DNA of 64,000 nucleotides from Xestospongia bergquistia (taxonomy: Eukaryota > Porifera > Demospongiae > Haplosclerida > Petrosiidae). The notes under the pieces were generated by a model, which saw only the letters and a list, made by a program, of their open reading frames with translations, was not told the origin of the DNA and searched no databases. The stretch covers positions 501,001-565,000 of the forward strand of contig OZ014421.1 in assembly GCA_963965975.1 (NCBI GenBank), given 5' to 3'. Positions 1 through 64,000 of the stretch are shown here, piece after piece (the first letter of the stretch is position 1; each line of letters opens with the position of its first letter). A program made the position numbers and the translations under genes.

Positions 1-3000
1 ACGGACTATAGCACTTACTACATCTCCTATTGTGTCACTTAATAGTACTTTAGCTCCACCCAATATTATATTTAATGATAGGGACTTCTCTCCTGATATA
101 ACTGTAGGATTAGTTGGAGTGGTGGTAATAGTAGGCGTGTCTGGTTGTACTAGAGCATCTGATGAAGAGGTGGGTGTTGTTCTAATATTGAATGGACAAA
201 TAAAATGAATGAAATAGTGATAATGGACAGATAGCATGACTGATAACTGATAATGGACAGATAATACAACTGATAATGGACAGATAGCATGATTGATAAC
301 TGATAATGGACAGATAATACAATTGATAATGGACAGATAATACAACTGATAATGGACAGATAGCATGACTGATAATGGACAGATAACGTGACTAATAATG
401 GACAGATAATACAACTGATAATGGACAGATAATACATCTGATAATGGACAGATAGCATGACTGATAACTGATAATGGACAGATAATATAACTGATAATGG
501 ACAGATAATACAACTGATAATGGACAGATAGCATAACTGATAATGGACAGATAACATGACTAATAATGGACAGATAATACAACTGATAATGGACAGATAA
601 TACAACTGATAATGAACAAATTATTAATTCATTTACTTTGTCTTCAATACTGATAATATATCAGTTACTATTGATAATAAGTTCACTATAGACTGTTGTT
701 GTAAATGTAATGTTAAAAATGACATATTCCCTTCAATAGCCAGTTTAGTAGATTTAAATGCTGTTTTATAATGAGGAGCTAAACGATTTGCCTAAATGAG
801 GTAGCCCCTAGTAATTAATAGTAATAATAATTAATATATTGACCTGTACTAAATGTAGCTTTACAAAGTGTTCATTATTTTCTGAGGACAAAATAGTTAC
901 TGAAGGATCTGAGAGAAAATAAAAATATTTATTAATATAATATCTTATGGTCTACAGTATGTGTCTTTATAATTCCACTTCTTTCTGTCCATTTGTCAAC
1001 CCACTCACCTTCCATTCATCCATTGATCCATCCATTCATCCATCCAGCTATCCTTCCATTCATCCATCCATCTATCCATTCATTCATCCATTTATCCCTA
1101 TACCTGTATTGTTGTATCCATGTTCAATAACTAATGAAGCTAATGTTAGTGATATAGAAGTATTCCATGTTTTAACATTACAGCCAAGACTTAGAGATGA
1201 TAAATTTAATGTCATATCATCTTTTTTAGTTGAGAATTGAATTGTAATCTATTAAATTAAATAATACATAAAAATATATATTGAGCATTTAATTGGACTC
1301 CATTGAAATACACATATATAAATTTAATATTTTATTATAAAAGCATTATTGCTATTATTTTAGTGGCCACGCCTACTTTTGGTAGCATGAAGTCAACCAA
1401 AACTTTAGTACTAGAGGCAGGAATAGATGAAGTGGGTGTGGCTTTTGGTTTAGACTCCTCCTCCTCGTCTTCTCCTTCACTAGCTGTAATAAATTCTTCC
1501 TCACCTAAAATGATTTATATCATATGACATTATGGAAAAGTCCTGTGATAATCACATGACATTGCATAGATATCTAGAACCTCATAAACAAAGAGAAATG
1601 AATCTTCCATTACATTTCCATTGAGGACTTTGGACAGTAAGTTACAAACCATTTATTATCTTATCTTCACTATACTGGGCTATACACAAATCACGTATGA
1701 AAATTTATTGTATTATTATCATGTCCAAGGGTTCAAGTCAATATTAACACAACCCCCTAAGAGGTCTACAAGAACTTTATGTGGATGATTCGTACACACC
1801 TTATTTTAATTTCATTTATTTAATTAATTATTTTTAATTAACTTACTGTCTTCTGCTTTCTCTTGTTGCAAAGCTAATTTTTCAACTGAAACACATTCCA
1901 CAATAGCCGATGTTGTCATGGTAACAGGCTCACTTATATCAGGATAACTCTGCAATTAATATCTATAGATAATTGAATTAATTATTAATTAATTACTTTA
2001 GCAACAGGAGCTGACTCAGTAGCAGATGGTATAGGGATACTTTGTAATAAAATCAGTAAATCTTTGAGATTTTTATCAGATAAACTGACAGCAATTTCTG
2101 GTAGTTGACATTTGATTTTAAAACTACAAATATATAATAAATAAATTATTAATTAATTAAATAGTTGATTAATTTGTACATAATGACAACAAAGCTACAG
2201 AAATATGACTAAAAATGTCTGTTGAGTAAAAGAAACATCTGACCAATCAGATTGCTAGAATTTTGCAAATGTGTTCTAGTAATGAGAGCAAAACAATATG
2301 TAGGATTATATATAATTGTGTGTGGGTGGGTGTGTACATATCATTTGATATATAATTCAACAAGGTCAAAAGGAGTACCATGAACAATACTAGAGTAATA
2401 GTCATGACGACCACATACATTTAATTCAATATCATCATTAGCTGTCTCATTAAGTGTCTTGATAAACCATGGCATTTTAGGAGAAGTACAACAGGTAGCC
2501 TCCTCTCTAGGACAGGCCTTACCATCCCAGAGGGGATCATTGGAATATAACTTCTTATGAATATAGGTATTAGATCCTGATTCACAGTAGTAATCATTAC
2601 CAACAAATGGTAAAGTATAGTTCATGTATTGACTGCCATTATTACAGGGACATTGATATGAACTTGTTCCTTGTTCATAATAACCTCCAGCATAAGTCCA
2701 AGTATGTTTACGAGGATTGTTACCATAGGTAAGAGTAACTCCATATGTCTTTATTTGAGAATTAAAACAGTTAACATTGTTAATATCACAATTAAAAGCA
2801 TGAGGATTTCCATACTGATATCCTCTCACTCGACCACATACCTTGGTATAGTTGAGACCATAAGTAGAGAAGAAAGCAGAGTTACAACCAGTATAGTTAG
2901 CATTAATCCAACATAAGTTGATATTAGAGATATTATATTGTACTAATCCAGGTGGACAAGATGAACCAGGTATACTCATGTTAACAAATGCTACTCTTGT

Positions 3001-6000
3001 CCAGCCTCCCTCTCCATCACAGTAACTACCTTCCATATCACAGTATATTTCAACCTGACTACCATTAGATAATGTTATATTATAATAACCTGAGGGAGCA
3101 GTAGGATATACCTCATATAATTGACTACATGAAGTATTAAATTCTGGACATGAAGTTGGACATATTGATGGACACAAAATGTAGAGTCTATGACCATCTT
3201 CACCTTGTATTTTAAATGTTTTTCCTCTGTTAGAGGGATGACAACAATACTGAAGATATAGTGAAGACTGATGACCATTACTATTACAGTTAGCCATACA
3301 ATAAGAGGATCCCTCAACAGAATAGGTCATTAAGAAAACAAGAGAGATAAATGACCAATATGGAGAATACATTGTAGTAAAGCAACAGACGAATATTGTT
3401 GCAGTCTTGACCAAGATAAAAGAGACTTATATTGGAGGAACTAATACAATAGCCTGGGAGATCTTACTTGACTTGATGTTTTGGCTTTATAGATACAATC
3501 TTATCACTGCCTGACAAGTTCTGCATGCCAAGTTTGATAATAACACACAGTTTAATATACAATTAATATTAAAAACCAATATATGTATTGTTAACCAGAA
3601 AACAACTAAGATTGCTTTCATTAGTATCAATAATAATCTAATAATCATGTTTGGCTGTGCCAAGCTTAATAATAACAAATGGTCTGTAACAATCAACTTG
3701 TTCTAGTCAAGGTCCATAGGCTCAATGTACTGTATACTGCATCTGCAATAAAGTCCTCATCAAAATAATAACTTTGTGTCATCTAGACAATGTTTATAGT
3801 ATGTAATTTATTATATTGTGTAGGTGATTTTGAGGGTGATAAATAAAATTAACTAGCCTACAATAAATGTCAGTACACATAGGAACTAATGAATATTATT
3901 ACTTTTTCCACAAGTGCTTTAAATTGAGTGTGATTGATTGAAGATTCTGAATTATTTGAGAAAGCATTTTTGAGAAGTTCCATAGCTTATGCCAAATCTT
4001 CAGTCTTCAAAGTTGGCTATAATCCTGGTAGTAAAGATGTTATCATATTGTACTAGTGCAGGTGGACAAGATGAACCAGGTACACTCATGTTAACAAATG
4101 TTACTCTTGTCCAGCTTTCTTTTCCATCACAGCGACTACCCTCCATATCACAGTACACTTCGACATGACTGCCATTAGATAATGTTATATTATAATAACC
4201 TGAGGGAGCATCAGGATTTGACTTAAGTATATAATACCATGATATGTGAGAGCACCATTTGGGTATAGTATCTGGACATATCACATAGGCAGTATGACCA
4301 TTGTCTTTAGTGACATGAATAATATCTCCTTTGTTTGAGGGAGAACAACAAAGTGCTTCATATTTAGTGAATGGTCTATGACCATTACTATCACAGTCAG
4401 TCATACAATAAGAGGCTCCTTCAAAAGAATTGGTTATTAGAAAAACAAGAAAGACAAACAAATCAGGAGAATACATTGTAGTAAACCAATGAGAAGGATT
4501 GGTATCACTGTAGATGTGACTAAGACAACCTTTGCTATTTACTATAAATAACAAGAACTGTAATTATAACATTCTTCTTATCTATACACAATGTAGTAGT
4601 AATAATTAGATGAATCAATTAAGAATAGTAGGAAGATTTATTGCCTGGAAAATATGACCTATCATTTGGTCTAGCAGTTTAGGTGTATTGGTCCAATAAA
4701 AATATTAGCCACATTTTGTGTGTATTTATTTAGTTATAATACACACACTATACAATGTATGTATATTTTATACAATACATTATATAGCATATCTTATAAT
4801 AAAATTCATAGCCTATACATTTGAATGGAAGTGTTTATATAAAAAAATGACAACAAAGTATTGTTTGCTAGAAAATGACTAAAAATGTAATAACAATAGA
4901 AACATTTGTAGCTGACAAATCAAATTGTTTAATGTATGTAAAATAGTCATAATAAAGTTAATGTAATAATTATGTGTGGGTGTGTACATTATTATTTAAT
5001 GTAAAGTTCAACAAGGTCAATAGGAGTACCACCAATATAATTTGGGCTACGATTATTTCCACACATAACCAACTCAATGTCATCATTAACAATCTCATTT
5101 AGTGTCTTAACAAACCATGGCAACTTAGGAGAAGTACAACAGTTAGCCTCATTACCAGGGCAGTCCTTACCATCCCAAAGTGTATCATTTGAATATAAGA
5201 TATAACCATTATCACTACTAGTTCCTGATTCACAGTAATAATCATTACCAATAAATGGTGCATAAAATGATCTTCCGTTACAAGGACAACTTTCTGAATA
5301 TGCTGTTTGTTCATAGACTCCTGAAGCGTAAGTCCAAATATGTTTACGAGGATTGTTACTATAAGTAAAAGCTATTCCATATGTCCTAACATCCTGTAGA
5401 TCAGAACAACCAGAATGAAGGCCAATAAAACAATCAAAAGCCACAGGATGTCCATACTGGTATCCTCTTACTCGACCACACACCTTGGTATAGTTGAGAC
5501 CATAAGTAGAGAAAAAAACAGAGTTACAACCAATATCATATTGGTATGTTGCATTAATCCAACATAAGCTGGTAGTAAAGATGTCATCATATTGTACTAG
5601 TCCAGATGGACAAGATGAACCGGGTACACTCATGTTAACAAATGCTACTCTTGTCCAGCCTCCCTCTCCATCACAGTGACTACCCTCCATATCACAGTAC
5701 ACTTCAATTTGACTACCATTAGATAATGTTATAATGTAATAACCTGAGGGAGGAGAATTTAATGACTGTAGTATGTCATAGCAGGAACTGAATTCTTGAA
5801 AACACCATTTGGGTATAGTAGCTGGACATTTTACAATGCCAGATTGACCATTGTCTTTAGTGAGGCGAATAATATTTCCTTTGTTTGAGGGAGAACAACA
5901 GAGTGCTTCATATTTAGTGAATCGTCTGTGACCATTACTATCACAGTCAGTCATACAATAAGAGGATCCCTCAACAGAACAACTTATTAGGAGAACAAGA

Positions 6001-9000
6001 AAAACAAATGACCAACCAGGAGAAAACATTGTAGTACAGCAATGAAGAAGGATGACTGTTTGACGCAACTAGTGATTTTTTGCATGTAATCATGTATAAA
6101 TTACTACTTGTTACTAAAAATATTACATTGGTTTCTGACATCACTTCAATATAGTAATAGACTATCCATTAAAATGATTGTAGTAGAATAAACAATTACT
6201 AACTGACACTGATCTATTATAATATTTTATTGTATATAATTCAATTAATGATAGTTATAGTACAACTTGTATAATACTAATGACTAGTCTAATAATGTTA
6301 ACATATATATGTTATAATAATGATTGACTAAACAGTGTTTAAAAAGAGAGGAAAGAAATTTTATCTTAGATTGAAATGTTTAAAAAAAAACCAGCACTTT
6401 GAAAAAGTAACTAATTAATATATTATTAATTATTACTACTAATTAAAGATGTGGACTAAAAAGCCACACCCCTTTGTCAAAACTCCTAACACTACTAACT
6501 GCATTGATGAGTATAGGGATATATTATTTGATATAGAGTTCAACAAGATCAAATGGAGTACCACCAAAATTATTACCACCAAAGTCATAACCACAAGCAA
6601 TCAACTCGATATTATCATTAACTTTCTCATTTAATGTCTTAACAAACCATGGCTGCTTAGGAGAAGTACAACAGGCAGCCTCGTCTCCAGGACAATCCCG
6701 ACCATCCCAGAGGGGATCATTGGAATATAACTTGTCATAAATGTAGATATTATTTCCTGATTCACAGTAGTAATCATTACCAACAAATGGTATAGTATAG
6801 TTCATATAGGGACTGCCATTATTACAGGGACAAAAACGTGAGTCTATTCCTTGTTCTTTGTAACCTCCAGCATAAGTCCAAGTATGTTTACGAGGATTGT
6901 TACCATAGGTAAGAGTAACTCCATATGTCCTTATTTCAGAATTAAAACAGTTAGCATTGTTAATATAACAATTAAAAGCATGAGGATTTCCATACTGGTA
7001 TCCTCTCACTCGACCACACACCTTGGTATAGTCGAGACCACAGTTAGAAAAGAAAGCAGAGTTACAACCAGTATAGTTATCATTAATCCAACATAAGCTG
7101 ATATTAGAGATATTATATTGTACTAGTCCAGGTGGACAAGATGAACCAGGTATACTCATGTTAACAGATGCTACTCTTGTCCAGCCTCCCTCTCCATCAC
7201 AGTGACTACCCTCCATGTCACAGTACATTTCAACATGACTACCATTAAATAATGTTATAATGTAATAACCTGAGGAAGCAGTAGGATGTAAATCATATAA
7301 TTGACTACATGAACTGAATACTGGTGGATGTGCTGATGGACATAAGATGTAGACTCTGTGACCATCTTCACCTTGTATTTTAAATACTTTTCCTCTGTTA
7401 GAGAGATGACAACAATACTGAAGATATAGCGAAGACTGATGACCATTACTATTACAGTTAGCCATACAATAAGAGGATCCCTCAACAGAATAGGTCATTA
7501 AGAGAACAAGAGAGATAAATGACCAATATGGAGAACACATTGTAGATAAAGCAACTGATATTGTTGTAGTCTTGACCAAGATAAAAGAGACTTATATTAG
7601 AGAAACTAATACAATAGCCCAGAAGATCTTACTTGACTTGAAATTTTGGCTTTATAGGTACAATCTTATGACTGCCTGACAAGTTCTGCATGCCAAGTTT
7701 AATAATAACATATAGTCCAATATATATTTAATGTTAAAAACCAATATATGTATTGTTAACCAGAAAACAACTAAGATTGCTTTCAGTTGTAACACTAACA
7801 ATCAATTTACCATGTTTGGGTGTGCCAAGCTTGAAAATAACAAATAGTCTTGGACAATAAACTTTCTATTCTAATTAAGGGCCATAGACTCAAAGTACTG
7901 TATATTACATCTGCAATAAAGTCCTCATCAAAATAATAACTTTGTGTCATCTAGACAATGTTTATAGTATGTAATTTATTATATTTTGTAGGTAATTTTG
8001 AGGGTGATAAATAAAATTAACTACCCTACAATAAATGTCAGTACACATAGCAACCAATGAATATTATTACTTTTTCCACAAGTGCTTTAAATTGAGTGTG
8101 ATTGATTGAAGATTCTAAGTTATTTGAGAAAACATTTTTGGGAAGTTCCATAGCTTCTGCCAACTCTTCAGTCTTCAAAGTTGGCTATAATCCTGGTATT
8201 AAAGATGTCATCATATTGTACTAGTCCAGGTGGACAAGATGAACCAGGTTTACTCATGTTAACAAATGCTACTCTTGTCCAGCCTTCCTCTCCATCACAA
8301 TGACTACCCTCAGTATATTTCAACCTGACTACCATTAGATAACGTCAAAAGAACTTGAAGCCCAAGAGTTGTCACTAAAGCCAAGGAAATCTAAGGACGC
8401 ATTAACAATGATTATATACATGGTAGTCCTAGAGTTTTAGGACTCTTTATTAATTGAGAATTTAATATCAAAACACAAAACATGTTGGAAAATTACTAAG
8501 AAAGTCAGCCAAATATCAGTGAAATATATTTTCTGACATCAATCAAATTACTAAAATTTTGTAAATGTATTTTAGTAATGAGAGCTAAGTAATATGTAGT
8601 ATAATTCATAATTGTGCGTGGGTGTGTACATATCATTTGATATAAAATTCAACAAGGTCAAAAGGAGTACCTCCACTAAGAGTAAATAAATAGTGGTGAT
8701 GACCACATACATTCAACTCAATATCATCATTAACAATCTCATTTAGTGTCTTAATAAACCATGGCATTTTAGGAAAAGTACAACAGGTAGTCTCGTCTTC
8801 AAAACACTCTTGACCATCCCAGAGAGGATCATTGGGATAAAACTTATTATAATAAGTATTAGTTCTTGATTCACAGTAGTAATCATTACCTACAAATGGT
8901 ATAGTATAGTTTATGTATTGACTGCCATTATTACAGGGACAATTATTTGAATTTGTTCCTGCTTCACGGTAACCTCCAGCATAAGTCCAAGTATGTTTAC

Positions 9001-12000
9001 GAGGATAGTTACCATAGGTAAGTGTAACTCCATATGTCCTTATTTCAGAATTAAAACAGTTAGCATTGTTAATATCACATTTAAAAGCATAAGGATATCC
9101 ATACTAGTATCCTCTAACTCGACCACACACCTTGGTATAGTTGAGACCATAGGTAGAGAAGAAAGCAGAGTTACAACCTTGATAATTATTATTAATCCAA
9201 CATAAGCTGGTATTGAAGATATCATTATATTGTACTAATCCAGGTGGACAAGATGAACCAGGTACACTCATGTTAACAAATGCTACTCTTGTCCAGCCTC
9301 CTTCTCCATCACAGTGACTACCCTCCATATCACAGTACACTTCAACTTGACTACCATTAGATAATGTTATATTATAATAACCTGAGGGAGCAGTAGAATT
9401 TGACTGTAGTGAATCATAGCAGGAACTGATGTTTTGAGGACACCATTTGGGTATAGTATCTGGACATATTACAATCCCAGATTGACCATTATCTTTAGTG
9501 ACATGAATAATATCTCCTTTGTTTGAGGGAGAACAACACAGCTCTTCATACTTAGTGAATATTCTTAGACCATTACTATGACAGTCAGTCATACAATAAG
9601 AGGATCCCTCAACAGAACAGATTGTCAAGAAAACAAGAGAGATAATTAACAAGTCAGGAGAACACATTGTAGTAGAGTAATGAAGAAGGGTCAGTATCAC
9701 TGTAGACGTGACTGAGATATGCCAGGTGTGTATGTAGTATATAGTGAAAATAAACTAATAAGTTACTCTAAAGCATTCCTCTATTAATCTATTATACTCA
9801 ATACATTCCAATGTAGTACAAGTGATAGTGGTTGAGCATAGCAACAAAGAAGGATTAATATTACTGTTGATTTGACAAATACAAAAAGGGACTTAATAGT
9901 ACGGGCTAGAACATATGACCATTTACTAAATATTTACTAAATATTAAATTCTGGACATGAAGTTGAACGTACTGATGGACATAATAAGATGTAGACTCTC
10001 TGACCATATTCATCTTGTATTTCAAATTCTTTTCCTCTGTTAGAGAAAAGACAACAATACTGAAGATATAGTGAAGATTGATGACCATTACTATTGCAGT
10101 CAGACATATGATAAGAAGTTCCCTCAATAGAATAGGTCATTAGGAGAACAAAAAAGATAAATGACCAGTACGGAGAATACATTGTAATAAAGCAATGAAG
10201 AAAGATTGGTATCTTTGTAGATGTGACTAGGACAATCTTTGCTATATACTATAAATAATAAGAACTGTTACTATAGCATTCCTCTATTACTCATCTATAC
10301 CCAATATAGCAGTAATAATTTGGGGAAAGTAACAAGGAGTAGTAGGAAGATTTATGGCCTGAAAAATATGACCAATCATTTGGTTTAGCTGTTGAGTTGT
10401 GTTGATGTAGCAAACATTTAGCCATACTTTGTATACATTACTTACATACAGTATACAATGTATGTATAAAAAATAGAGTATATCTTATAATGAAATTCAT
10501 AGCCCATATGGAAGTGAATGACAACAAAGTAATATGTACTAGAAAATGACTAAAATGTAATAACAATAGAAACATTTGTAGCTGACAAATCAAATTGTTT
10601 AATGTAAGCAAAATAGTCATAATAAAGTTAATATAATAAGTATGTGTGGATATGTACAATATTATTTAATGTAAAGTTCAACAAGGTCAATAGGAGTATC
10701 ACCAATATAACTTGGGCCACCATTACCTCCACACATAACCAACTCAATGTCATCATTAACAATCTCATTTAGTGTCTTAACAAACCATGGCAACTTAGGA
10801 GAAGTACAACAGTTAGCCTCATTACCAGGACAGTCCTTACCATCCCAAAGTGTATCACTTGAATATAAGATATAACCATTATAACTACTAGTTCCTGATT
10901 CACAGTAATAATCATTACCAACAAATGGTGCATATACTGATCTGCCATTACAGGGACAACTTTCTGTAAATGCTGTTTGTTCATAGACTCCTGAAGCGTA
11001 AGTCCAAATATGTTTACGAGGATTGTTACTATAAGTAAAAGCTACTCCATATGTCCTAACTTCCTGTAGATCAGAACAACCAGCATCATTGTCAAGAAAA
11101 CAATCAAAAGCCACAGGAAGTCCATACTGGTATCCTCTTACTCGACCACACACCTTGGTATAGTTAAGACCAAACGTAGAGAAGAAAGCAGAGTTACAAC
11201 CAGGATGATTTTGATATGTTCCACTAATCCAACATAAGCTAGTAGTAAAGATGTTATCATATTGTACTAGTCCAGGTGGGCAAGATGAACCAGGTACACT
11301 CATGTTAACAAATGCTACTCTTGTCCAGCCTCCCTTTCCATCACAGTGACTACCCTCCATATCACAATACACTTCAACTTGACTATCATTAGATAATGTT
11401 ATAATGTAATAACCTGAGGAAGCAGTAGAATTTGATGACTGTAGTATATCATAGCAGGAACTGAATTCTTGAAAACACCATTTGGGTATAGTAGCTGGAC
11501 ATTTTACAATGGCAGATCGACCATTGTCATTAGTGATGCGAATAACATGTCCTTTGTTTGAGGGAGAACAACAGAGTGCTTCATACTTAGTGAATGATCT
11601 CTGACCATTACTATCACAGTCAGTCATACAATAAGAGGATCCCTCAACAGAACAGCTTATTAGAAGAACAAGAAAAACAAATGACCAACCAGGAGAAAAC
11701 ATTGCAGTACAACAATGAAGAAGGATGACTGTTTGACGCAACTAGTGATATTTAGCATGTAATCATGTATAAATTACTATACTTGTTACTAAAAATATTA
11801 CATTGGTTTCTGACATCACTTCCATATAGTAATAGACTATCCATTAAAATGATTGTAGTAGAATAAACAATTACTAACAGTCACTGATCTATTATAATTT
11901 TTTGCATATAATTCAATTAATGATAGTTATAATACAACTTGTATAATACTAATGACTAGTCTAATAATGTTAATATATATATGTTACAATAATGATTGAC

Positions 12001-15000
12001 CAAACAGTGTTTAAAAGAAAGAAATTTTATCTTCAACTGAAATGTTAAAAAAATAACCAGCACTTTAAAAAATAACTACTCTTTTCTTTAAGTATTACTA
12101 ATTATTACTACTAATTAAAGGTGTATACTAAAAAACCACACCCCTTTGTCAAAAATATTAACACTACTAACTGCATGTGTGAGTAGAGGGATATACGTAT
12201 CATTTAATATAAAGTTCAACAAGATCAAAAGGAGTACCACCAAAATAACTAAAGCCTTGATCATAACCACAAGCAATCAATTCAATATCATCATTAACTG
12301 TCTCATTTAATGTCTTAACAAACCATGGCATCTTAGGAGAAGTACAACAGGTAGCCTCACGTCCAGGACAGTCTTGACCATCCCAGAGGGGATCATTGGA
12401 ATATAAACCATAACCAGAATAAGTAGCACCACTTCCTGATTCACAGTAGTAATCATTACCAACAAATGGTATATTATAGTTTACAAGTTGACTGCCATTA
12501 TTACAGGGACAAAAACGTGAGAAAGTTCCTTGTTCAGAGTCACCTGCAGCATATGTCCAAATATGTTTACGAGAATTGTTACCATATGTAAAAGTCACTC
12601 CATATGTTTTTACTTGAGGATGAGCTCTATAACAATACCAGGTGGGATGCATATAACAAATAAAACCCTCAGGATATCCATATTGGTATCCTCTAACTCG
12701 ACCACACACTTTGGTATAGTTGAGACCATAAGTAGAGAAGAAAGTAGAGTTACAACCAGAATAAACATTTGTTACATTAATCCAACATAAGCTGGTATTA
12801 AAGATGTCATCATATTGTACTAATCCAGGTGGACAAGATGAACCAGGTTTACTCATGTTAACAAATGCTATTCTTGTCCAGCCTCCCTCTCCATCACAGT
12901 GACTACCCTCCATATCACAGTATATTTCAACATGACTACCATTAGATAATGTTATAATGTAATAACCTGAGGGAGCAGAAGGATGTAAATCATATAATTG
13001 ACTACATGAACTGAATACTGGACATGAAGCTGGATGTGCTGATGGACATAAGATGTAGACTCTGTGACCATCTTCACCTTGTATTTTAAATACTTTTCCT
13101 CTGTTAGAGATATGACAACAATATTGCAGATATAGTGAAGGTTGGTGACCATTACTATCACAGTCAGTCATACAATAAGAGTATCCCTCAACAGAATAGG
13201 TTGTTAGGAAAACAAGAAATATAAATGACCAATATGGAGAACACATTGTAGTAAGCAACTGATATTGTTGTAGTCTTGACCAAGATAAAAGAGACTTGTA
13301 CTGGAGGGATAAAATTCAATGCCCTAGGAGATCTGCTAAAAATATCATAGTTTACTTGATGTTTTAGTTTTATAAATGTAATCTTGTTACTGCCTGACAA
13401 GTTCTGTATGCCAAGTTTAATAATAACATATAGTCTAATATCTATTTAGTATTAGAAGCCAATACATGTAATAGTAGCCAGGAAACAAGATTGCTTTCAT
13501 AGTAATAATGGGATATTAAATTAGTAATGTTTGCAAAGATTGAAGACTGACAACGTTAAGTATTTTTCCCAAAAGGTTAGAAGGTTAGATAAGTCATGTC
13601 TGTTATAAATAAATTCATTAGTTGGTATGTGTGTATCACAGTCAGTAGGTGTAACATTCAAGCTCATTCAATGTAATTTCATTGAAGTACTATCAGTCTA
13701 TTAGCTACTCCAAAGTAACCAATGGCATCAACAAAACTTCCATTACTTTAAACAAGAGTGCTTTGAAATGGGTGTGGTTGATCAAAAGCTTCTGAGTTAC
13801 TTGAGAAAACATTTTGAGCAAGTCCATAGATTCAGTAAACACTTCAGTCTTCAAAGTTAACAATAATCCTGATATTAAAGATGTTATCATAATTGTTGTA
13901 CTAGTCCAGATGGACAAGATGAACCAGGTACACTCATGTTACCAAATGCTATTCTTGTCCAGCCTCCCTCTTCATCACAATGACTACCCTCCATATCACA
14001 GTACACTTCAACCTGACTACCATTAGATAATGTTAAAAGAACTATACCATTTGAAGCACAAGATCTGTCACTAAAGCCTACGAAATATGAGCAAAAATCA
14101 ACAATGATTGTATACATGGTAGTTCCTATAGTTCTAGGACTCTTTATTAATTGAGAATATAATACCAAAGCACAAAACATGTTGGAAAATTACTAAGAAA
14201 CTTTGTCAAGTAGTAGAGAAATATATTTTCTGACATCTGACCAATCAAATTACTAGAATTTTGCAAATGTATTTTAGTAATGAGAGCTAAACAATATATA
14301 ATTGTGTGTGGGAGTGTGTTCATATGAGTGGGTGGGTGTGTACATACTATTTGATATAAAATTCAACAAGGTCAAAAGGAGTACCTCCACTAGCAGTATA
14401 AGTAGAGCTATAATGACCACAAACGTTCAACTCAATATCATCATAAGATATCTCATTAAGTGTCTTGATAAACCATGGCATTTTAGGAGAAGTACAACAG
14501 GTAGCCTCATCTCTAGGACAGTTCTGACCATCCCAGAGAGGATCATTAGGATAAAACTTATTATAATAGGTACTAGTTCCTGATTCACAGTAGTAATCAT
14601 TACCAACAAATGGTATAGTATAGTTCATGTATTGACTGCCATTATTACAAGGACAACGATATGAATTTGTTCCTTGTTCTTTGTAACCTCCAGCATAAGT
14701 CCAAGCATGTTTACGAGGATTGTTACCGTAGGTAAGTGTCACTCCAAATGTCTTTATTTGAGAATTAAAGCAACTGCTATTGCTAATATCACAACTAAAA
14801 GCATAAGGATATCCATACTGGTATCCTCTTACTTGACCACACACCTTGGTATAATTGAGACCATAAGTAGAGAAGAAAGCAGAGTTACAACCAGAATAAT
14901 AGAGATTAATCCAACATAAGCTGATATTAGAGATATTATATTGTACTAGTCCAGGTGGACAAGATGAACCAGGTACACTCATGTTGACAAATGCTACTCT

Positions 15001-18000
15001 TGTCCAACCTCCTTCTCCATCACAGTGACTACCTTTCATATCACAGTACACTTCAACCTGACTACCATTAGATAATGTTATATTGTAATAACCTGAGGGA
15101 GCAGTAGAATTTGACTGTAGTAAATCATTGCAGGAACTGATGTTTTGAGGACACCATTTTGGTATAGTATCTGGACATATCACATAGCCAGTATGACCAT
15201 TATCTTTAGTGATATGAATAATATCTCCTTTGTTTGAGGGAGAACAACAGAGTGCTTCATATTTAGTGAATGATCTCTGACCATTACTATCACAGTCAGT
15301 CATACAATAAGAGGATCCCTCAACAGAACAGCTTATTAGGAGAACAAGAAAGATAAATAACAAACCAGGAGAACACATTGTAATATAGCAATGAAGAAGG
15401 ATCAGTATCACTGTAGATGTGACTAAGACAATCTTAGGTATTTAGTACAAATATTAAGAACTATAATTATAGCATTCCTCTATCACTCATCTATATCCAA
15501 TATAGTAGTAGTATTCAAGTGAAGCAACAAAGAATAGTGGGAATATTTATGGCCTGGAAAATATGACAAATCGTTTAACATCATTAAGATATGCCAAGTT
15601 ATGTACGTAGTATATAGTGAAATAAACTAATAAGTTACTCTAAAGCATTCCTCTATTATTCTATTACACTCAATACATTCCAATGTAGTACAAATGATAG
15701 TGGTTGAAGATAGCAACAAAGAAGGATTAATATCACTGTTAACTCTGTTGACTTGACTAATACAAAAAGGGACTTATAGTATGGCCTAGAATATATGACC
15801 ATTTACTTGAACATGCCTTTTGTTTGAAGGAGAACAATAAAGTGCTTCATACTTAGTGAATGATCTCTGACCATTACTATCACAGTCAGTCATACAATAA
15901 GAGGAACTCTCAATAGAACAGCTTATTAGGAGAACAAGAAAAACAAATGACCGATCAGGAGAAAACATTGTAGTACAACAATGAAAAAGGATGACTGTTT
16001 GACGTGACTAGTGATACTTAGTATGCAATCATGTATAAGTTACTATATTTGTTACTAAAAATATTACATTGGTTTCTGACATCATTTCCATATAGTAATA
16101 GACTATCCATTAAAATGATTGTAGTAGAATAAACAATTACTAACAGACACTGATCTATTATAATATTTTATTGTATATAATTCAATTAATGATAGTTATA
16201 GTACAACTTGTATGATACTAATGACTAGTTTAATAATGTTAACATATGTATGTCACAATAGTGATGGAACAGTGTTTAAAAAGAGAGGAAAGAAATTTTA
16301 TCTTAAACTGAAATGTTAAAAAAATAACCAGCACTTTGAAAAAGTAACTTATCTTAAAGTATTACTTATTATTGCTACTAATAAAAGGTGTGGACTAAAA
16401 AGCCAGACCCCTTTGTCAAACTGCATGCATAGAGGAATGTACATATCATTTGACATAAAATTCAACAAGGTCAAAAGGAGTACCACCAAAATAACTAAAG
16501 CCTTGATCATAACCGCAAGCAATCAATTCAATATCATCATTAACTGTTTCATTTAATGTCTTAACAAACTATGGCATCTTAGGAGAAGTACAACAGGTAG
16601 CTTCACATCCAGGACAGTCTTGACCATCCCAGAGGGGATCATTGGGATATAAATCAAAACCAGAATAAGTAGCACCACTTCCTGATTCACAGTAGTAATC
16701 ATTACCAACAAATGGTATAGTATAGTTTACAAGTTGACTGTCACTATTACAGGGACAAAAACGTGAGAGAGTTCCTTGTTCGTAGTCACCTGCAGCATAA
16801 GTCCAAATATGTCTACGAGAATTGTTACCATATGTAAAAGTCACTCCGTATGTTTTTACTTGAGGATGAGCTCTATAACAATACCAGGTGGGATGCATAT
16901 AACAAATAAAACCCTCAGGATATCCATATTGGTATCCTCTAACTCGACCACATACTTTGGTATAGTTGAGACCATAAGTAGAGAAGAAAGTAGAGTTACA
17001 ACCAGAATAAACATTTGTTACATTAATCCAACATAAGCTGGGTGTCATCATATTGTACTAATCCAGGTGGACAAGATGAACCAGGTTTACTCATGTTAAC
17101 AAATGCTACTCTTGTCCAGCCTCCCTCTCCATCACATTGATTACCCTTCATATCACAGTACACTTCAACCCGACTACCATTAGATAATGTCAAAGGAACT
17201 ATACCATTTGGAAGCCCAAAAGCTGTCACTAAATCTAAGGATGCATGAACAATGAATGGACTATTTACTAAGTGAGAATATAATATCAAAGCACAAAACA
17301 TGTTGAAATATTACTAAGAAAGTTTGCCAATTAGCAGAGAAATATATTTTCTGACATCTGACTAATTAAATTGTTAGAATTTTGTAAATGTACTTTATAA
17401 TAATGAGAGCTAAATAATATGTAGTATAATTCATAATTGTGTGTGGGTGTGTGCATGAGTGGGTGGGTGTGTACATATTATTTGATATAAAATTCAACAA
17501 GGTCAAAAGGAGTACCTTTAATATCAGTAGAGGAATGGTCATTACCACCACATACATTCAACTCAATATCATCATTAGCTGTCTCATTTAATGTCTTGAT
17601 AAACCATGGAATTTTAGGAGAAGTACAACAGGTAGCCTCATCTCCATGACAATCCTCACCATCCCAGAGGGGATCATTGGGATAAAACTTCCAATAAATG
17701 TAGTTATTAGTTCCTGATTCACAGTAGTAATCATTACCAACAAATGGTAAAGTATAGTTCATGTATTGACTGCCATTATTACAGGGACAATGATATGCTC
17801 TTGTTCCTTGTTCTTGGTAACTTCCAGCATAAGTCCAAGCATGTTTACGAGGATTATTACCATAGGTAAGAGTAACTCCAAATGTCCTTATTTCAGAATT
17901 AAAATAGTTGTAATTGTTAATATTATAATCAAAAGCATAAGGATGTCCATACTGGTATCCTCTAACTCGACCACATACCTTGGTATAGTTGAGACCATAG

Positions 18001-21000
18001 GTAGAGAAGAAAGCAGAGTTACAACCAGAATAAACTATATTAATCCAGCATAAGCTGATATTAGAGATGTTATATTGTACTAGTCCAGGTGGACAACATG
18101 AACCAGGTACACTCATGTTAACAAATGCTACTCTTGTCCAGCCTCCCTCTTCATCACAGTGACTACCCTCCATATCACAGTATATTTCAACCTGACTACC
18201 ATTAGATAATGTTATATTATAATAACCTGAGGGAGCAAAAGGATATGACAGTTGTATATCATGGCATAAAGTATTTTGAGGACACCATTTCGGTATAGTG
18301 TCTGGACATACCACATAGCTAGTACGACCATTATCTTTAGTGATATGAATAATATCTCCTTTGTTTGAGGGAGAACAACACAGCTCTTCATATTGAGTGA
18401 ATAGCCTCCGACCATTACTATCACAGTCAGTTATACAATAAGAGGATCCCTCAACAGAACAGATTGTTAAGAAAACAAGAAAGACAATTAACAAACCAGG
18501 AGAACACATTGTAGTATAGCAATGAAGAAGGATCAGTATCACTGTAGATGTGACTAAGATATGCCCAGTTATGTATGTGATATGTAGTAAAAAAAACTAA
18601 TAAGTAACACTAAAGCATTCCTCTATTACTTGACTATGCTCAATATATTCCAATATAGTACTGTCTAGTTGAGTATAGTAACAAAGGATTAATATCACTA
18701 TTAACTTGATTAATGCAAAAAGGGATAATAGTAAGAAGATATATGACCTGAAAAATATAACCAATTTTTTGATTGATTAAAAATATAGCAACAAAGCTAT
18801 ACCAACAAATATTGCTTAGGTTTGCAGTGTATTCCCTAAACAGTCTCAATAAAGTCAACAATAACTACAGCATATAATGTGTGTGCGCACATATGTATGC
18901 ATTTGTATGTACAGGTTGTTATTGTTATGTATAGGTTGTTGTTATTTAATGTAAAGTTCAACAAGGTCAATAGGAGTGCCAGCAATATAAGAATCATCAC
19001 TGTAACCACACATGCTCAATTCAATATCATCATTAACAGTCTCATTTAATGTCTTAACAAACCATGGCATCTTAGGAGAAGTACAACTGGTAGCCTCACA
19101 TCCAGGTCAGTCCTGACCATCCCAAAAAGGATCATTAGGATATAACTCATAACCATTGTTGTTACTAGTTCCTGATTAACAGTAGTAATCATTACCAACA
19201 AATGGTATAATATAGTTCATGTATTGACTGCCATTATTACAAGGACAACTATCTCTGTATGTTCCTTGTTCATATGAACCTCCAACATAACTCCAAATAT
19301 GACTACAAAAATTGTTACCATATGTAAGAGTGCCTTTAGTTCAGGATTACAATTATAGTCACTAATATAACAATGAAAAGCCCAAGGAGTTCCATATTCA
19401 TATCCTCTTACTTGACCACACACCTTGGTATAGTTGAGACCATAAGGAGGAAAGAATGTAGAATTACAAACAGCCCTTGAATTAGCGATGTAAGCTCTTT
19501 CATGAATATAACATAAGCTGGTATTGAAGATGTCATCATATTGTACTAGTCCAGGTGGACAGGATAAACCAGGTTCACTCATGTTAACAAATGCTACTCT
19601 TGTCCGACCTCCCTCTCCATCACAGTAACTATCCTTCATACCACAGTACACTTCAACCTTAATACCATTAGATAATGTTACATTGTAATAACCTGAGGGA
19701 AAGGTAGACTTTATCTTGTGTGACTACATGAACTAATATTAAACTCTGGACATGATATTGGAGGTAATGATGGACACAAAATGTAGATATTATGACCAGC
19801 TTCATGTTGTATAAATAGCAGAGAAATATATTTTCTGGCATCTGACCAATCAAATTACTAGAATTTTGTCAATGTAATTTAGTAATAAGAACAATTGTGT
19901 GTGGGTGTGTGCATGAGTGGGTGTGTGGGTGTGTACATATCATTTGATATAAAATTCAACAAGGTCAAAAGGAGTACCACCAACAGTACTAGAGTAATAG
20001 TCATCACCACATACATTTAATTCAATATCATCATTAGCTGTCTCATTAAGTGTCTTGATAAACCATGGCATTTTAGAAGAAGTACAACAGGTAGCCTCAT
20101 CTCCTGGACAATCCTGACCATCCCAGAGGGGATCATTGGAATATAAGATATAACCATAATTATAGGTATTAGTTCCTGATTCACAGTAGTAATCATTACC
20201 AACAAATGGTATAGTATAGTTCATGTAGGGACTGCCATTATTACAGGAACAATAAACTGAGTTTGTTCCTTGTTCACGGTAACCTCCAGCATAAGTCCAA
20301 GTATGTTTACTAGGATTGTTACCATAGGTAAGAGTTACTCCATATGTCCTTATTTGAGAATTAAAACAGTTATAATTGTTAATATCACAATAAAAAGCAT
20401 AAGGAGCTCCATACTGATATCCTCTAACTCGACCACATACCTTGGTATAGTTGAGACCGTATGTAGAGAAGAAAGCAGAGTTACAACCTCGATAATTATC
20501 ATTAATCCAACATAAGCTGATATTAGAGATATCATATTGTACTAGTCCAGGTGGACAAGATGAACCAGGTACACTCATGTTAACAAATGCTACTCTTGTC
20601 CAGCCTCCTTCTCCATCACAGTGACTACCTTCCATATCACAGTATATTTCAACCTGACTACCATTAGATAATATCATATTATAATAACCTGAGGGAGCAG
20701 TAGAATTTGACTGTAGTAAATCATAGCAGGAACTGATGTTTTGAGGACACCATTTGGGTATAGTATCTGGACATATCACATAGCCAGTATGACCATTATC
20801 TTTAGTGATATGAATAATATCTCCTTTGTTTGAGGGAGAACAACAGAGTGCTTCATACTTAGTGAATATTCTTAGACCATTACTATCACAGTCAGTCATA
20901 CAATAAGAGGATCCCTCAACAGAACAGATTGTCAAGAAAACAAGAGAGATAATTAACAAGTCAGGAGAACACATTGTAGTAGAGTAATGAAGAAAGGTCA

Positions 21001-24000
21001 GTATCACTGTAGACGTGACTAAGATGTGCCAGGTGTGTATATAATATATAGTGAAAATAAACTAATAAGTTACTCTAAAGCATTCCTCTATTATTCTATT
21101 ACACTCAATACATTCCAATGTAGTACAAGTGATAGTGGTTGAGCATAGCAACAAAGAAGGATTAATATTACTGTTGATTTGACAAATACAAAAAGGGACT
21201 TAATAGTAGGAAGGTTTATGGTCTAGGAAATAGGACCAATTACTTGGCTTGAATGGTTTAGCCATATTGACATATTAAAACACCCACACTTTGTGTACAT
21301 TTATTATATAATATATAGTTTCAGTTATCAATACATATATACCATACTAACCATTTATTTATTTTTACATATCATTTGAATATAAGACATAACCATTAAA
21401 TTTGACTATTAATATCTGCCAAATAAGTAAGAAACATCATATTATTTGTGTCTCATTCACAATAGTAATTATTACCAACAAATATTGCTTAGGTTTGCAA
21501 TGTATTTCCTAAATAGTCTCAATAAAGTCAACTAAACAATAACTACAGCATATAATGTGTGTGTATGTGTGTCTGTATAGGTTGTTATTTAATGTAAAGT
21601 TCAACGAGGTCAATAGGAGTGCCAGCAATATAAGAATCATCACTGTAACCACACATGCTCAACTCAATATCATCATTAACTGTTTCATTTAATGTTTTAA
21701 CAAACCATGGCATCTTAGGAGAAGTACAACAGGTAGCCTCACGTCCAGGACAGTCCTGACCATCCCAGAGGGGATCATTAGGAAATAACTCATAACCACT
21801 GTAGGTATTAATTCCTGATTCACAGTAGTAATCATTACCAACAAATGGTATAATATAGTTCATGTATTGACTGCCATTATTACAAGGACAACTATCTGAG
21901 TATGTTTGTTGTTCATGCCATCCTCCAGCATAAGTCCAAATATGTTTACGAGGATTGTTATTGTAGGTAAAAGTAACTCCATATGTCTTTAGTTCAGCAT
22001 TACAATTATAGTCATTAATATAACACTGTAAAGCCCAAGGAGTTCCATATTGGTATCCTCTTACTTGACCACACACCTTGGTATAGTTGAGACCATAAGG
22101 AGGAAAGAATGTAGAATTACAAACAGCCTTTGAATTAGTGATGTGAGCTCTTTCATGAATATAACATAAGCTGGTGTTAAAGATGTCATCATATTGTACT
22201 AGACCAGGTGGACAAGATGAACCAGGTACACTCATGTTAACAAATGCTACTCTTGTCCAGCCTCCTTCTCCATCACAGTGACTACCCTCCATATCGCAGT
22301 ACACTTCAACCTGACTACCATTAGATAATATCATATTATAATAACCTGAGGGAGCAGTAGAATTTGACTGTAGTAAATCATAGCAGGAACTGATGTTTTG
22401 AGGACACCATTTGGGTATAGTATCTGAACATATTACAATCCCAGATTGACCATTGTCTTTAGTGACATGAATAATATCTCCTTTGTTTGAGGGAGAACAG
22501 CAGAGTGCTTCATATTTAGTGAATGATCTCTGACCATTACTATCACAGTCAGTCATACAATAAGAGGATCCCTCAACAGAACAGCTTATTAGGAGAACAA
22601 GAAAGATAAATAACAAACCAGGAGAAAACATTGTAGTATAGCAATGAAGAAGGTTTGGTATCACTGAAGACGTGACTAAGATATGCCCTGGTATGTATGT
22701 AGTATATAGTGAAAATAAACTAATAAGTTACCCTAAAGCATTCCTCTATTATTCTATTACACTCAATACATTCCAATGTAGTTGAACATAGCAACAAAGA
22801 AGGATTAATATTACTGTTGACTTGACAAATACAAAAAGGGACTTAATAGTAGGAAGGTTTATGGTCTAGGAAATAGGACCAATTATTTGGCGTGAACAGT
22901 TTAGCCATATTGACATATTAAAACACCCACACTTTGTATACATTCGTTATATAATATATAGTTTCAGTTATCAATATATATATACCATACTAACCTTGGT
23001 AACCTTGTATCATTAGGAAGTAGAGACTTCTCCAGTTGTAGATCAAGTTGTAATGGTTTAAGTATATGATCTTTCTTCTCTCTACAACTCTTACCTATTA
23101 AAGATAGCATGGTTGACATGACTGACCATGTGCTATACCTGAGCCAGACAGACCGATATTAATATCCTTTAAATTGACATTAAAATAATCATAAAAAGCT
23201 TCTTCAAGTTCTTTTAGAGTAGCCTCCTGTTACAAGAAAATAATACAATTCACACTGTCCCAACTTATACTATCACCTTCCTATCTCACACACTCACCTG
23301 CACATCGGGCACTTGATGTTTCATATCACTAGTCACTTGTAAACTCCCCAAATCCACAATAAGAACTCTCCCACTCTCACTAACCACACCATTCTCAGGC
23401 ACTAATATCACTGGAGAATATACCAAAATATCTAAGTCTAACAGCTTCCGCTCATCAATAGCATGTTGTAGCCCCGCCCTAGTCTGGGTCTTTAATTGAT
23501 CCAATGTTGACGCAGCCATTGTGGACATAGTACGAAAATGAAGACCTTGTGGTAGTTTAAACATGCCAATAATTTCATTGATAGTGTGACTGTCATATGA
23601 TAATTCTACTGGTTGTAGTGAGAGTTTCACTTGTTGATCAACTGGTTTAGTTAGTGGTTTTAGCTCAAAATGTACAGAGAGTAATGGTCCTACAAAATAC
23701 GACATCATTATGACATCGTTATTAAATGCTTACGATCAGAAGAACTGTCTGAGGTTAGTATTTGTGGGTGAAGTCCCTTAGGGGATGTCCCTGTCATCAC
23801 GATATGTCGTATACCAGCATCAATGCTAGAATAGATTGTAATAGAAGTTAGTGTGTTTGGTCTCTCTCTCTTTCTCTCACCTTATATTTTTAGAAGCAGG
23901 TCGATGTTTCAATTGGACTGATATATCGTCAATCATTAATGCAGCAATACTGCAGTACATATCATAAAACAATAAAATACAAACCACACCCACCTATCTG

Positions 24001-24955
24001 AATCATTAACCAACTTCAAAGACACTTTATTAATCTTGCCATTAACAATATGAGCCACAAACTATAAAAGAAATAAACTAATATACAGGGGAACCTCTTT
24101 ATAATGGACACCATGGGACACTGTCCTTAGCATAGAGGTGTCCTTAATATAGAGGTTATATAATATAGTATGGGACTAGAGCAAGTGTCCTTCATAGTGA
24201 CCATTAAGAGAGGTACCAATATAAATGTACCTCTTTAGGATAGTCTGCTGCCTTGCCATATTCACTATACCCAATGGCTTTATACAACTTGTCTTTTTCC
24301 TCTTGTAGCTCTTTCTCTGTAATGGACAATGATTAATAATAATAATAATAATGAGTCTGCTTTAATTATCTTAATTAAAGGGGTTTTCTCTTCATACATT
24401 ATTGTCCTTTTTGGTTGACTTAATTAAAGGGGCATCCTCACATTCTTTACATTGGTATTATGAACTTAAGTCCATTCTATTTATTGGAATAGTGACACCT
24501 ATTATAGGTGAGGATGCCCCTTTAATTACACCAATTAAAACAGTTATAATATAATTATATGTACCTGTTGGTAAAGGTATCTCTTCTGTCTTTGTTTGTC
24601 CTCCACCTCCTAACCATCCACTAGCCCAGCCTAGCCATGAAGAACTCTTCTCTTCTGTTTTTGCTATTTTCTCAGCCTAATTAAAATAATTAATAGGATT
24701 TTGCTCATATAGTACAATTAATAAACTAATTAACAGGGATTTACTCATATACCTTGGTCTCAGCTAGTTGTCTGCATACTGTGATATTGAATAAGTCAAG
24801 ATCATCTTCTAAATCCTATATTATGTAATGATCATGTGACAGTCATGTGATTATCAAGCCACACCCACCATAAGTCTAGCTAGGACGTAAGGTGGTGGAG
24901 ATTGTGTGGTAAGTTTCTGAGTATATAGCTCAACGTAATCTTTACAACGTTTTCT

Positions 24956-24987
<32 letters not shown>

Positions 24988-27900
24988 TGAGAGAGAGAGA
25001 GAGAGAGAGAGAAAAAGAGAGAGAGTGAGAGAGAGACAGACAGACAGACAGAGAGAATAATAACACCGCCCACTCTCTTTCCTACCGATGTTCCTTAATA
25101 TGGTCCCAAGACCACATCTCAAGTTTTCTTTTAACATATTCTTGAACAACAGCATTATAAGCAAAATGCCACCTGTAAAAACACTAAGACAATATACAAT
25201 ACATTAATGTACATACCAATCTCTACTATGACATGATACTGTACCAGATAATGGTCTGTACTTCCTGAACTTTCTCCCAACAGCTAATCTGTCTAGATAG
25301 TCTATCAAAACAACAGCATCTTGATACTGTATAGGAATATAGTGTATAAACTAATAGTTTATATAAGAATATGTACTTGATCCTTTTCTAGTATTACTGA
25401 TACATCATGTAATGATAACTCCATTGATAACTGTATAGAAAGAGTAGGTGTAATGGATGAATGATTTGAATGGATGGATGAATGAATGGGTAAATGGATG
25501 GAGGAAGTGTTGTATGGATGTATAAATAGATGTAACAATGGATGAATAGATCAATGAATGGATTTAACAATGGATGAATAGAAATGGATGGACTGATAGA
25601 CAAAATAAATGACAAAATGGATGAATGAAAATAACAAAGTATTGGATGATAGACAGATGAATGAACAATGGACAGATACACAAATAATGGACAGCTAACT
25701 TACTTGAGGTATTTGACCTCCAGGACGAGTACTAGCCTGTATTTGTATGACACCAGACAATGGTCTTAAAACTACCCAATATTATAATATTAACACTATA
25801 ATATATACTAAACTTACTATAGTGTATATTAGAATCAACACCTGATGTAGATCGACATATATCCTTCAATAATATATTCTAATTATAGGGGCAACCTCTA
25901 ATTATAATATAATAATAATATTAACATTATATACCTTCCAGTCATCAGGTGGAGTTGTCCCCAATATTGTTGTATTTGAGTTCCAATAGATAGCCAGACA
26001 ATCCAGTCTGACCAGCTACAAAAACCAGTTTAACTATATAGACATCACCTTTCATATTTTACCTTAAAAATAAGTTGAGGAGACTCACTAGGAGCAGTTG
26101 TCTTGACAATATTCCATTTACTGTCAGTACTCTATAGTAGAGGACATATATGTACTTAAAATTAACACTAGACTCTTAGTATGTGGAAGGAAGGTAAAGT
26201 CTATAATATATTGGATAAATGATTACATACTATGTGTAGTAGAAACTCTTATAAAGGACATTCAGGACACTTGTTCTAGTCCCATACTAATACTTAATGC
26301 ATTATATAACCTCTATATTGAGGACAGCTGTATATTAAGGACAGTGTCCCATACTGTCCAGTATAAAGAGGTTCCACTATAACATTAGTCCAGATAAACA
26401 GCTAGTTAAGTGGGTGAATTTAGGGAAACCCCATTAATCTATACTTATATTCAACTCTCTTCCTATACACAAAGAGCTGAAAATTAAAACACCCATACCT
26501 GTAATAGCAGTGAGCTAAGTGTTATCCCAAAAGCAAACGGTCTTGATGGTGTAGTCATCTAGTATACAACATATTGTCAATATATAACAGCTAGTATATA
26601 TAAACTTACATTGTCTTCATATTGAATATGAATATTTTTAATAGTTAACTGTACATTGCGTACTATTTGAGTGATAAGCTTCTCCACAAAACCAGGATCT
26701 GTGTCTGATGAGTAGAAGCATATCAGTACTTAATAATCCATCAATGCTTTTGTCCTATTCATGCATCCATCAATCCATTCATTCATCCATTTATCCTATT
26801 CATGCATCCATCAATCCATCCATTGGCTGTCCATCTGTTCTATCACATGTACCTGGAATCTTTTTACTTTGTTTACGAGCTTCTTCTATTTCTTTAAGTT
26901 GTCGTTGTTTCTTCTCACGTTGTTCTTTGACATCTTTATTATGATCATATTTAACAGCTGCAGAAAATAAATAAATTATATGAACAACAGTGGACCCCTT
27001 TTTATTTAATTGATATTAGTCAGTAATCAATTCCTTTTAAATAAAGGAGTGTCCTCAAAATAACATTATCTGATGTTTGTGTGCATACAAGGATTAATTA
27101 TATAAATTGGAACATTTCTATAGTAACACTATGAAAACTGTCCTTAATATAGAGGTGTCTTAAGAGTGTATAATACACTAAAGTATTAGTATGGGACTAG
27201 AACAAGTGTCCTCAATATAGAGGTTGTATAATAAACTAAAGTATTAGTATGGGACTAGAACAAGTGTCCTCAATATAGAGGTTATATAATACACTAAAGT
27301 ATTAGTATGAGACTAGAACAAGTGTCCTCAATATAGAAGTTGTATAATACACTAAAGTATTAGTATGGGACTAGAACAAGTGTCCTCAATATAGAGGTTA
27401 TATAATAAACTAAAGTATTAGTATGGGACTAGAACAAGTGTCCTCAATATAGAGGTTGTATAATACACTAAGTATTAGTATGGGACTAGAACAAGTGTCC
27501 TCAATATAGAGGTTGTATAATAAACTAAAGTATTAGTATGAGACTAGAACAAGTGTCCTCAATATAGAAGTTGTATAATAAACTAAAGTATTAGTATGGG
27601 ACTAGAACAAGTGTCCTCAATATACAGGGTGTACTTAATAGTGTATAATGCATTGTAATGTAATACCTGTCTCTGGGCCAGCTACAATATATACTCCATC
27701 CACTTCAATAAGAACAGGATCATTATACAAGTTCTTCCAAGGAATTTTCAAAGTTAACTTATCTAAAGAAATATTCGTTATTTAGAAACTTATCCAACGT
27801 ATTAAGAATAAAATATCAAATTACAGTTTTTACCAAAGTTCCATACTATACAGTATTAGTTGTCATTAATATATAACAGTCATTACTTGTCTTATGTAGT

Positions 27901-28302
27901 CAATCCCTCCCACAAATAGAGGATGTAAGAGAAATTGACTACACAATGACTATAACACTTTACAGTACACAAAGCAACTTTTATTTAACCCTTTATTTAG
28001 CCCTTACCAAGGTGTCCTTTGAATATACGTAATGGAATATCAAACTGACTCTATACAATAATACAATATAATATATATTATATATTATTATATATTACAG
28101 ACCAATGCATTCTCTTTTAACTCTAACTTTTCTAGCTGAACATTACCTACAATAAAAACAAGTTTATAATACAAGTATTTTACTAAAAATTAAATGGCTT
28201 ACCGCTCCATATAGCTACTTGCAACTGAGAAGAGTCTAAGTTTTTCACATAAGGTCCAAGAAATCGATTTAAAACAGCTACCAGCACACTTTCAAACACC
28301 AT
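1..28302 (-). CDS. VPS13: VPS13 bridge-like lipid transfer protein, N-terminal 1036 codons, 31 exons, 3' end outside window
   Basis: VPS13 proteins form a long hydrophobic groove that moves phospholipids between organelles at contact sites. Exon 1 starts MVFESVLVAVLNRFLG, the chorein N-terminus; later family motifs include TLKIPWKNLY, NIHIQYEDN, YILRPLSG and YVKRKLEMWSW. I spliced it by hand. Exons, 5' to 3': 28302-28203, 28146-28103, 28050-28008, 27762-27667, 26957-26853, 26698-26610, 26558-26499, 26131-26063, 26015-25935, 25878-25818, 25771-25704, 25430-25377, 25326-25217, 25172-25086, 24953-24869, 24815-24753, 24676-24565, 24316-24231, 24061-23994, 23949-23881, 23825-23734, 23689-23298, 23226-23139, 23094-22995, 2123-1997, 1949-1847, 1504-1377, 1248-1104, 908-844, 791-637, 181-19. 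All junctions are GT-AG and in phase, and the sum is 3108 nt with no stop. Closest human relatives are probably VPS13A/C. Intron 24 is 20.9 kb and holds the nested gene array. The individual small exons were called by eye and a few boundaries could shift. Confidence 0.93.
182..636. repeat. Minisatellite in VPS13 intron 30
   Basis: The intron between exons 30 and 31 is almost filled from about 215 to 612 by a short tandem motif, CTGATAATGGACAGATA, followed by ATACAA or GCATGA variants, giving units of about 18-30 bp. The frame through it on the minus strand stays open only because the repeat lacks stops; I do not regard it as protein-coding. Confidence 0.85.
1010..1100. repeat. ATCC-type microsatellite
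   Basis: Imperfect CATC/CATT tetranucleotide run inside VPS13 intron 28. The same type of tract recurs at 25445-25680, 26750-26830, 38755-38870 and 47040-47125, always in introns. Confidence 0.85.
2341..3414 (-). CDS. Secreted fibrinogen-like protein, nested array copy 1 (357 aa)
   Basis: Intronless ORF. A hydrophobic signal peptide ends near SVEG. It is followed by a Cys-rich N-block of type N1 (SYCMANCNSNGHQSS, YCCH, ILCPS) and then the core, which resembles the start of a fibrinogen C-terminal domain (PSGYYNITLSNGSQVE, YCDMEGS, GGWTRVAFVNMS). A C-block of type Ca follows (FFSTYGLNYTKVCGRVRGY, TYGNNPRKHTWTYAGG, PFVGNDYYCESG), ending FDLVELYIK. There are many N-x-S/T sites. A second in-frame Met (MYSP) sits about 14 codons in; an MxSP Met at this place is found in every copy and gives the better signal peptide, so it may be the true start. 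Probably a secreted recognition or matrix protein; function unknown. Confidence 0.85.
   Translation of the reverse strand: MVKTATIFVCCFTTMYSPYWSFISLVFLMTYSVEGSSYCMANCNSNGHQSSLYLQYCCHPSNRGKTFKIQGEDGHRLYILCPSICPTSCPEFNTSCSQLYEVYPTAPSGYYNITLSNGSQVEIYCDMEGSYCDGEGGWTRVAFVNMSIPGSSCPPGLVQYNISNINLCWINANYTGCNSAFFSTYGLNYTKVCGRVRGYQYGNPHAFNCDINNVNCFNSQIKTYGVTLTYGNNPRKHTWTYAGGYYEQGTSSYQCPCNNGSQYMNYTLPFVGNDYYCESGSNTYIHKKLYSNDPLWDGKACPREEATCCTSPKMPWFIKTLNETANDDIELNVCGRHDYYSSIVHGTPFDLVELYIK
3907..4554 (-). pseudogene. Truncated array copy with N2 N-block and foreign 3' tail
   Basis: ORF 4000-4554 (184 aa) has a long start, the MYSP signal peptide, a type N2 N-block (SYCMTDCDSNG, LCCSPSNKGD) and the GWTRV core, then stops after FTTRIIANFED. 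The whole C-block is missing. Downstream, 3907-4033 matches the segments at 8086-8213 and 13749-13876. In those copies the segment can be read as TLKTEELAEAMEL..INHTQFKALVEK, but here it has an in-frame TAA. Either a decayed copy or a two-exon variant with a different tail; I favour decay. Confidence 0.75.
4992..6068 (-). CDS. Secreted fibrinogen-like protein, nested array copy 3 (358 aa)
   Basis: Intact intronless ORF: signal peptide (MFSPGWSFVFLVLLISCSVEG), type N2 N-block, the shared core with GGWTRVAFVNMSVPG, and a type Cb C-block (SDLQDVRTYGIAFTYSNNP, IWTYASGVYEQTA, CPCNGRS) ending IDLVELYIK. It is closest to the copy at 10662-11741, sharing both blocks, so the two probably arose by duplication of a larger unit. 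The conserved cysteines, including TCC/NCC before TSPK, are all present. Confidence 0.85.
   Translation of the reverse strand: MRQTVILLHCCTTMFSPGWSFVFLVLLISCSVEGSSYCMTDCDSNGHRRFTKYEALCCSPSNKGNIIRLTKDNGQSGIVKCPATIPKWCFQEFSSCYDILQSLNSPPSGYYIITLSNGSQIEVYCDMEGSHCDGEGGWTRVAFVNMSVPGSSCPSGLVQYDDIFTTSLCWINATYQYDIGCNSVFFSTYGLNYTKVCGRVRGYQYGHPVAFDCFIGLHSGCSDLQDVRTYGIAFTYSNNPRKHIWTYASGVYEQTAYSESCPCNGRSFYAPFIGNDYYCESGTSSDNGYILYSNDTLWDGKDCPGNEANCCTSPKLPWFVKTLNEIVNDDIELVMCGNNRSPNYIGGTPIDLVELYIK
6524..7579 (-). CDS. Secreted fibrinogen-like protein, nested array copy 4 (351 aa)
   Basis: Intact intronless ORF with a type N1 N-block (SYCMANCNSNGHQSS, YCCHLSNRGK), the shared core and a type Ca C-block (CFNSEIRTYGVTLTYGNNP). 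It resembles copy 1 (2341-3414) over its whole length, and its upstream flank (7580-8190) matches that of copy 1 (3415-4020), so the two lie in a duplicated segment. It is shorter by a few residues in the CPS..PVFSSC stretch. The ORF begins MVKTTTISVALSTMCSP; the second Met is the conserved one. Confidence 0.85.
   Translation of the reverse strand: MVKTTTISVALSTMCSPYWSFISLVLLMTYSVEGSSYCMANCNSNGHQSSLYLQYCCHLSNRGKVFKIQGEDGHRVYILCPSAHPPVFSSCSQLYDLHPTASSGYYIITLFNGSHVEMYCDMEGSHCDGEGGWTRVASVNMSIPGSSCPPGLVQYNISNISLCWINDNYTGCNSAFFSNCGLDYTKVCGRVRGYQYGNPHAFNCYINNANCFNSEIRTYGVTLTYGNNPRKHTWTYAGGYKEQGIDSRFCPCNNGSPYMNYTIPFVGNDYYCESGNNIYIYDKLYSNDPLWDGRDCPGDEAACCTSPKQPWFVKTLNEKVNDNIELIACGYDFGGNNFGGTPFDLVELYIK
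8086..8502 (-). pseudogene. Fragment of array gene: MFC-type 5' end, core and foreign 3' block
   Basis: Read on the minus strand from about 8502 this begins MFCVLILNSQLIKSP but soon hits TAA. A degraded core follows: near 8310 the YCDME codons are lost in a short deletion, then GWTRVAFVNMSKPG is intact. It ends in the block at 8213-8086 that can be read as PTLKTEELAEAMEL. The same three-part layout occurs at 13749-14180. No C-block is present. A relic. Confidence 0.7.
8633..9700 (-). pseudogene. Full-length array copy with one nonsense codon
   Basis: Signal peptide, type N2 N-block, core and type Ca C-block are complete over 356 codons. The only lesion I see is TAG at 9104-9106, where the other copies have CAG (VRGY-Q-YG). 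Downstream the frame is open to the normal end FDLVEFYIK. A single C-to-T change explains it, so this could be a very young pseudogene, a polymorphism or a sequencing error. Truncated product: 198 aa. Confidence 0.85.
9937..10182 (-). pseudogene. N-terminal fragment of array gene (type N1)
   Basis: About 80 codons starting MYSPYWSFIFFVLLM, through SYHMSDCNSNGHQSS and YCCLFSNRGK to CPEFNI, then the similarity stops. Cys of SYCM is changed to His. The sequence just beyond the break resembles that beyond the break in the fragment at 15786-15968, so both share a deletion boundary. Confidence 0.75.
10662..11741 (-). CDS. Secreted fibrinogen-like protein, nested array copy 8 (359 aa)
   Basis: Intact intronless ORF: N2 N-block (SYCMTDCDSNGQRSF), shared core, Cb C-block (CSDLQEVRTYGVAFTYSNNP, CPCNGRSVYAPFVG). 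It pairs with the copy at 4992-6068; the two also share upstream flanking sequence (near 6069-6400 and 11742-12080). All conserved cysteines are present. It begins MRQTVILLHCCTAMFSP, with the conserved MFSP Met at codon 14. Confidence 0.85.
   Translation of the reverse strand: MRQTVILLHCCTAMFSPGWSFVFLVLLISCSVEGSSYCMTDCDSNGQRSFTKYEALCCSPSNKGHVIRITNDNGRSAIVKCPATIPKWCFQEFSSCYDILQSSNSTASSGYYIITLSNDSQVEVYCDMEGSHCDGKGGWTRVAFVNMSVPGSSCPPGLVQYDNIFTTSLCWISGTYQNHPGCNSAFFSTFGLNYTKVCGRVRGYQYGLPVAFDCFLDNDAGCSDLQEVRTYGVAFTYSNNPRKHIWTYASGVYEQTAFTESCPCNGRSVYAPFVGNDYYCESGTSSYNGYILYSSDTLWDGKDCPGNEANCCTSPKLPWFVKTLNEIVNDDIELVMCGGNGGPSYIGDTPIDLVELYIK
12200..13258 (-). CDS. Secreted fibrinogen-like protein, nested array copy 9 (352 aa)
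   Basis: Intact intronless ORF: type N1 N-block (SYCMTDCDSNGHQPS, YCCHISNRGK), shared core, and the rare type Cc C-block (CYMHPTWYCYRAHPQVKTYG, IWTYAAGDSEQG). The only other copy with this C-block is the pseudogene at 16446-17301, which has a different 5' end. It begins MLTTMCSPYWSF, so the conserved MCSP Met lies only four codons in and is a good start. Confidence 0.85.
   Translation of the reverse strand: MLTTMCSPYWSFIFLVFLTTYSVEGYSYCMTDCDSNGHQPSLYLQYCCHISNRGKVFKIQGEDGHRVYILCPSAHPASCPVFSSCSQLYDLHPSAPSGYYIITLSNGSHVEIYCDMEGSHCDGEGGWTRIAFVNMSKPGSSCPPGLVQYDDIFNTSLCWINVTNVYSGCNSTFFSTYGLNYTKVCGRVRGYQYGYPEGFICYMHPTWYCYRAHPQVKTYGVTFTYGNNSRKHIWTYAAGDSEQGTFSRFCPCNNGSQLVNYNIPFVGNDYYCESGSGATYSGYGLYSNDPLWDGQDCPGREATCCTSPKMPWFVKTLNETVNDDIELIACGYDQGFSYFGGTPFDLVELYIK
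13749..14180 (-). pseudogene. Short chimeric array fragment: MFCAL 5' end, core, foreign 3' block
   Basis: ORF 13887-14180 begins MFCALVLYSQLIKSP, unlike the usual signal peptide, and enters the core at LTLSNGSQVEVYCDMEGS, then GGWTRIAFGNMSVPG. It stops just after the core. Downstream, 13876-13749 keeps an open frame (LKTEVFTESMDLLKMF, LINHTHFKALL) like the blocks after the fragments at 4000 and 8200. Could be a relic, or part of a small two-exon gene type; I see no clear splice donor. Confidence 0.65.
14347..15411 (-). CDS. Secreted fibrinogen-like protein, nested array copy 11 (354 aa)
   Basis: Intact intronless ORF that combines an N2 N-block (FTKYEALCCSPSNKGD, CPDTIPKWCPQNISSC) with a Ca C-block (GCNSAFFSTYGLNYTKVCG, CFNSQIKTFGVTLTYGNNP). 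Copies 1 and 4 carry the same C-block behind an N1 N-block, so this is one of the recombinant combinations. Ends FDLVEFYIK. Confidence 0.85.
   Translation of the reverse strand: MILILLHCYITMCSPGLLFIFLVLLISCSVEGSSYCMTDCDSNGQRSFTKYEALCCSPSNKGDIIHITKDNGHTGYVICPDTIPKWCPQNISSCNDLLQSNSTAPSGYYNITLSNGSQVEVYCDMKGSHCDGEGGWTRVAFVNMSVPGSSCPPGLVQYNISNISLCWINLYYSGCNSAFFSTYGLNYTKVCGQVRGYQYGYPYAFSCDISNSSCFNSQIKTFGVTLTYGNNPRKHAWTYAGGYKEQGTNSYRCPCNNGSQYMNYTIPFVGNDYYCESGTSTYYNKFYPNDPLWDGQNCPRDEATCCTSPKMPWFIKTLNEISYDDIELNVCGHYSSTYTASGGTPFDLVEFYIK
15786..15968 (-). pseudogene. N-terminal fragment of array gene (type N2)
   Basis: Sixty codons: MFSPDRSFVFLVLLIS, SYCMTDCDSNGQRSF, then SPSNKRHVQVNGHIF, after which the similarity ends. 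The Cys of LCC is Tyr. Only the signal peptide and part of the N-block remain. Confidence 0.75.
16446..17301 (-). pseudogene. Chimeric array pseudogene: MFCAL 5' end plus Cc C-block
   Basis: The 5' end reads MFCALILYSHLVNSP and joins the core at LTLSNGSRVEVYCDMKG. Near 17042 a deletion of about 8 bp, relative to the intact copy at 12200-13258, shifts the frame. The C-block (CYMHPTWYCYRAHPQVKTYG) continues in the other frame to a TAG at 16569-16571 replacing the Trp of MPWF. The original end, with a Val in FYVK, is still readable to 16446. Confidence 0.8.
17478..18542 (-). CDS. Secreted fibrinogen-like protein, nested array copy 14 (354 aa)
   Basis: Intact intronless ORF with N2 N-block (SYCITDCDSNGRRLF, ELCCSPSNKGD), shared core and Ca C-block. 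Oddities: Ser-to-Cys in VPGSCCPPG and Cys-to-Tyr in the NINNYNYFNSE segment, where sister copies have a Cys before FNS, so one cysteine has been lost and another gained. Ends FDLVEFYIK. Confidence 0.84.
   Translation of the reverse strand: MILILLHCYTTMCSPGLLIVFLVFLTICSVEGSSYCITDCDSNGRRLFTQYEELCCSPSNKGDIIHITKDNGRTSYVVCPDTIPKWCPQNTLCHDIQLSYPFAPSGYYNITLSNGSQVEIYCDMEGSHCDEEGGWTRVAFVNMSVPGSCCPPGLVQYNISNISLCWINIVYSGCNSAFFSTYGLNYTKVCGRVRGYQYGHPYAFDYNINNYNYFNSEIRTFGVTLTYGNNPRKHAWTYAGSYQEQGTRAYHCPCNNGSQYMNYTLPFVGNDYYCESGTNNYIYWKFYPNDPLWDGEDCHGDEATCCTSPKIPWFIKTLNETANDDIELNVCGGNDHSSTDIKGTPFDLVEFYIK
18942..19822 (-). pseudogene. Decayed array copy (N1 remnant plus Cd C-block)
   Basis: Similarity runs from an N1-like piece (IYILCPSLPP, SCPEFNIS) through the core (GGRTRVAFVNMSEPG) into a Cd C-block (YIHERAYIANSRAVCNSTFF). 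A deletion near 19334 shifts the frame. Further on there are stops at 19176-19178 (Glu to TAA in CESG) and near 19110 (Cys to TGA). The signal peptide end is missing. Confidence 0.82.
19940..21007 (-). CDS. Secreted fibrinogen-like protein, nested array copy 16 (355 aa)
   Basis: Intact intronless ORF: signal peptide (MCSPDLLIISLVFLTICSVEG), N2 N-block, core, Ca C-block (AFYCDINNYNCFNSQIRTYG). Its 5' third is almost the same as the nonsense-bearing copy at 8633-9700, including the unusual NGLRIFTKYE, so the two are close duplicates. Ends FDLVEFYIK. Confidence 0.85.
   Translation of the reverse strand: MILTFLHYSTTMCSPDLLIISLVFLTICSVEGSSYCMTDCDSNGLRIFTKYEALCCSPSNKGDIIHITKDNGHTGYVICPDTIPKWCPQNISSCYDLLQSNSTAPSGYYNMILSNGSQVEIYCDMEGSHCDGEGGWTRVAFVNMSVPGSSCPPGLVQYDISNISLCWINDNYRGCNSAFFSTYGLNYTKVCGRVRGYQYGAPYAFYCDINNYNCFNSQIRTYGVTLTYGNNPSKHTWTYAGGYREQGTNSVYCSCNNGSPYMNYTIPFVGNDYYCESGTNTYNYGYILYSNDPLWDGQDCPGDEATCCTSSKMPWFIKTLNETANDDIELNVCGDDYYSSTVGGTPFDLVEFYIK
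21361..21492 (-). pseudogene. Small remnant of array C-block
   Basis: About 130 bp still resembles the PFVGNDYYCESG part of the C-block (sequence TTCACAATAGTAATTATTAC against TTCACAGTAGTAATCATTAC in intact copies) with partial matches to the following LYSNDP codons. No open frame. A shorter trace of the same sequence is at 18795-18815. Confidence 0.5.
21585..22664 (-). CDS. Secreted fibrinogen-like protein, nested array copy 17 (359 aa)
   Basis: Intact intronless ORF and the 5'-most member of the array, 330 bp below VPS13 exon 24. It has an N2 N-block, the shared core and the Cd C-block (YIHERAHITNSKAVCNSTFF, LKTYGVTFTYNNNPRKHIW). The only other Cd copy is the pseudogene at 18942-19822. It ends IDLVELYIK. 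It is about as long as the longest sister copy. Confidence 0.85.
   Translation of the reverse strand: MIPNLLHCYTTMFSPGLLFIFLVLLISCSVEGSSYCMTDCDSNGQRSFTKYEALCCSPSNKGDIIHVTKDNGQSGIVICSDTIPKWCPQNISSCYDLLQSNSTAPSGYYNMILSNGSQVEVYCDMEGSHCDGEGGWTRVAFVNMSVPGSSCPPGLVQYDDIFNTSLCYIHERAHITNSKAVCNSTFFPPYGLNYTKVCGQVRGYQYGTPWALQCYINDYNCNAELKTYGVTFTYNNNPRKHIWTYAGGWHEQQTYSDSCPCNNGSQYMNYIIPFVGNDYYCESGINTYSGYELFPNDPLWDGQDCPGREATCCTSPKMPWFVKTLNETVNDDIELSMCGYSDDSYIAGTPIDLVELYIK
24090..24217. mobile_element. MITE-like element (family 1) in VPS13 intron 18
   Basis: Starts GGAACCTCTTTATAATGGAC and ends in an inverted version (AGAGAGGTACC), with the inner motif TATGGGACTAGAGCAAGTGTCC. No coding capacity. The same element recurs at about 26247-26386, 36250-36375, 44140-44310, 45510-45800, 50280-50408, 51652-51960, 52740-52900, 54240-54410, 55020-55145, 55440-55580 and 63910-64000. 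Confidence 0.75.
24421..24528. mobile_element. Small MITE (family 2) with 21-bp perfect terminal inverted repeats
   Basis: The left end 24421-24441 begins TAATTAAAGGGGCATCCTCA and is repeated exactly, inverted, at 24508-24528. The inner 66 bp show no ORF. It lies in VPS13 intron 17. Single-ended matches to GGGGCATCCTC recur near 54780, 54910, 54970 and 55815. Confidence 0.8.
24957..25052. repeat. AGAG microsatellite forming the splice-acceptor tract of VPS13 exon 15
   Basis: A GA-dinucleotide run of about 95 bp. On the minus strand it is a CT tract that runs directly into the AG at 24955-24954 before exon 15, so the microsatellite serves as the polypyrimidine tract. Confidence 0.85.
26247..26386. 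mobile_element. MITE-like element (family 1), VPS13 intron 7
   Basis: Carries the family-1 inner motif GTTCTAGTCCCATACTAATA in the opposite orientation and ends AGTATAAAGAGGTTCCACTA. It lies between exons 7 and 8. Confidence 0.7.
27140..27650. repeat. Tandem array of the 58-bp internal unit of MITE family 1
   Basis: Eight consecutive units of about 58 bp, each with GTATTAGTATGGGACTAGAA then GTGTCCTCAATATA, fill most of VPS13 intron 4. Units differ by only a few bases (TTGTATAATACACT against TTATATAATAAACT), which indicates recent tandem expansion inside one inserted element. Confidence 0.9.
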
Positions 28303-28394
28303 GATGGCTGGAAAGGGTGGGTTCCTGTAATGACCGAGTCAGTTAGTAAATGGTGGGAGTGGCTCACTCACTCATTATACGCCCATTCATAATT
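28303..28394. promoter_or_regulatory. Putative bidirectional promoter between VPS13 and the Death-domain gene
   Basis: Only about 92 bp separate the VPS13 ATG (28302, minus) and the first ATG of the Death-domain gene (28395, plus). I see no clear TATA box. The inference rests on spacing and divergent orientation only. Confidence 0.5.
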
Positions 28395-31300
28395 ATGGCA
28401 GTTTCCTCTCTAACTCAGACTCAACTAAGTAAGTATATGATTGGAAATAACGCAGAGTAGCTTTACTTCTATTGCATTAGGTATTACTAATCTTGATGAA
28501 GTGGTGAAACTATTGAAGACTAGTCATTTTTTGGAAAGAAACTGGCTTAACCTTGGTCTCGAACTTGGTCTGCTAAAAAATACATTGGATACTGTTGAAG
28601 CTCAACATGGAACTGATGTTGCTCGATGTCTTCTGGAGTGTTTGTCTCTTTGGTTACGAAGGGAAGATAAGGTTGATGAAAAAGGTGGACCTACTTGGGA
28701 TACATTAGCTGCTGGTCTTAGTCAGATAGGAGAAAAAGTCTCTGCTGACAGTGCAAGACAAAAAGGTGCATGAAAGTAAAGAGCTTTATTTTAATGGTTA
28801 ATTTTCTCTAATTATAGAATTACTTCAAAAATACTTGAAAGCTTTGTCAGAATCTATGATCAATCCTGTAAAAATGTCTCGGCTATTATTTAGTAAAAGA
28901 TGTATTAGTGAAGCCACACTTGATGAGATGGAGACATTAGAAGGGACATTAGATGAGAAGAAGACATTTCTTTTATCTGCTATACACAAAGCAGTATCTT
29001 CAGAACTAAAAAAGTTAAAACTGTTAGCTACAGTACTGTCCAAATTTGAGGAGACAAAACATTTAGCCGACAAAATTAATAATGAATATTGTAAGAAGTC
29101 ACTTAATTTATACTCTTTAAGTAATATTTAATGTTTCTTTTCTAGCTCAAAAGTTTCCAGATGACCAGACAACATTAGCTAACATTCAAGAGGTAACCAT
29201 AACAGCTCATAGTGATCAGATGAGTCATGAAGATTGTGCTAGTGACATTTTACGCCATCATTACAGCACTCTCAGTCAGTCTCTTCAATATCCTATTACA
29301 ATAGCACAGCAACTTCAAGGAGAGGGAATTATTTCAGAAGAGATACTAACCTTTGTGAAATCTGCTGCACAGTCTTCGTCTGAAGGAAAAGCAACATTTA
29401 TTTTGTTAAAAGCTGTACGTCGTGCTGTGTATACCAAATATAGTAACTTGGAGCTATTTGCTAGTGTGTTGTTAAAGTTTACTAACAGTGTACAGTGTGC
29501 TAATGATATCTTAAAGGACTGTGGTAAGTGATGACTAATTTATAATGTTACTATTTATATGTAGAGACACTGTTACCACCAAATGATGACATTTCAGAAG
29601 AACAACCTAATAACAGTACTAATAACAGTTCAGTACTAACTGAAGGTGTTAGTTAATATATTAATATGTCATTTTCATTTATTAATATTGTTTTAGATGA
29701 ATCTTTAGAAAATGTTCCACTTCCTCGAAGTTTGAGCTCTGTCTTTGGATCTTTTAGAAAAAAATTTGCTATATCTTTCAATAAAATCCGAGAAGCTATC
29801 AATGCAAACCCTCCACCTCTGGATAAATTGAAGCTATTTCTTGAAGATGGTTACTCCCACCTCCGACCTGAATTAGACTGTTCTAACACCATTGATGAGA
29901 TGCTTACTATTGTGAGAAAAAATTGTACACTGATCAATATCAGTTGTCTGGAAGCAATTGTTGAGCGATTTGATATTAAAGAAGCTGAAACACATTTACA
30001 AACGTATAGAGATGATGTGAAGAAATCTTGTATGAAAATGAAAGCTTCTCTTTGTCTTAATGAAAATTTAAAAGTAACTAGAACTCCTTCTCTTCTCCAA
30101 TGTGAGACAGCTGTCTTTGTCTTGAAATGGGATCCAGTAGGCTGTACATTAGAAGATATTGAAGAGATTCTTTCAGAATCTCTTGGAAGAAATGTAGAGA
30201 TTCGAAAAGTAGTAAAAGGCAATTCCATCATTGTTACCTGTTTTTTCCCACTCAGTCTAACTACTATACTTATTGCCAGAGCTCAAGAGACCCTTGAATT
30301 AATGAAGAAGAAAGGATTAATTAAGTTAACTATTGGTTATTGTACAGTTTATGACAAAAGAACAGATGAAGAAATTACTAGCTTCAATCAAAGTTTAGAC
30401 CCAAATCAGATACAGCTACATCAGTTGGAACATCAAATACAGAATGAGAAAGAGAAAAAGTGAGAACATTTTCTTAAAATTGTAAATGATATTACTTTTT
30501 ATGCAGTCTTCAACTTGAAGTGAGGTTATCACAGAAGGAGTCTCAACTTCAGCAACAACTACAAAGAAGAAAGAGTGACAGCAATAGTTGGGAGCAATAT
30601 ATTGATGTAAATACTATATCAGTAACAATTATCCTATTTATATCAAACTAAAGCTTGTGAATACAGTATATCGTAGTTTTTATTAAGCCATTTTGTTAAG
30701 GTACATGTAAAAAGATGGCCACCTAACACCCACACATACGTAGCTATGAAGATCACTGCTAAATATAGAGCAAGTCCTAATGTAGAGTGCCTCATTGTTA
30801 GTGTATTTTGATAATGTGTTTCATGAATAGGAAATGGAGAAAGAGATGGAAAGGGTTCAAGTTGAGTTAAAAGCACTGAGAGCTAAAAACCAAGACTTTC
30901 AGACTGAAAACCATCAATTAATGACAGAGAGAAACAGGGCAGCTGAAGAACAAGATAGATTGAAAAAGAACCTTGAACAAATACGTAACAGTAAAGAATA
31001 TTTTAAAGAAGCTCAAATGTGGAAAGAACAAGTAAGTAGAAAATAAGATGAAGTATTTATGTGTTTTTATTTAGTTTGAATCTGCTCAACGTGATTTTGA
31101 GCTTGAGGAAAAAGTGAGAGAGAAAGAAGCTCAAGCTGCCCAAGCGTTGCGCCAAAACAGAGATAGTTTACAGAGAGAAGTGGATGAGCTACGTAGAAGA
31201 GTCACTGAACAAAAATCGGTTCTCCAAGCATTGCAATATAGTTTTGAGAGAGAGGTCGATGAGCTACGAAGAAGAGTCACTCAACATTTCACTAGGTACC

Positions 31301-32617
31301 TATACTTTGGTTTTACAGGTACTGGTGGTGCAGTTACAGAACCATTGGGCAGTCATAGAATGGATGATCCATATCTCCATATTCCTGTTCCAAGTAGAGA
31401 ACAGGGTCCAGATTATAAGAGTAATATTTACATTCCACCAGCTCGTCCTTCAGGAGAAAAGGGTTATCATCATCCAATGCGACAAGGATCTCTACCTATT
31501 CCACATAGAGTACAGAGTCCAGATCACTGGGATGAAGGTTACATTCCACACGCTCGCCCTTCAGCTATTAGGCATGATTCTGGTATTATGAGTAGTCCTA
31601 ATACAACTGAATTATATGTACATGACATGAAAGAGCCTTCTCACTCTGACAATCAAAGAGAAAGTTATAATCAACCAGTCATTAAAGATCAAGGGTTTAC
31701 ACCACAACCTTATCACTCAGAGGAACATCAACCAATGAAACCACCAGTACCTTTGCAAGCAAGTTATCATCATCCAATGCGACAAGGATCTCTACCTATT
31801 CCACATAGAGTACAGAGTCCAGATCACTGGGATGAAGATTACATTCCACAGGCTCGCCCTTCAGCTATAAGGCATGATTCTGGTATTATGAGTAGTCCTA
31901 ATACAACTGAATTTAATGTACATGGCATGAAAGAGCCTTCTCAGTCTGACAATCAAAGAGAAAGTTATAATCAACAGTAAGTTTGTTTATCTTCACAAAT
32001 ACAATGTATGTATTAAATGTATACTACCTGTCTCCATACTATTTTAATAGTATGGATGAAGACCATTAGCTTTGACTCTAGTATTTGATACATAGTAAAC
32101 TATAGGCTAAGGTTGTGCTGCCAGTGTTAATAGTGCACTCTAACTTCAGCAACAAGAGCAAGTATTTGAAAGGAACCTACTTAAAGCATTAAAATTAATA
32201 GTAGCTTATTGACATGTCTTGATTTTGTATAGGAGGCCTAGACAGAATGTAACTGCACAAGAGTATCGTCATCAAATGGTAAGAGACCAAGAAGAGAGAG
32301 AGAGAGTAACATAAACTCACTTGGCTGTTATTATTCTTTTATTTTTAGACACCTAAATATGAAAATGTACGTCCAGGGCAACCTTTTGGCGGGAATCAAT
32401 TCCCACCATCAGATCCACAACCTTGGCAAGTAAGTTACACAATCCCATATTTCCAAGGTAACCATTTAACCACTCTTAGCAACCTAAACAAGGGGGTGTG
32501 GTTCTTCCAGGGGAAATACCAAATTTAGCTAAACCACCAATGAGTTGTCCTTTATGTGGTCGAGCAGACTTTGCCACTCAAACTGAACTTGAGATTCATT
32601 GTGCTAAATGTGACTAA
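28395..32617 (+). CDS. Death-domain / coiled-coil / C2HC zinc-finger protein
   Basis: Hand-spliced exons: 28395-about 28428 (ATG; junction uncertain), 28456-28765, 28818-29090, 29146-29523, 29565-29645, 29697-30459, 30507-30606, 30831-31031, 31075-31976, 32233-32278, 32349-32429, 32480-32617; phases agree from exon 2 on. The first exon is needed because no ATG precedes the Death domain in its own frame, and the implied intron 1 would be only about 25-27 bp. Domain order: Death domain (NWLNLGLELGLL, LLECLSLWLR, GPTWDTLAAGLSQIG); two similar all-helical repeats (each with an xISEE/xISEA turn and a KFEETK or KFTNSV end), perhaps Death-fold; an about 240-residue block (LFLEDGYSHLRPELDC, LTIGYCTVYD) I know only from sponge proteins; a coiled coil; a Pro-rich region with a 70-residue duplication; and a C-terminal CPLCGRADF..LEIHCAKC finger like that of NEMO. 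Likely an adaptor in NF-kB-type or cell-death signalling (inference). Confidence 0.8.
31465..31975 (+). repeat. Internal duplication of about 210 bp inside the Death-domain gene
   Basis: Codons from YHHPMRQGSLPIPHRVQSP to DNQRESYNQ occur twice (about 31465-31675 and 31765-31975) with only a handful of base changes, separated by 90 bp. Both copies keep the frame. The segment is Pro/Ser/His-rich and probably disordered. Confidence 0.92.
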
Positions 32618-32781
32618 GCATTATTTAGTATAAGACATTTTACCTAGTACAAAAAGATACATATTCTTGTTATTTCTATAGCTATTTCACATGCTGTTAA
32701 ATGTTTAAATATTATTAGTGCACTATAATAGCAAAATAATATACGTACATATGGGTAAAAGTAAACTCTTAAAAATATATA

Positions 32782-33117
32782 TTAACTCCATATCACGAGA
32801 CAAAAGAGGAAGAACAGACTTCATATGAAAGTGGTAAACAGTAAGTTTTGATTTGTTTGTCTTTTATGTATTGGTAATTATTGCTTTAACAGAAGACATG
32901 ATGTAACTCCATTTCAAACTAATACTGACCTATCACCTCCCCAACATTGGCATGTGAGTAATACAATTGTTATATGACAAATATTTTGGTAGTTTTAGCA
33001 TCTTTTTCTCCACAGGAGATACCAATTCTACCTAAACTAACAACGACATGTCCTTTTTGTAGTCAAGGTGATTTTACTAGAGAAGAACTTGAGATACACT
33101 TTTCTGAATGTAATTAG
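32782..33117 (+). CDS. Second copy of the last exons of the Death-domain gene (alternative zinc-finger end)
   Basis: Three exon-like pieces match the 3' end of the preceding gene: about 32782-32840 (PYHETKEEEQTSYESGK), 32893-32953 (RHDVTPFQTNTDL) and 33016-33117 (EIPILPKLTTTCPFCSQGDF, then ELEIHFSECN and a stop). The phases fit the same splice pattern, and the C2HC finger residues are kept. They could serve as an alternative 3' end of the gene upstream or be the relic of a duplicated gene. No start codon or 5' domains are present. Confidence 0.6.
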
Positions 33118-33224
33118 AATTCTAACATAACATATCATTTGTATAACTAGTTGGTTTTATTATCAATTCAGTATTATAGTATGTTCATTTGACCTTGATT
33201 CTAGTGCACTAGACTATAAATGTA

Positions 33225-33430
33225 ATATTATTATATATTACAGACCAATGCATTCTCTTTTAACTCTAACTTTTTCAGCTAAACATTACCTACAATAAAA
33301 CAAGTTTAGAAACAATACAACTATTTCACTGAAAATTAAATAGCTTATTCTTCCAAATAGCTACTCGCAGTTGAGAAGAGTCTAAATGTTTCTTTCACAT
33401 AAAGGCCAAGAAATACCATGATGGAGGCTG
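33225..33430 (-). pseudogene. Relic of VPS13 exons 1-2
   Basis: Plus-strand sequence ACCAATGCATTCTCTTTTAA at 33242-33261 is identical to the end of VPS13 exon 2 (28101-28120). The following 170 bp match through intron 1 into exon 1 (TAGCTACTCGCAGTTGAGAA) up to the start-codon region ATACCATGATGG. Exon 1 has small insertions and deletions. This places a dead copy of the VPS13 5' end 5 kb from the original, in the same orientation. Confidence 0.85.
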
Positions 33431-33582
33431 GTATATAGCTAAAGAGTAAACTCCTCCTATCATTTAGCAAACTTGCTTAAACATTAGATGACTGACTGCT
33501 CAATCCCAGAATAATAAATCAAGGCACTTTAATTAACTATGTTGAGTGTGATTTATAACCCCAGTTCCGCCCAAGTAATGCC

Positions 33583-35061
33583 ATGAGGATCAATTTTCTT
33601 CTTGTTTTGAATTTTCTAGCTAATATTTCTATCTTTTCTTCTGCAAATGATAACTTTTGTGTAGAGGATGTAAAATCTCTCATTGAAGTCTTTGGCAGTA
33701 ATGAAACTAGTACCGACAACATACTACGAATTCAGAAAACATTTTATAAAGAAAAAAGTCCACATTATGTAACCGTTTATTACTGCTATGAGGAGCCTTG
33801 TAGCACTGAAAGTGATGCAAACTTCACATATATATATATGGACTGACAATTTGATTTTCTTTGTGATAAACTAACATCTTTTTAGAGCACTAACATTTGA
33901 GCTGGCTGATTTAGGGGAAGCTGAAACACAATTTTTTATTGTTCCCGAGTTTTGCAACAAAAGCATGAATATAAATGATATAGAGGAGTCATATAGAATA
34001 TTGACAGTACAGGTAAGTGAACTTCATGTTTGCAATGCTATTTTAAATGATTTATAATATTATAGTTAAAAACAATTGGAGGAAATGATAAGGATACACA
34101 GTACCATGCTCGTAAATTTGATGAAAATTCAACGGATCAAAAAAAGGAATACAATATTGCTAAGATATTGATAGCAATATGGCTGCCGTTTACATCTCTG
34201 ATATGTATGGTTGCAGCTCACTTTCTTTTGTTGAATGAAAAAGGTCGTAAGACTTTAGGAAAGTTTATTCGTAAATATTTTAGTAAATATGCCCCTTTAA
34301 ATATAAAATTAGACAAAGTGGATGACGAACAAATATTATTCTTTTTTCTTAAGAGAATGTTTATTCCTGTGGCAACGTTAGCTATATTACTTGCTAGTGG
34401 CTATGATATTTTCCTATATCTTAAGTTTCGTCATACTTCCTCAAGATTTTTATATCTTTTCCCAATACCTTTTGTATCCCCTGCCCTTTTTCTTGTGAAT
34501 ATCTTCATAACAATAGTAACCTCAATAGCTTTATGCTGTAAACAAAAGTGTCCAGATAAGTACATACTTATATATACTTGCCTTGTGCCTTTTTTTGGGA
34601 CCACTTATGTATGTTATCATGGCTTTTGGATATTAGTAGCCATTATGATATATCCTGGACGCATTTTAATTGGTGCTGTGTTTGTAATACCTCTTCTTTT
34701 AGTCCCTATACCACCATGGAACATGTTGATCGAAATAAATTCTTTACGGCAATCGGCTCCTAAGCTAAAATGTTTAAAAGGTTGCGGACTATGGTGTCTT
34801 TTTCTAATCACTGATGTTTCATTTTGGGCATTGTTTATTGCTATACTGTATTATATCTCTAAGTTTCTTCTAGATTCCAGTGTACCAACTAACAAAGCTC
34901 TTTTCAAGTCTATATTAACATATATAGCTGTCAACACCTTTTCGGGAATTTTGCTATGGCTAAATACAGGCTTAGTACAGGAAGTATCTAACCTCATCAA
35001 AGGTGTTAAAAAGGTGCCAGAAACAGATCTAGAAGAGATGAGGGATTTATATAACTATTAA
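33583..35061 (+). CDS. Orphan multi-pass membrane protein with Cys-containing ectodomain (449 aa)
   Basis: Exons 33583-33811, 33888-34012 and 34066-35061; donor 1 could also be slightly upstream with the same phase. Signal peptide MRINFLLVLNFLANISIF is followed by an ectodomain of about 130 residues with few cysteines (NFCVED, YYCYEEPC, EFCNKS) and N-glycosylation sites. About seven hydrophobic segments follow (for example IAIWLPFTSLICMVAAHFLL, ALFLVNIFITIVTSIALCC, GLWCLFLITDVSFWALF), then a short acidic tail. I do not recognise the family. The layout resembles a sponge-specific receptor or channel-like protein, but nothing identifies a ligand or G-protein motif. Confidence 0.7.
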
Positions 35062-35810
35062 TAAAAAGGTTTCCATTAACTCCAATATTTTTGTATGATA
35101 CTCCATGCACATAGCTGAAGTGTTCTTATAAACATAATAATCACATTATTTTACAAAATATCTTGTGGTATCTTTGATGGGTAGTTGCCATACTTATTTG
35201 TAATCTATAACTTTGTTATTACAAATGATAGAACTAAGGATAATATTATGTATATAATTATGCTATTATTAATGATTGTTGATCTTGCCCTTGTTTTGCT
35301 GTAATTTTCTGTTCCATTTTGTAAACAGTTATCCATACCTCTTTGTCATGTAGTTATAATAATACCATAAAGAGAAAAGGAATGTAGATATATACAGGTT
35401 GCAAAAGAACTACTGTAATCAACTACTTTCAGCAAAATTAGTTGCTATATATATATCTATATAGTCCTTTTTACTTTATGCACAAAAATAAAGTTTTCTC
35501 AGTAAACATTAGATGCTCCATGTTTGAGCAGAAATTGAATTATAATATAATAAATAACTGATACAATGTGAATTAATGTGAACTTTTGCAATTGAATTTT
35601 AAACAGTTCCTGTATTAGGAGGTAGTCATCTTAAAAGATATACAAGATCCATTATGTAGCTATCATCATTGTTACCTCCATGTTTGTAAGCAATCAGTTT
35701 AACTATGTACAATTAGGGAAAACATGAGTAAACTCCTATCATTTCGTTTATCATTAATTAACTCGAGTGGGCGTTTCTCTCACCTTGTTTAGCTTTGGGC
35801 GTAGCTGGAA
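35062..35810. other. Intergenic region without recognised feature
   Basis: About 750 bp of AT-rich sequence between the membrane-protein stop and the TEKTL1 start. I see no ORF of note. The stretch just upstream of TEKTL1 shares the short sequence GAGTAAACTCCT-ATCATTT with the region upstream of the orphan membrane gene (near 33448). Confidence 0.5.
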
Positions 35811-38800
35811 ATGGCGACTGCTATGGGACCAGAGAGATGGAAAGATACATCAATTGGAGGAATTAAAGTAGCTCAAACATTAATTGATCGAGCAGAACGA
35901 GACGTATACGACGCGAGAAGGACTGATCCCTTACCGTCGTTACGTGATTCGTGCGTACAAGAGAGTAACAGACGTATACACAGTTATGCTAGAGCAACAA
36001 GAGCGGTTGTCGTACATCTCCGTCAAGTATTAGTAGCTACGAATGAAGAGATAAAGTCTTTAAACAGGACACGAGAGGCGTTAGAGAGGTCGCTGGATCA
36101 TTGTCGTAAAGATATAGCTTTAAATGTTCAGTGTATAAAGACACGTAATGAGAGACCAAAGAGGGAAAAGGTATCTTATCCTTTAGAAGCAACTATATAT
36201 GTATCAATTACTAGTACAGCTATTCCCAATGCTAATCATTCTAATACTATATTCAGAACATTTGTTCTAGTCCCATGCTAATACTTTAGTGTATTATATA
36301 ACCTCTATGTTAAGGACGCCTCTATACTAAGGACATTGTCCGAGGTTATTAAGTGTCCACTAAAAGAGATTCCACTCTTTATATATATAAACTTACCATT
36401 TGACACTTCTTGTCATTCATTCCTACTTATAGTCACCTAGTGATGGAGCTGATGATTTACTAACTACAGAACGAAGTCATCTGTTACAACAAAAGTTACA
36501 GTTAGAAGCCAAACTTAAATTGGTACTACAACAATTACAAGTAAGTTACTTCATATTAAAGTTGATGAACTTGAAGTAGTTCAGTAGCCATTTTTATCTG
36601 TAATATCTCATTGAATGAATGAATGTTGTACTAGTATTATTTTAAACCAAGTCTTCAATGAGTTATATTAGTCATTTATTATCATAGCATATGACATGGG
36701 TGTGGTTCTAAGCTAATTAAGACTGCTCATGTTCTAATTGGTCATTCGTGTACTTATCTTATACAAATATTAGGAAGTGTCTAGAGTACCAGTAATGGAA
36801 CGCTATACTTTAATGTGAAATTAATACATGTGGGTTCCAAAGTTTAAGGTATAGGGTCTGGTATATAGTATTAAATTCCCATTAAAGTATGTTGTTCTAT
36901 TACCAACATCCTAGACACTACTTAATATTAACATTAAGTTATATGTGTAGTCAGTAAATATAAAATAATATTTTATTAAGAACATACAAGTTCTGTATCA
37001 CTATATTTAATATTTTTTCCATATTATAGATATTAAGTGGTGCTCGTAGTGCTCTAACGTCAGCTATACAAGAGAGATCTAGAGTGACAGAGTTATTGTG
37101 TCATTCTATTAGCTCCACTTACCATTATGATCAAACTAAAATAATCACACGTCGTCATTTAAAATGTTCATCTGCTCCACCAATAATGTTATGTGGTCAA
37201 CTGCCAGAGACTTTCACTGGTACATATATTATATATGATATAATAATATATACTGTGTTCATTGAAGTAACTTATTCACTATAATGTGTATTGTTAGGTC
37301 TTACACCAGATGTGATCATTGTATTATCTTTTTAGAAGTATATATATCCTATAATCTTAAGCTAATGTTCTTTCTTGTTATTAATACTGGAAAATGAACA
37401 ACCTTGCTATTAAATTACCAATATAGACTATAGTGATTTCTCAACCATATTACTGCTTTGTTTAACAGATGCCTCACTGTATGCTTTTAACAGACGTATG
37501 ATATTTATATGAAGTATAATAATATATATTATATTATATTTCTACTATATATTCTACTTAAAGAATTCTTTCTCATGCTCATATATGTACATGTAGATAT
37601 CATATATTGTGGAAACCTGGCTAGAGTTATAATTAAGCAATTTGGCATATTTTGCAGATTGACAATAATTTTATTATCACACCTAACCACAATATATTAC
37701 TTAAATTATAAAGAGGTTAAAATATTGTTATAAACAAATTATGAACTCTATTAGTGCCAAATATCTTGCTATATGATATTCTAGAAACTACTTTATATCA
37801 ACAAAATATAGTAAAGTCTTTCTATAAAGGATATTAAGAACCTTAGACTTTGCACAGATGAATCCAATGTGTGATTATACACTAAGGTGTTAGTATAACA
37901 CCAGAAATGCCCTTACTATAAAGGATATCCTTATACTATACAGTGAACTTAATGTTCCTTATAAAAAGTACTTTTGATATAGCATACTTCATCCTTTGAT
38001 GATATTTAAACTGTAATGAGGTTAAAGTACAGACATTAAATAGTATTCTTTGATGTTTTTATTATTGTAGTTGGACCATTTGATCCACTTACTCCAGCAG
38101 CATATGAAGCTGTTAAAAGAGCTAAAGAAGCATGTCAAAAGAGTAGTCAGTTACGAAATGAGACATTATTACATATTGATCAATTACAACAACATCAACG
38201 AGATATACATCAACTAGTTAATGATGGGTTGACACAAAAAATAGCTGAGACTGTCACATTATCTGTAAGGATATATATGTCATTGAAATCTTATATTTAT
38301 CACACTATGTTATATTAGGAACACTTACATGTTAATAGTGGTGAAACTAAAAATGTAATAAATAAGACTTCAAGGCATTTGAAACTACAAGAAAAATCCC
38401 TGGGCTATTTACAGGTATGCACATGACATATGTTTTCATGTATTTGTACATGTAAGTACATGTACAAATACATATACACTTCATTCCATCTCCATTTAGT
38501 CACAGGTCCATTCATTCCTCTATTTTCTTAACATCTGTCCATCTATAAATTTAGCACCAATCTAACTGTTTGTCCATTTATCTTCTGTCCATATGTCTCT
38601 CCATCTATTTGTCTATTTATCCAATCATTTGTCCATTGAATGTCAGAAAACTATTCAATCTGTCTAAGCATTCATCCATTACTATTTATGTATCCATTCA
38701 TTCTCTTAATATACCAGTTTAAGTATTTAATTGTCTTAGCTACCTAATTCTTTACATGTCCATCCATCCATCCATCCATTCATCCATCCATCCATCCATC

Positions 38801-39237
38801 CATCCATCCATTCATCCATCCATCAATCCATCCATCCATCTGTCCATCCATGTCCATCAACTGGTCTATTCATCTATATCTTTTAATAGGGTCCAGAGGC
38901 ATCAACAGACATTACAAAACGAGAAAAACTGGACCGTCCCCTTGTCAGAGTCTATCAACAACACCCAGGAACAGATCTACCAGAAGCATCCCATCTTATA
39001 CAAGCCAGTAACATGTACATGGATTCTATATCACAAACACAGCGTAATTTATCTCTCTTAAAATTGGCACGCAAGAAACTTAAAGAAGATATACACGATA
39101 AAAAAGTTGCTATAGAATTAGACTCAAATCTTGTACGTTTGAGACGTAGGAAAGCTGACCACCGTTGGGTATTACAAGGTAATGCAGTGACTCTGTTACA
39201 ACATCCTGATGTATCTTCAAAAGTGCAGGAAAATTAG
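35811..39237 (+). CDS. TEKTL1: Tektin-like protein 1 (CCDC105-type)
   Basis: Exons 35811-36170, 36433-36540, 37030-37219, 38071-38264, 38319-38414, 38890-39237, all GT-AG and in phase. Almost entirely helical. The N-terminal part ([39 protein letters not shown]) and C-terminal part ([39 protein letters not shown]) fit the tektin fold. RPLVRVYQQ stands where tektins have their RPN-V-C signature, as expected for the TEKTL1/CCDC105 branch. Family members line the inside of ciliary and sperm-flagellar doublet microtubules. Intron 1 carries a MITE-1 copy, intron 2 a hairpin MITE, intron 5 an ATCC microsatellite. Confidence 0.85.
36776..36919. mobile_element. Hairpin MITE in TEKTL1 intron 2
   Basis: The ends AGTGTCTAG..CATACTTTAATG are inverted copies of each other over about 45 bp with several mismatches and indels (left AGTGTCTAGAGTACCAGTAA, right complement AGTGTCTAGGATGTTGGTAA). 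The centre of about 50 bp has no coding potential. Confidence 0.75.
38755..38870. repeat. CATC tetranucleotide microsatellite
   Basis: Nearly perfect CATC/CATT run in TEKTL1 intron 5, ending about 20 bp before the exon 6 acceptor. Confidence 0.9.
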
Positions 39238-39488
39238 TTTAACCTTCTTGTGGTTTGTCTCCCACAAATGTATTTTATTGGGAATTAGACTAGTGAGTAT
39301 TAATAAAATTTTGACAGGTATTATTTCTTGTTGTTATGACAACTATTGTTATAGTATTTGTTACTTATTGAATTAATAGTTTATTTAATAGTTATATTTA
39401 AGAATATAAAAAATACTACTATTATGTTATTAAATGATACTGCTGATATTCTACAGACATAGGACATATTAAGTTGACATCACTGAAA

Positions 39489-40676
39489 TTATTCAAGTAA
39501 TCTTTGTTTATCATCAGTACATTTATAATTTCTTTTAGTCCATTTAATCAGCTTTTTAGTCTTTTTATCTCGGATGACATCTTCCCACGGATATATAACA
39601 CATCCTCCAGTTTTCCTTTGACCACTAAGTTTCCAAACATGACCGATTCCTTCATAGTCATAACCAGTGCCCATTAGAAAGTACTCTTTACCAATTTTCA
39701 GTTCTGGGCGTACACACTGTTTTGTACAATCTTTAACATCGTCATCTGTTATAATGCAAACAGTTGAATTTACTGGTTTTTGGTTAGTATTTTTATAATT
39801 AATACTACAGGCAAGGTAGTAATCTAGAATGATCTTCGCTTTAAATGCAACTAGTTCTTCTGGTCTACATAATAATTCTTCCTCTAATATCTCCACATGA
39901 GCAGCTGTAATGAAAAAAAAAACAATATATATAAAATATACCAAATACTATATATAATTATATTGAAATGAAAACTTACCAAAATAATATCCTTTTTTAA
40001 AAGCTTTCTCTGCTACAGACTTTCTTATTAAACCACACTTTGAAGGTCTGATGTCAGTGCAATTGGGCAAAGACTCATTGATACATAGTTCCAAACCAGG
40101 ACAATTTGATGATGGTGATGTAGAATTTGTTGTATTCGTTGGTGGTAATTTAGTAGGAAGTGACTTGTCTTTTTCAGTTGGCTTTATACAGGTGCCTAAA
40201 TAGGTATTGTTGACACATGGTCCAGATCGAAACAATTGGTCACAATTCCATGGAACAGTTACACCTGGAGGTATACATTCTGCCATAAATTTGTCGCAGA
40301 GCTCAGGACAAGGAGCTAACCTATATTGACCGAGACATTTAGGATATAAACCAAAGCACATTAAAGGTATTGCAAGGTTTGTGCAGTTGTCACTGAATGT
40401 GTGCATTATTAATAAGAACTGATTCATAAGCGAATTAGCGTCATACTCGTTAGTTTGACCGAAACAGTTCGGAAAAAATGTCATTTGTCTGTTATCTACG
40501 TTATCACTAAGATTGGCGCAGTGTTCAATGAACGTATTACTGCAATGGTCCGAAATTCTTGTACATTCATTCAGCGGATTGATGTCCTCCTCGCAAGACT
40601 GTGTCGGTCTTTGGATTTGTCCTCCGACAAGAGCCATACTCACTAGAAGTAGACAATAGATCGCCGTCTTCATCAT
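39489..40676 (-). CDS. SFRP: Secreted frizzled-related protein, copy 1 (CRD plus netrin domain)
   Basis: Two exons, 40676-39980 and 39904-39489, phase 1. The start is taken at the MMKTAIYCLLLVSMALVGG signal peptide rather than 27 nt upstream. Exon 1 encodes a frizzled-type Cys-rich domain (FFPNCFGQ, PLMCFGLYPKC, LAPCPELCDKF, WNCDQLF) and a Ser/Thr/Pro linker. Exon 2 encodes a netrin/TIMP-like domain (LLCRPEELVAFKAKI, KDCTKQC, GKEYFLMGTG, GGCVIYPW). The CRD-NTR order defines sFRPs, secreted proteins that bind Wnt ligands. The tandem partner is copy 2 just upstream. Confidence 0.88.
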
Positions 40677-40983
40677 TCTCGTGTAGACTGAATAAAAGTA
40701 CATATGAGCCGTAGTCAGAGGAGCAACCTGCTTTTGTTTTACAATGTGAATGACGTAAGCAGAACCCAGATAAGTGTCAGAAAACTATAATTTATTAATT
40801 TATTTAATTTTTTCATTTTAATTATTATATATAATTGAATATAATATTATACTATTTATATAATTATTATTAATAAGTAGATATTCAAGTTAGATAATAA
40901 AATAATATTAAAAAGTGGTTAAATGATGAGTGATACACTGTATTATACAGACATACATAATATAGGAACAGCTATAGTCCTCA

Positions 40984-42195
40984 TTAAAATACTCTTGTAC
41001 AATTCTTAATACATGGATAATGTTCTTTAGTCCATTTGACAAATTTTTTGGCTTTTTCTTTGCTTATATTAACCCATGGATATATAACACATCCTCCACT
41101 TTTCCTTTGACCAGTAAGTTTCCAGACGCAACCAAGTCCTTCATATACGTGACATGTACCCATTACAAAGTACTCTTTGCCAATCTCCAAATGTGGACGT
41201 ATACATTGCTTTGAACAATCTTTACAATCATCATCAGTGATAATGTAAGTGATTGAACTGACATTCTTCTGCCCACTACATTTATTGCTACAGCCAAAAT
41301 AGTAGTCCTTAATTATTTCCACTTTAAATGCGACTAGTTTCTCTGGTTTGCTTAATAATACTGCCATTAGTACCTTCACATGGGCAGCTGAAATGAAAAC
41401 AAAATAAAATAATAAAATACAATATTCTCTTGTTGTATAGAATATATCCCTAATAATTTATTAATAATTATTTTATTCATAATTCTATAGGCTCCTATAT
41501 AACAATATGTACTCACCAAAATAAAATTTTTTTTTTTTGAAAGCTTTCTCTGATGCAGTCTTTCTTATTAAGCCACAATTAGAGGGTGTTACTCCAGTAC
41601 AATTAGGTAATGACATGTTGGTACTTATTTCAAAACAGCCTGACTTGGATGGTTGTGTTGGTACTGATGTCCCATTAGGTGGTTTAATACATTCACCTTG
41701 TCTGGTATTGTTGGTGCAAGGACCTGTTCTAAATAATTTGGAACAATCTAGTGGAAGAGTCACATTTGGGTTAACACATCTTTGCACAAATGTTTCACAG
41801 AATTCAGGACAGGGAGCTAGCCGATACCCTCCATAACATATTGGATACAACCCAAAGCACATTAAAGGTCGAAGCAAACTTTTACACTCTTCATTGGGTA
41901 ACGAATTTTTAAATGCTAAGAGATCCTTCATAGCTCTGTTAGCTTCATCTTCCGTTTTGTGATTGAAACAATTCGGAAAATAAGTCGTTTGTTGGCCGCT
42001 ACCAGTTAGAACAGTACAGCTGTCGTAAAAGTGTTGACTGCATCGTTTGGTAACGTCAGCGCACTGATATAAATCTATGTCGTCTTGACAGGACTGTGGT
42101 GATTTTGTAGATCCGGGGAACACTGGTAGTTGACCGGGCGAGTAAGCAGCGACTACAGCGACAGTTGCTAGAATTAGACAACAGATTGCGTTCAT
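40984..42195 (-). CDS. SFRP: Secreted frizzled-related protein, copy 2 (CRD plus netrin domain)
   Basis: Two exons, 42195-41517 and 41387-40984, with the same intron position and phase as copy 1. The start MNAICCLILATVAVVAAYS is the ATG before the best signal peptide; an open frame upstream is probably 5' UTR. CRD motifs: YFPNCFNH, LMCFGLYPICYGG, LAPCPEFCETF. NTR motifs: KDCSKQC, GKEYFVMGTC, GGCVIYPW. The first NTR cysteine of copy 1 (LLCRPE) is Ser here (LLSKPE), while extra cysteines appear in CSNKCSG, MGTCHVYEGLGCVW and PCIKNC. The start lies 137 bp from the ANKEF1 stop on the same strand. Confidence 0.88.
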
Positions 42196-42332
42196 CACGA
42201 TACCTATAGAAATGTTTGCTAACTTAGGTGTGCTACGCAAGCTACTTAAATATACAATGAATGTAAGCAGAACCCAGTAAAGTGGAGGCAATTAAAATGT
42301 CATTTCATTTACAATAAACAATATAAATAATA

Positions 42333-45300
42333 TTACAAGTCGGTAATTTCTAAAGCTTGTGTTCTAGCTATGATCTGCAACTGAAAAGGCATTTTTGATT
42401 CTTCGAAGTCAGTCGATTCAATCCCTCGCTCCTCACGAGCTCGTTTCTGTTCTTCATGAAACTCTTGCTACAAAATAGCATTAAATAAAATACAGCTATA
42501 AGACAGACTTACTGTAGTAGGTGGACGACTAACCCAGGCTTGTCTAGGTTGCCGAGAGCTAACTGGTTTAATATCTATATCAGATTGTAAGTTGTGTAAA
42601 GAGTAACGTCTACGACCATCATCTAAATGTTCCAAAGGATTGGGTAATCGAGACAAAGGCGGGAGGGGAAGAAGAGGTGGACCCTAATATTAGACAAGAT
42701 AATAAAGAATTGGATGTACTAAGTAAAATATAAAGATAGAGGTACTTTATATACTACTGTTGTAGTAAGCATGCCTTTTACATAAGGACATTATTAAAGT
42801 TAATTTGTCATCATTTAAACAAGACATTTACACTATAGTTCTGCATGTAATATATTATACAAACTTTAAGCAATCTGATTGGTCAGATAATTGTATTAAC
42901 TAAAGGAACAATGCATACGCAATTAGAAACCTACTATAACATAATATATTATAGTAGGTTCCTAATTGCGTTATGTTTATTAAATAGCGACATCTCATAG
43001 GATTCTTAAAGTTCCCTCAGGGTTTGTTATTCATTTTTATAAAAGGATGTGTACGTGTTCTAACCATCATGAAAGTGACCTCAAAGATTTCAATTTCCTT
43101 AAATGTCAAAGATAAAAGAACGAACTTACTGGTAATATATGACTGGAATCTCCATCGTCACCTCCTCCTTTTTTCTTTCTTTTTTTCCCTTTCTTGTCAC
43201 CTTTTCCCTTAGCTGTTGTTGCCTTGTCTTTACCTAAATTTATCAAAATACAGAGTAAGAACATGTAGGTGTAATTTGATCTATCTTGTTAGATCAGGCA
43301 GACAGGCAGTCGCTTCAAAGGTAATAGAGTCTTTATGAGATCAATTATCACAACCACAACAGGCCAATTAAGTTACAGCATTCTAGAAATACCAGTGGAG
43401 TGGACAGGTGTTCAGTCAGCTGGTATTAAGAATACTAACCAATAGTGTGAATTGAAAGAGGTCACTTATGATTACATTATGTTTCTCTCCCACTATAAGT
43501 CTGTCCCTCTGTCTGCTGTCTGTGTTTGTCTCTCTGTCTCTGTCTCTCTCCCACATACTCCATTCTCTTCTCTCCCACTATAAGTCTGTCCCTCTGTCTG
43601 CTGTCTGTGTTTGTCTCTCTGTCTCTGTCTCTCTCCCACATACACCATTCTCTTCTCTCCCACTATAAGTCTGTCCCTCTGTCTGCTGTCTGTGTTTGTC
43701 TCTCTGTCTCTGTCCCTCTCCCACATACTCCATTCTCTTACCTTTTTTTCCATCACTTGGAGGAGGTGGAAGACGAGAAGCTTCAGCATATACCAAAGCA
43801 TAAATATATTCATCTCCCCAGTTACGAGCAACCTCTAAAGCAGTATCTCCATGTTTGTTTTCAGGAGTTAATTTAGCTCTAAGAAAGAGTAAACAGTAAC
43901 TTATCAAGTAAACAAAACAAGGAGGAGTGTATGGTAGATAATAGACTAATATTTGGAGGAGTATATATGAACACACACGTATGACTCTAAAGAAATGACA
44001 GCATAGTTTAGTCATATTGACTCTGAATAGGTAGTAATGGAATTATGTTTTATTAAATAAAAATGAACCACAGGTCTAACAAAATTATCTACCATATTCT
44101 AAATAGAGATCAGTATTATCTACATCATGTACATATATAATGGAACCTCTTTATAGTGGACACTATGGGATAGTCCTCAATATAGAGGTTGTATAATACA
44201 CTAGAGTATTAGTATGGGACTAGAACAAGTGTCTTCAATATAGAGGTTGTATAATACACTAAATTATTAGTATGGGACTAGAGGATTTTTCTAAATATAG
44301 ATGTTGTAATATGTCATACCCTTTTTCTAATAATAACTTGATGATACTTCTCTGTGACGTTTCAATAGCTCTCATTAATGGTGTTCCTCCATTAAATGAC
44401 TGGCTATCAATACAAGCACCAGCTCCTAGCAACAACTTTACTAATTCTTCCTACAGAATTAACACAGGATGATGGTTAGCCAAAGGTATAGTAAACATGT
44501 GTACATACAAACCACAATATCTGTAGAAACAACCTCTAAACCACAAATGATTAGTTATGTAGTTAATGACATCAGATAAGAAGTAAGATCATATTCAGTT
44601 TGTACGTCATAAACTTTGATGATAAAATGTGGAAAGTTTCACTGGAAGGTCAATGTTGATCAAATGGTGTTAGGCCACATTGTTGTATTGACATAAAGGA
44701 ACATTTATATAATGGCATTGCTCTGTGTTGTGATACAATAGAGTGAACCCAGCTCTACTTCCACAATTGGGCGCAAATGCTCCAGACAATGCCAATATAA
44801 CTGTTATTATTAAAGGGATGTCCTCTTTTAGAGATTCATTAATAGACTATACTAGACAATAATGTTATTAATACATTAATACACTATACTAGACAATCAA
44901 CAAGGGGTACATTAATTGATTAGAGATTCATTAATACACTAATACTAGACAATCAACAAGGGGTACATTAATTGATTAGAGATTCATTAATACACTATAC
45001 TAGACAATCAACAAGGGGTACATTAATTGATGTCCCTTAATAGTGAGTTTCCACTAGACTAACTCCACATAGAGTGTGCTACCTTAAAAATGCAATTAAT
45101 TTATCATTAAATATTATAATTTTATTAAGACTTGGCTGGGATTTGAACTCACAGAACGTAGACACAAGCACAGACTTTAAATCACTCAGCCACTTGACCA
45201 TTATAGTACATTACACCAATATTATATATAATAATAACAAGTACATTAATTTAATAGTGGTTAGTAGTACTTAGTACAGGTGTCCACATGTTGACCTCTT

Positions 45301-48300
45301 AATATATGATTATGACAATAAATTGAATTTAAAAAAAATATTAAATTAATAAAAGATAATATCAAAGAAGAGCGGACTAGATTACCTTTAATCTCTAGTG
45401 TCCTTGCCAACTAGTGTGATGTTTCAACAAACATTTCTCAGAAATGAGAACACACCGATTGATAAGCTCATTTCCAAAGAATAAAAGAACTATCATATAA
45501 CCACATTATAAGAGAACATCTCTTTAATATGCACTTTATGACTACCTTAATATAGAGGTTATATAATACATTAAAGTATTAGTATGGGACTGTCCTCAAT
45601 ATAGAGGTTGTATAATACACTAAACTATTAGTATGGGACTAGAACAAGTGTCCTCAATATAGAGGTTATATAATACACTAAAGTATTAGTATGGGACTAG
45701 ACAAGTGTCCTTAATATAGAGGTTATATAATACACTAAAGTATTAGTATGGGAATGGAACAAGTGTCCTCAATATAGAGGTTATATAATACATTCAAAGA
45801 GTGTCATTCATTCATAACAGAAACACTGGCAAATATTACCAAAAACAGATAGCAATAAACAAGTTTTTCATACCACAATTATAAGTTTATCATTCTTATG
45901 GTAAATGAATTTTAACTACCAAACCAACCAACCACATCCTACATCATATCAAATAGCAATTAATCTATTCAGTCAATCTTACGTAAATATTCCTACAGGA
46001 AACATGATAACAACATCAATACACAGAGGTACGTGTGACAAGTACAATTACACTATTCAAGGTCAATTAAACATTGTATTATACGAACAAGAAAAACAAC
46101 ATACACTGAATATTATTACACAAGACCACTACATCAATTTCTTAGTAATTGACAACAGCTTTGTGTAGGCAGTGCAGGCAACCGCCAATAGTGTCAATTG
46201 CTGTCAGTATTGTGGCAACTTAAACCTAACATATGCTCATATTTCAAATATTAACAATAATTCTCAGCATGAGAATGTTTGGAAGACATAAATATTTATT
46301 CAACCTTAATAAATCACATCAATTCTTAATTGAACTTTGAGATCATCGCGACTTGTTGGAGACAATTATATGTACTAATTAAGGAATATCCCCTTTATGT
46401 CATCACTCAGAAATTTATTATGTAAGAGATCTATATATTTGAGACATCCTTATTACATTAAATATGTCATGTCTTCTGTGTAGAATTGAAGAAGGGGATA
46501 ACCCTTTAATAATGAAATAAGAAATGATTCATATATATATATTAAGAATATTGTACACTTTAATATATATTTACATGTACATGTATTATAACCTCATGAT
46601 AATACATGTACATGTAAATATGTATTAAAGATGTATTAATGTCCCAAAGTGCCTGCTATAGAGGTTTTATAATATATCCATAACATGATTTTCATCTATT
46701 TATCCATTCCTTTATTTACATGTAGTAATACTTTACTACACATGTAACTGATATTCAAACTATAAAGATATTGTGTTACTAAGAAGCTCATGTATGCAAA
46801 TTTATCTAACTGTCGATATACATCAGAAGCTATACTACTCCTTACTATAAGATACCAGCTAAGAAGAATTAGCATTACGATGCATTGTTTGTGACATGTT
46901 TTGAAGTAATCTTGATCCATCCCACTAACCATTATCAACAGAAGCTGTAGAGTTAGTACAAACAGAACATTTAGTTTTGTATATCAGTATCATATGTTGC
47001 TAAGCAACAATGTACGTGTATGTATGCTCTTCTATGTATCTATTTATTCATCATCTATCCATTCTTCTATTATTTCAACAGTCTATTCATCCATTCATTC
47101 ATTCATCCATCCATCCATCCATTAATAACAGAACCTTTTAGATCACACGCTCCAGAATTTATTAACATTTCTGACATTACAAGTCACCATGGAAACGACA
47201 TGTTTGTGACATGTTTTCCATTAATGGTGCCTATTTATCCATTAAAATCCATTTATAATACTATAATTATAGAAACTCAATAGCTCATGCTACAATCCTA
47301 TCAGGGTTACATGTTACCACGGTAACAACATGTTTATGAAATGTTGTCATCCAATGTGTATAACAAAGAATGTTATTAGTTGTATTTTGTGTGTAAGAAC
47401 TAAGCGCAGGTGTCCTTTTTCTCAACATAAGATATTACTAAATATAGCTATTGATGTAATATCTATTATCTTTAAATTATTGTCACATTATCTTTGAATA
47501 ATGTTCACATTTAGCAATTTAAAATGACTTGGCTTTAATAATAATGATGAAAAATACTGCTAGACAACATGACAAACACCTTATAACGTATGGGATATAG
47601 CCACAATGGTAAGATGTGGTCTAGGAGCTGACTTAGTGGCTTAACTGAGAGCTAAGTGCTCTGAGCTAAACAATATGGGTTCAAGTCCTGTCTGGAGCAT
47701 GGCTTTTTTCTAATTTATTTAAAAAAGAGGTGACGTTGTAGCTATCTCATTACCTGTTTACTCTGAGTTGTCTCAGACAAGGCTTCCTCTTCCTTGACTG
47801 AGAGTAAACCCCAATACATATCCAAATGAGAAAGGAACAGCTCTCCTTCTCATTATCAAAGGACATTTGTTGAACCTATTTGATTAAAATCAGAGGATAT
47901 ACTCCCCCCCCCCCCCCCACCCAGGTATCCCAACCCAAACATGTACCCAAATGTGAAGGAACAGCTCATTAGTTGAACCTATTTGGGGACTGCCTTCTGC
48001 AAAGAAGATATACCCCATAACAAAGGAGGAACTTCTCTACATCAACATTCCAACACCTCTTGGACAAAGAGGTGTTCTCAATAAACTAAACTTATAATAG
48101 TGTCTACAATTATGACTTGGTCATTTTAAATGACTCATATTGGCAATTACTATTCATACTTTTCATAGATGCCCAAATTAGGAGACACAATATAGACATA
48201 CCAAAGCTATTATATATTCTTTTCATGTTGAGAATGAACAGAAATCATTGTTATAACACTGGCTAGGAATGAGTAAGAGAGAAGTGGTTTGTATCATTCA

Positions 48301-51300
48301 GAATGTCTTTGTAAGTCCACAAATTGTCTTAAAGCATTAGCTATTTAGGAAAATCACAAATCAGTAATTCCATATGAAGTGAATAGCATTCTTTGCATTC
48401 CATTGTGACCTGGCAACATGCACAACTTGCATATTATTAATAGTGCTTGTGTAATTGTCCTCTAGCTTAGCAGAAAGTTCAGAGTCTGTTGAAAATAGCT
48501 TTAATAGAAACTCCTTTATAGTAGATAGCTTCAAAGAACTACAAAAGCTTCAGTATGACTTACAAAAGATTTGTAACTACTCACAATGTCCAAATTAGGC
48601 TAATAACATTCAACTGAACTGTACTTATTCTCAACATGAACACAGTATACTATAATGTACTATACTATACTATAATGCTCACTTCTCCAGCATGACAAGC
48701 ATGATGTAATGGCGTCCACATAAAGTTATCAATAGCATTAATGTCAGCTCTAAATAATAATAAATATTATAATAATGACATCATATTAAAAAGGGGTAAT
48801 ACCCTTTATCAAGTAGATAACGAGCCATATCACTACGTCCATGTGCACAAGCTACCATTAATGGTGTTTTATTATATTTATCTCTACAATCAGGAGAGAG
48901 ATCAGATTGAAAAGCAGCCTCTAAGGAATCCATATCACCATGTCTTATAGCCTCATATAAATTGATGTACTGACGTTCTATTGGATATACAGTCAGCATT
49001 TGTTATGTAATATATTGTAATCATACCGGGTGGCACTAAGTACCATTGTGAGTCATCAATTAGACTGTGTGGGAGGGGAGAGTCACGAGAGAATCGTTGA
49101 TAATCTGTTAAAAACTACAGAAGAGTTGCAAATAAAATCAGAACACACACACACACATAGGTGTAGGAACAGGGGGGGCACAGGGGGCACGTGCCCCCCC
49201 CCCCCCAATATTTTTGGTATATTGTGAGATAGTTTCACAATCAACTGATTTATATTAGCCACTTTTCAATCCCTATCCTCATAATACAATTTACAACTGT
49301 AGATACACATTTTATGTAAAAACATTTTAAAAATTTTTGTCAGTGTCAACGACAGAAGGTTTTATTTTGGTTGTTATTGAAATACTTCACTGTTAAACTG
49401 AACAATGTTAAAATGTTACAGATGTGCCCCCCGAATGACAAAATTGTTCCTACACTTATGACACATATATATTTCAGGGGCCTAGGTCACTATTACTCTT
49501 TAAATATTTTTGACTGGATCTCTAAATGAAAAAGTCCATTGTTTCTTTTTCAATATGTCTAATTAGACCTCTAGATGAAGGAGTCCTATGTTTATTGATT
49601 AACTTTAATATGCATGTAATAATCTGCGTTCACACTAAACTCTACTTGCGACAACTTGATTGATTTCTTCTACACATTCAACATTTTTAACATTGAAAGA
49701 TTTGTACCTAACATTTTGAACCATAAACAACTGTAGTTACGTTAGCACATTAAGTTGGAGGTGAAAAGGTGTGGCAGATAGGCCTCCATTTGAGACCTGG
49801 CCTCTATATGTATGTAATATAGACCCAAGGATATCCATGTATACTCAGTATAGGAGACCTTCCAGTGTATGAGCTAAAATTTACCTCTTCTTTCTCAATT
49901 TGCCCTTCAGGTACACCAGATACTGGTGGGCGTTCAGCCTCAAAATATATTGGAAATATGTTCTTGGTTTTTCCCTATAATAGATGACAAGTAGTCAAAC
50001 AAGTTTAAACCAGTTGGTATAGTAAGTCACTGAAACCTGGTCCTACAGGTTTAACAGGTTTCAGAAACCAGTTATACCTGTCGATCAAGTTATACCTTTT
50101 TTCCTTTTCCCTTTTTGCCTCCTTTCTTTCCTTTTTTTCCCTATTATCCATAAAAAATAAAGTGTCTATATATTGCAATATGACATACTTTCTTAGCTTT
50201 GAGGTCATCATTGGGACCAAGTTTGAATTGCTATAAAATAAATAACTTATAAAGAGTGAGTCAGACTCATGTAATGTATAATGGAACCTCTTATAAAGGA
50301 CAACCTCTATACTGAGGATACTTATTCTAGTCCCATATAACCTCTATATTAAAAACACTTCTACTAAGGACAGTGTCCAATAGAGTCCACTATAGAGGCT
50401 CCACTATTTTATACATATTGTAAATGGACTTACCGCATGAACATATTTGTGGTCACTCATAAAATCGTCCCAATTAATAGACCCCTCCCCCTTTTTATCA
50501 TAAATCTTCATTAATTTAGGCCACTCTGCCTCAGTTAAAGGCACACCCAGTCCTTCTAATGCTGATGTAAATGCATCCACTGGTAAGACGCCATTTTTAT
50601 TATCTTCATGAGTCTTCAAGACTTCCAATACAATTTGTTTATTGATTTGTAACCAATCAAAGAGCTATAAAATGACATCATAATGATGTAATGATTCCAA
50701 TATAAGCTCTTAAAAGGACCAAAGTCACTCAATATTTAGTAACTTACTCTAATACACCAACTTTCAGAGAATCCTTTTGGCTTGCCTCCTTTCGCAACTT
50801 TGTCCTGATATCCAGACAATTTTTTGAGTTCCTTCATCGCATCTTTAGTGCCTTCATTTTTAGCTATTTTCTGAGGAGTAAACCCCTCTTCATTAACTTC
50901 ATTAGCAGGACACCCTGCAACAAATGATTATTACTTTCAATGCACAGACTTGTTCATGACGAACACTTAATGCTCAAAAAAGTATTTGAAAGAAAGGAAT
51001 ATTGCGCCTATTTGCAGTGAGTATCAAGAATATAGAGTCATTATATTTAAACAGTTAAGATATTTGGTATGCAAACTTAAATGCAGTTCTTATTACAGGC
51101 TAAAATTACTACAATGTAATATAAGAACTTATACAAGTATGTACTGACCTCTTTGTCCCAGGAATCGTATACATAACATTCTATAAGCTAATGTGGCACA
51201 ATGTAGAGCAGTATCACAAGATTTAGAAGTGACACTAAAATTGGCACCATAAGCTGATAATGCCTGCAAGCACTCAAATTGCCCCAAAGTAGCACCCCTA

Positions 51301-53497
51301 TAATCATTATGACTTAATTAACATTATTAATTATAGGGTTATACCTGTGTATTGCCGACAACTCTGGTTCACTGAAACTAGCATTCAAATCAGCACCTGC
51401 CATTGCTAACAACTTGAGACAAACAACATGACCTCCTTCAACAGCTACTACTACAGCTGGTTTACCAGTACTCTAAATAGTATAACCTGTTTATCAGGTT
51501 TTATAAACTGGACTTACTGGTTCTCTAGCATTTGGGTCAGCTCCTTTATCAAGGAGTTTTTCCAGTAGTTTATCAAATCCTCCTTCACAGACAGCAAACA
51601 CCAATGGAATACCAGTAGTAGTCTAAAGATATCAATGTAAATAAATGATTATAATAGAACTTCTCTATAGTGGACACTATGGGACACTGTACTTAATATA
51701 GAGGTTGTATAATACACTAAAGTATTAGTATGGGACTAGAACAAGTGTCCTCAATATAGAGAGTATATAATACACTAAAGTAAAAAAAATGGGACTAAAA
51801 CAAGTGTCCTCAATATAGAGGTTGTATAATACACTAAAGTATTAGTATGGGACTAGAACAAGTGTCCTCAATATAGAGGTTGTATAATACACTAAAGTAT
51901 TAGTATGGGACTAGAACAAGTGGGTTCAATAGAGAATGTCCTGTATGAGAAGTTCCATTCTTATGAGGACACTCATTTGATCAGGACAATTAATGTCATC
52001 TAATCATAAAAGAAGTTCTATTCTATACACAGACATCATTATATATATACCTTGGTGTTAGGATCTGCTCCATATTCTAACAGATATGAAAGACACTTGA
52101 CATGACGACCAGTAGGATGAAGACAATGGAACAAAGCCTTTTTTCCAGCAACATCAGCAACTATAACAAGATTTAATTTAAGGAATTATAACTGAAAATG
52201 ATGTTCTTGACAGGAATTAAACCTAAAAACATTGAATTAATGTCTAATGTTCTAGCCAATGACTTATTAAAGCCTTAAATGTAATAATTAGGTAATAATT
52301 GATCTTAAATTATCACAGTTCTTTATTAGTGTGTGTGGGTGTGTACCTTGTAAAGCAAGTCCTTTTGCTGAGAGAGCTTCTAATGACTGTAAATGACCAT
52401 GTTGACATGCTTTCATAACAGGAGTACAACCCTGTAATTAATGATAATTAAAAATAATTATTTTAAAGTACTTTCTCAAGGCAACATTAATAATAATTAA
52501 CACTTAATTATATATAGACTATAGTGTTTACAAACAATAAGGCCATATATATATTATTTAAAATTAATAAATTATAATATTATTATATTAATTACAATAT
52601 ATGTATTAAATATATATGGTAAAAATTGATAAATTTTATGTGTTATTTCTTGAACAATACAATAAACAAGAGAGCCACAAAAATTAAATTGTCAAAAATT
52701 AATAATACAATTGCCATTGAAAGAATATAGACAATTTATAAAGAGTGACGCCTCTCTATAGTCAACACTTTAGAACATTGGAATGAATCCTTAATAAAGA
52801 GGTTGTATAATACACTAAAGTATTAGTATGGGACTAGAACAAGTGTCCTCAATATAGAGGGTGTCTTGATACTGTCTACTATGAGAAGTACCACTAAACA
52901 GTCACTGTGTATAATTCTTACCTCAATATCTTGTACAGAGTTGCTGGCACCAAGTTCTAACAATTGACTGACAATAGTCTCTGAATTTAAAGTTACAGCA
53001 ACATGAAGAGCTGTCCAACCAGTGTCCGGTTCTGTATAGAGAAAAGGGTTAATTGGTGTAGCCACACCCCTAAGTAACCACAATGATAATTAGATATAAC
53101 CTTTATAAACAATCCCAGTATGTTACTATGGTAGCCATTATGCAAATCATAATACATTGATCACGAACCACAACTTTAATAATGTTACCATGGCAACAAT
53201 AACCACACTTTTAATTAACATTAATTTGTTTAATTGCCACACCCTCATTGCTATAGCAACCAAAACATGTAAAAACTTTAGTTTATTCAGTTAAATACTA
53301 TTTCATTTTTATATCTTATGCAAAGAATTTGTACATATGAAGTATGGTAAGCTTAAATTATAGTTACCTTGATAATTGACAATGTTTGGGACGCCCAACT
53401 CGACAATTTTACTGATCTGAGGGGTATCCGCCTCTCGTACACATTGTATCAGCTTTCTAACTTGAAGAATCTCGAGTCTAGTAGCAGCTACGGACAT
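42333..53497 (-). CDS. ANKEF1: Ankyrin repeat and EF-hand domain protein 1
   Basis: Twenty hand-spliced exons: 53497-53368, 53031-52922, 52431-52347, 52160-52051, 51622-51518, 51472-51345, 51297-51149, 50914-50748, 50664-50434, 50230-50189, 50140-50096, 49974-49885, 49114-49027, 48977-48803, 48749-48683, 44450-44320, 43878-43742, 43233-43130, 42683-42513, 42467-42333. They sum to 2400 nt, 799 aa plus stop, in one frame. Start MSVAATRLEILQVRKLIQC; ankyrin repeats (TGWTALHVAV, YGANFSVTSKSCDTALHCA); EF-hand-like region (LPVDAFTSALEGLG, DKKGEGSINWDDFM); Lys-Gly tract; second ankyrin set (NKTPLMVACAHG, FMWTPLHHACHAG); end MPFQLQIIARTQALEITDL. Order and length (human about 776 aa) match ANKEF1, a conserved protein tied to ciliated and sperm cells. 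The first EF loop (HEDNKNGVLPVDAF) has most of the usual Ca-binding positions. Confidence 0.92.
42918..42970. other. Short strong hairpin in ANKEF1 intron 18
   Basis: Arms 42918-42939 (CGCAATTAGAAACCTACTATAA) and 42949-42970 are complementary with one mismatch around a 9-nt loop, with weaker pairing beyond. Either a tiny palindromic element or an RNA hairpin; nothing shows it is processed. Confidence 0.6.
43487..43740. repeat. Three tandem copies of an 85-bp CT-rich unit
   Basis: Units begin at about 43487, 43572 and 43657 with TCTCCCACTATAAGTCTGTC and are almost identical. The last copy ends at the splice donor of ANKEF1 exon 17 (43742). Open frames through it on both strands reflect the repeat, not genes. 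Confidence 0.92.
44140..44310. mobile_element. MITE-like element (family 1), ANKEF1 intron 16
   Basis: Begins TGGAACCTCTTTATAGTGGA and contains two inner 58-bp units (GGGACTAGAACAAGTGTC). Confidence 0.75.
44834..45035. repeat. Three to four tandem units of about 57 bp
   Basis: Units contain CTAGACAATCAACAAGGGGT followed by ACATTAATTGATTAGAGATT. They lie in the large ANKEF1 intron 15 and are not related to the family-1 unit. Confidence 0.85.
45129..45203 (-). other. tRNA-like sequence (pseudo-tRNA or SINE head)
   Basis: On the minus strand GGTCAAGTGGCTGAGTGA resembles a tRNA 5' half with an A box, and GAGTTCAAATCCCAGCC resembles the T-arm/B box. The acceptor ends do not pair well, so a functional tRNA is unlikely. 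Confidence 0.45.
45510..45800. mobile_element. MITE-like element (family 1) with expanded inner units
   Basis: About four inner units (TATTAGTATGGGACTAGA, GTCCTCAATATAGAGGTTAT) in ANKEF1 intron 15. Confidence 0.75.
46560..46628. repeat. 30-bp inverted repeat with 9-nt loop
   Basis: Arms 46571-46589 (TTACATGTACATGTATTAT) and 46599-46617 are exact complements, and with one mismatch the pairing extends to 46560 and 46628. It can form a cruciform. In ANKEF1 intron 15. Confidence 0.85.
47622..47697 (+). other. tRNA-like sequence, possible SINE head
   Basis: GCTGACTTAGTGGCTTAACT resembles a tRNA A box with D arm and GGGTTCAAGTCCTGTCTGG resembles a T arm/B box, about 55 bp apart. The anticodon stem is not convincing. 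A T-rich stretch follows. It suggests a tRNA-derived SINE inserted in ANKEF1 intron 15. Confidence 0.45.
49157..49460. mobile_element. MITE of about 300 bp with GTGTAGGAACA ends
   Basis: The left end CATAGGTGTAGGAACA and the complement of the right end CATAAGTGTAGGAACA form 16-bp terminal inverted repeats with one mismatch. Next to the left end is a G/C-rich palindrome (GGGGGCACGTGCCCCC); the right side also has a run of C. No transposase. The flanking CA repeat hides any target-site duplication. In ANKEF1 intron 12. Confidence 0.8.
50280..50408. mobile_element. MITE-like element (family 1), complete single-unit copy
   Basis: Begins TGGAACCTCTTATAAAGGAC and ends TCCACTATAGAGGCTCCACT, inverted relative to each other, with one inner unit in reverse orientation. 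A good copy for defining element ends. Confidence 0.8.
51652..51960. mobile_element. MITE-like element (family 1) with about four inner units
   Basis: Left end AACTTCTCTATAGTGGACAC, repeated GTATGGGACTAGAACAAGTG units, and right end TGTATGAGAAGTTCC. One unit has a poly-A change (TAAAAAAAATGGGACTAAAAC). In ANKEF1 intron 4. Confidence 0.75.
52740..52900. mobile_element. MITE-like element (family 1), ANKEF1 intron 2
   Basis: Contains one inner unit (TATTAGTATGGGACTAGAAC) with degenerate ends CGCCTCTCTATAGTCAAC and CTATGAGAAGTACC. Confidence 0.7.
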
Positions 53498-53767
53498 CTC
53501 GACAGACAAAAGTTTGAAAACACTGAACAGCTGACAGTTTTGAAGAAGAAACTCAAATATCGCGCTTGTTGCCACACCCCTTTATTAATATATGCACTAC
53601 GCCTCTTATTGGCGCGTAAGCCACGCCTTATAAAAAATTAAAAGTTACAGCCACGCCTTCATTGTTGCTGCATTTCTCAAGACTGCTGTTCTGCTTAACT
53701 GTTCATTGGTAAGATAAACAGTGCTTTCGATGCTTCATTACTTAACTATTGTAGCTGTATAATCAAA
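53498..53767. promoter_or_regulatory. Putative shared promoter region between ANKEF1 and the LHFPL gene
   Basis: 270 bp between two divergent start codons. It contains GC-richer patches (TTGGCGCGTAAGCCACGCC) unusual for this AT-rich region. Inference from spacing only. Confidence 0.4.
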
Positions 53768-56418
53768 ATGGTGTCCTGTTGCTCCAGCTATACCATACCA
53801 GCGTATATATGGACCTTGTTATCTGTATTAGCTGCTGTTTTGTGTCCATTTGGTCTGTATTTCTCAAATTGGTTGGAATATAGCTATCCTGACGGGAAAT
53901 TCAGCTCTTTCTCCAGTTTTAGAACATGTTCAAATCATTCTCAAAGAGTACCATTGTCCTGTGAAGATTATTTGAACTTCAATGAAATTTATTCACCAGC
54001 ATGGCAAGCTGTTACATTAATGTTTGGTATTGGTGCTTGCCTTCTAATTTTGGTTGCATTGACATCACTTTTTGGACTTTGTGTCAAACATTTATTCAAT
54101 ATTGCAGTGGTTATTCTAGTCATCACAGCTCAAGTACTAGGAGGTGAGTGTCTAGTTTTACTGTATCTATAAGCTATTGTGTCTAGATTACTTTAGAAAC
54201 CGGTTACCACCTCCCTAACTTATTTATTTCTATAGAGATACTTTTAAGAACTGTCCTTATTATAAAGGTCTCCTCAATAGAGAGGCTTAGACATAATACA
54301 TATGTTTATAACTTAAACTATTATCATGGGACTAGAACAAGTGTCATAAATATGGAAAGTGTCTTTGATTCAGAGTGTCCTTTATAAAAAATCTACTTTA
54401 AAAATTCATTTTAATCCTAAATTTTCAAATGCTAAAAAATTAATTATTCATATCTTTATTGAAGCCATTTTCCTTAGCCTGAGGGTGATCTTGTAATAAC
54501 AATAAAAAAATGTCACTAGATATTATTTTGTTAAACTACTAACACTTATTTTGTAAAATAATAATCATCATACTTAAGACAGTCATGTTGTTCCAACACA
54601 TGCATTAATATGACATCAGTTATTAAGCAAGTTCAGTAACAACTCTATCAGAATGTATGGCATCCTCATCTGTTAGCTTTACCTAATGGGTGCAGTTTAT
54701 TAGTACATCATATTTGAGATACTTATAGTAGAAAGTATCTTCTAATAGATAACATCATGTCTACATTTAAAATTAAAGGGAAATCCTCTTTTAGTTATTT
54801 ACATATCTTCTAATTAATGGACTCTATCATGTTTGTTTTTAAACACAAGGAATATCCTCTTTCAGTTGGACATCTTGTCATAGCCACTAACATGTTTTTA
54901 TTTAAATTATAGGGACATCCTCTTTTAGTTACATATTGGACACCATCATGTTTACATTTATATTAAAGGGACATTCTCTTTAGTTGCATCATAACTGGAG
55001 ATTGTTATAGAGCTAATGACAGCTGCTTGTTTAAGGATATCCTTCAAACTTCTTTCAACCCTATACTAATACTTTAGTGTGTTATGCAACCTCTATATTA
55101 AGGACACCTCTATATTAAGGATAGCGTCCACTATAGAGACATCTTTGAGTTAGACATAATTACCATAATGAAAAGGTGTTGTCATTTTTCTCTTGTAAAA
55201 GTGATTGTAAAGACATTAAGTTGTTGTTTTTATTTTGTTAGTTTTGTTACTAACAAAACTATAATACAATAATGTTATTAATAGTTGTATGTCCTTGTAA
55301 GTACATAATAGTACAACTGTTAATATTATAATTAAAGTTATTTACAGTGTAATATGACCATTATTGGACTAAGGTATCAACATAGACATTTCTATCAATC
55401 TGATTTATATATTAATATGATGGTTAATTGAACCATGTACTATAAACCTCTTTATAGAGGACACTGGATACTATAGTACACAGTCCTTAGTATAGAGGTA
55501 TGCATCTGTCCTCTATATAGACATTTTATAATACAATATTGTATTAGTGTGTGGCTAGACAAGATCCCCAATATAGAGTAGAAGCTTGTTAAGTGTTTTA
55601 TGACAGTGTGGTTAATGTAATCGTAATGAATGAAGCTATAAAAACTGTTAGTAGTCATACTGTCTCTGTGTTAATAGTTTTCTTTAATCGTAAAGGTAAG
55701 TTAGTCTTAAGCATTAGTAACACATTCACTTTGTCAATAGATGTTGTCAGCATGTGTGCTAGCATATCTAACATTAATTATTAAAAGGATTTAGATTAAA
55801 TGTCATAATCAAAGGGGCATCCTCATTTTTAACAGTTAATTATGTAGAATAAAAGTAAACTATTTTATTTAGAACATTTAAAAAGGAACTTTAAAAATTG
55901 ATTAAAGTCTCTAATATTGTTAAACTCCTGTAAATGGGATAAACCCTTTAATCAACCAATTAATACTCATTACTGTCCAAATAAGTATAAGCTTCCAATA
56001 TACAAGTATGATCCATAATGAGCATATCCTGGATAGTGAGGTGGAATTATTAATACATAGTATATCTTACCTCCCCTGTTACACATCGACTGCTTTAAAT
56101 AAATTATAAGGCTCATTAATTTTAAACGCTATAATTAAATTAAAAGAAAACTGTTATATGAAGTAATTTTATTTTATTTACTATCATATAGTGCTACTCT
56201 ACATTGCTGGTATCATAGTCTTCCCTATTGGATGGAAAGCACCTCAAGTTCAAAGTGTCTGTGGTAGTGATACATATAAACTCGGTCACTGTGAATTAGG
56301 GTGGGCATTTATCATCATTATAATTGGCACTGGGATTGGAGTGGTAGCATCTTTTATGTCGTGGACTCCAGTATTGAAGAAAAAGAAAGAACGTGATGAT
56401 CCACCTTATGCTATATGA
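53768..56418 (+). CDS. LHFPL-family tetraspan membrane protein (200 aa)
   Basis: Exons 53768-54143 and 56192-56418, GT-AG, phase 1. Four hydrophobic segments: IWTLLSVLAAVLCPFGLYF, LMFGIGACLLILVALTSLF, a third spanning the intron (FNIAVVILVITAQVLGG then LLYIAGIIVFPIGW), and AFIIIIIGTGIGVVASFMSW. The second extracellular stretch has VCG, YKLGHCELGWAF, the pattern of LHFPL proteins (FP-GW-..-CG-..-LG-C--GWA). The family includes auxiliary subunits of channels and receptors in other animals. The C-terminus is short, KKKKERDDPPYAI. Claudin-like proteins are the alternative, but the claudin W-GLW-C-C signature is not there. Confidence 0.8.
54240..55580. mobile_element. Cluster of three MITE-1 copies and short GGGACATCCTCTTTTA motifs in the LHFPL intron
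   Basis: Family-1 copies lie at about 54240-54410, 55020-55145 and 55440-55580. Between 54770 and 54990 the motif ATTAAAGGGACATCCTCTTT occurs three times with small changes. The intron is about 2 kb, much longer than the local norm. Confidence 0.65.
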
Positions 56419-57103
56419 CCCTCTTATGTTTTTTTACCTTTTTTGACATCTTATATTTCTAATTTTAACCCTTTCTTCACTGTATATTGTTTCATGTATA
56501 AAAAGTATTAATATCTAATTGTTAATATAATTACAGGGGTATTGCCACAAGTGTAAGTAGATACTGGAAATGACACTGTACAAGACTGTCTTGTCATACG
56601 ATATTTCTAAATATTATATAAACTCTAAAAATAGTAACATGTGTACATTTGTTACTATTTATAGTAACAAAATGTTACTCAGAGAAATACCTCAACAATT
56701 ACACAACAATTAGGGAAATTACATTCCAGGAAAGTAATAATCAATATCAATCAATAGTAGTTCCAATTGCAAGGAAATCAGGTATATTAAATAATTGTAG
56801 TATATAGTATTATTATACTGTTATTCCACATCAATTAAGCAATTCATATTAAACCTGATAATTATAGGGTTGTCCTCATTTGAATGAGTAAAGAATAATA
56901 GTCAACATGTCAATAAACACAGGATCATTCCTACCAATAATATTTATAAATTATCTTCATTGAAAACAATACTTTGAACACAACTATTTCTAAACAGTAA
57001 ACACAAATAACTTGAATAATTAATTACTATGACATGATAATAGCCAATGAACACTACATGTATACACATTTATAAAGAACCCTCTAGGTTATTAAAGGTC
57101 ATC
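56419..57103. other. Intergenic region between convergent genes
   Basis: 685 bp of AT-rich sequence holding the 3' ends of the LHFPL gene and receptor gene 1. No ORF or repeat that I can name. Confidence 0.5.
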
Positions 57104-58844
57104 TTAGAAAATATCAGGACGTTGTGGTTTCTGGGGTGGTTGCCTTTTTATTGGTTGGTCATATATTGGTTCTTGTTGTACTGTATCCCCTTCAGTGGAT
57201 GTAGGAGTTATCTCATCTGATGTAGACTCTATAGATAGAGGTGGTGGTTGAACATGAATGGTTTCTTTCTCTCCATCTTTCCTGACTACAGTACTATATA
57301 TTTCACCAGTAGTGGTAGTAGTACAATCTGGTATATTAGGACTAGTTGTTGTTGTATCACACTGGAGATGTGTAGAGAGAGGGGGTGGTTGAACATGAAC
57401 AGTTACTTTCTCTCCATCTTTCTTCACTACAGTACTATATATTTCACCAGTAGTGGTAGTAGTATAGTCTGGTATATTAGGACTACTTGTAGTTGTATCA
57501 CACTGGAGATGTGTAGAGAGAGGGGGTGGTTGAACATGTATACTTACTTTCTCTCCATCTTTCTTCACTACAGTACTATATATTTCACCAGTAGTGGTAG
57601 TAGTATAGTCTGGTATACTAGGACTAGTTGTTGTAGTTGTATCAAACTGGAGATGTGGTTCTTGCTCCTTATTATTAACAGTACTATACACTCCAGTATT
57701 ATCATTTATTAATGCTGTACTGGAGTTAATGTGATCTAAGTTATTGTAATATGTGTCCTCAATTTGGTCGATAGGGGTATACTGATCAGTGGTAACAGAA
57801 TAGATATTTTCCATTGCAACATCTTCCTGTGTTCCATCTATACATAATTGTTATAAATATTTTATTGGACAGTTGTAACATAATAGTGTATTATACATTT
57901 ACATGTACAAGAGAGAGAGTAAAGGAGAGAGAGAGAGAGAGAGAGGTGTACTTGTATACACAAATAAGAATGTATAATACACTTACTTGGTTTGAACTGA
58001 TTACGTCTCTTCACTATTATTACTAATGAAAAGATGACAATTATTATAATCAATATTAGGATTATTGACAATACTACAATAGTCACTGATATTGTAATAA
58101 TTGTTGAGGTATTAGTATCAGCATTTTTCTGATTAGTATCAATGATACTCTGGACAATGTTGAAAGTGCTCTGGATTGAATCAAAGTTACTGACGGTGAT
58201 ATTAATGGTATTCTGAGGAATCATAATAATAGTAGTGGCATCAACTGTTGTTGAAGATATTGGTACTTTAGATTGTTGTTTATAATTATGTGTGTTAGTA
58301 CTATTAATAGATATAGATGTTATAGAATCTATTGATGATAATGTAGTGACGTTTGGAGTTATTGATGGCCTTTTCTCTGACTTGACAATGTGCATGTTGC
58401 TTGTTAATGTTGTATTCTCTGATTTGACATTGTTGTATGTTGATGTTGATTGAGTGAACGAAGATGCTTGAAAGAAAGTTATAATTGATGAATTGATTGT
58501 AGTTGTGAATTCAATTAGATCCTCAGTCTTGTGTGTTGTTGTTGGAGTTAATGAAATTGAATTACAAAACACAACTCGAGGATTTACATGTACATTACAA
58601 CACAAACTATCCTTGGTACAATTATCTGTAGAACACGACATCAGAACTGGTGATGGTAGAGAACAATCCATTGTGATAGATTTTGTGCAGTTACATTCAC
58701 AACTACTTTCACACATCCAATATTGATCTCCATTACCTGTTTAAGTAAGAGAAATAATAATTCATATCGACAAAATGAACACAAAGTACCTGATTGACTT
58801 TCAACAGTCACAAACAACAGTAAAACAAGAAAAATCAGTCTCAT
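57104..58844 (-). CDS. Receptor-like membrane protein 1 with repeated tyrosine-motif tail (512 aa)
   Basis: Exons 58844-58790, 58736-57987, 57837-57104; phases agree. The start is the true ATG at 58844 (an in-frame GTG two codons up is not used). Signal peptide MRLIFLVLLLFVTVESQS; Cys-rich head (CESSCECNCTKS, SCSTDNCTK, LCCNVHV); Ser/Thr-rich stalk with many N-glycosylation sites; membrane segment (IVVLSIILILIIIIVIFSLV); then KRRNQ and a cytoplasmic tail. The tail has a 47-residue unit repeated three times, each with GEIYSTVV..DGEK, plus EDTYYNNLDH, TGVYSTV, EPIYDQPIK and a Pro-rich end (PPQKPQRP). YxxV, YxNx and YDxP are typical SH2-binding patterns. Looks like a signalling receptor; ligand and family unknown. 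Confidence 0.82.
57245..57655 (-). repeat. 141-bp tandem repeat, three units, coding for the YSTV modules
   Basis: Each unit encodes 47 residues containing GEIYSTVV, DGEK, HVQPPPLS and a Thr-rich linker with PDYTTTTT or PDCTTTTT. Units are nearly identical at DNA level. The tyrosine in IYSTV is kept in all three. Confidence 0.93.
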
Positions 58845-59552
58845 TTTCACTGTCTGCTAACAAATCAATTGTGACAACAAAGATTGTATACTATATCTAT
58901 CTTTAGACATTTTTGTCATATTTCATTATCACAAACAAACAACAAAGATGAGTAAATATAGTCTATAATTGAGCAGTTTTCACAATACAACTCATTTGCC
59001 TAACTTATATTAACATTGATGGTATTAAACTTAATATATTGTACAGTGATCCCCTTCAACATTCATGCTTTCAATCAGAGGTAAACAAATAAACTAGTAC
59101 AAACACTAAAAACATTTCCAGATACATAGTCAATCTACAATATATATGTCATGATTGATAATATGGAATTGTCATGTACTTTAAAGTAAAGTACATTAAG
59201 AGATTAAAAAAATTTAACAAACTTAAATGACTAAAAAAGCACTGTTTTAATTTTTGCTTCAATAAATATGTCCTAAAAATAACAGCAACATCAAAGTTAA
59301 TATTAATATTTAAGACTTCTCAGTTAGAGGATAAATGTTGCTAACTCTATTATTGATTTGTATTGGATATGAAATTAAAAACAACTAACAAAGCACAATG
59401 AATTATTAATTACAGGATCATCCTCTTTTAGCAATAAAGAAATAGTAAACATGGAAACAATCAATATTATTATGATACATATATTATTGATATATATGAA
59501 TATTGAAGGTATGAACTATCAATATTAGTACATTTGATTTTGGAGGAAGACA
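58845..59552. repeat. Duplicated 5'/3' spacer between receptor genes 1 and 2
   Basis: This 0.7-kb spacer is repeated with few changes at 60678-61382 and, from 62727 on, at 62727-63400. Shared pieces: GATTGTATACTATATCTATC just upstream of the start, and TCATGCTTTCAATCAGAGGT. The spacer was duplicated together with the genes and contains the promoter of the downstream copy (minus strand). Confidence 0.85.
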
Positions 59553-60677
59553 TTATATCACTTCATAGTATGAGTACTCATATACTGATTCATATTCAAC
59601 TTCCCCAGTAGTAATTGGTACAGTGACTTCTGATGATGACTGTTTAACTACATCTGACTGTGGGGGATAGACAGATCCATCTTTTCCAAAAAAAGCTCCA
59701 TACAGATTACCAGTATTGATACAATAGATATTTTCCATTGGAACATCATCATCTACAACATCCTTTGTTTTATCTATCATTGTAAGAATATCATACAATA
59801 TGAAATTAATATTACTTACCTGGTATGAACTGATTACGTCTCTTCACTATTATTACTAATGAAAAGATGACAATTATTATTATCAATATTAGGATTATTG
59901 ACAATACTACAATAGTCACTGATATTGTAATAATAGTTGAGGTATTAGTATCAGTATTTCTCTGGTTAGTATCAATGATGCTCTGGACAATGTTGAAAGT
60001 GCTCTGGATTGAATCAAAGTTACTGACGGTGATATTAATGGTATTCTGAGGAATCATAATAATAGTAGTGGCATCAACTGTTGTTGAAGATATTGGTACT
60101 TTAGATTGTTGTTTATAATTATGTGTGGTAATACTATTAATAGATATAGATGTTATAGAATCTATTGATGATAATGTAGTGACGTTTGGAGTTATTGATG
60201 GCCTTTTCTCTGACTTGACAATGTGCATGTTGCTTGTTAATGTTGTATTCTCTGACTTGACATTGCTGTATGTTGATGTTGATTGAATGAACGAAGATGT
60301 TTGAAAGAAAGTTATAATTGATGAATTGATTGTAGTTGTGAATTCAATTAGATCCTCAGTCTTGTGTGTTGTTGTTGGAGTTAATGAAATTGAATTACAA
60401 AACACAACTCGAGGATTTACATGTACATTACAACACAAACTATCCTTGGTACAATTATCTGTAGAACACGACATCAGAACTGGTGATGGTAGAGAACAAT
60501 CCATTGTGATAGATTTTGTGCAGTTACATTCACAACTACTTTCACACATCCAATATTGATCTCCATTACCTGTTTAAGTAAGAGAAATAATAATTCATAT
60601 TGACAAAATGAACACAAAGTACCTGATTGACTTTTAACAGTCACAAACAACAGTAAAACAAGAAAAATCAGTCTCAT
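59553..60677 (-). CDS. Receptor-like membrane protein 2 with short tail (341 aa)
   Basis: Exons 60677-60623, 60569-59820, 59773-59553. Exons 1 and 2 are almost identical to receptor 1 (same lengths, about ten amino-acid changes in exon 2). Exon 3 is unrelated to that of receptor 1: a 73-residue acidic tail with VPMENIYCINTGNLYGAF, SVYPPQ, EYESVYEYSYYEVI, rich in tyrosines near the end. Only the MENIY start is shared with the receptor 1 tail. The frame is open further upstream, but the signal peptide begins at this ATG. Confidence 0.82.
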
Positions 60678-61382
60678 TTTCACTGTCCGATAACAAATCA
60701 ATTGTGACAACAAAGATTGTATACTATATCTATCTTTAGACATTTTTGTCATATTTATTATCACAAACAAACAACAAAGATGAGTAAATATAGTCTATAA
60801 TTGAGCAGTTTTCACAATACAACTCATTTGCCTAACTTATATTAACATTGATGGTATTAAACTTATTATACTATACAGTGATCACCTTCAACATTCATGC
60901 TTTCAATCAGAGGTAAACAAATAAACTAGTACAAACACTAAAAACATTTCCAGATACATAGTCAATCTACAATATATATGTCATGATTGATAATATGGAA
61001 TTGTCATGTACTTTAAACTAAGGTACATTATGAGAATAAAATTTAACAAACTTAAATGACTAAAAAAGAACTGTTTTAATTTTTGGTTCAATAAATATGG
61101 CCTAAAAATAACAGCAACAACAAAGTTAATATTAATATTTAAGACTTCTCAGTTAGAGGATAAATGTTGCTAATCTTATTATTGATTTGTATTGGATATG
61201 AAATTAAAAACAACTAAAAAGACATAATTAATTATTAATTACAGGATCATCCTCTTTTAGCAAATAAAAAAACAATAAACAAGAAAGCAATCAATATTAT
61301 TATGATACATATATTATGGATACATATGAGTATTGAAATAATGAACTGTCAACGTCAGTACATGTAACTTTTGAGGAAGACA

Positions 61383-62468
61383 TTATATCACTTCATAATA
61401 TGAGTACTCATATACTGATTCATATTCAACCTCCTCAGTAGTAACTGGTACAGTGACTTCGGATGATGACTGTTTAACTACATTTGACTGTGGGAGGTGG
61501 ACAGCTCCATCTTTTCCAACAAAAGCTCCATACAGATTACCAGTATTGATAGAATAGACATCTTCCATTGGAACATCATCATCTACAACATCCTTTGTTT
61601 TATCTATCATTGTAAGAATATCATACAATATGAAAATAATATTACTTACCTGGATTGAATTTATGATATCTCTTCACTATTATTACTAATGAAAATATGG
61701 CAACTATTATAATCAATATTAGTATTATTGACAATACTACAATAGTCACTGATATTGTAATAATTGTTAAGGTATTAGTATCAGTATTTCTCTGGTTAGT
61801 ATCAATGATGCTCTGGACAATGTTGAAAGTGCTCTGGATTGAATCAAAGGTACTGAGAGTGATATTAACAGTACTCTGGGGAATAGTAGTGGCAGCATCA
61901 ACTGTTGTTGAAGATATTGGTACTTTACATTGTAGTTTATAATTATGTGTGCTAATGTTATTAATAGGCAATGATGTTGTAGAGTCTATTGATGATAATT
62001 TAGTGAAATGTGGAGTTATTAATGGAGATTTATTTGACTTCACACCAGGTGTACTGTATGTTGATGATGTTGATTGAGTGAATGAAGATGTTTGTAAGAA
62101 AGGCATAATTGGTAATTTGGTTGATGTTACTGTGAATTCAATTAGACCCTCACTCTTGTGTGTTGTTGAAGTTAATGAAGTCAAATTACAAGACATAACT
62201 GGAGCAATTACATGTACATTACAACACAAACTATCCTTGTTACAATTATCTGTAGAACATGACATCAGAACTGGTGATGGTAGAGAACAATCCATTGTGA
62301 TAGATTTTGTGCAGTCACATTGACAACTACTTTCACACATCCAATATAGATCTCCATTACCTGTTTAAGCAAAAGAAATAATAATTCATATTGACAAAAT
62401 GAACACAAAGTACCTGATTGACTTTCAACAGTCACAAACAACAGTAAAACAAGAAGAACCAGTCTCAT
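61383..62468 (-). CDS. Receptor-like membrane protein 3 with short tail (328 aa)
   Basis: Exons 62468-62414, 62360-61650, 61603-61383, the same structure as receptor 2. Cys-rich head kept (CESSCQCDCTKS, SCSTDNCNK, LCCNVHV); the stalk is 13 residues shorter and more diverged; membrane segment IVVLSIILILIIIVAIFSLV; the tail matches receptor 2 (VPMEDVYSINTGNLYGAF, YESVYEYSYYEVI). The region just upstream of the start is disrupted by an insertion (see 62500-62726). Confidence 0.82.
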
Positions 62469-62499
62469 TTTCACTGTCTGCTAACAAATCAATTGTGAC

Positions 62500-62726
62500 T
62501 AGTATTGTTTTAGTATGGTAAATTAGTTTTAGTTTTAGTTATAGTTTTCCTACTCTCTTTACTTTAAGTTTTAGTTTTAGTTATATTAATGCAATTGAAA
62601 ACAATTTTAGTTATAGTTATTGTTATCAATTCTAAATTGTATTTTAGTTTTAGTTATAGTTCTCGTCAAAAATTGTTATAGTATAGTATACAATAGATAT
62701 AGTATACAATGTTTGTTGTCACAATT
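62500..62726. mobile_element. Insertion in the promoter region of receptor 3
   Basis: Genes 1 and 2 have CAATTGTGACAACAAAGATT upstream. In gene 3 the sequence breaks after TTGTGAC (62493-62499), about 225 bp intervene, and it resumes with TTGTGAC again. The insert is rich in TAGTTTTAGTTATAGTT repeats. The repeated 7-bp TTGTGAC looks like a target-site duplication. Confidence 0.7.
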
Positions 62727-62757
62727 TGTGACAACAAACATTGTATACTATATCTAT
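62693..62757. repeat. Perfect 31-bp inverted repeat with 3-nt spacer
   Basis: Arm 62693-62723 (ATAGATATAGTATACAATGT..) is the exact complement of 62727-62757, which is the normal upstream sequence of this gene family. The left arm is thus an inverted copy of promoter-proximal sequence at the edge of the insertion. Confidence 0.93.
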
Positions 62758-63542
62758 CTTTAGACATTTTTGTCATATTTCATTATCACAAACAAACAAC
62801 AAAGTTGAGTAAATATAGTCTATAATTGAGCAGTTTTCACAATACAACTCATTTCCCTAACTTATATTAACATTGATGGCATTAAACTTACTATATTGTA
62901 CAGTGATCACCTTCAACATTCATGCTTTCAATCAGAGGTCAACAAATAAACTAGTACAAATACAAAAAACATTTACAGATGGATGATCAATCTACAATAT
63001 ACATATGTCATGATTGTTATGTATTTTAAAGTAAAGTACACTATGGAAATAAAAAATTGACAAACTCAAAATGATTGAAAAAGCAGTTATAATTTGGTTC
63101 AATAAATATGTCCTAAAACAACAAAGTTAATATTAATATTTAAGACTTCTCAGTAACAGAATGAATGTTGCTAACCCTATTATTGATTTGTATTGGATAT
63201 GAAATTAAAAACAACTAAAAAGACACAATCAATTATTAATTACAGGATTGTCCTCTTTAAGCAATAACAAAGTAGTAAACATGGAACAATGAATATTATT
63301 ATCATACATATATTATTGATATATATGAGTATTGAAGTAATGAACCATCATTATCAGTACATGTGATCTTGACAATGCAATCAATGAAGTGAATAGTAAT
63401 TATATATATATCAATAGGAATGACACACAATTAAGATACAGAACTTATATAATTGTAGAATACTAATATTAATTATTAAATGTTGTGGTTTCTATAGTGG
63501 AGAACGATCTTCCTTATCAGTTGGTTTTATGCTGGTTCGTGG

Positions 63543-63853
63543 CTAAATGTGGACGGTCACTTTCTCACCATTTTTTCTCATAACAGCACTATATATGCCA
63601 CTACTAGTAGTAGTACATTCTGGTACATCAGGACTAGTACCAGGTACTACAGCATCCCTTTGAGGTTGTAGTTTCTCCATCTTGTTATAATCACCAATAG
63701 TGCTGTATGTTATGATATCTTCATTATCATTTAGTTGTATTGTACCAGCAGTAAAGTGATCCAAAGTATTGTATGTTGTGTCTCCAGTTTGATTATTAAC
63801 AGTGTTAGTGGCAGAATAGGGATTTTCCATAGCTATGTCATTTTGTGTTGTAC
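63543..63853 (-). CDS. Receptor-like membrane protein 4, last exon only
   Basis: Exon starts after TTTATAG at 63853; the rest of the gene lies beyond the window. The tail reads GTTQNDIAMENPYSATN, TTYNTLDHF, DIITYSTIGDYNK, SGIYSAVMRKNGEKVTVHI and stops. It resembles the receptor 1 tail (MENIYSVT, YNNLDH, IYSTVVKKDGEK) but has only one copy of the repeated module. ITYSTI fits the ITIM pattern. Confidence 0.75.
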
Positions 63854-63909
63854 CTATAAAAGTTATAACAAGCCATACTTATTATTACATAAATGGTATG
63901 TATTCTCCT

Positions 63910-64000
63910 TAGAATAGAACTGTCTGTAGTGCAGAGGTATTCTCAATAAAGTGATTTATTGATATGGGACTAGAACAGGTGACTTAAACATAGTATCTAT
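63910..64000. mobile_element. MITE-like element (family 1), cut by window end
   Basis: Starts AGAATAGAACTGTCTGTAGT and contains TATGGGACTAGAACAGGTGA. The right end is outside. Confidence 0.55.

Follow-up and report, generated by a model that had tools for sequence, protein, structure and literature searches.

One of the closest known parallels to the locus reported here is the human KRTAP family, whose host gene we take to be TSPEAR/C21orf29. The title of a 2004 paper (cited in PMC4180150) puts 21 KRTAP genes inside the introns of a different human gene, a table row of PMC13115880 assigns one intron variant to TSPEAR, KRTAP10-7 and KRTAP10-6, and gene conversion within KRTAP10 is reported in a passage of PMC4180150. 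Early-branching animals commonly carry genes in their introns, as passages of a sponge and a ctenophore paper indicate: the Aphrocallistes paper (PMC10282587) gives 2,432 nested genes for A. vastus and lists 3,358 for A. queenslandica, and together with the Hormiphora paper (PMC8527503) it reports same-strand nesting and the single-exon nested gene glassin. The locus described here, in a 64,000-nucleotide stretch of the demosponge Xestospongia bergquistia (the window), is an extreme case of this known pattern. As in the KRTAP sources, an unrelated host harbours many small intronless genes of one family; however, the KRTAPs are mammalian structural hair proteins lying, by that title, in plural introns, whereas the sponge array encodes secreted-type, fibrinogen-like proteins, sits in one intron and runs entirely on the host strand. 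Nine intact copies share that intron, and the cited sponge and ctenophore passages (PMC10282587, PMC8527503) describe no such tandem family. Among the literature matches listed, none reports this locus by its title or the start of its abstract. The features of the window are as follows (intact genes identified as ORFs and by tblastn, relics by tblastn).

1..1949, minus: VPS13 exons 26 onward (gene model; the gene runs about 24.4 kb past the window start)
1997..2123, minus: VPS13 exon 25, first after the array (gene model, protein alignment over the junction)
2124..22994, minus: intron 24 with the array, 20,871 nt
2341..3372, minus: intact gene 9, 343 aa
4021..4476, minus: relic, N-terminal 155 codons
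4992..6029, minus: intact gene 8, 345 aa
6524..7540, minus: intact gene 7, 338 aa
8189..8459, minus: relic fragments
8636..9667, minus: full-length copy with one internal stop (also a genome-wide match)
9943..10182, minus: relic, N-terminal 79 codons
10662..11702, minus: intact gene 6, 346 aa
12200..13246, minus: intact gene 5, 348 aa
13896..14156, minus: relic, internal part
14347..15378, minus: intact gene 4, 343 aa
15810..15968, minus: relic, N-terminal 53 codons
16449..17211, minus: relic, two pieces
17478..18509, minus: intact gene 3, 343 aa
18945..19812, minus: relic, three pieces in differing frames
19940..20974, minus: intact gene 2, 344 aa
20975..21352, minus: 90% copy of 22632-22995, homology ending at most 1 base from the exon 24/intron border
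21585..22631, minus: intact gene 1, 348 aa
22995..23094, minus: VPS13 exon 24, last before the array (gene model, protein alignment over the junction), ending in phase 2 with donor AAG/GTTAGT
23139..28302, minus: earlier VPS13 exons, with the start codon at 28302 (gene model, Pfam)

The host is a VPS13A/C-type lipid-transfer gene, as judged by its gene model and homology. A splice-aware search from its ATG (28302), with introns limited to 2,500 nt, reaches the donor at 22994 best in phase 2; the borders read CCAAG/GTTAGT at 22995 and TTTGTAG/TTTTAAAATC at 2123 (exon numbers 24 and 25 are those of the original prediction, whose phase-2 junction our own model reproduces). Alignments to human VPS13A and VPS13C continue past the join and show no gap there, and the Pfam VPS13_N score rises from 584 bits for the upstream part alone to 621 for the joined product, with the best stretch crossing the join. 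Taken by themselves, the downstream 607 aa match VPS13_M and not VPS13_N, and farther downstream the model carries VPS13_VAB (1.1e-13) and VPS13_C (4.4e-22), so that the VPS13A/C-type assignment has VPS13_N, VPS13_C and unbroken homology over the junction behind it. The claim of 24 upstream and seven downstream exons totalling 3108 nt stands for the seven that start within the window; up to the 22994 donor, however, the count varies from 18 to 24 with penalty and thresholds (small exons depend on the penalty), and the 23-exon version adopted here gives a coding length in the window of 2132 + 904 = 3036 nt, or 3060 nt with a doubtful 24th exon. Further VPS13-family loci lie on C6, C9 and at two other places on C11. 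The one at C11:1.02-1.03 Mb was considered as a second intact copy of the host and rejected as a diverged paralogue, 23-77% identical per aligned piece; no array-family match occurs there among the genome-wide matches listed.

Against the 20,871 nt of the array intron, the other 92 modelled VPS13 introns have a median of 126.5 nt and a maximum of 1,928 nt under the model ceiling of 2,500 nt (71 of the 81 downstream exons were taken, the last ten being dropped as noise past the end of VPS13), which bears out the predicted contrast with short neighbours. Equally borne out are nine intact genes of a single exon each (338-348 aa), together with eight relic regions, the latter grouped from 13 extra tblastn pieces found with all nine proteins as queries. 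All lie on the host strand, and none of 124 self-match pairs is inverted; tandem duplication from one founder yields uniform orientation, which is thus not independent evidence of selection. All nine coding copies of the locus lie within this one intron, and tblastn with the nine proteins found no match in the window outside it. A search for a decayed exon 24 inside the array, including the stretch beyond the copy at 20975..21352, found no significant likeness (in a 200-nt test 31 of 500 shuffles reach the observed value). The nested arrangement of secreted-type genes in same-strand tandem copies looks real, and the observation holds.

The statement that a whole expanding gene family is housed in one intron was too strong, since only 11 of at least 127 listed genome-wide matches fall here, the others lying on C1, C2, C4, C8, C9 and C13 and elsewhere on C11. 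A tree of 27 coding sequences (the nine of the window and 18 hand-picked from the best genome-wide matches, leaving aside three loci with no clear full ORF, one short row, C8b_1348, and stop-containing copies) places 11 members from C1, C8 and C13 in a separate group under midpoint rooting (support 97/96), so that dispersal of the family probably preceded diversification of this array. The array genes are recombination mosaics: in half trees of 16 coding sequences from C11 the N-terminal part separates cleanly into types A and B, and a single type A clade is rejected for the C-terminal part (AU p 0.0004). Judged from their short flanks, two other clusters look intergenic: one at C11:0.70 Mb, flanked by an NHL ORF on the plus strand and an AIF-1 ORF on the minus strand, and one at C8:1.32-1.39 Mb, flanked by a dephospho-CoA kinase on the minus strand and an ORF with no Pfam match on the plus strand.

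These observations suggest how the array may have arisen. One member of a dispersed single-exon fibrinogen/intelectin-like family would have landed in VPS13 intron 24 in host orientation, and tandem duplication with unequal recombination would have multiplied it in place, preserving orientation, producing mosaic genes and leaving relics. The nested genes would be transcription units of their own, VPS13 would still be transcribed through the array with the entire 20.9 kb spliced out, and later a part of the array together with VPS13 exons 25-34 would have been copied 1.8 Mb away and then rearranged. We give this explanation as a whole a probability of about 0.8, while the direction of copying and unequal crossing-over as the motor are what we infer from the pattern.

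The distant copy is a 20 kb block (C11:2310485-2330479), almost all of which is covered by pieces resembling the array locus at 80-95% identity, with VPS13 exons 25-34 next to genes of the array. There the succession of array, intron end and exon 25 recurs without interruption (C11:2321246-2320994), the exon 25 copy (C11:2321122-2320994) encoding identical protein over its 43 aligned residues; between the two copies of exons 25-34 dS is 0.053 and dN 0.013. For three window genes the nearest relative lies in the block (support at least 97/92). As the family is repeated, the array pieces in it need not each be direct copies; no host gene was recognised by eye around the block, which provides a natural comparison, having close relatives of the array genes away from a full host. 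Since the block carries both array pieces and exons 25-34, the array probably abutted exon 25 before the copying, which counts against the view that the array belongs elsewhere and was misplaced by assembly between two VPS13 exons. Tandem repeats are hard to assemble, a block this similar exists on the same contig, and the exon 24 edge is the only one with no independent duplicate; however, the window contains no N, the array-intron-exon 25 junction occurs twice with introns about 6% apart, and the 5' flank of gene 1 continues into exon 24 without a break, at a plausible donor. We therefore regard misassembly as very improbable.

If the founder-and-growth explanation is right, completion of VPS13 requires transcription across nine same-strand genes, an extreme setting for interference between host and nested genes. 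Both splice sites of the array intron are present (22995/2123), and exons 24 and 25 would on sequence grounds be joined by splicing. Scored over 57 introns, a further-pruned subset of the model, the exon 24 donor ranks 9th and the exon 25 acceptor is weak, ranking 48th; within the intron the scores of the true pair are reached by 101 of 1026 AG and 16 of 1426 GT sites, and one simple pattern detected no recursive-splice (ratchet) sites. The weak acceptor fits a split gene or intronic switch, in which the array ends VPS13 transcription in intron 24, the N-terminal product has about 710 aa, and the exons after the array are made separately or are decaying; work on H13/Mcts2 (PMC13309782, PMC3192792) reports that nested transcription can force intronic polyadenylation of a host. 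Yet exon 25 begins mid-codon, the downstream exons stay in phase as far as the VPS13_C domain, and exons 25-34 are 97.8% identical to their copy against 94.1% for the introns between (2.2% and 5.9% difference). Sense AATAAA also stands at chance in the intron (13 found, 13.4 expected). A split host is, in our judgement, improbable. The same count led us to reject depletion of sense AATAAA as a safeguard of the host; antisense AATAAA number 38 against 24.4 expected.

A reading of the nested ORFs as alternative 3' exons of VPS13, and not as genes, draws on their common strand and their position inside a presumably transcribed region. Each ORF, however, has its own ATG and, by eye, a hydrophobic start, no consistent splice acceptor was found before these ATGs, and relatives exist outside VPS13 in the seemingly intergenic clusters. 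The 60 nt before the ATG are moreover alike between the array genes and 11 members on other contigs, two of which share the same coding sequence (mean score 13.3 against 8.2 for shuffled sequence); over the adjoining 60 nt the scores are 10.6 against 9.2, and farther out likeness is at chance. Plain common descent may account for this, because the 60 nt that directly follow the stop resemble each other as well (12.5 against 9.0). We consider alternative 3' exons hardly credible. The nested genes are probably separate transcription units, each with a putative short promoter-proximal region beside its ATG; a point against this is that AATAAA or ATTAAA was found within 260 nt of the stop in four of the nine.

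An intron acting as a gene nursery, in which a recombining array makes mosaic recognition-type proteins and exports blocks with host exons, appears unlikely. The exported exons 25-34 are open and gap-free, keep nine of ten donor sites intact and show dN/dS 0.25 against the source; they may still be expressed, either within a chimeric transcript or as a fragment of VPS13. The locus would also illustrate how a fast-changing secreted-type family grows in an intron and spreads host exons by segmental duplication.

The array products are lectin-like and cysteine-rich and are predicted to be secreted, with a putative role in microbe or self recognition. They resemble fibrinogen-related proteins and intelectins over an N-subdomain of about 50 residues with a YCDM..GGWT signature; its GGGWT motif is recovered by NCBIfam NF040941 (E 1.8e-8), above cut-off in both of the two members scanned (of nine), and XEEL is matched at E 5.8e-4 by sequence and 1.3e-3 by profile. 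Unlike in those proteins, the C-terminal 200 residues match nothing searched, and instead of a complete Fibrinogen_C domain Pfam gave weak hits in two of nine members (best E 9.8e-4; none in the first member). Scans of the genome_contigs and viral_contigs collections returned no relatives, and AlphaFold2 on the nine window proteins reached pLDDT 34.9 from an alignment of 9 rows. Averaged over the array, dN/dS is 0.72, a value that would fit relaxed selection as well as diversifying selection. Of the 24 cysteine columns 19 are invariant, compared with 134 of the 307 other ungapped columns.

The VPS13 junction was examined in an assembly of 146.5 Mb in 21 contigs, and no N bases are present in the window, which corresponds to C11:501001-565000. 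We modelled the host gene with a simple splice-aware search written for this analysis, begun at the minus-strand VPS13 ATG (28302). Depending on settings the upstream model comprises 18 to 24 exons, and every version ends at 22995, where the best phase leaves two codon bases over; we adopted a 23-exon version and kept the exon numbers of the original prediction. From the acceptor at 2123, with the two carried-over bases included, the model continues through about 70 further exons, some small ones of which are doubtful, to about 24.4 kb past the window start. The features referred to below are:

22995, minus strand: end of VPS13 exon 24
2124..22994, minus strand: VPS13 intron 24, holding the array
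21585..22631, minus strand: array gene 1
10662..11702, minus strand: array gene 6
2123, minus strand: start of VPS13 exon 25

The Pfam VPS13_N model scores 584 bits with the upstream exons alone and 621 bits with the joined protein, its best stretch crossing the join, whereas the first 607 downstream residues alone match VPS13_M rather than VPS13_N; exons farther downstream match VPS13_VAB and VPS13_C. Alignment to human VPS13C (9yqp) and VPS13A (9yg4) is gap-free at the join. Gene model, VPS13_N gain and human alignment agree with the predicted phase 2 joining of exon 24 to exon 25. Among 57 introns the splice-site scores place the 22995 donor at rank 9 and the 2123 acceptor at rank 48. Most other introns of the gene had been described as short, and this is borne out: the 92 others in the model, which was built with introns capped at 2,500 nt and is counted here without its last ten exons, show a median length of 126.5 nt and reach 1,928 nt at most, as against 20,871 nt for the array-holding intron.

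Nine intact ORFs of 338-348 codons each occupy this intron, separated by spacers of 494 to 3,121 nt. A tblastn search with their proteins recovered 13 extra pieces, which we grouped as eight relic regions, one of them spanning the full gene length and interrupted by a single internal stop. All genes and relics lie on the VPS13 strand, and none of 124 self-match pairs is inverted, in keeping with the predicted array composition. Genes living in introns are a known pattern, of which this array is a new, extreme instance.

The least expected part of the finding is that host exons also occur at a second site, to which they were most likely carried. A 20 kb block 1.8 Mb away on the same contig (C11:2310485-2330479, loci L036-L038) is nearly all covered by pieces resembling the window locus at 80-95% identity in changed order, though in a repeat family some of these may not derive directly from it. 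One run within it takes in the end of the array, the end of the intron and exons 25-34 of VPS13. Across the ten copied exons identity is 97.8% with no gaps, compared with 94.1% in the aligned intervening introns; a single donor site of the ten is altered, and the copy differs from the window with dS 0.053 and dN 0.013 (ratio 0.25, 468 codons). The run stops at window position -2146, where it is fused to 11369, within the gene 6 counterpart. In trees, the array genes at 2341, 4992 and 12200 have their nearest relatives in this block (support at least 97/92). Copying most likely proceeded from the window to the block, because the window locus is the only one known here with a whole VPS13. The array would therefore have adjoined exon 25 before copying, and their junction has been assembled twice, which is the strongest evidence here against array misplacement. 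The exon 24 edge is without a duplicate copy, so that its support comes from sequence and protein alignment.

The suggestion that a whole family is housed in one intron is not supported. The array is one outpost, with 11 among 127 family matches listed genome-wide, a lower bound because 116 of 994 candidates were scored; the remainder lie on contigs C1, C2, C4, C8, C9, C13 and other parts of C11. In a midpoint-rooted tree of 27 coding sequences, 11 members from C1, C8 and C13 form a separate group (97/96), and the window genes are intermixed with those at C11:2.31-2.33 Mb. Two other clusters look intergenic, since their flanking ORFs lie on opposite strands: NHL and AIF-1 ORFs at C11:0.70 Mb, and dephospho-CoA kinase and an unassigned ORF at C8:1.32-1.39 Mb. 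Three family genes on C1 (10648503, 10668464, 10688383) are about 20 kb apart, two with identical coding sequence, and probably represent a recent large tandem duplication.

The array genes have two N-terminal types. Type A forms a single, fully supported group in the first 94 codons, and over the remaining codons a tree that keeps these six genes together is rejected (AU p 0.0004). The genes are mosaics of the kind that unequal crossing-over or gene conversion would produce. Positions 22632-22995, which flank gene 1, recur at 90% identity at 20975-21352, a tandem duplication whose likeness ends (edges 22995 and 21352) within one base of the exon 24/intron border; no significant trace of exon 24 was found beyond the copy. 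The closeness of this break to a splice site is curious, perhaps a coincidence.

The encoded proteins begin with a hydrophobic stretch (by eye); each contains 23 or 24 cysteines, together with 4 to 11 N-glycosylation motifs. Invariant columns make up 19 of 24 with a cysteine majority, versus 134 of 307 other ungapped columns, and over 36 gene pairs mean dN is 0.197 and mean dS 0.274 (ratio 0.72). The NCBIfam GGGWT fibrinogen-like domain is above cut-off in both members scanned, and Pfam Fibrinogen_C is found in only two of nine (best E 9.8e-4). XEEL and intelectins are the nearest solved chains, matching weakly over about 50 residues; the last 200 residues matched nothing searched, and fold prediction was unsuccessful. 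By analogy, a role in recognition of microbes or self may be proposed. Several fibrinogen-domain genes of Dysidea avara are reported to shift expression, some up, some down, on meeting microbial molecules (PMC6208332); these may belong to a family other than that of the array genes.

The nine array genes and 11 family members from other contigs resemble one another over the 60 nt 5' of the ATG (mean score 13.3, against 8.2 with sd 1.7 after shuffling), barely over the 60 nt before that (10.6 vs 9.2), and not farther upstream. Common descent alone could explain this, because the first 60 nt 3' of the stop are also alike (12.5 vs 9.0). No consistent splice acceptor was found ahead of the nested ATGs, and on balance we favor the prediction that the nested ORFs are independent genes. 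AATAAA or ATTAAA occurs within 260 nt 3' of the stop in four of nine genes; sense-strand AATAAA is at chance level in the intron. Antisense AATAAA is over-represented there (38 vs 24.4 expected, sd 5.1). As nested transcription is described as able to shorten a host transcript (PMC13309782; PMC3192792), the locus is a good test case for such truncation.

At 33207-33414, 5 kb ahead of the true VPS13 start, lies a relic with 84% identity to the region of exons 1-2 (28064-28264). Two more VPS13-family loci on the same contig, C11:934700 and C11:1030822, have near-equal best matches and are perhaps mutual duplicates. A 58-bp minisatellite (GTCCTCAATATAGAGG...) recurs on either strand, in introns as well as spacers, at 27167-27633, 44173-44282, 45591-45792 and 51688-51922 and also outside the window.
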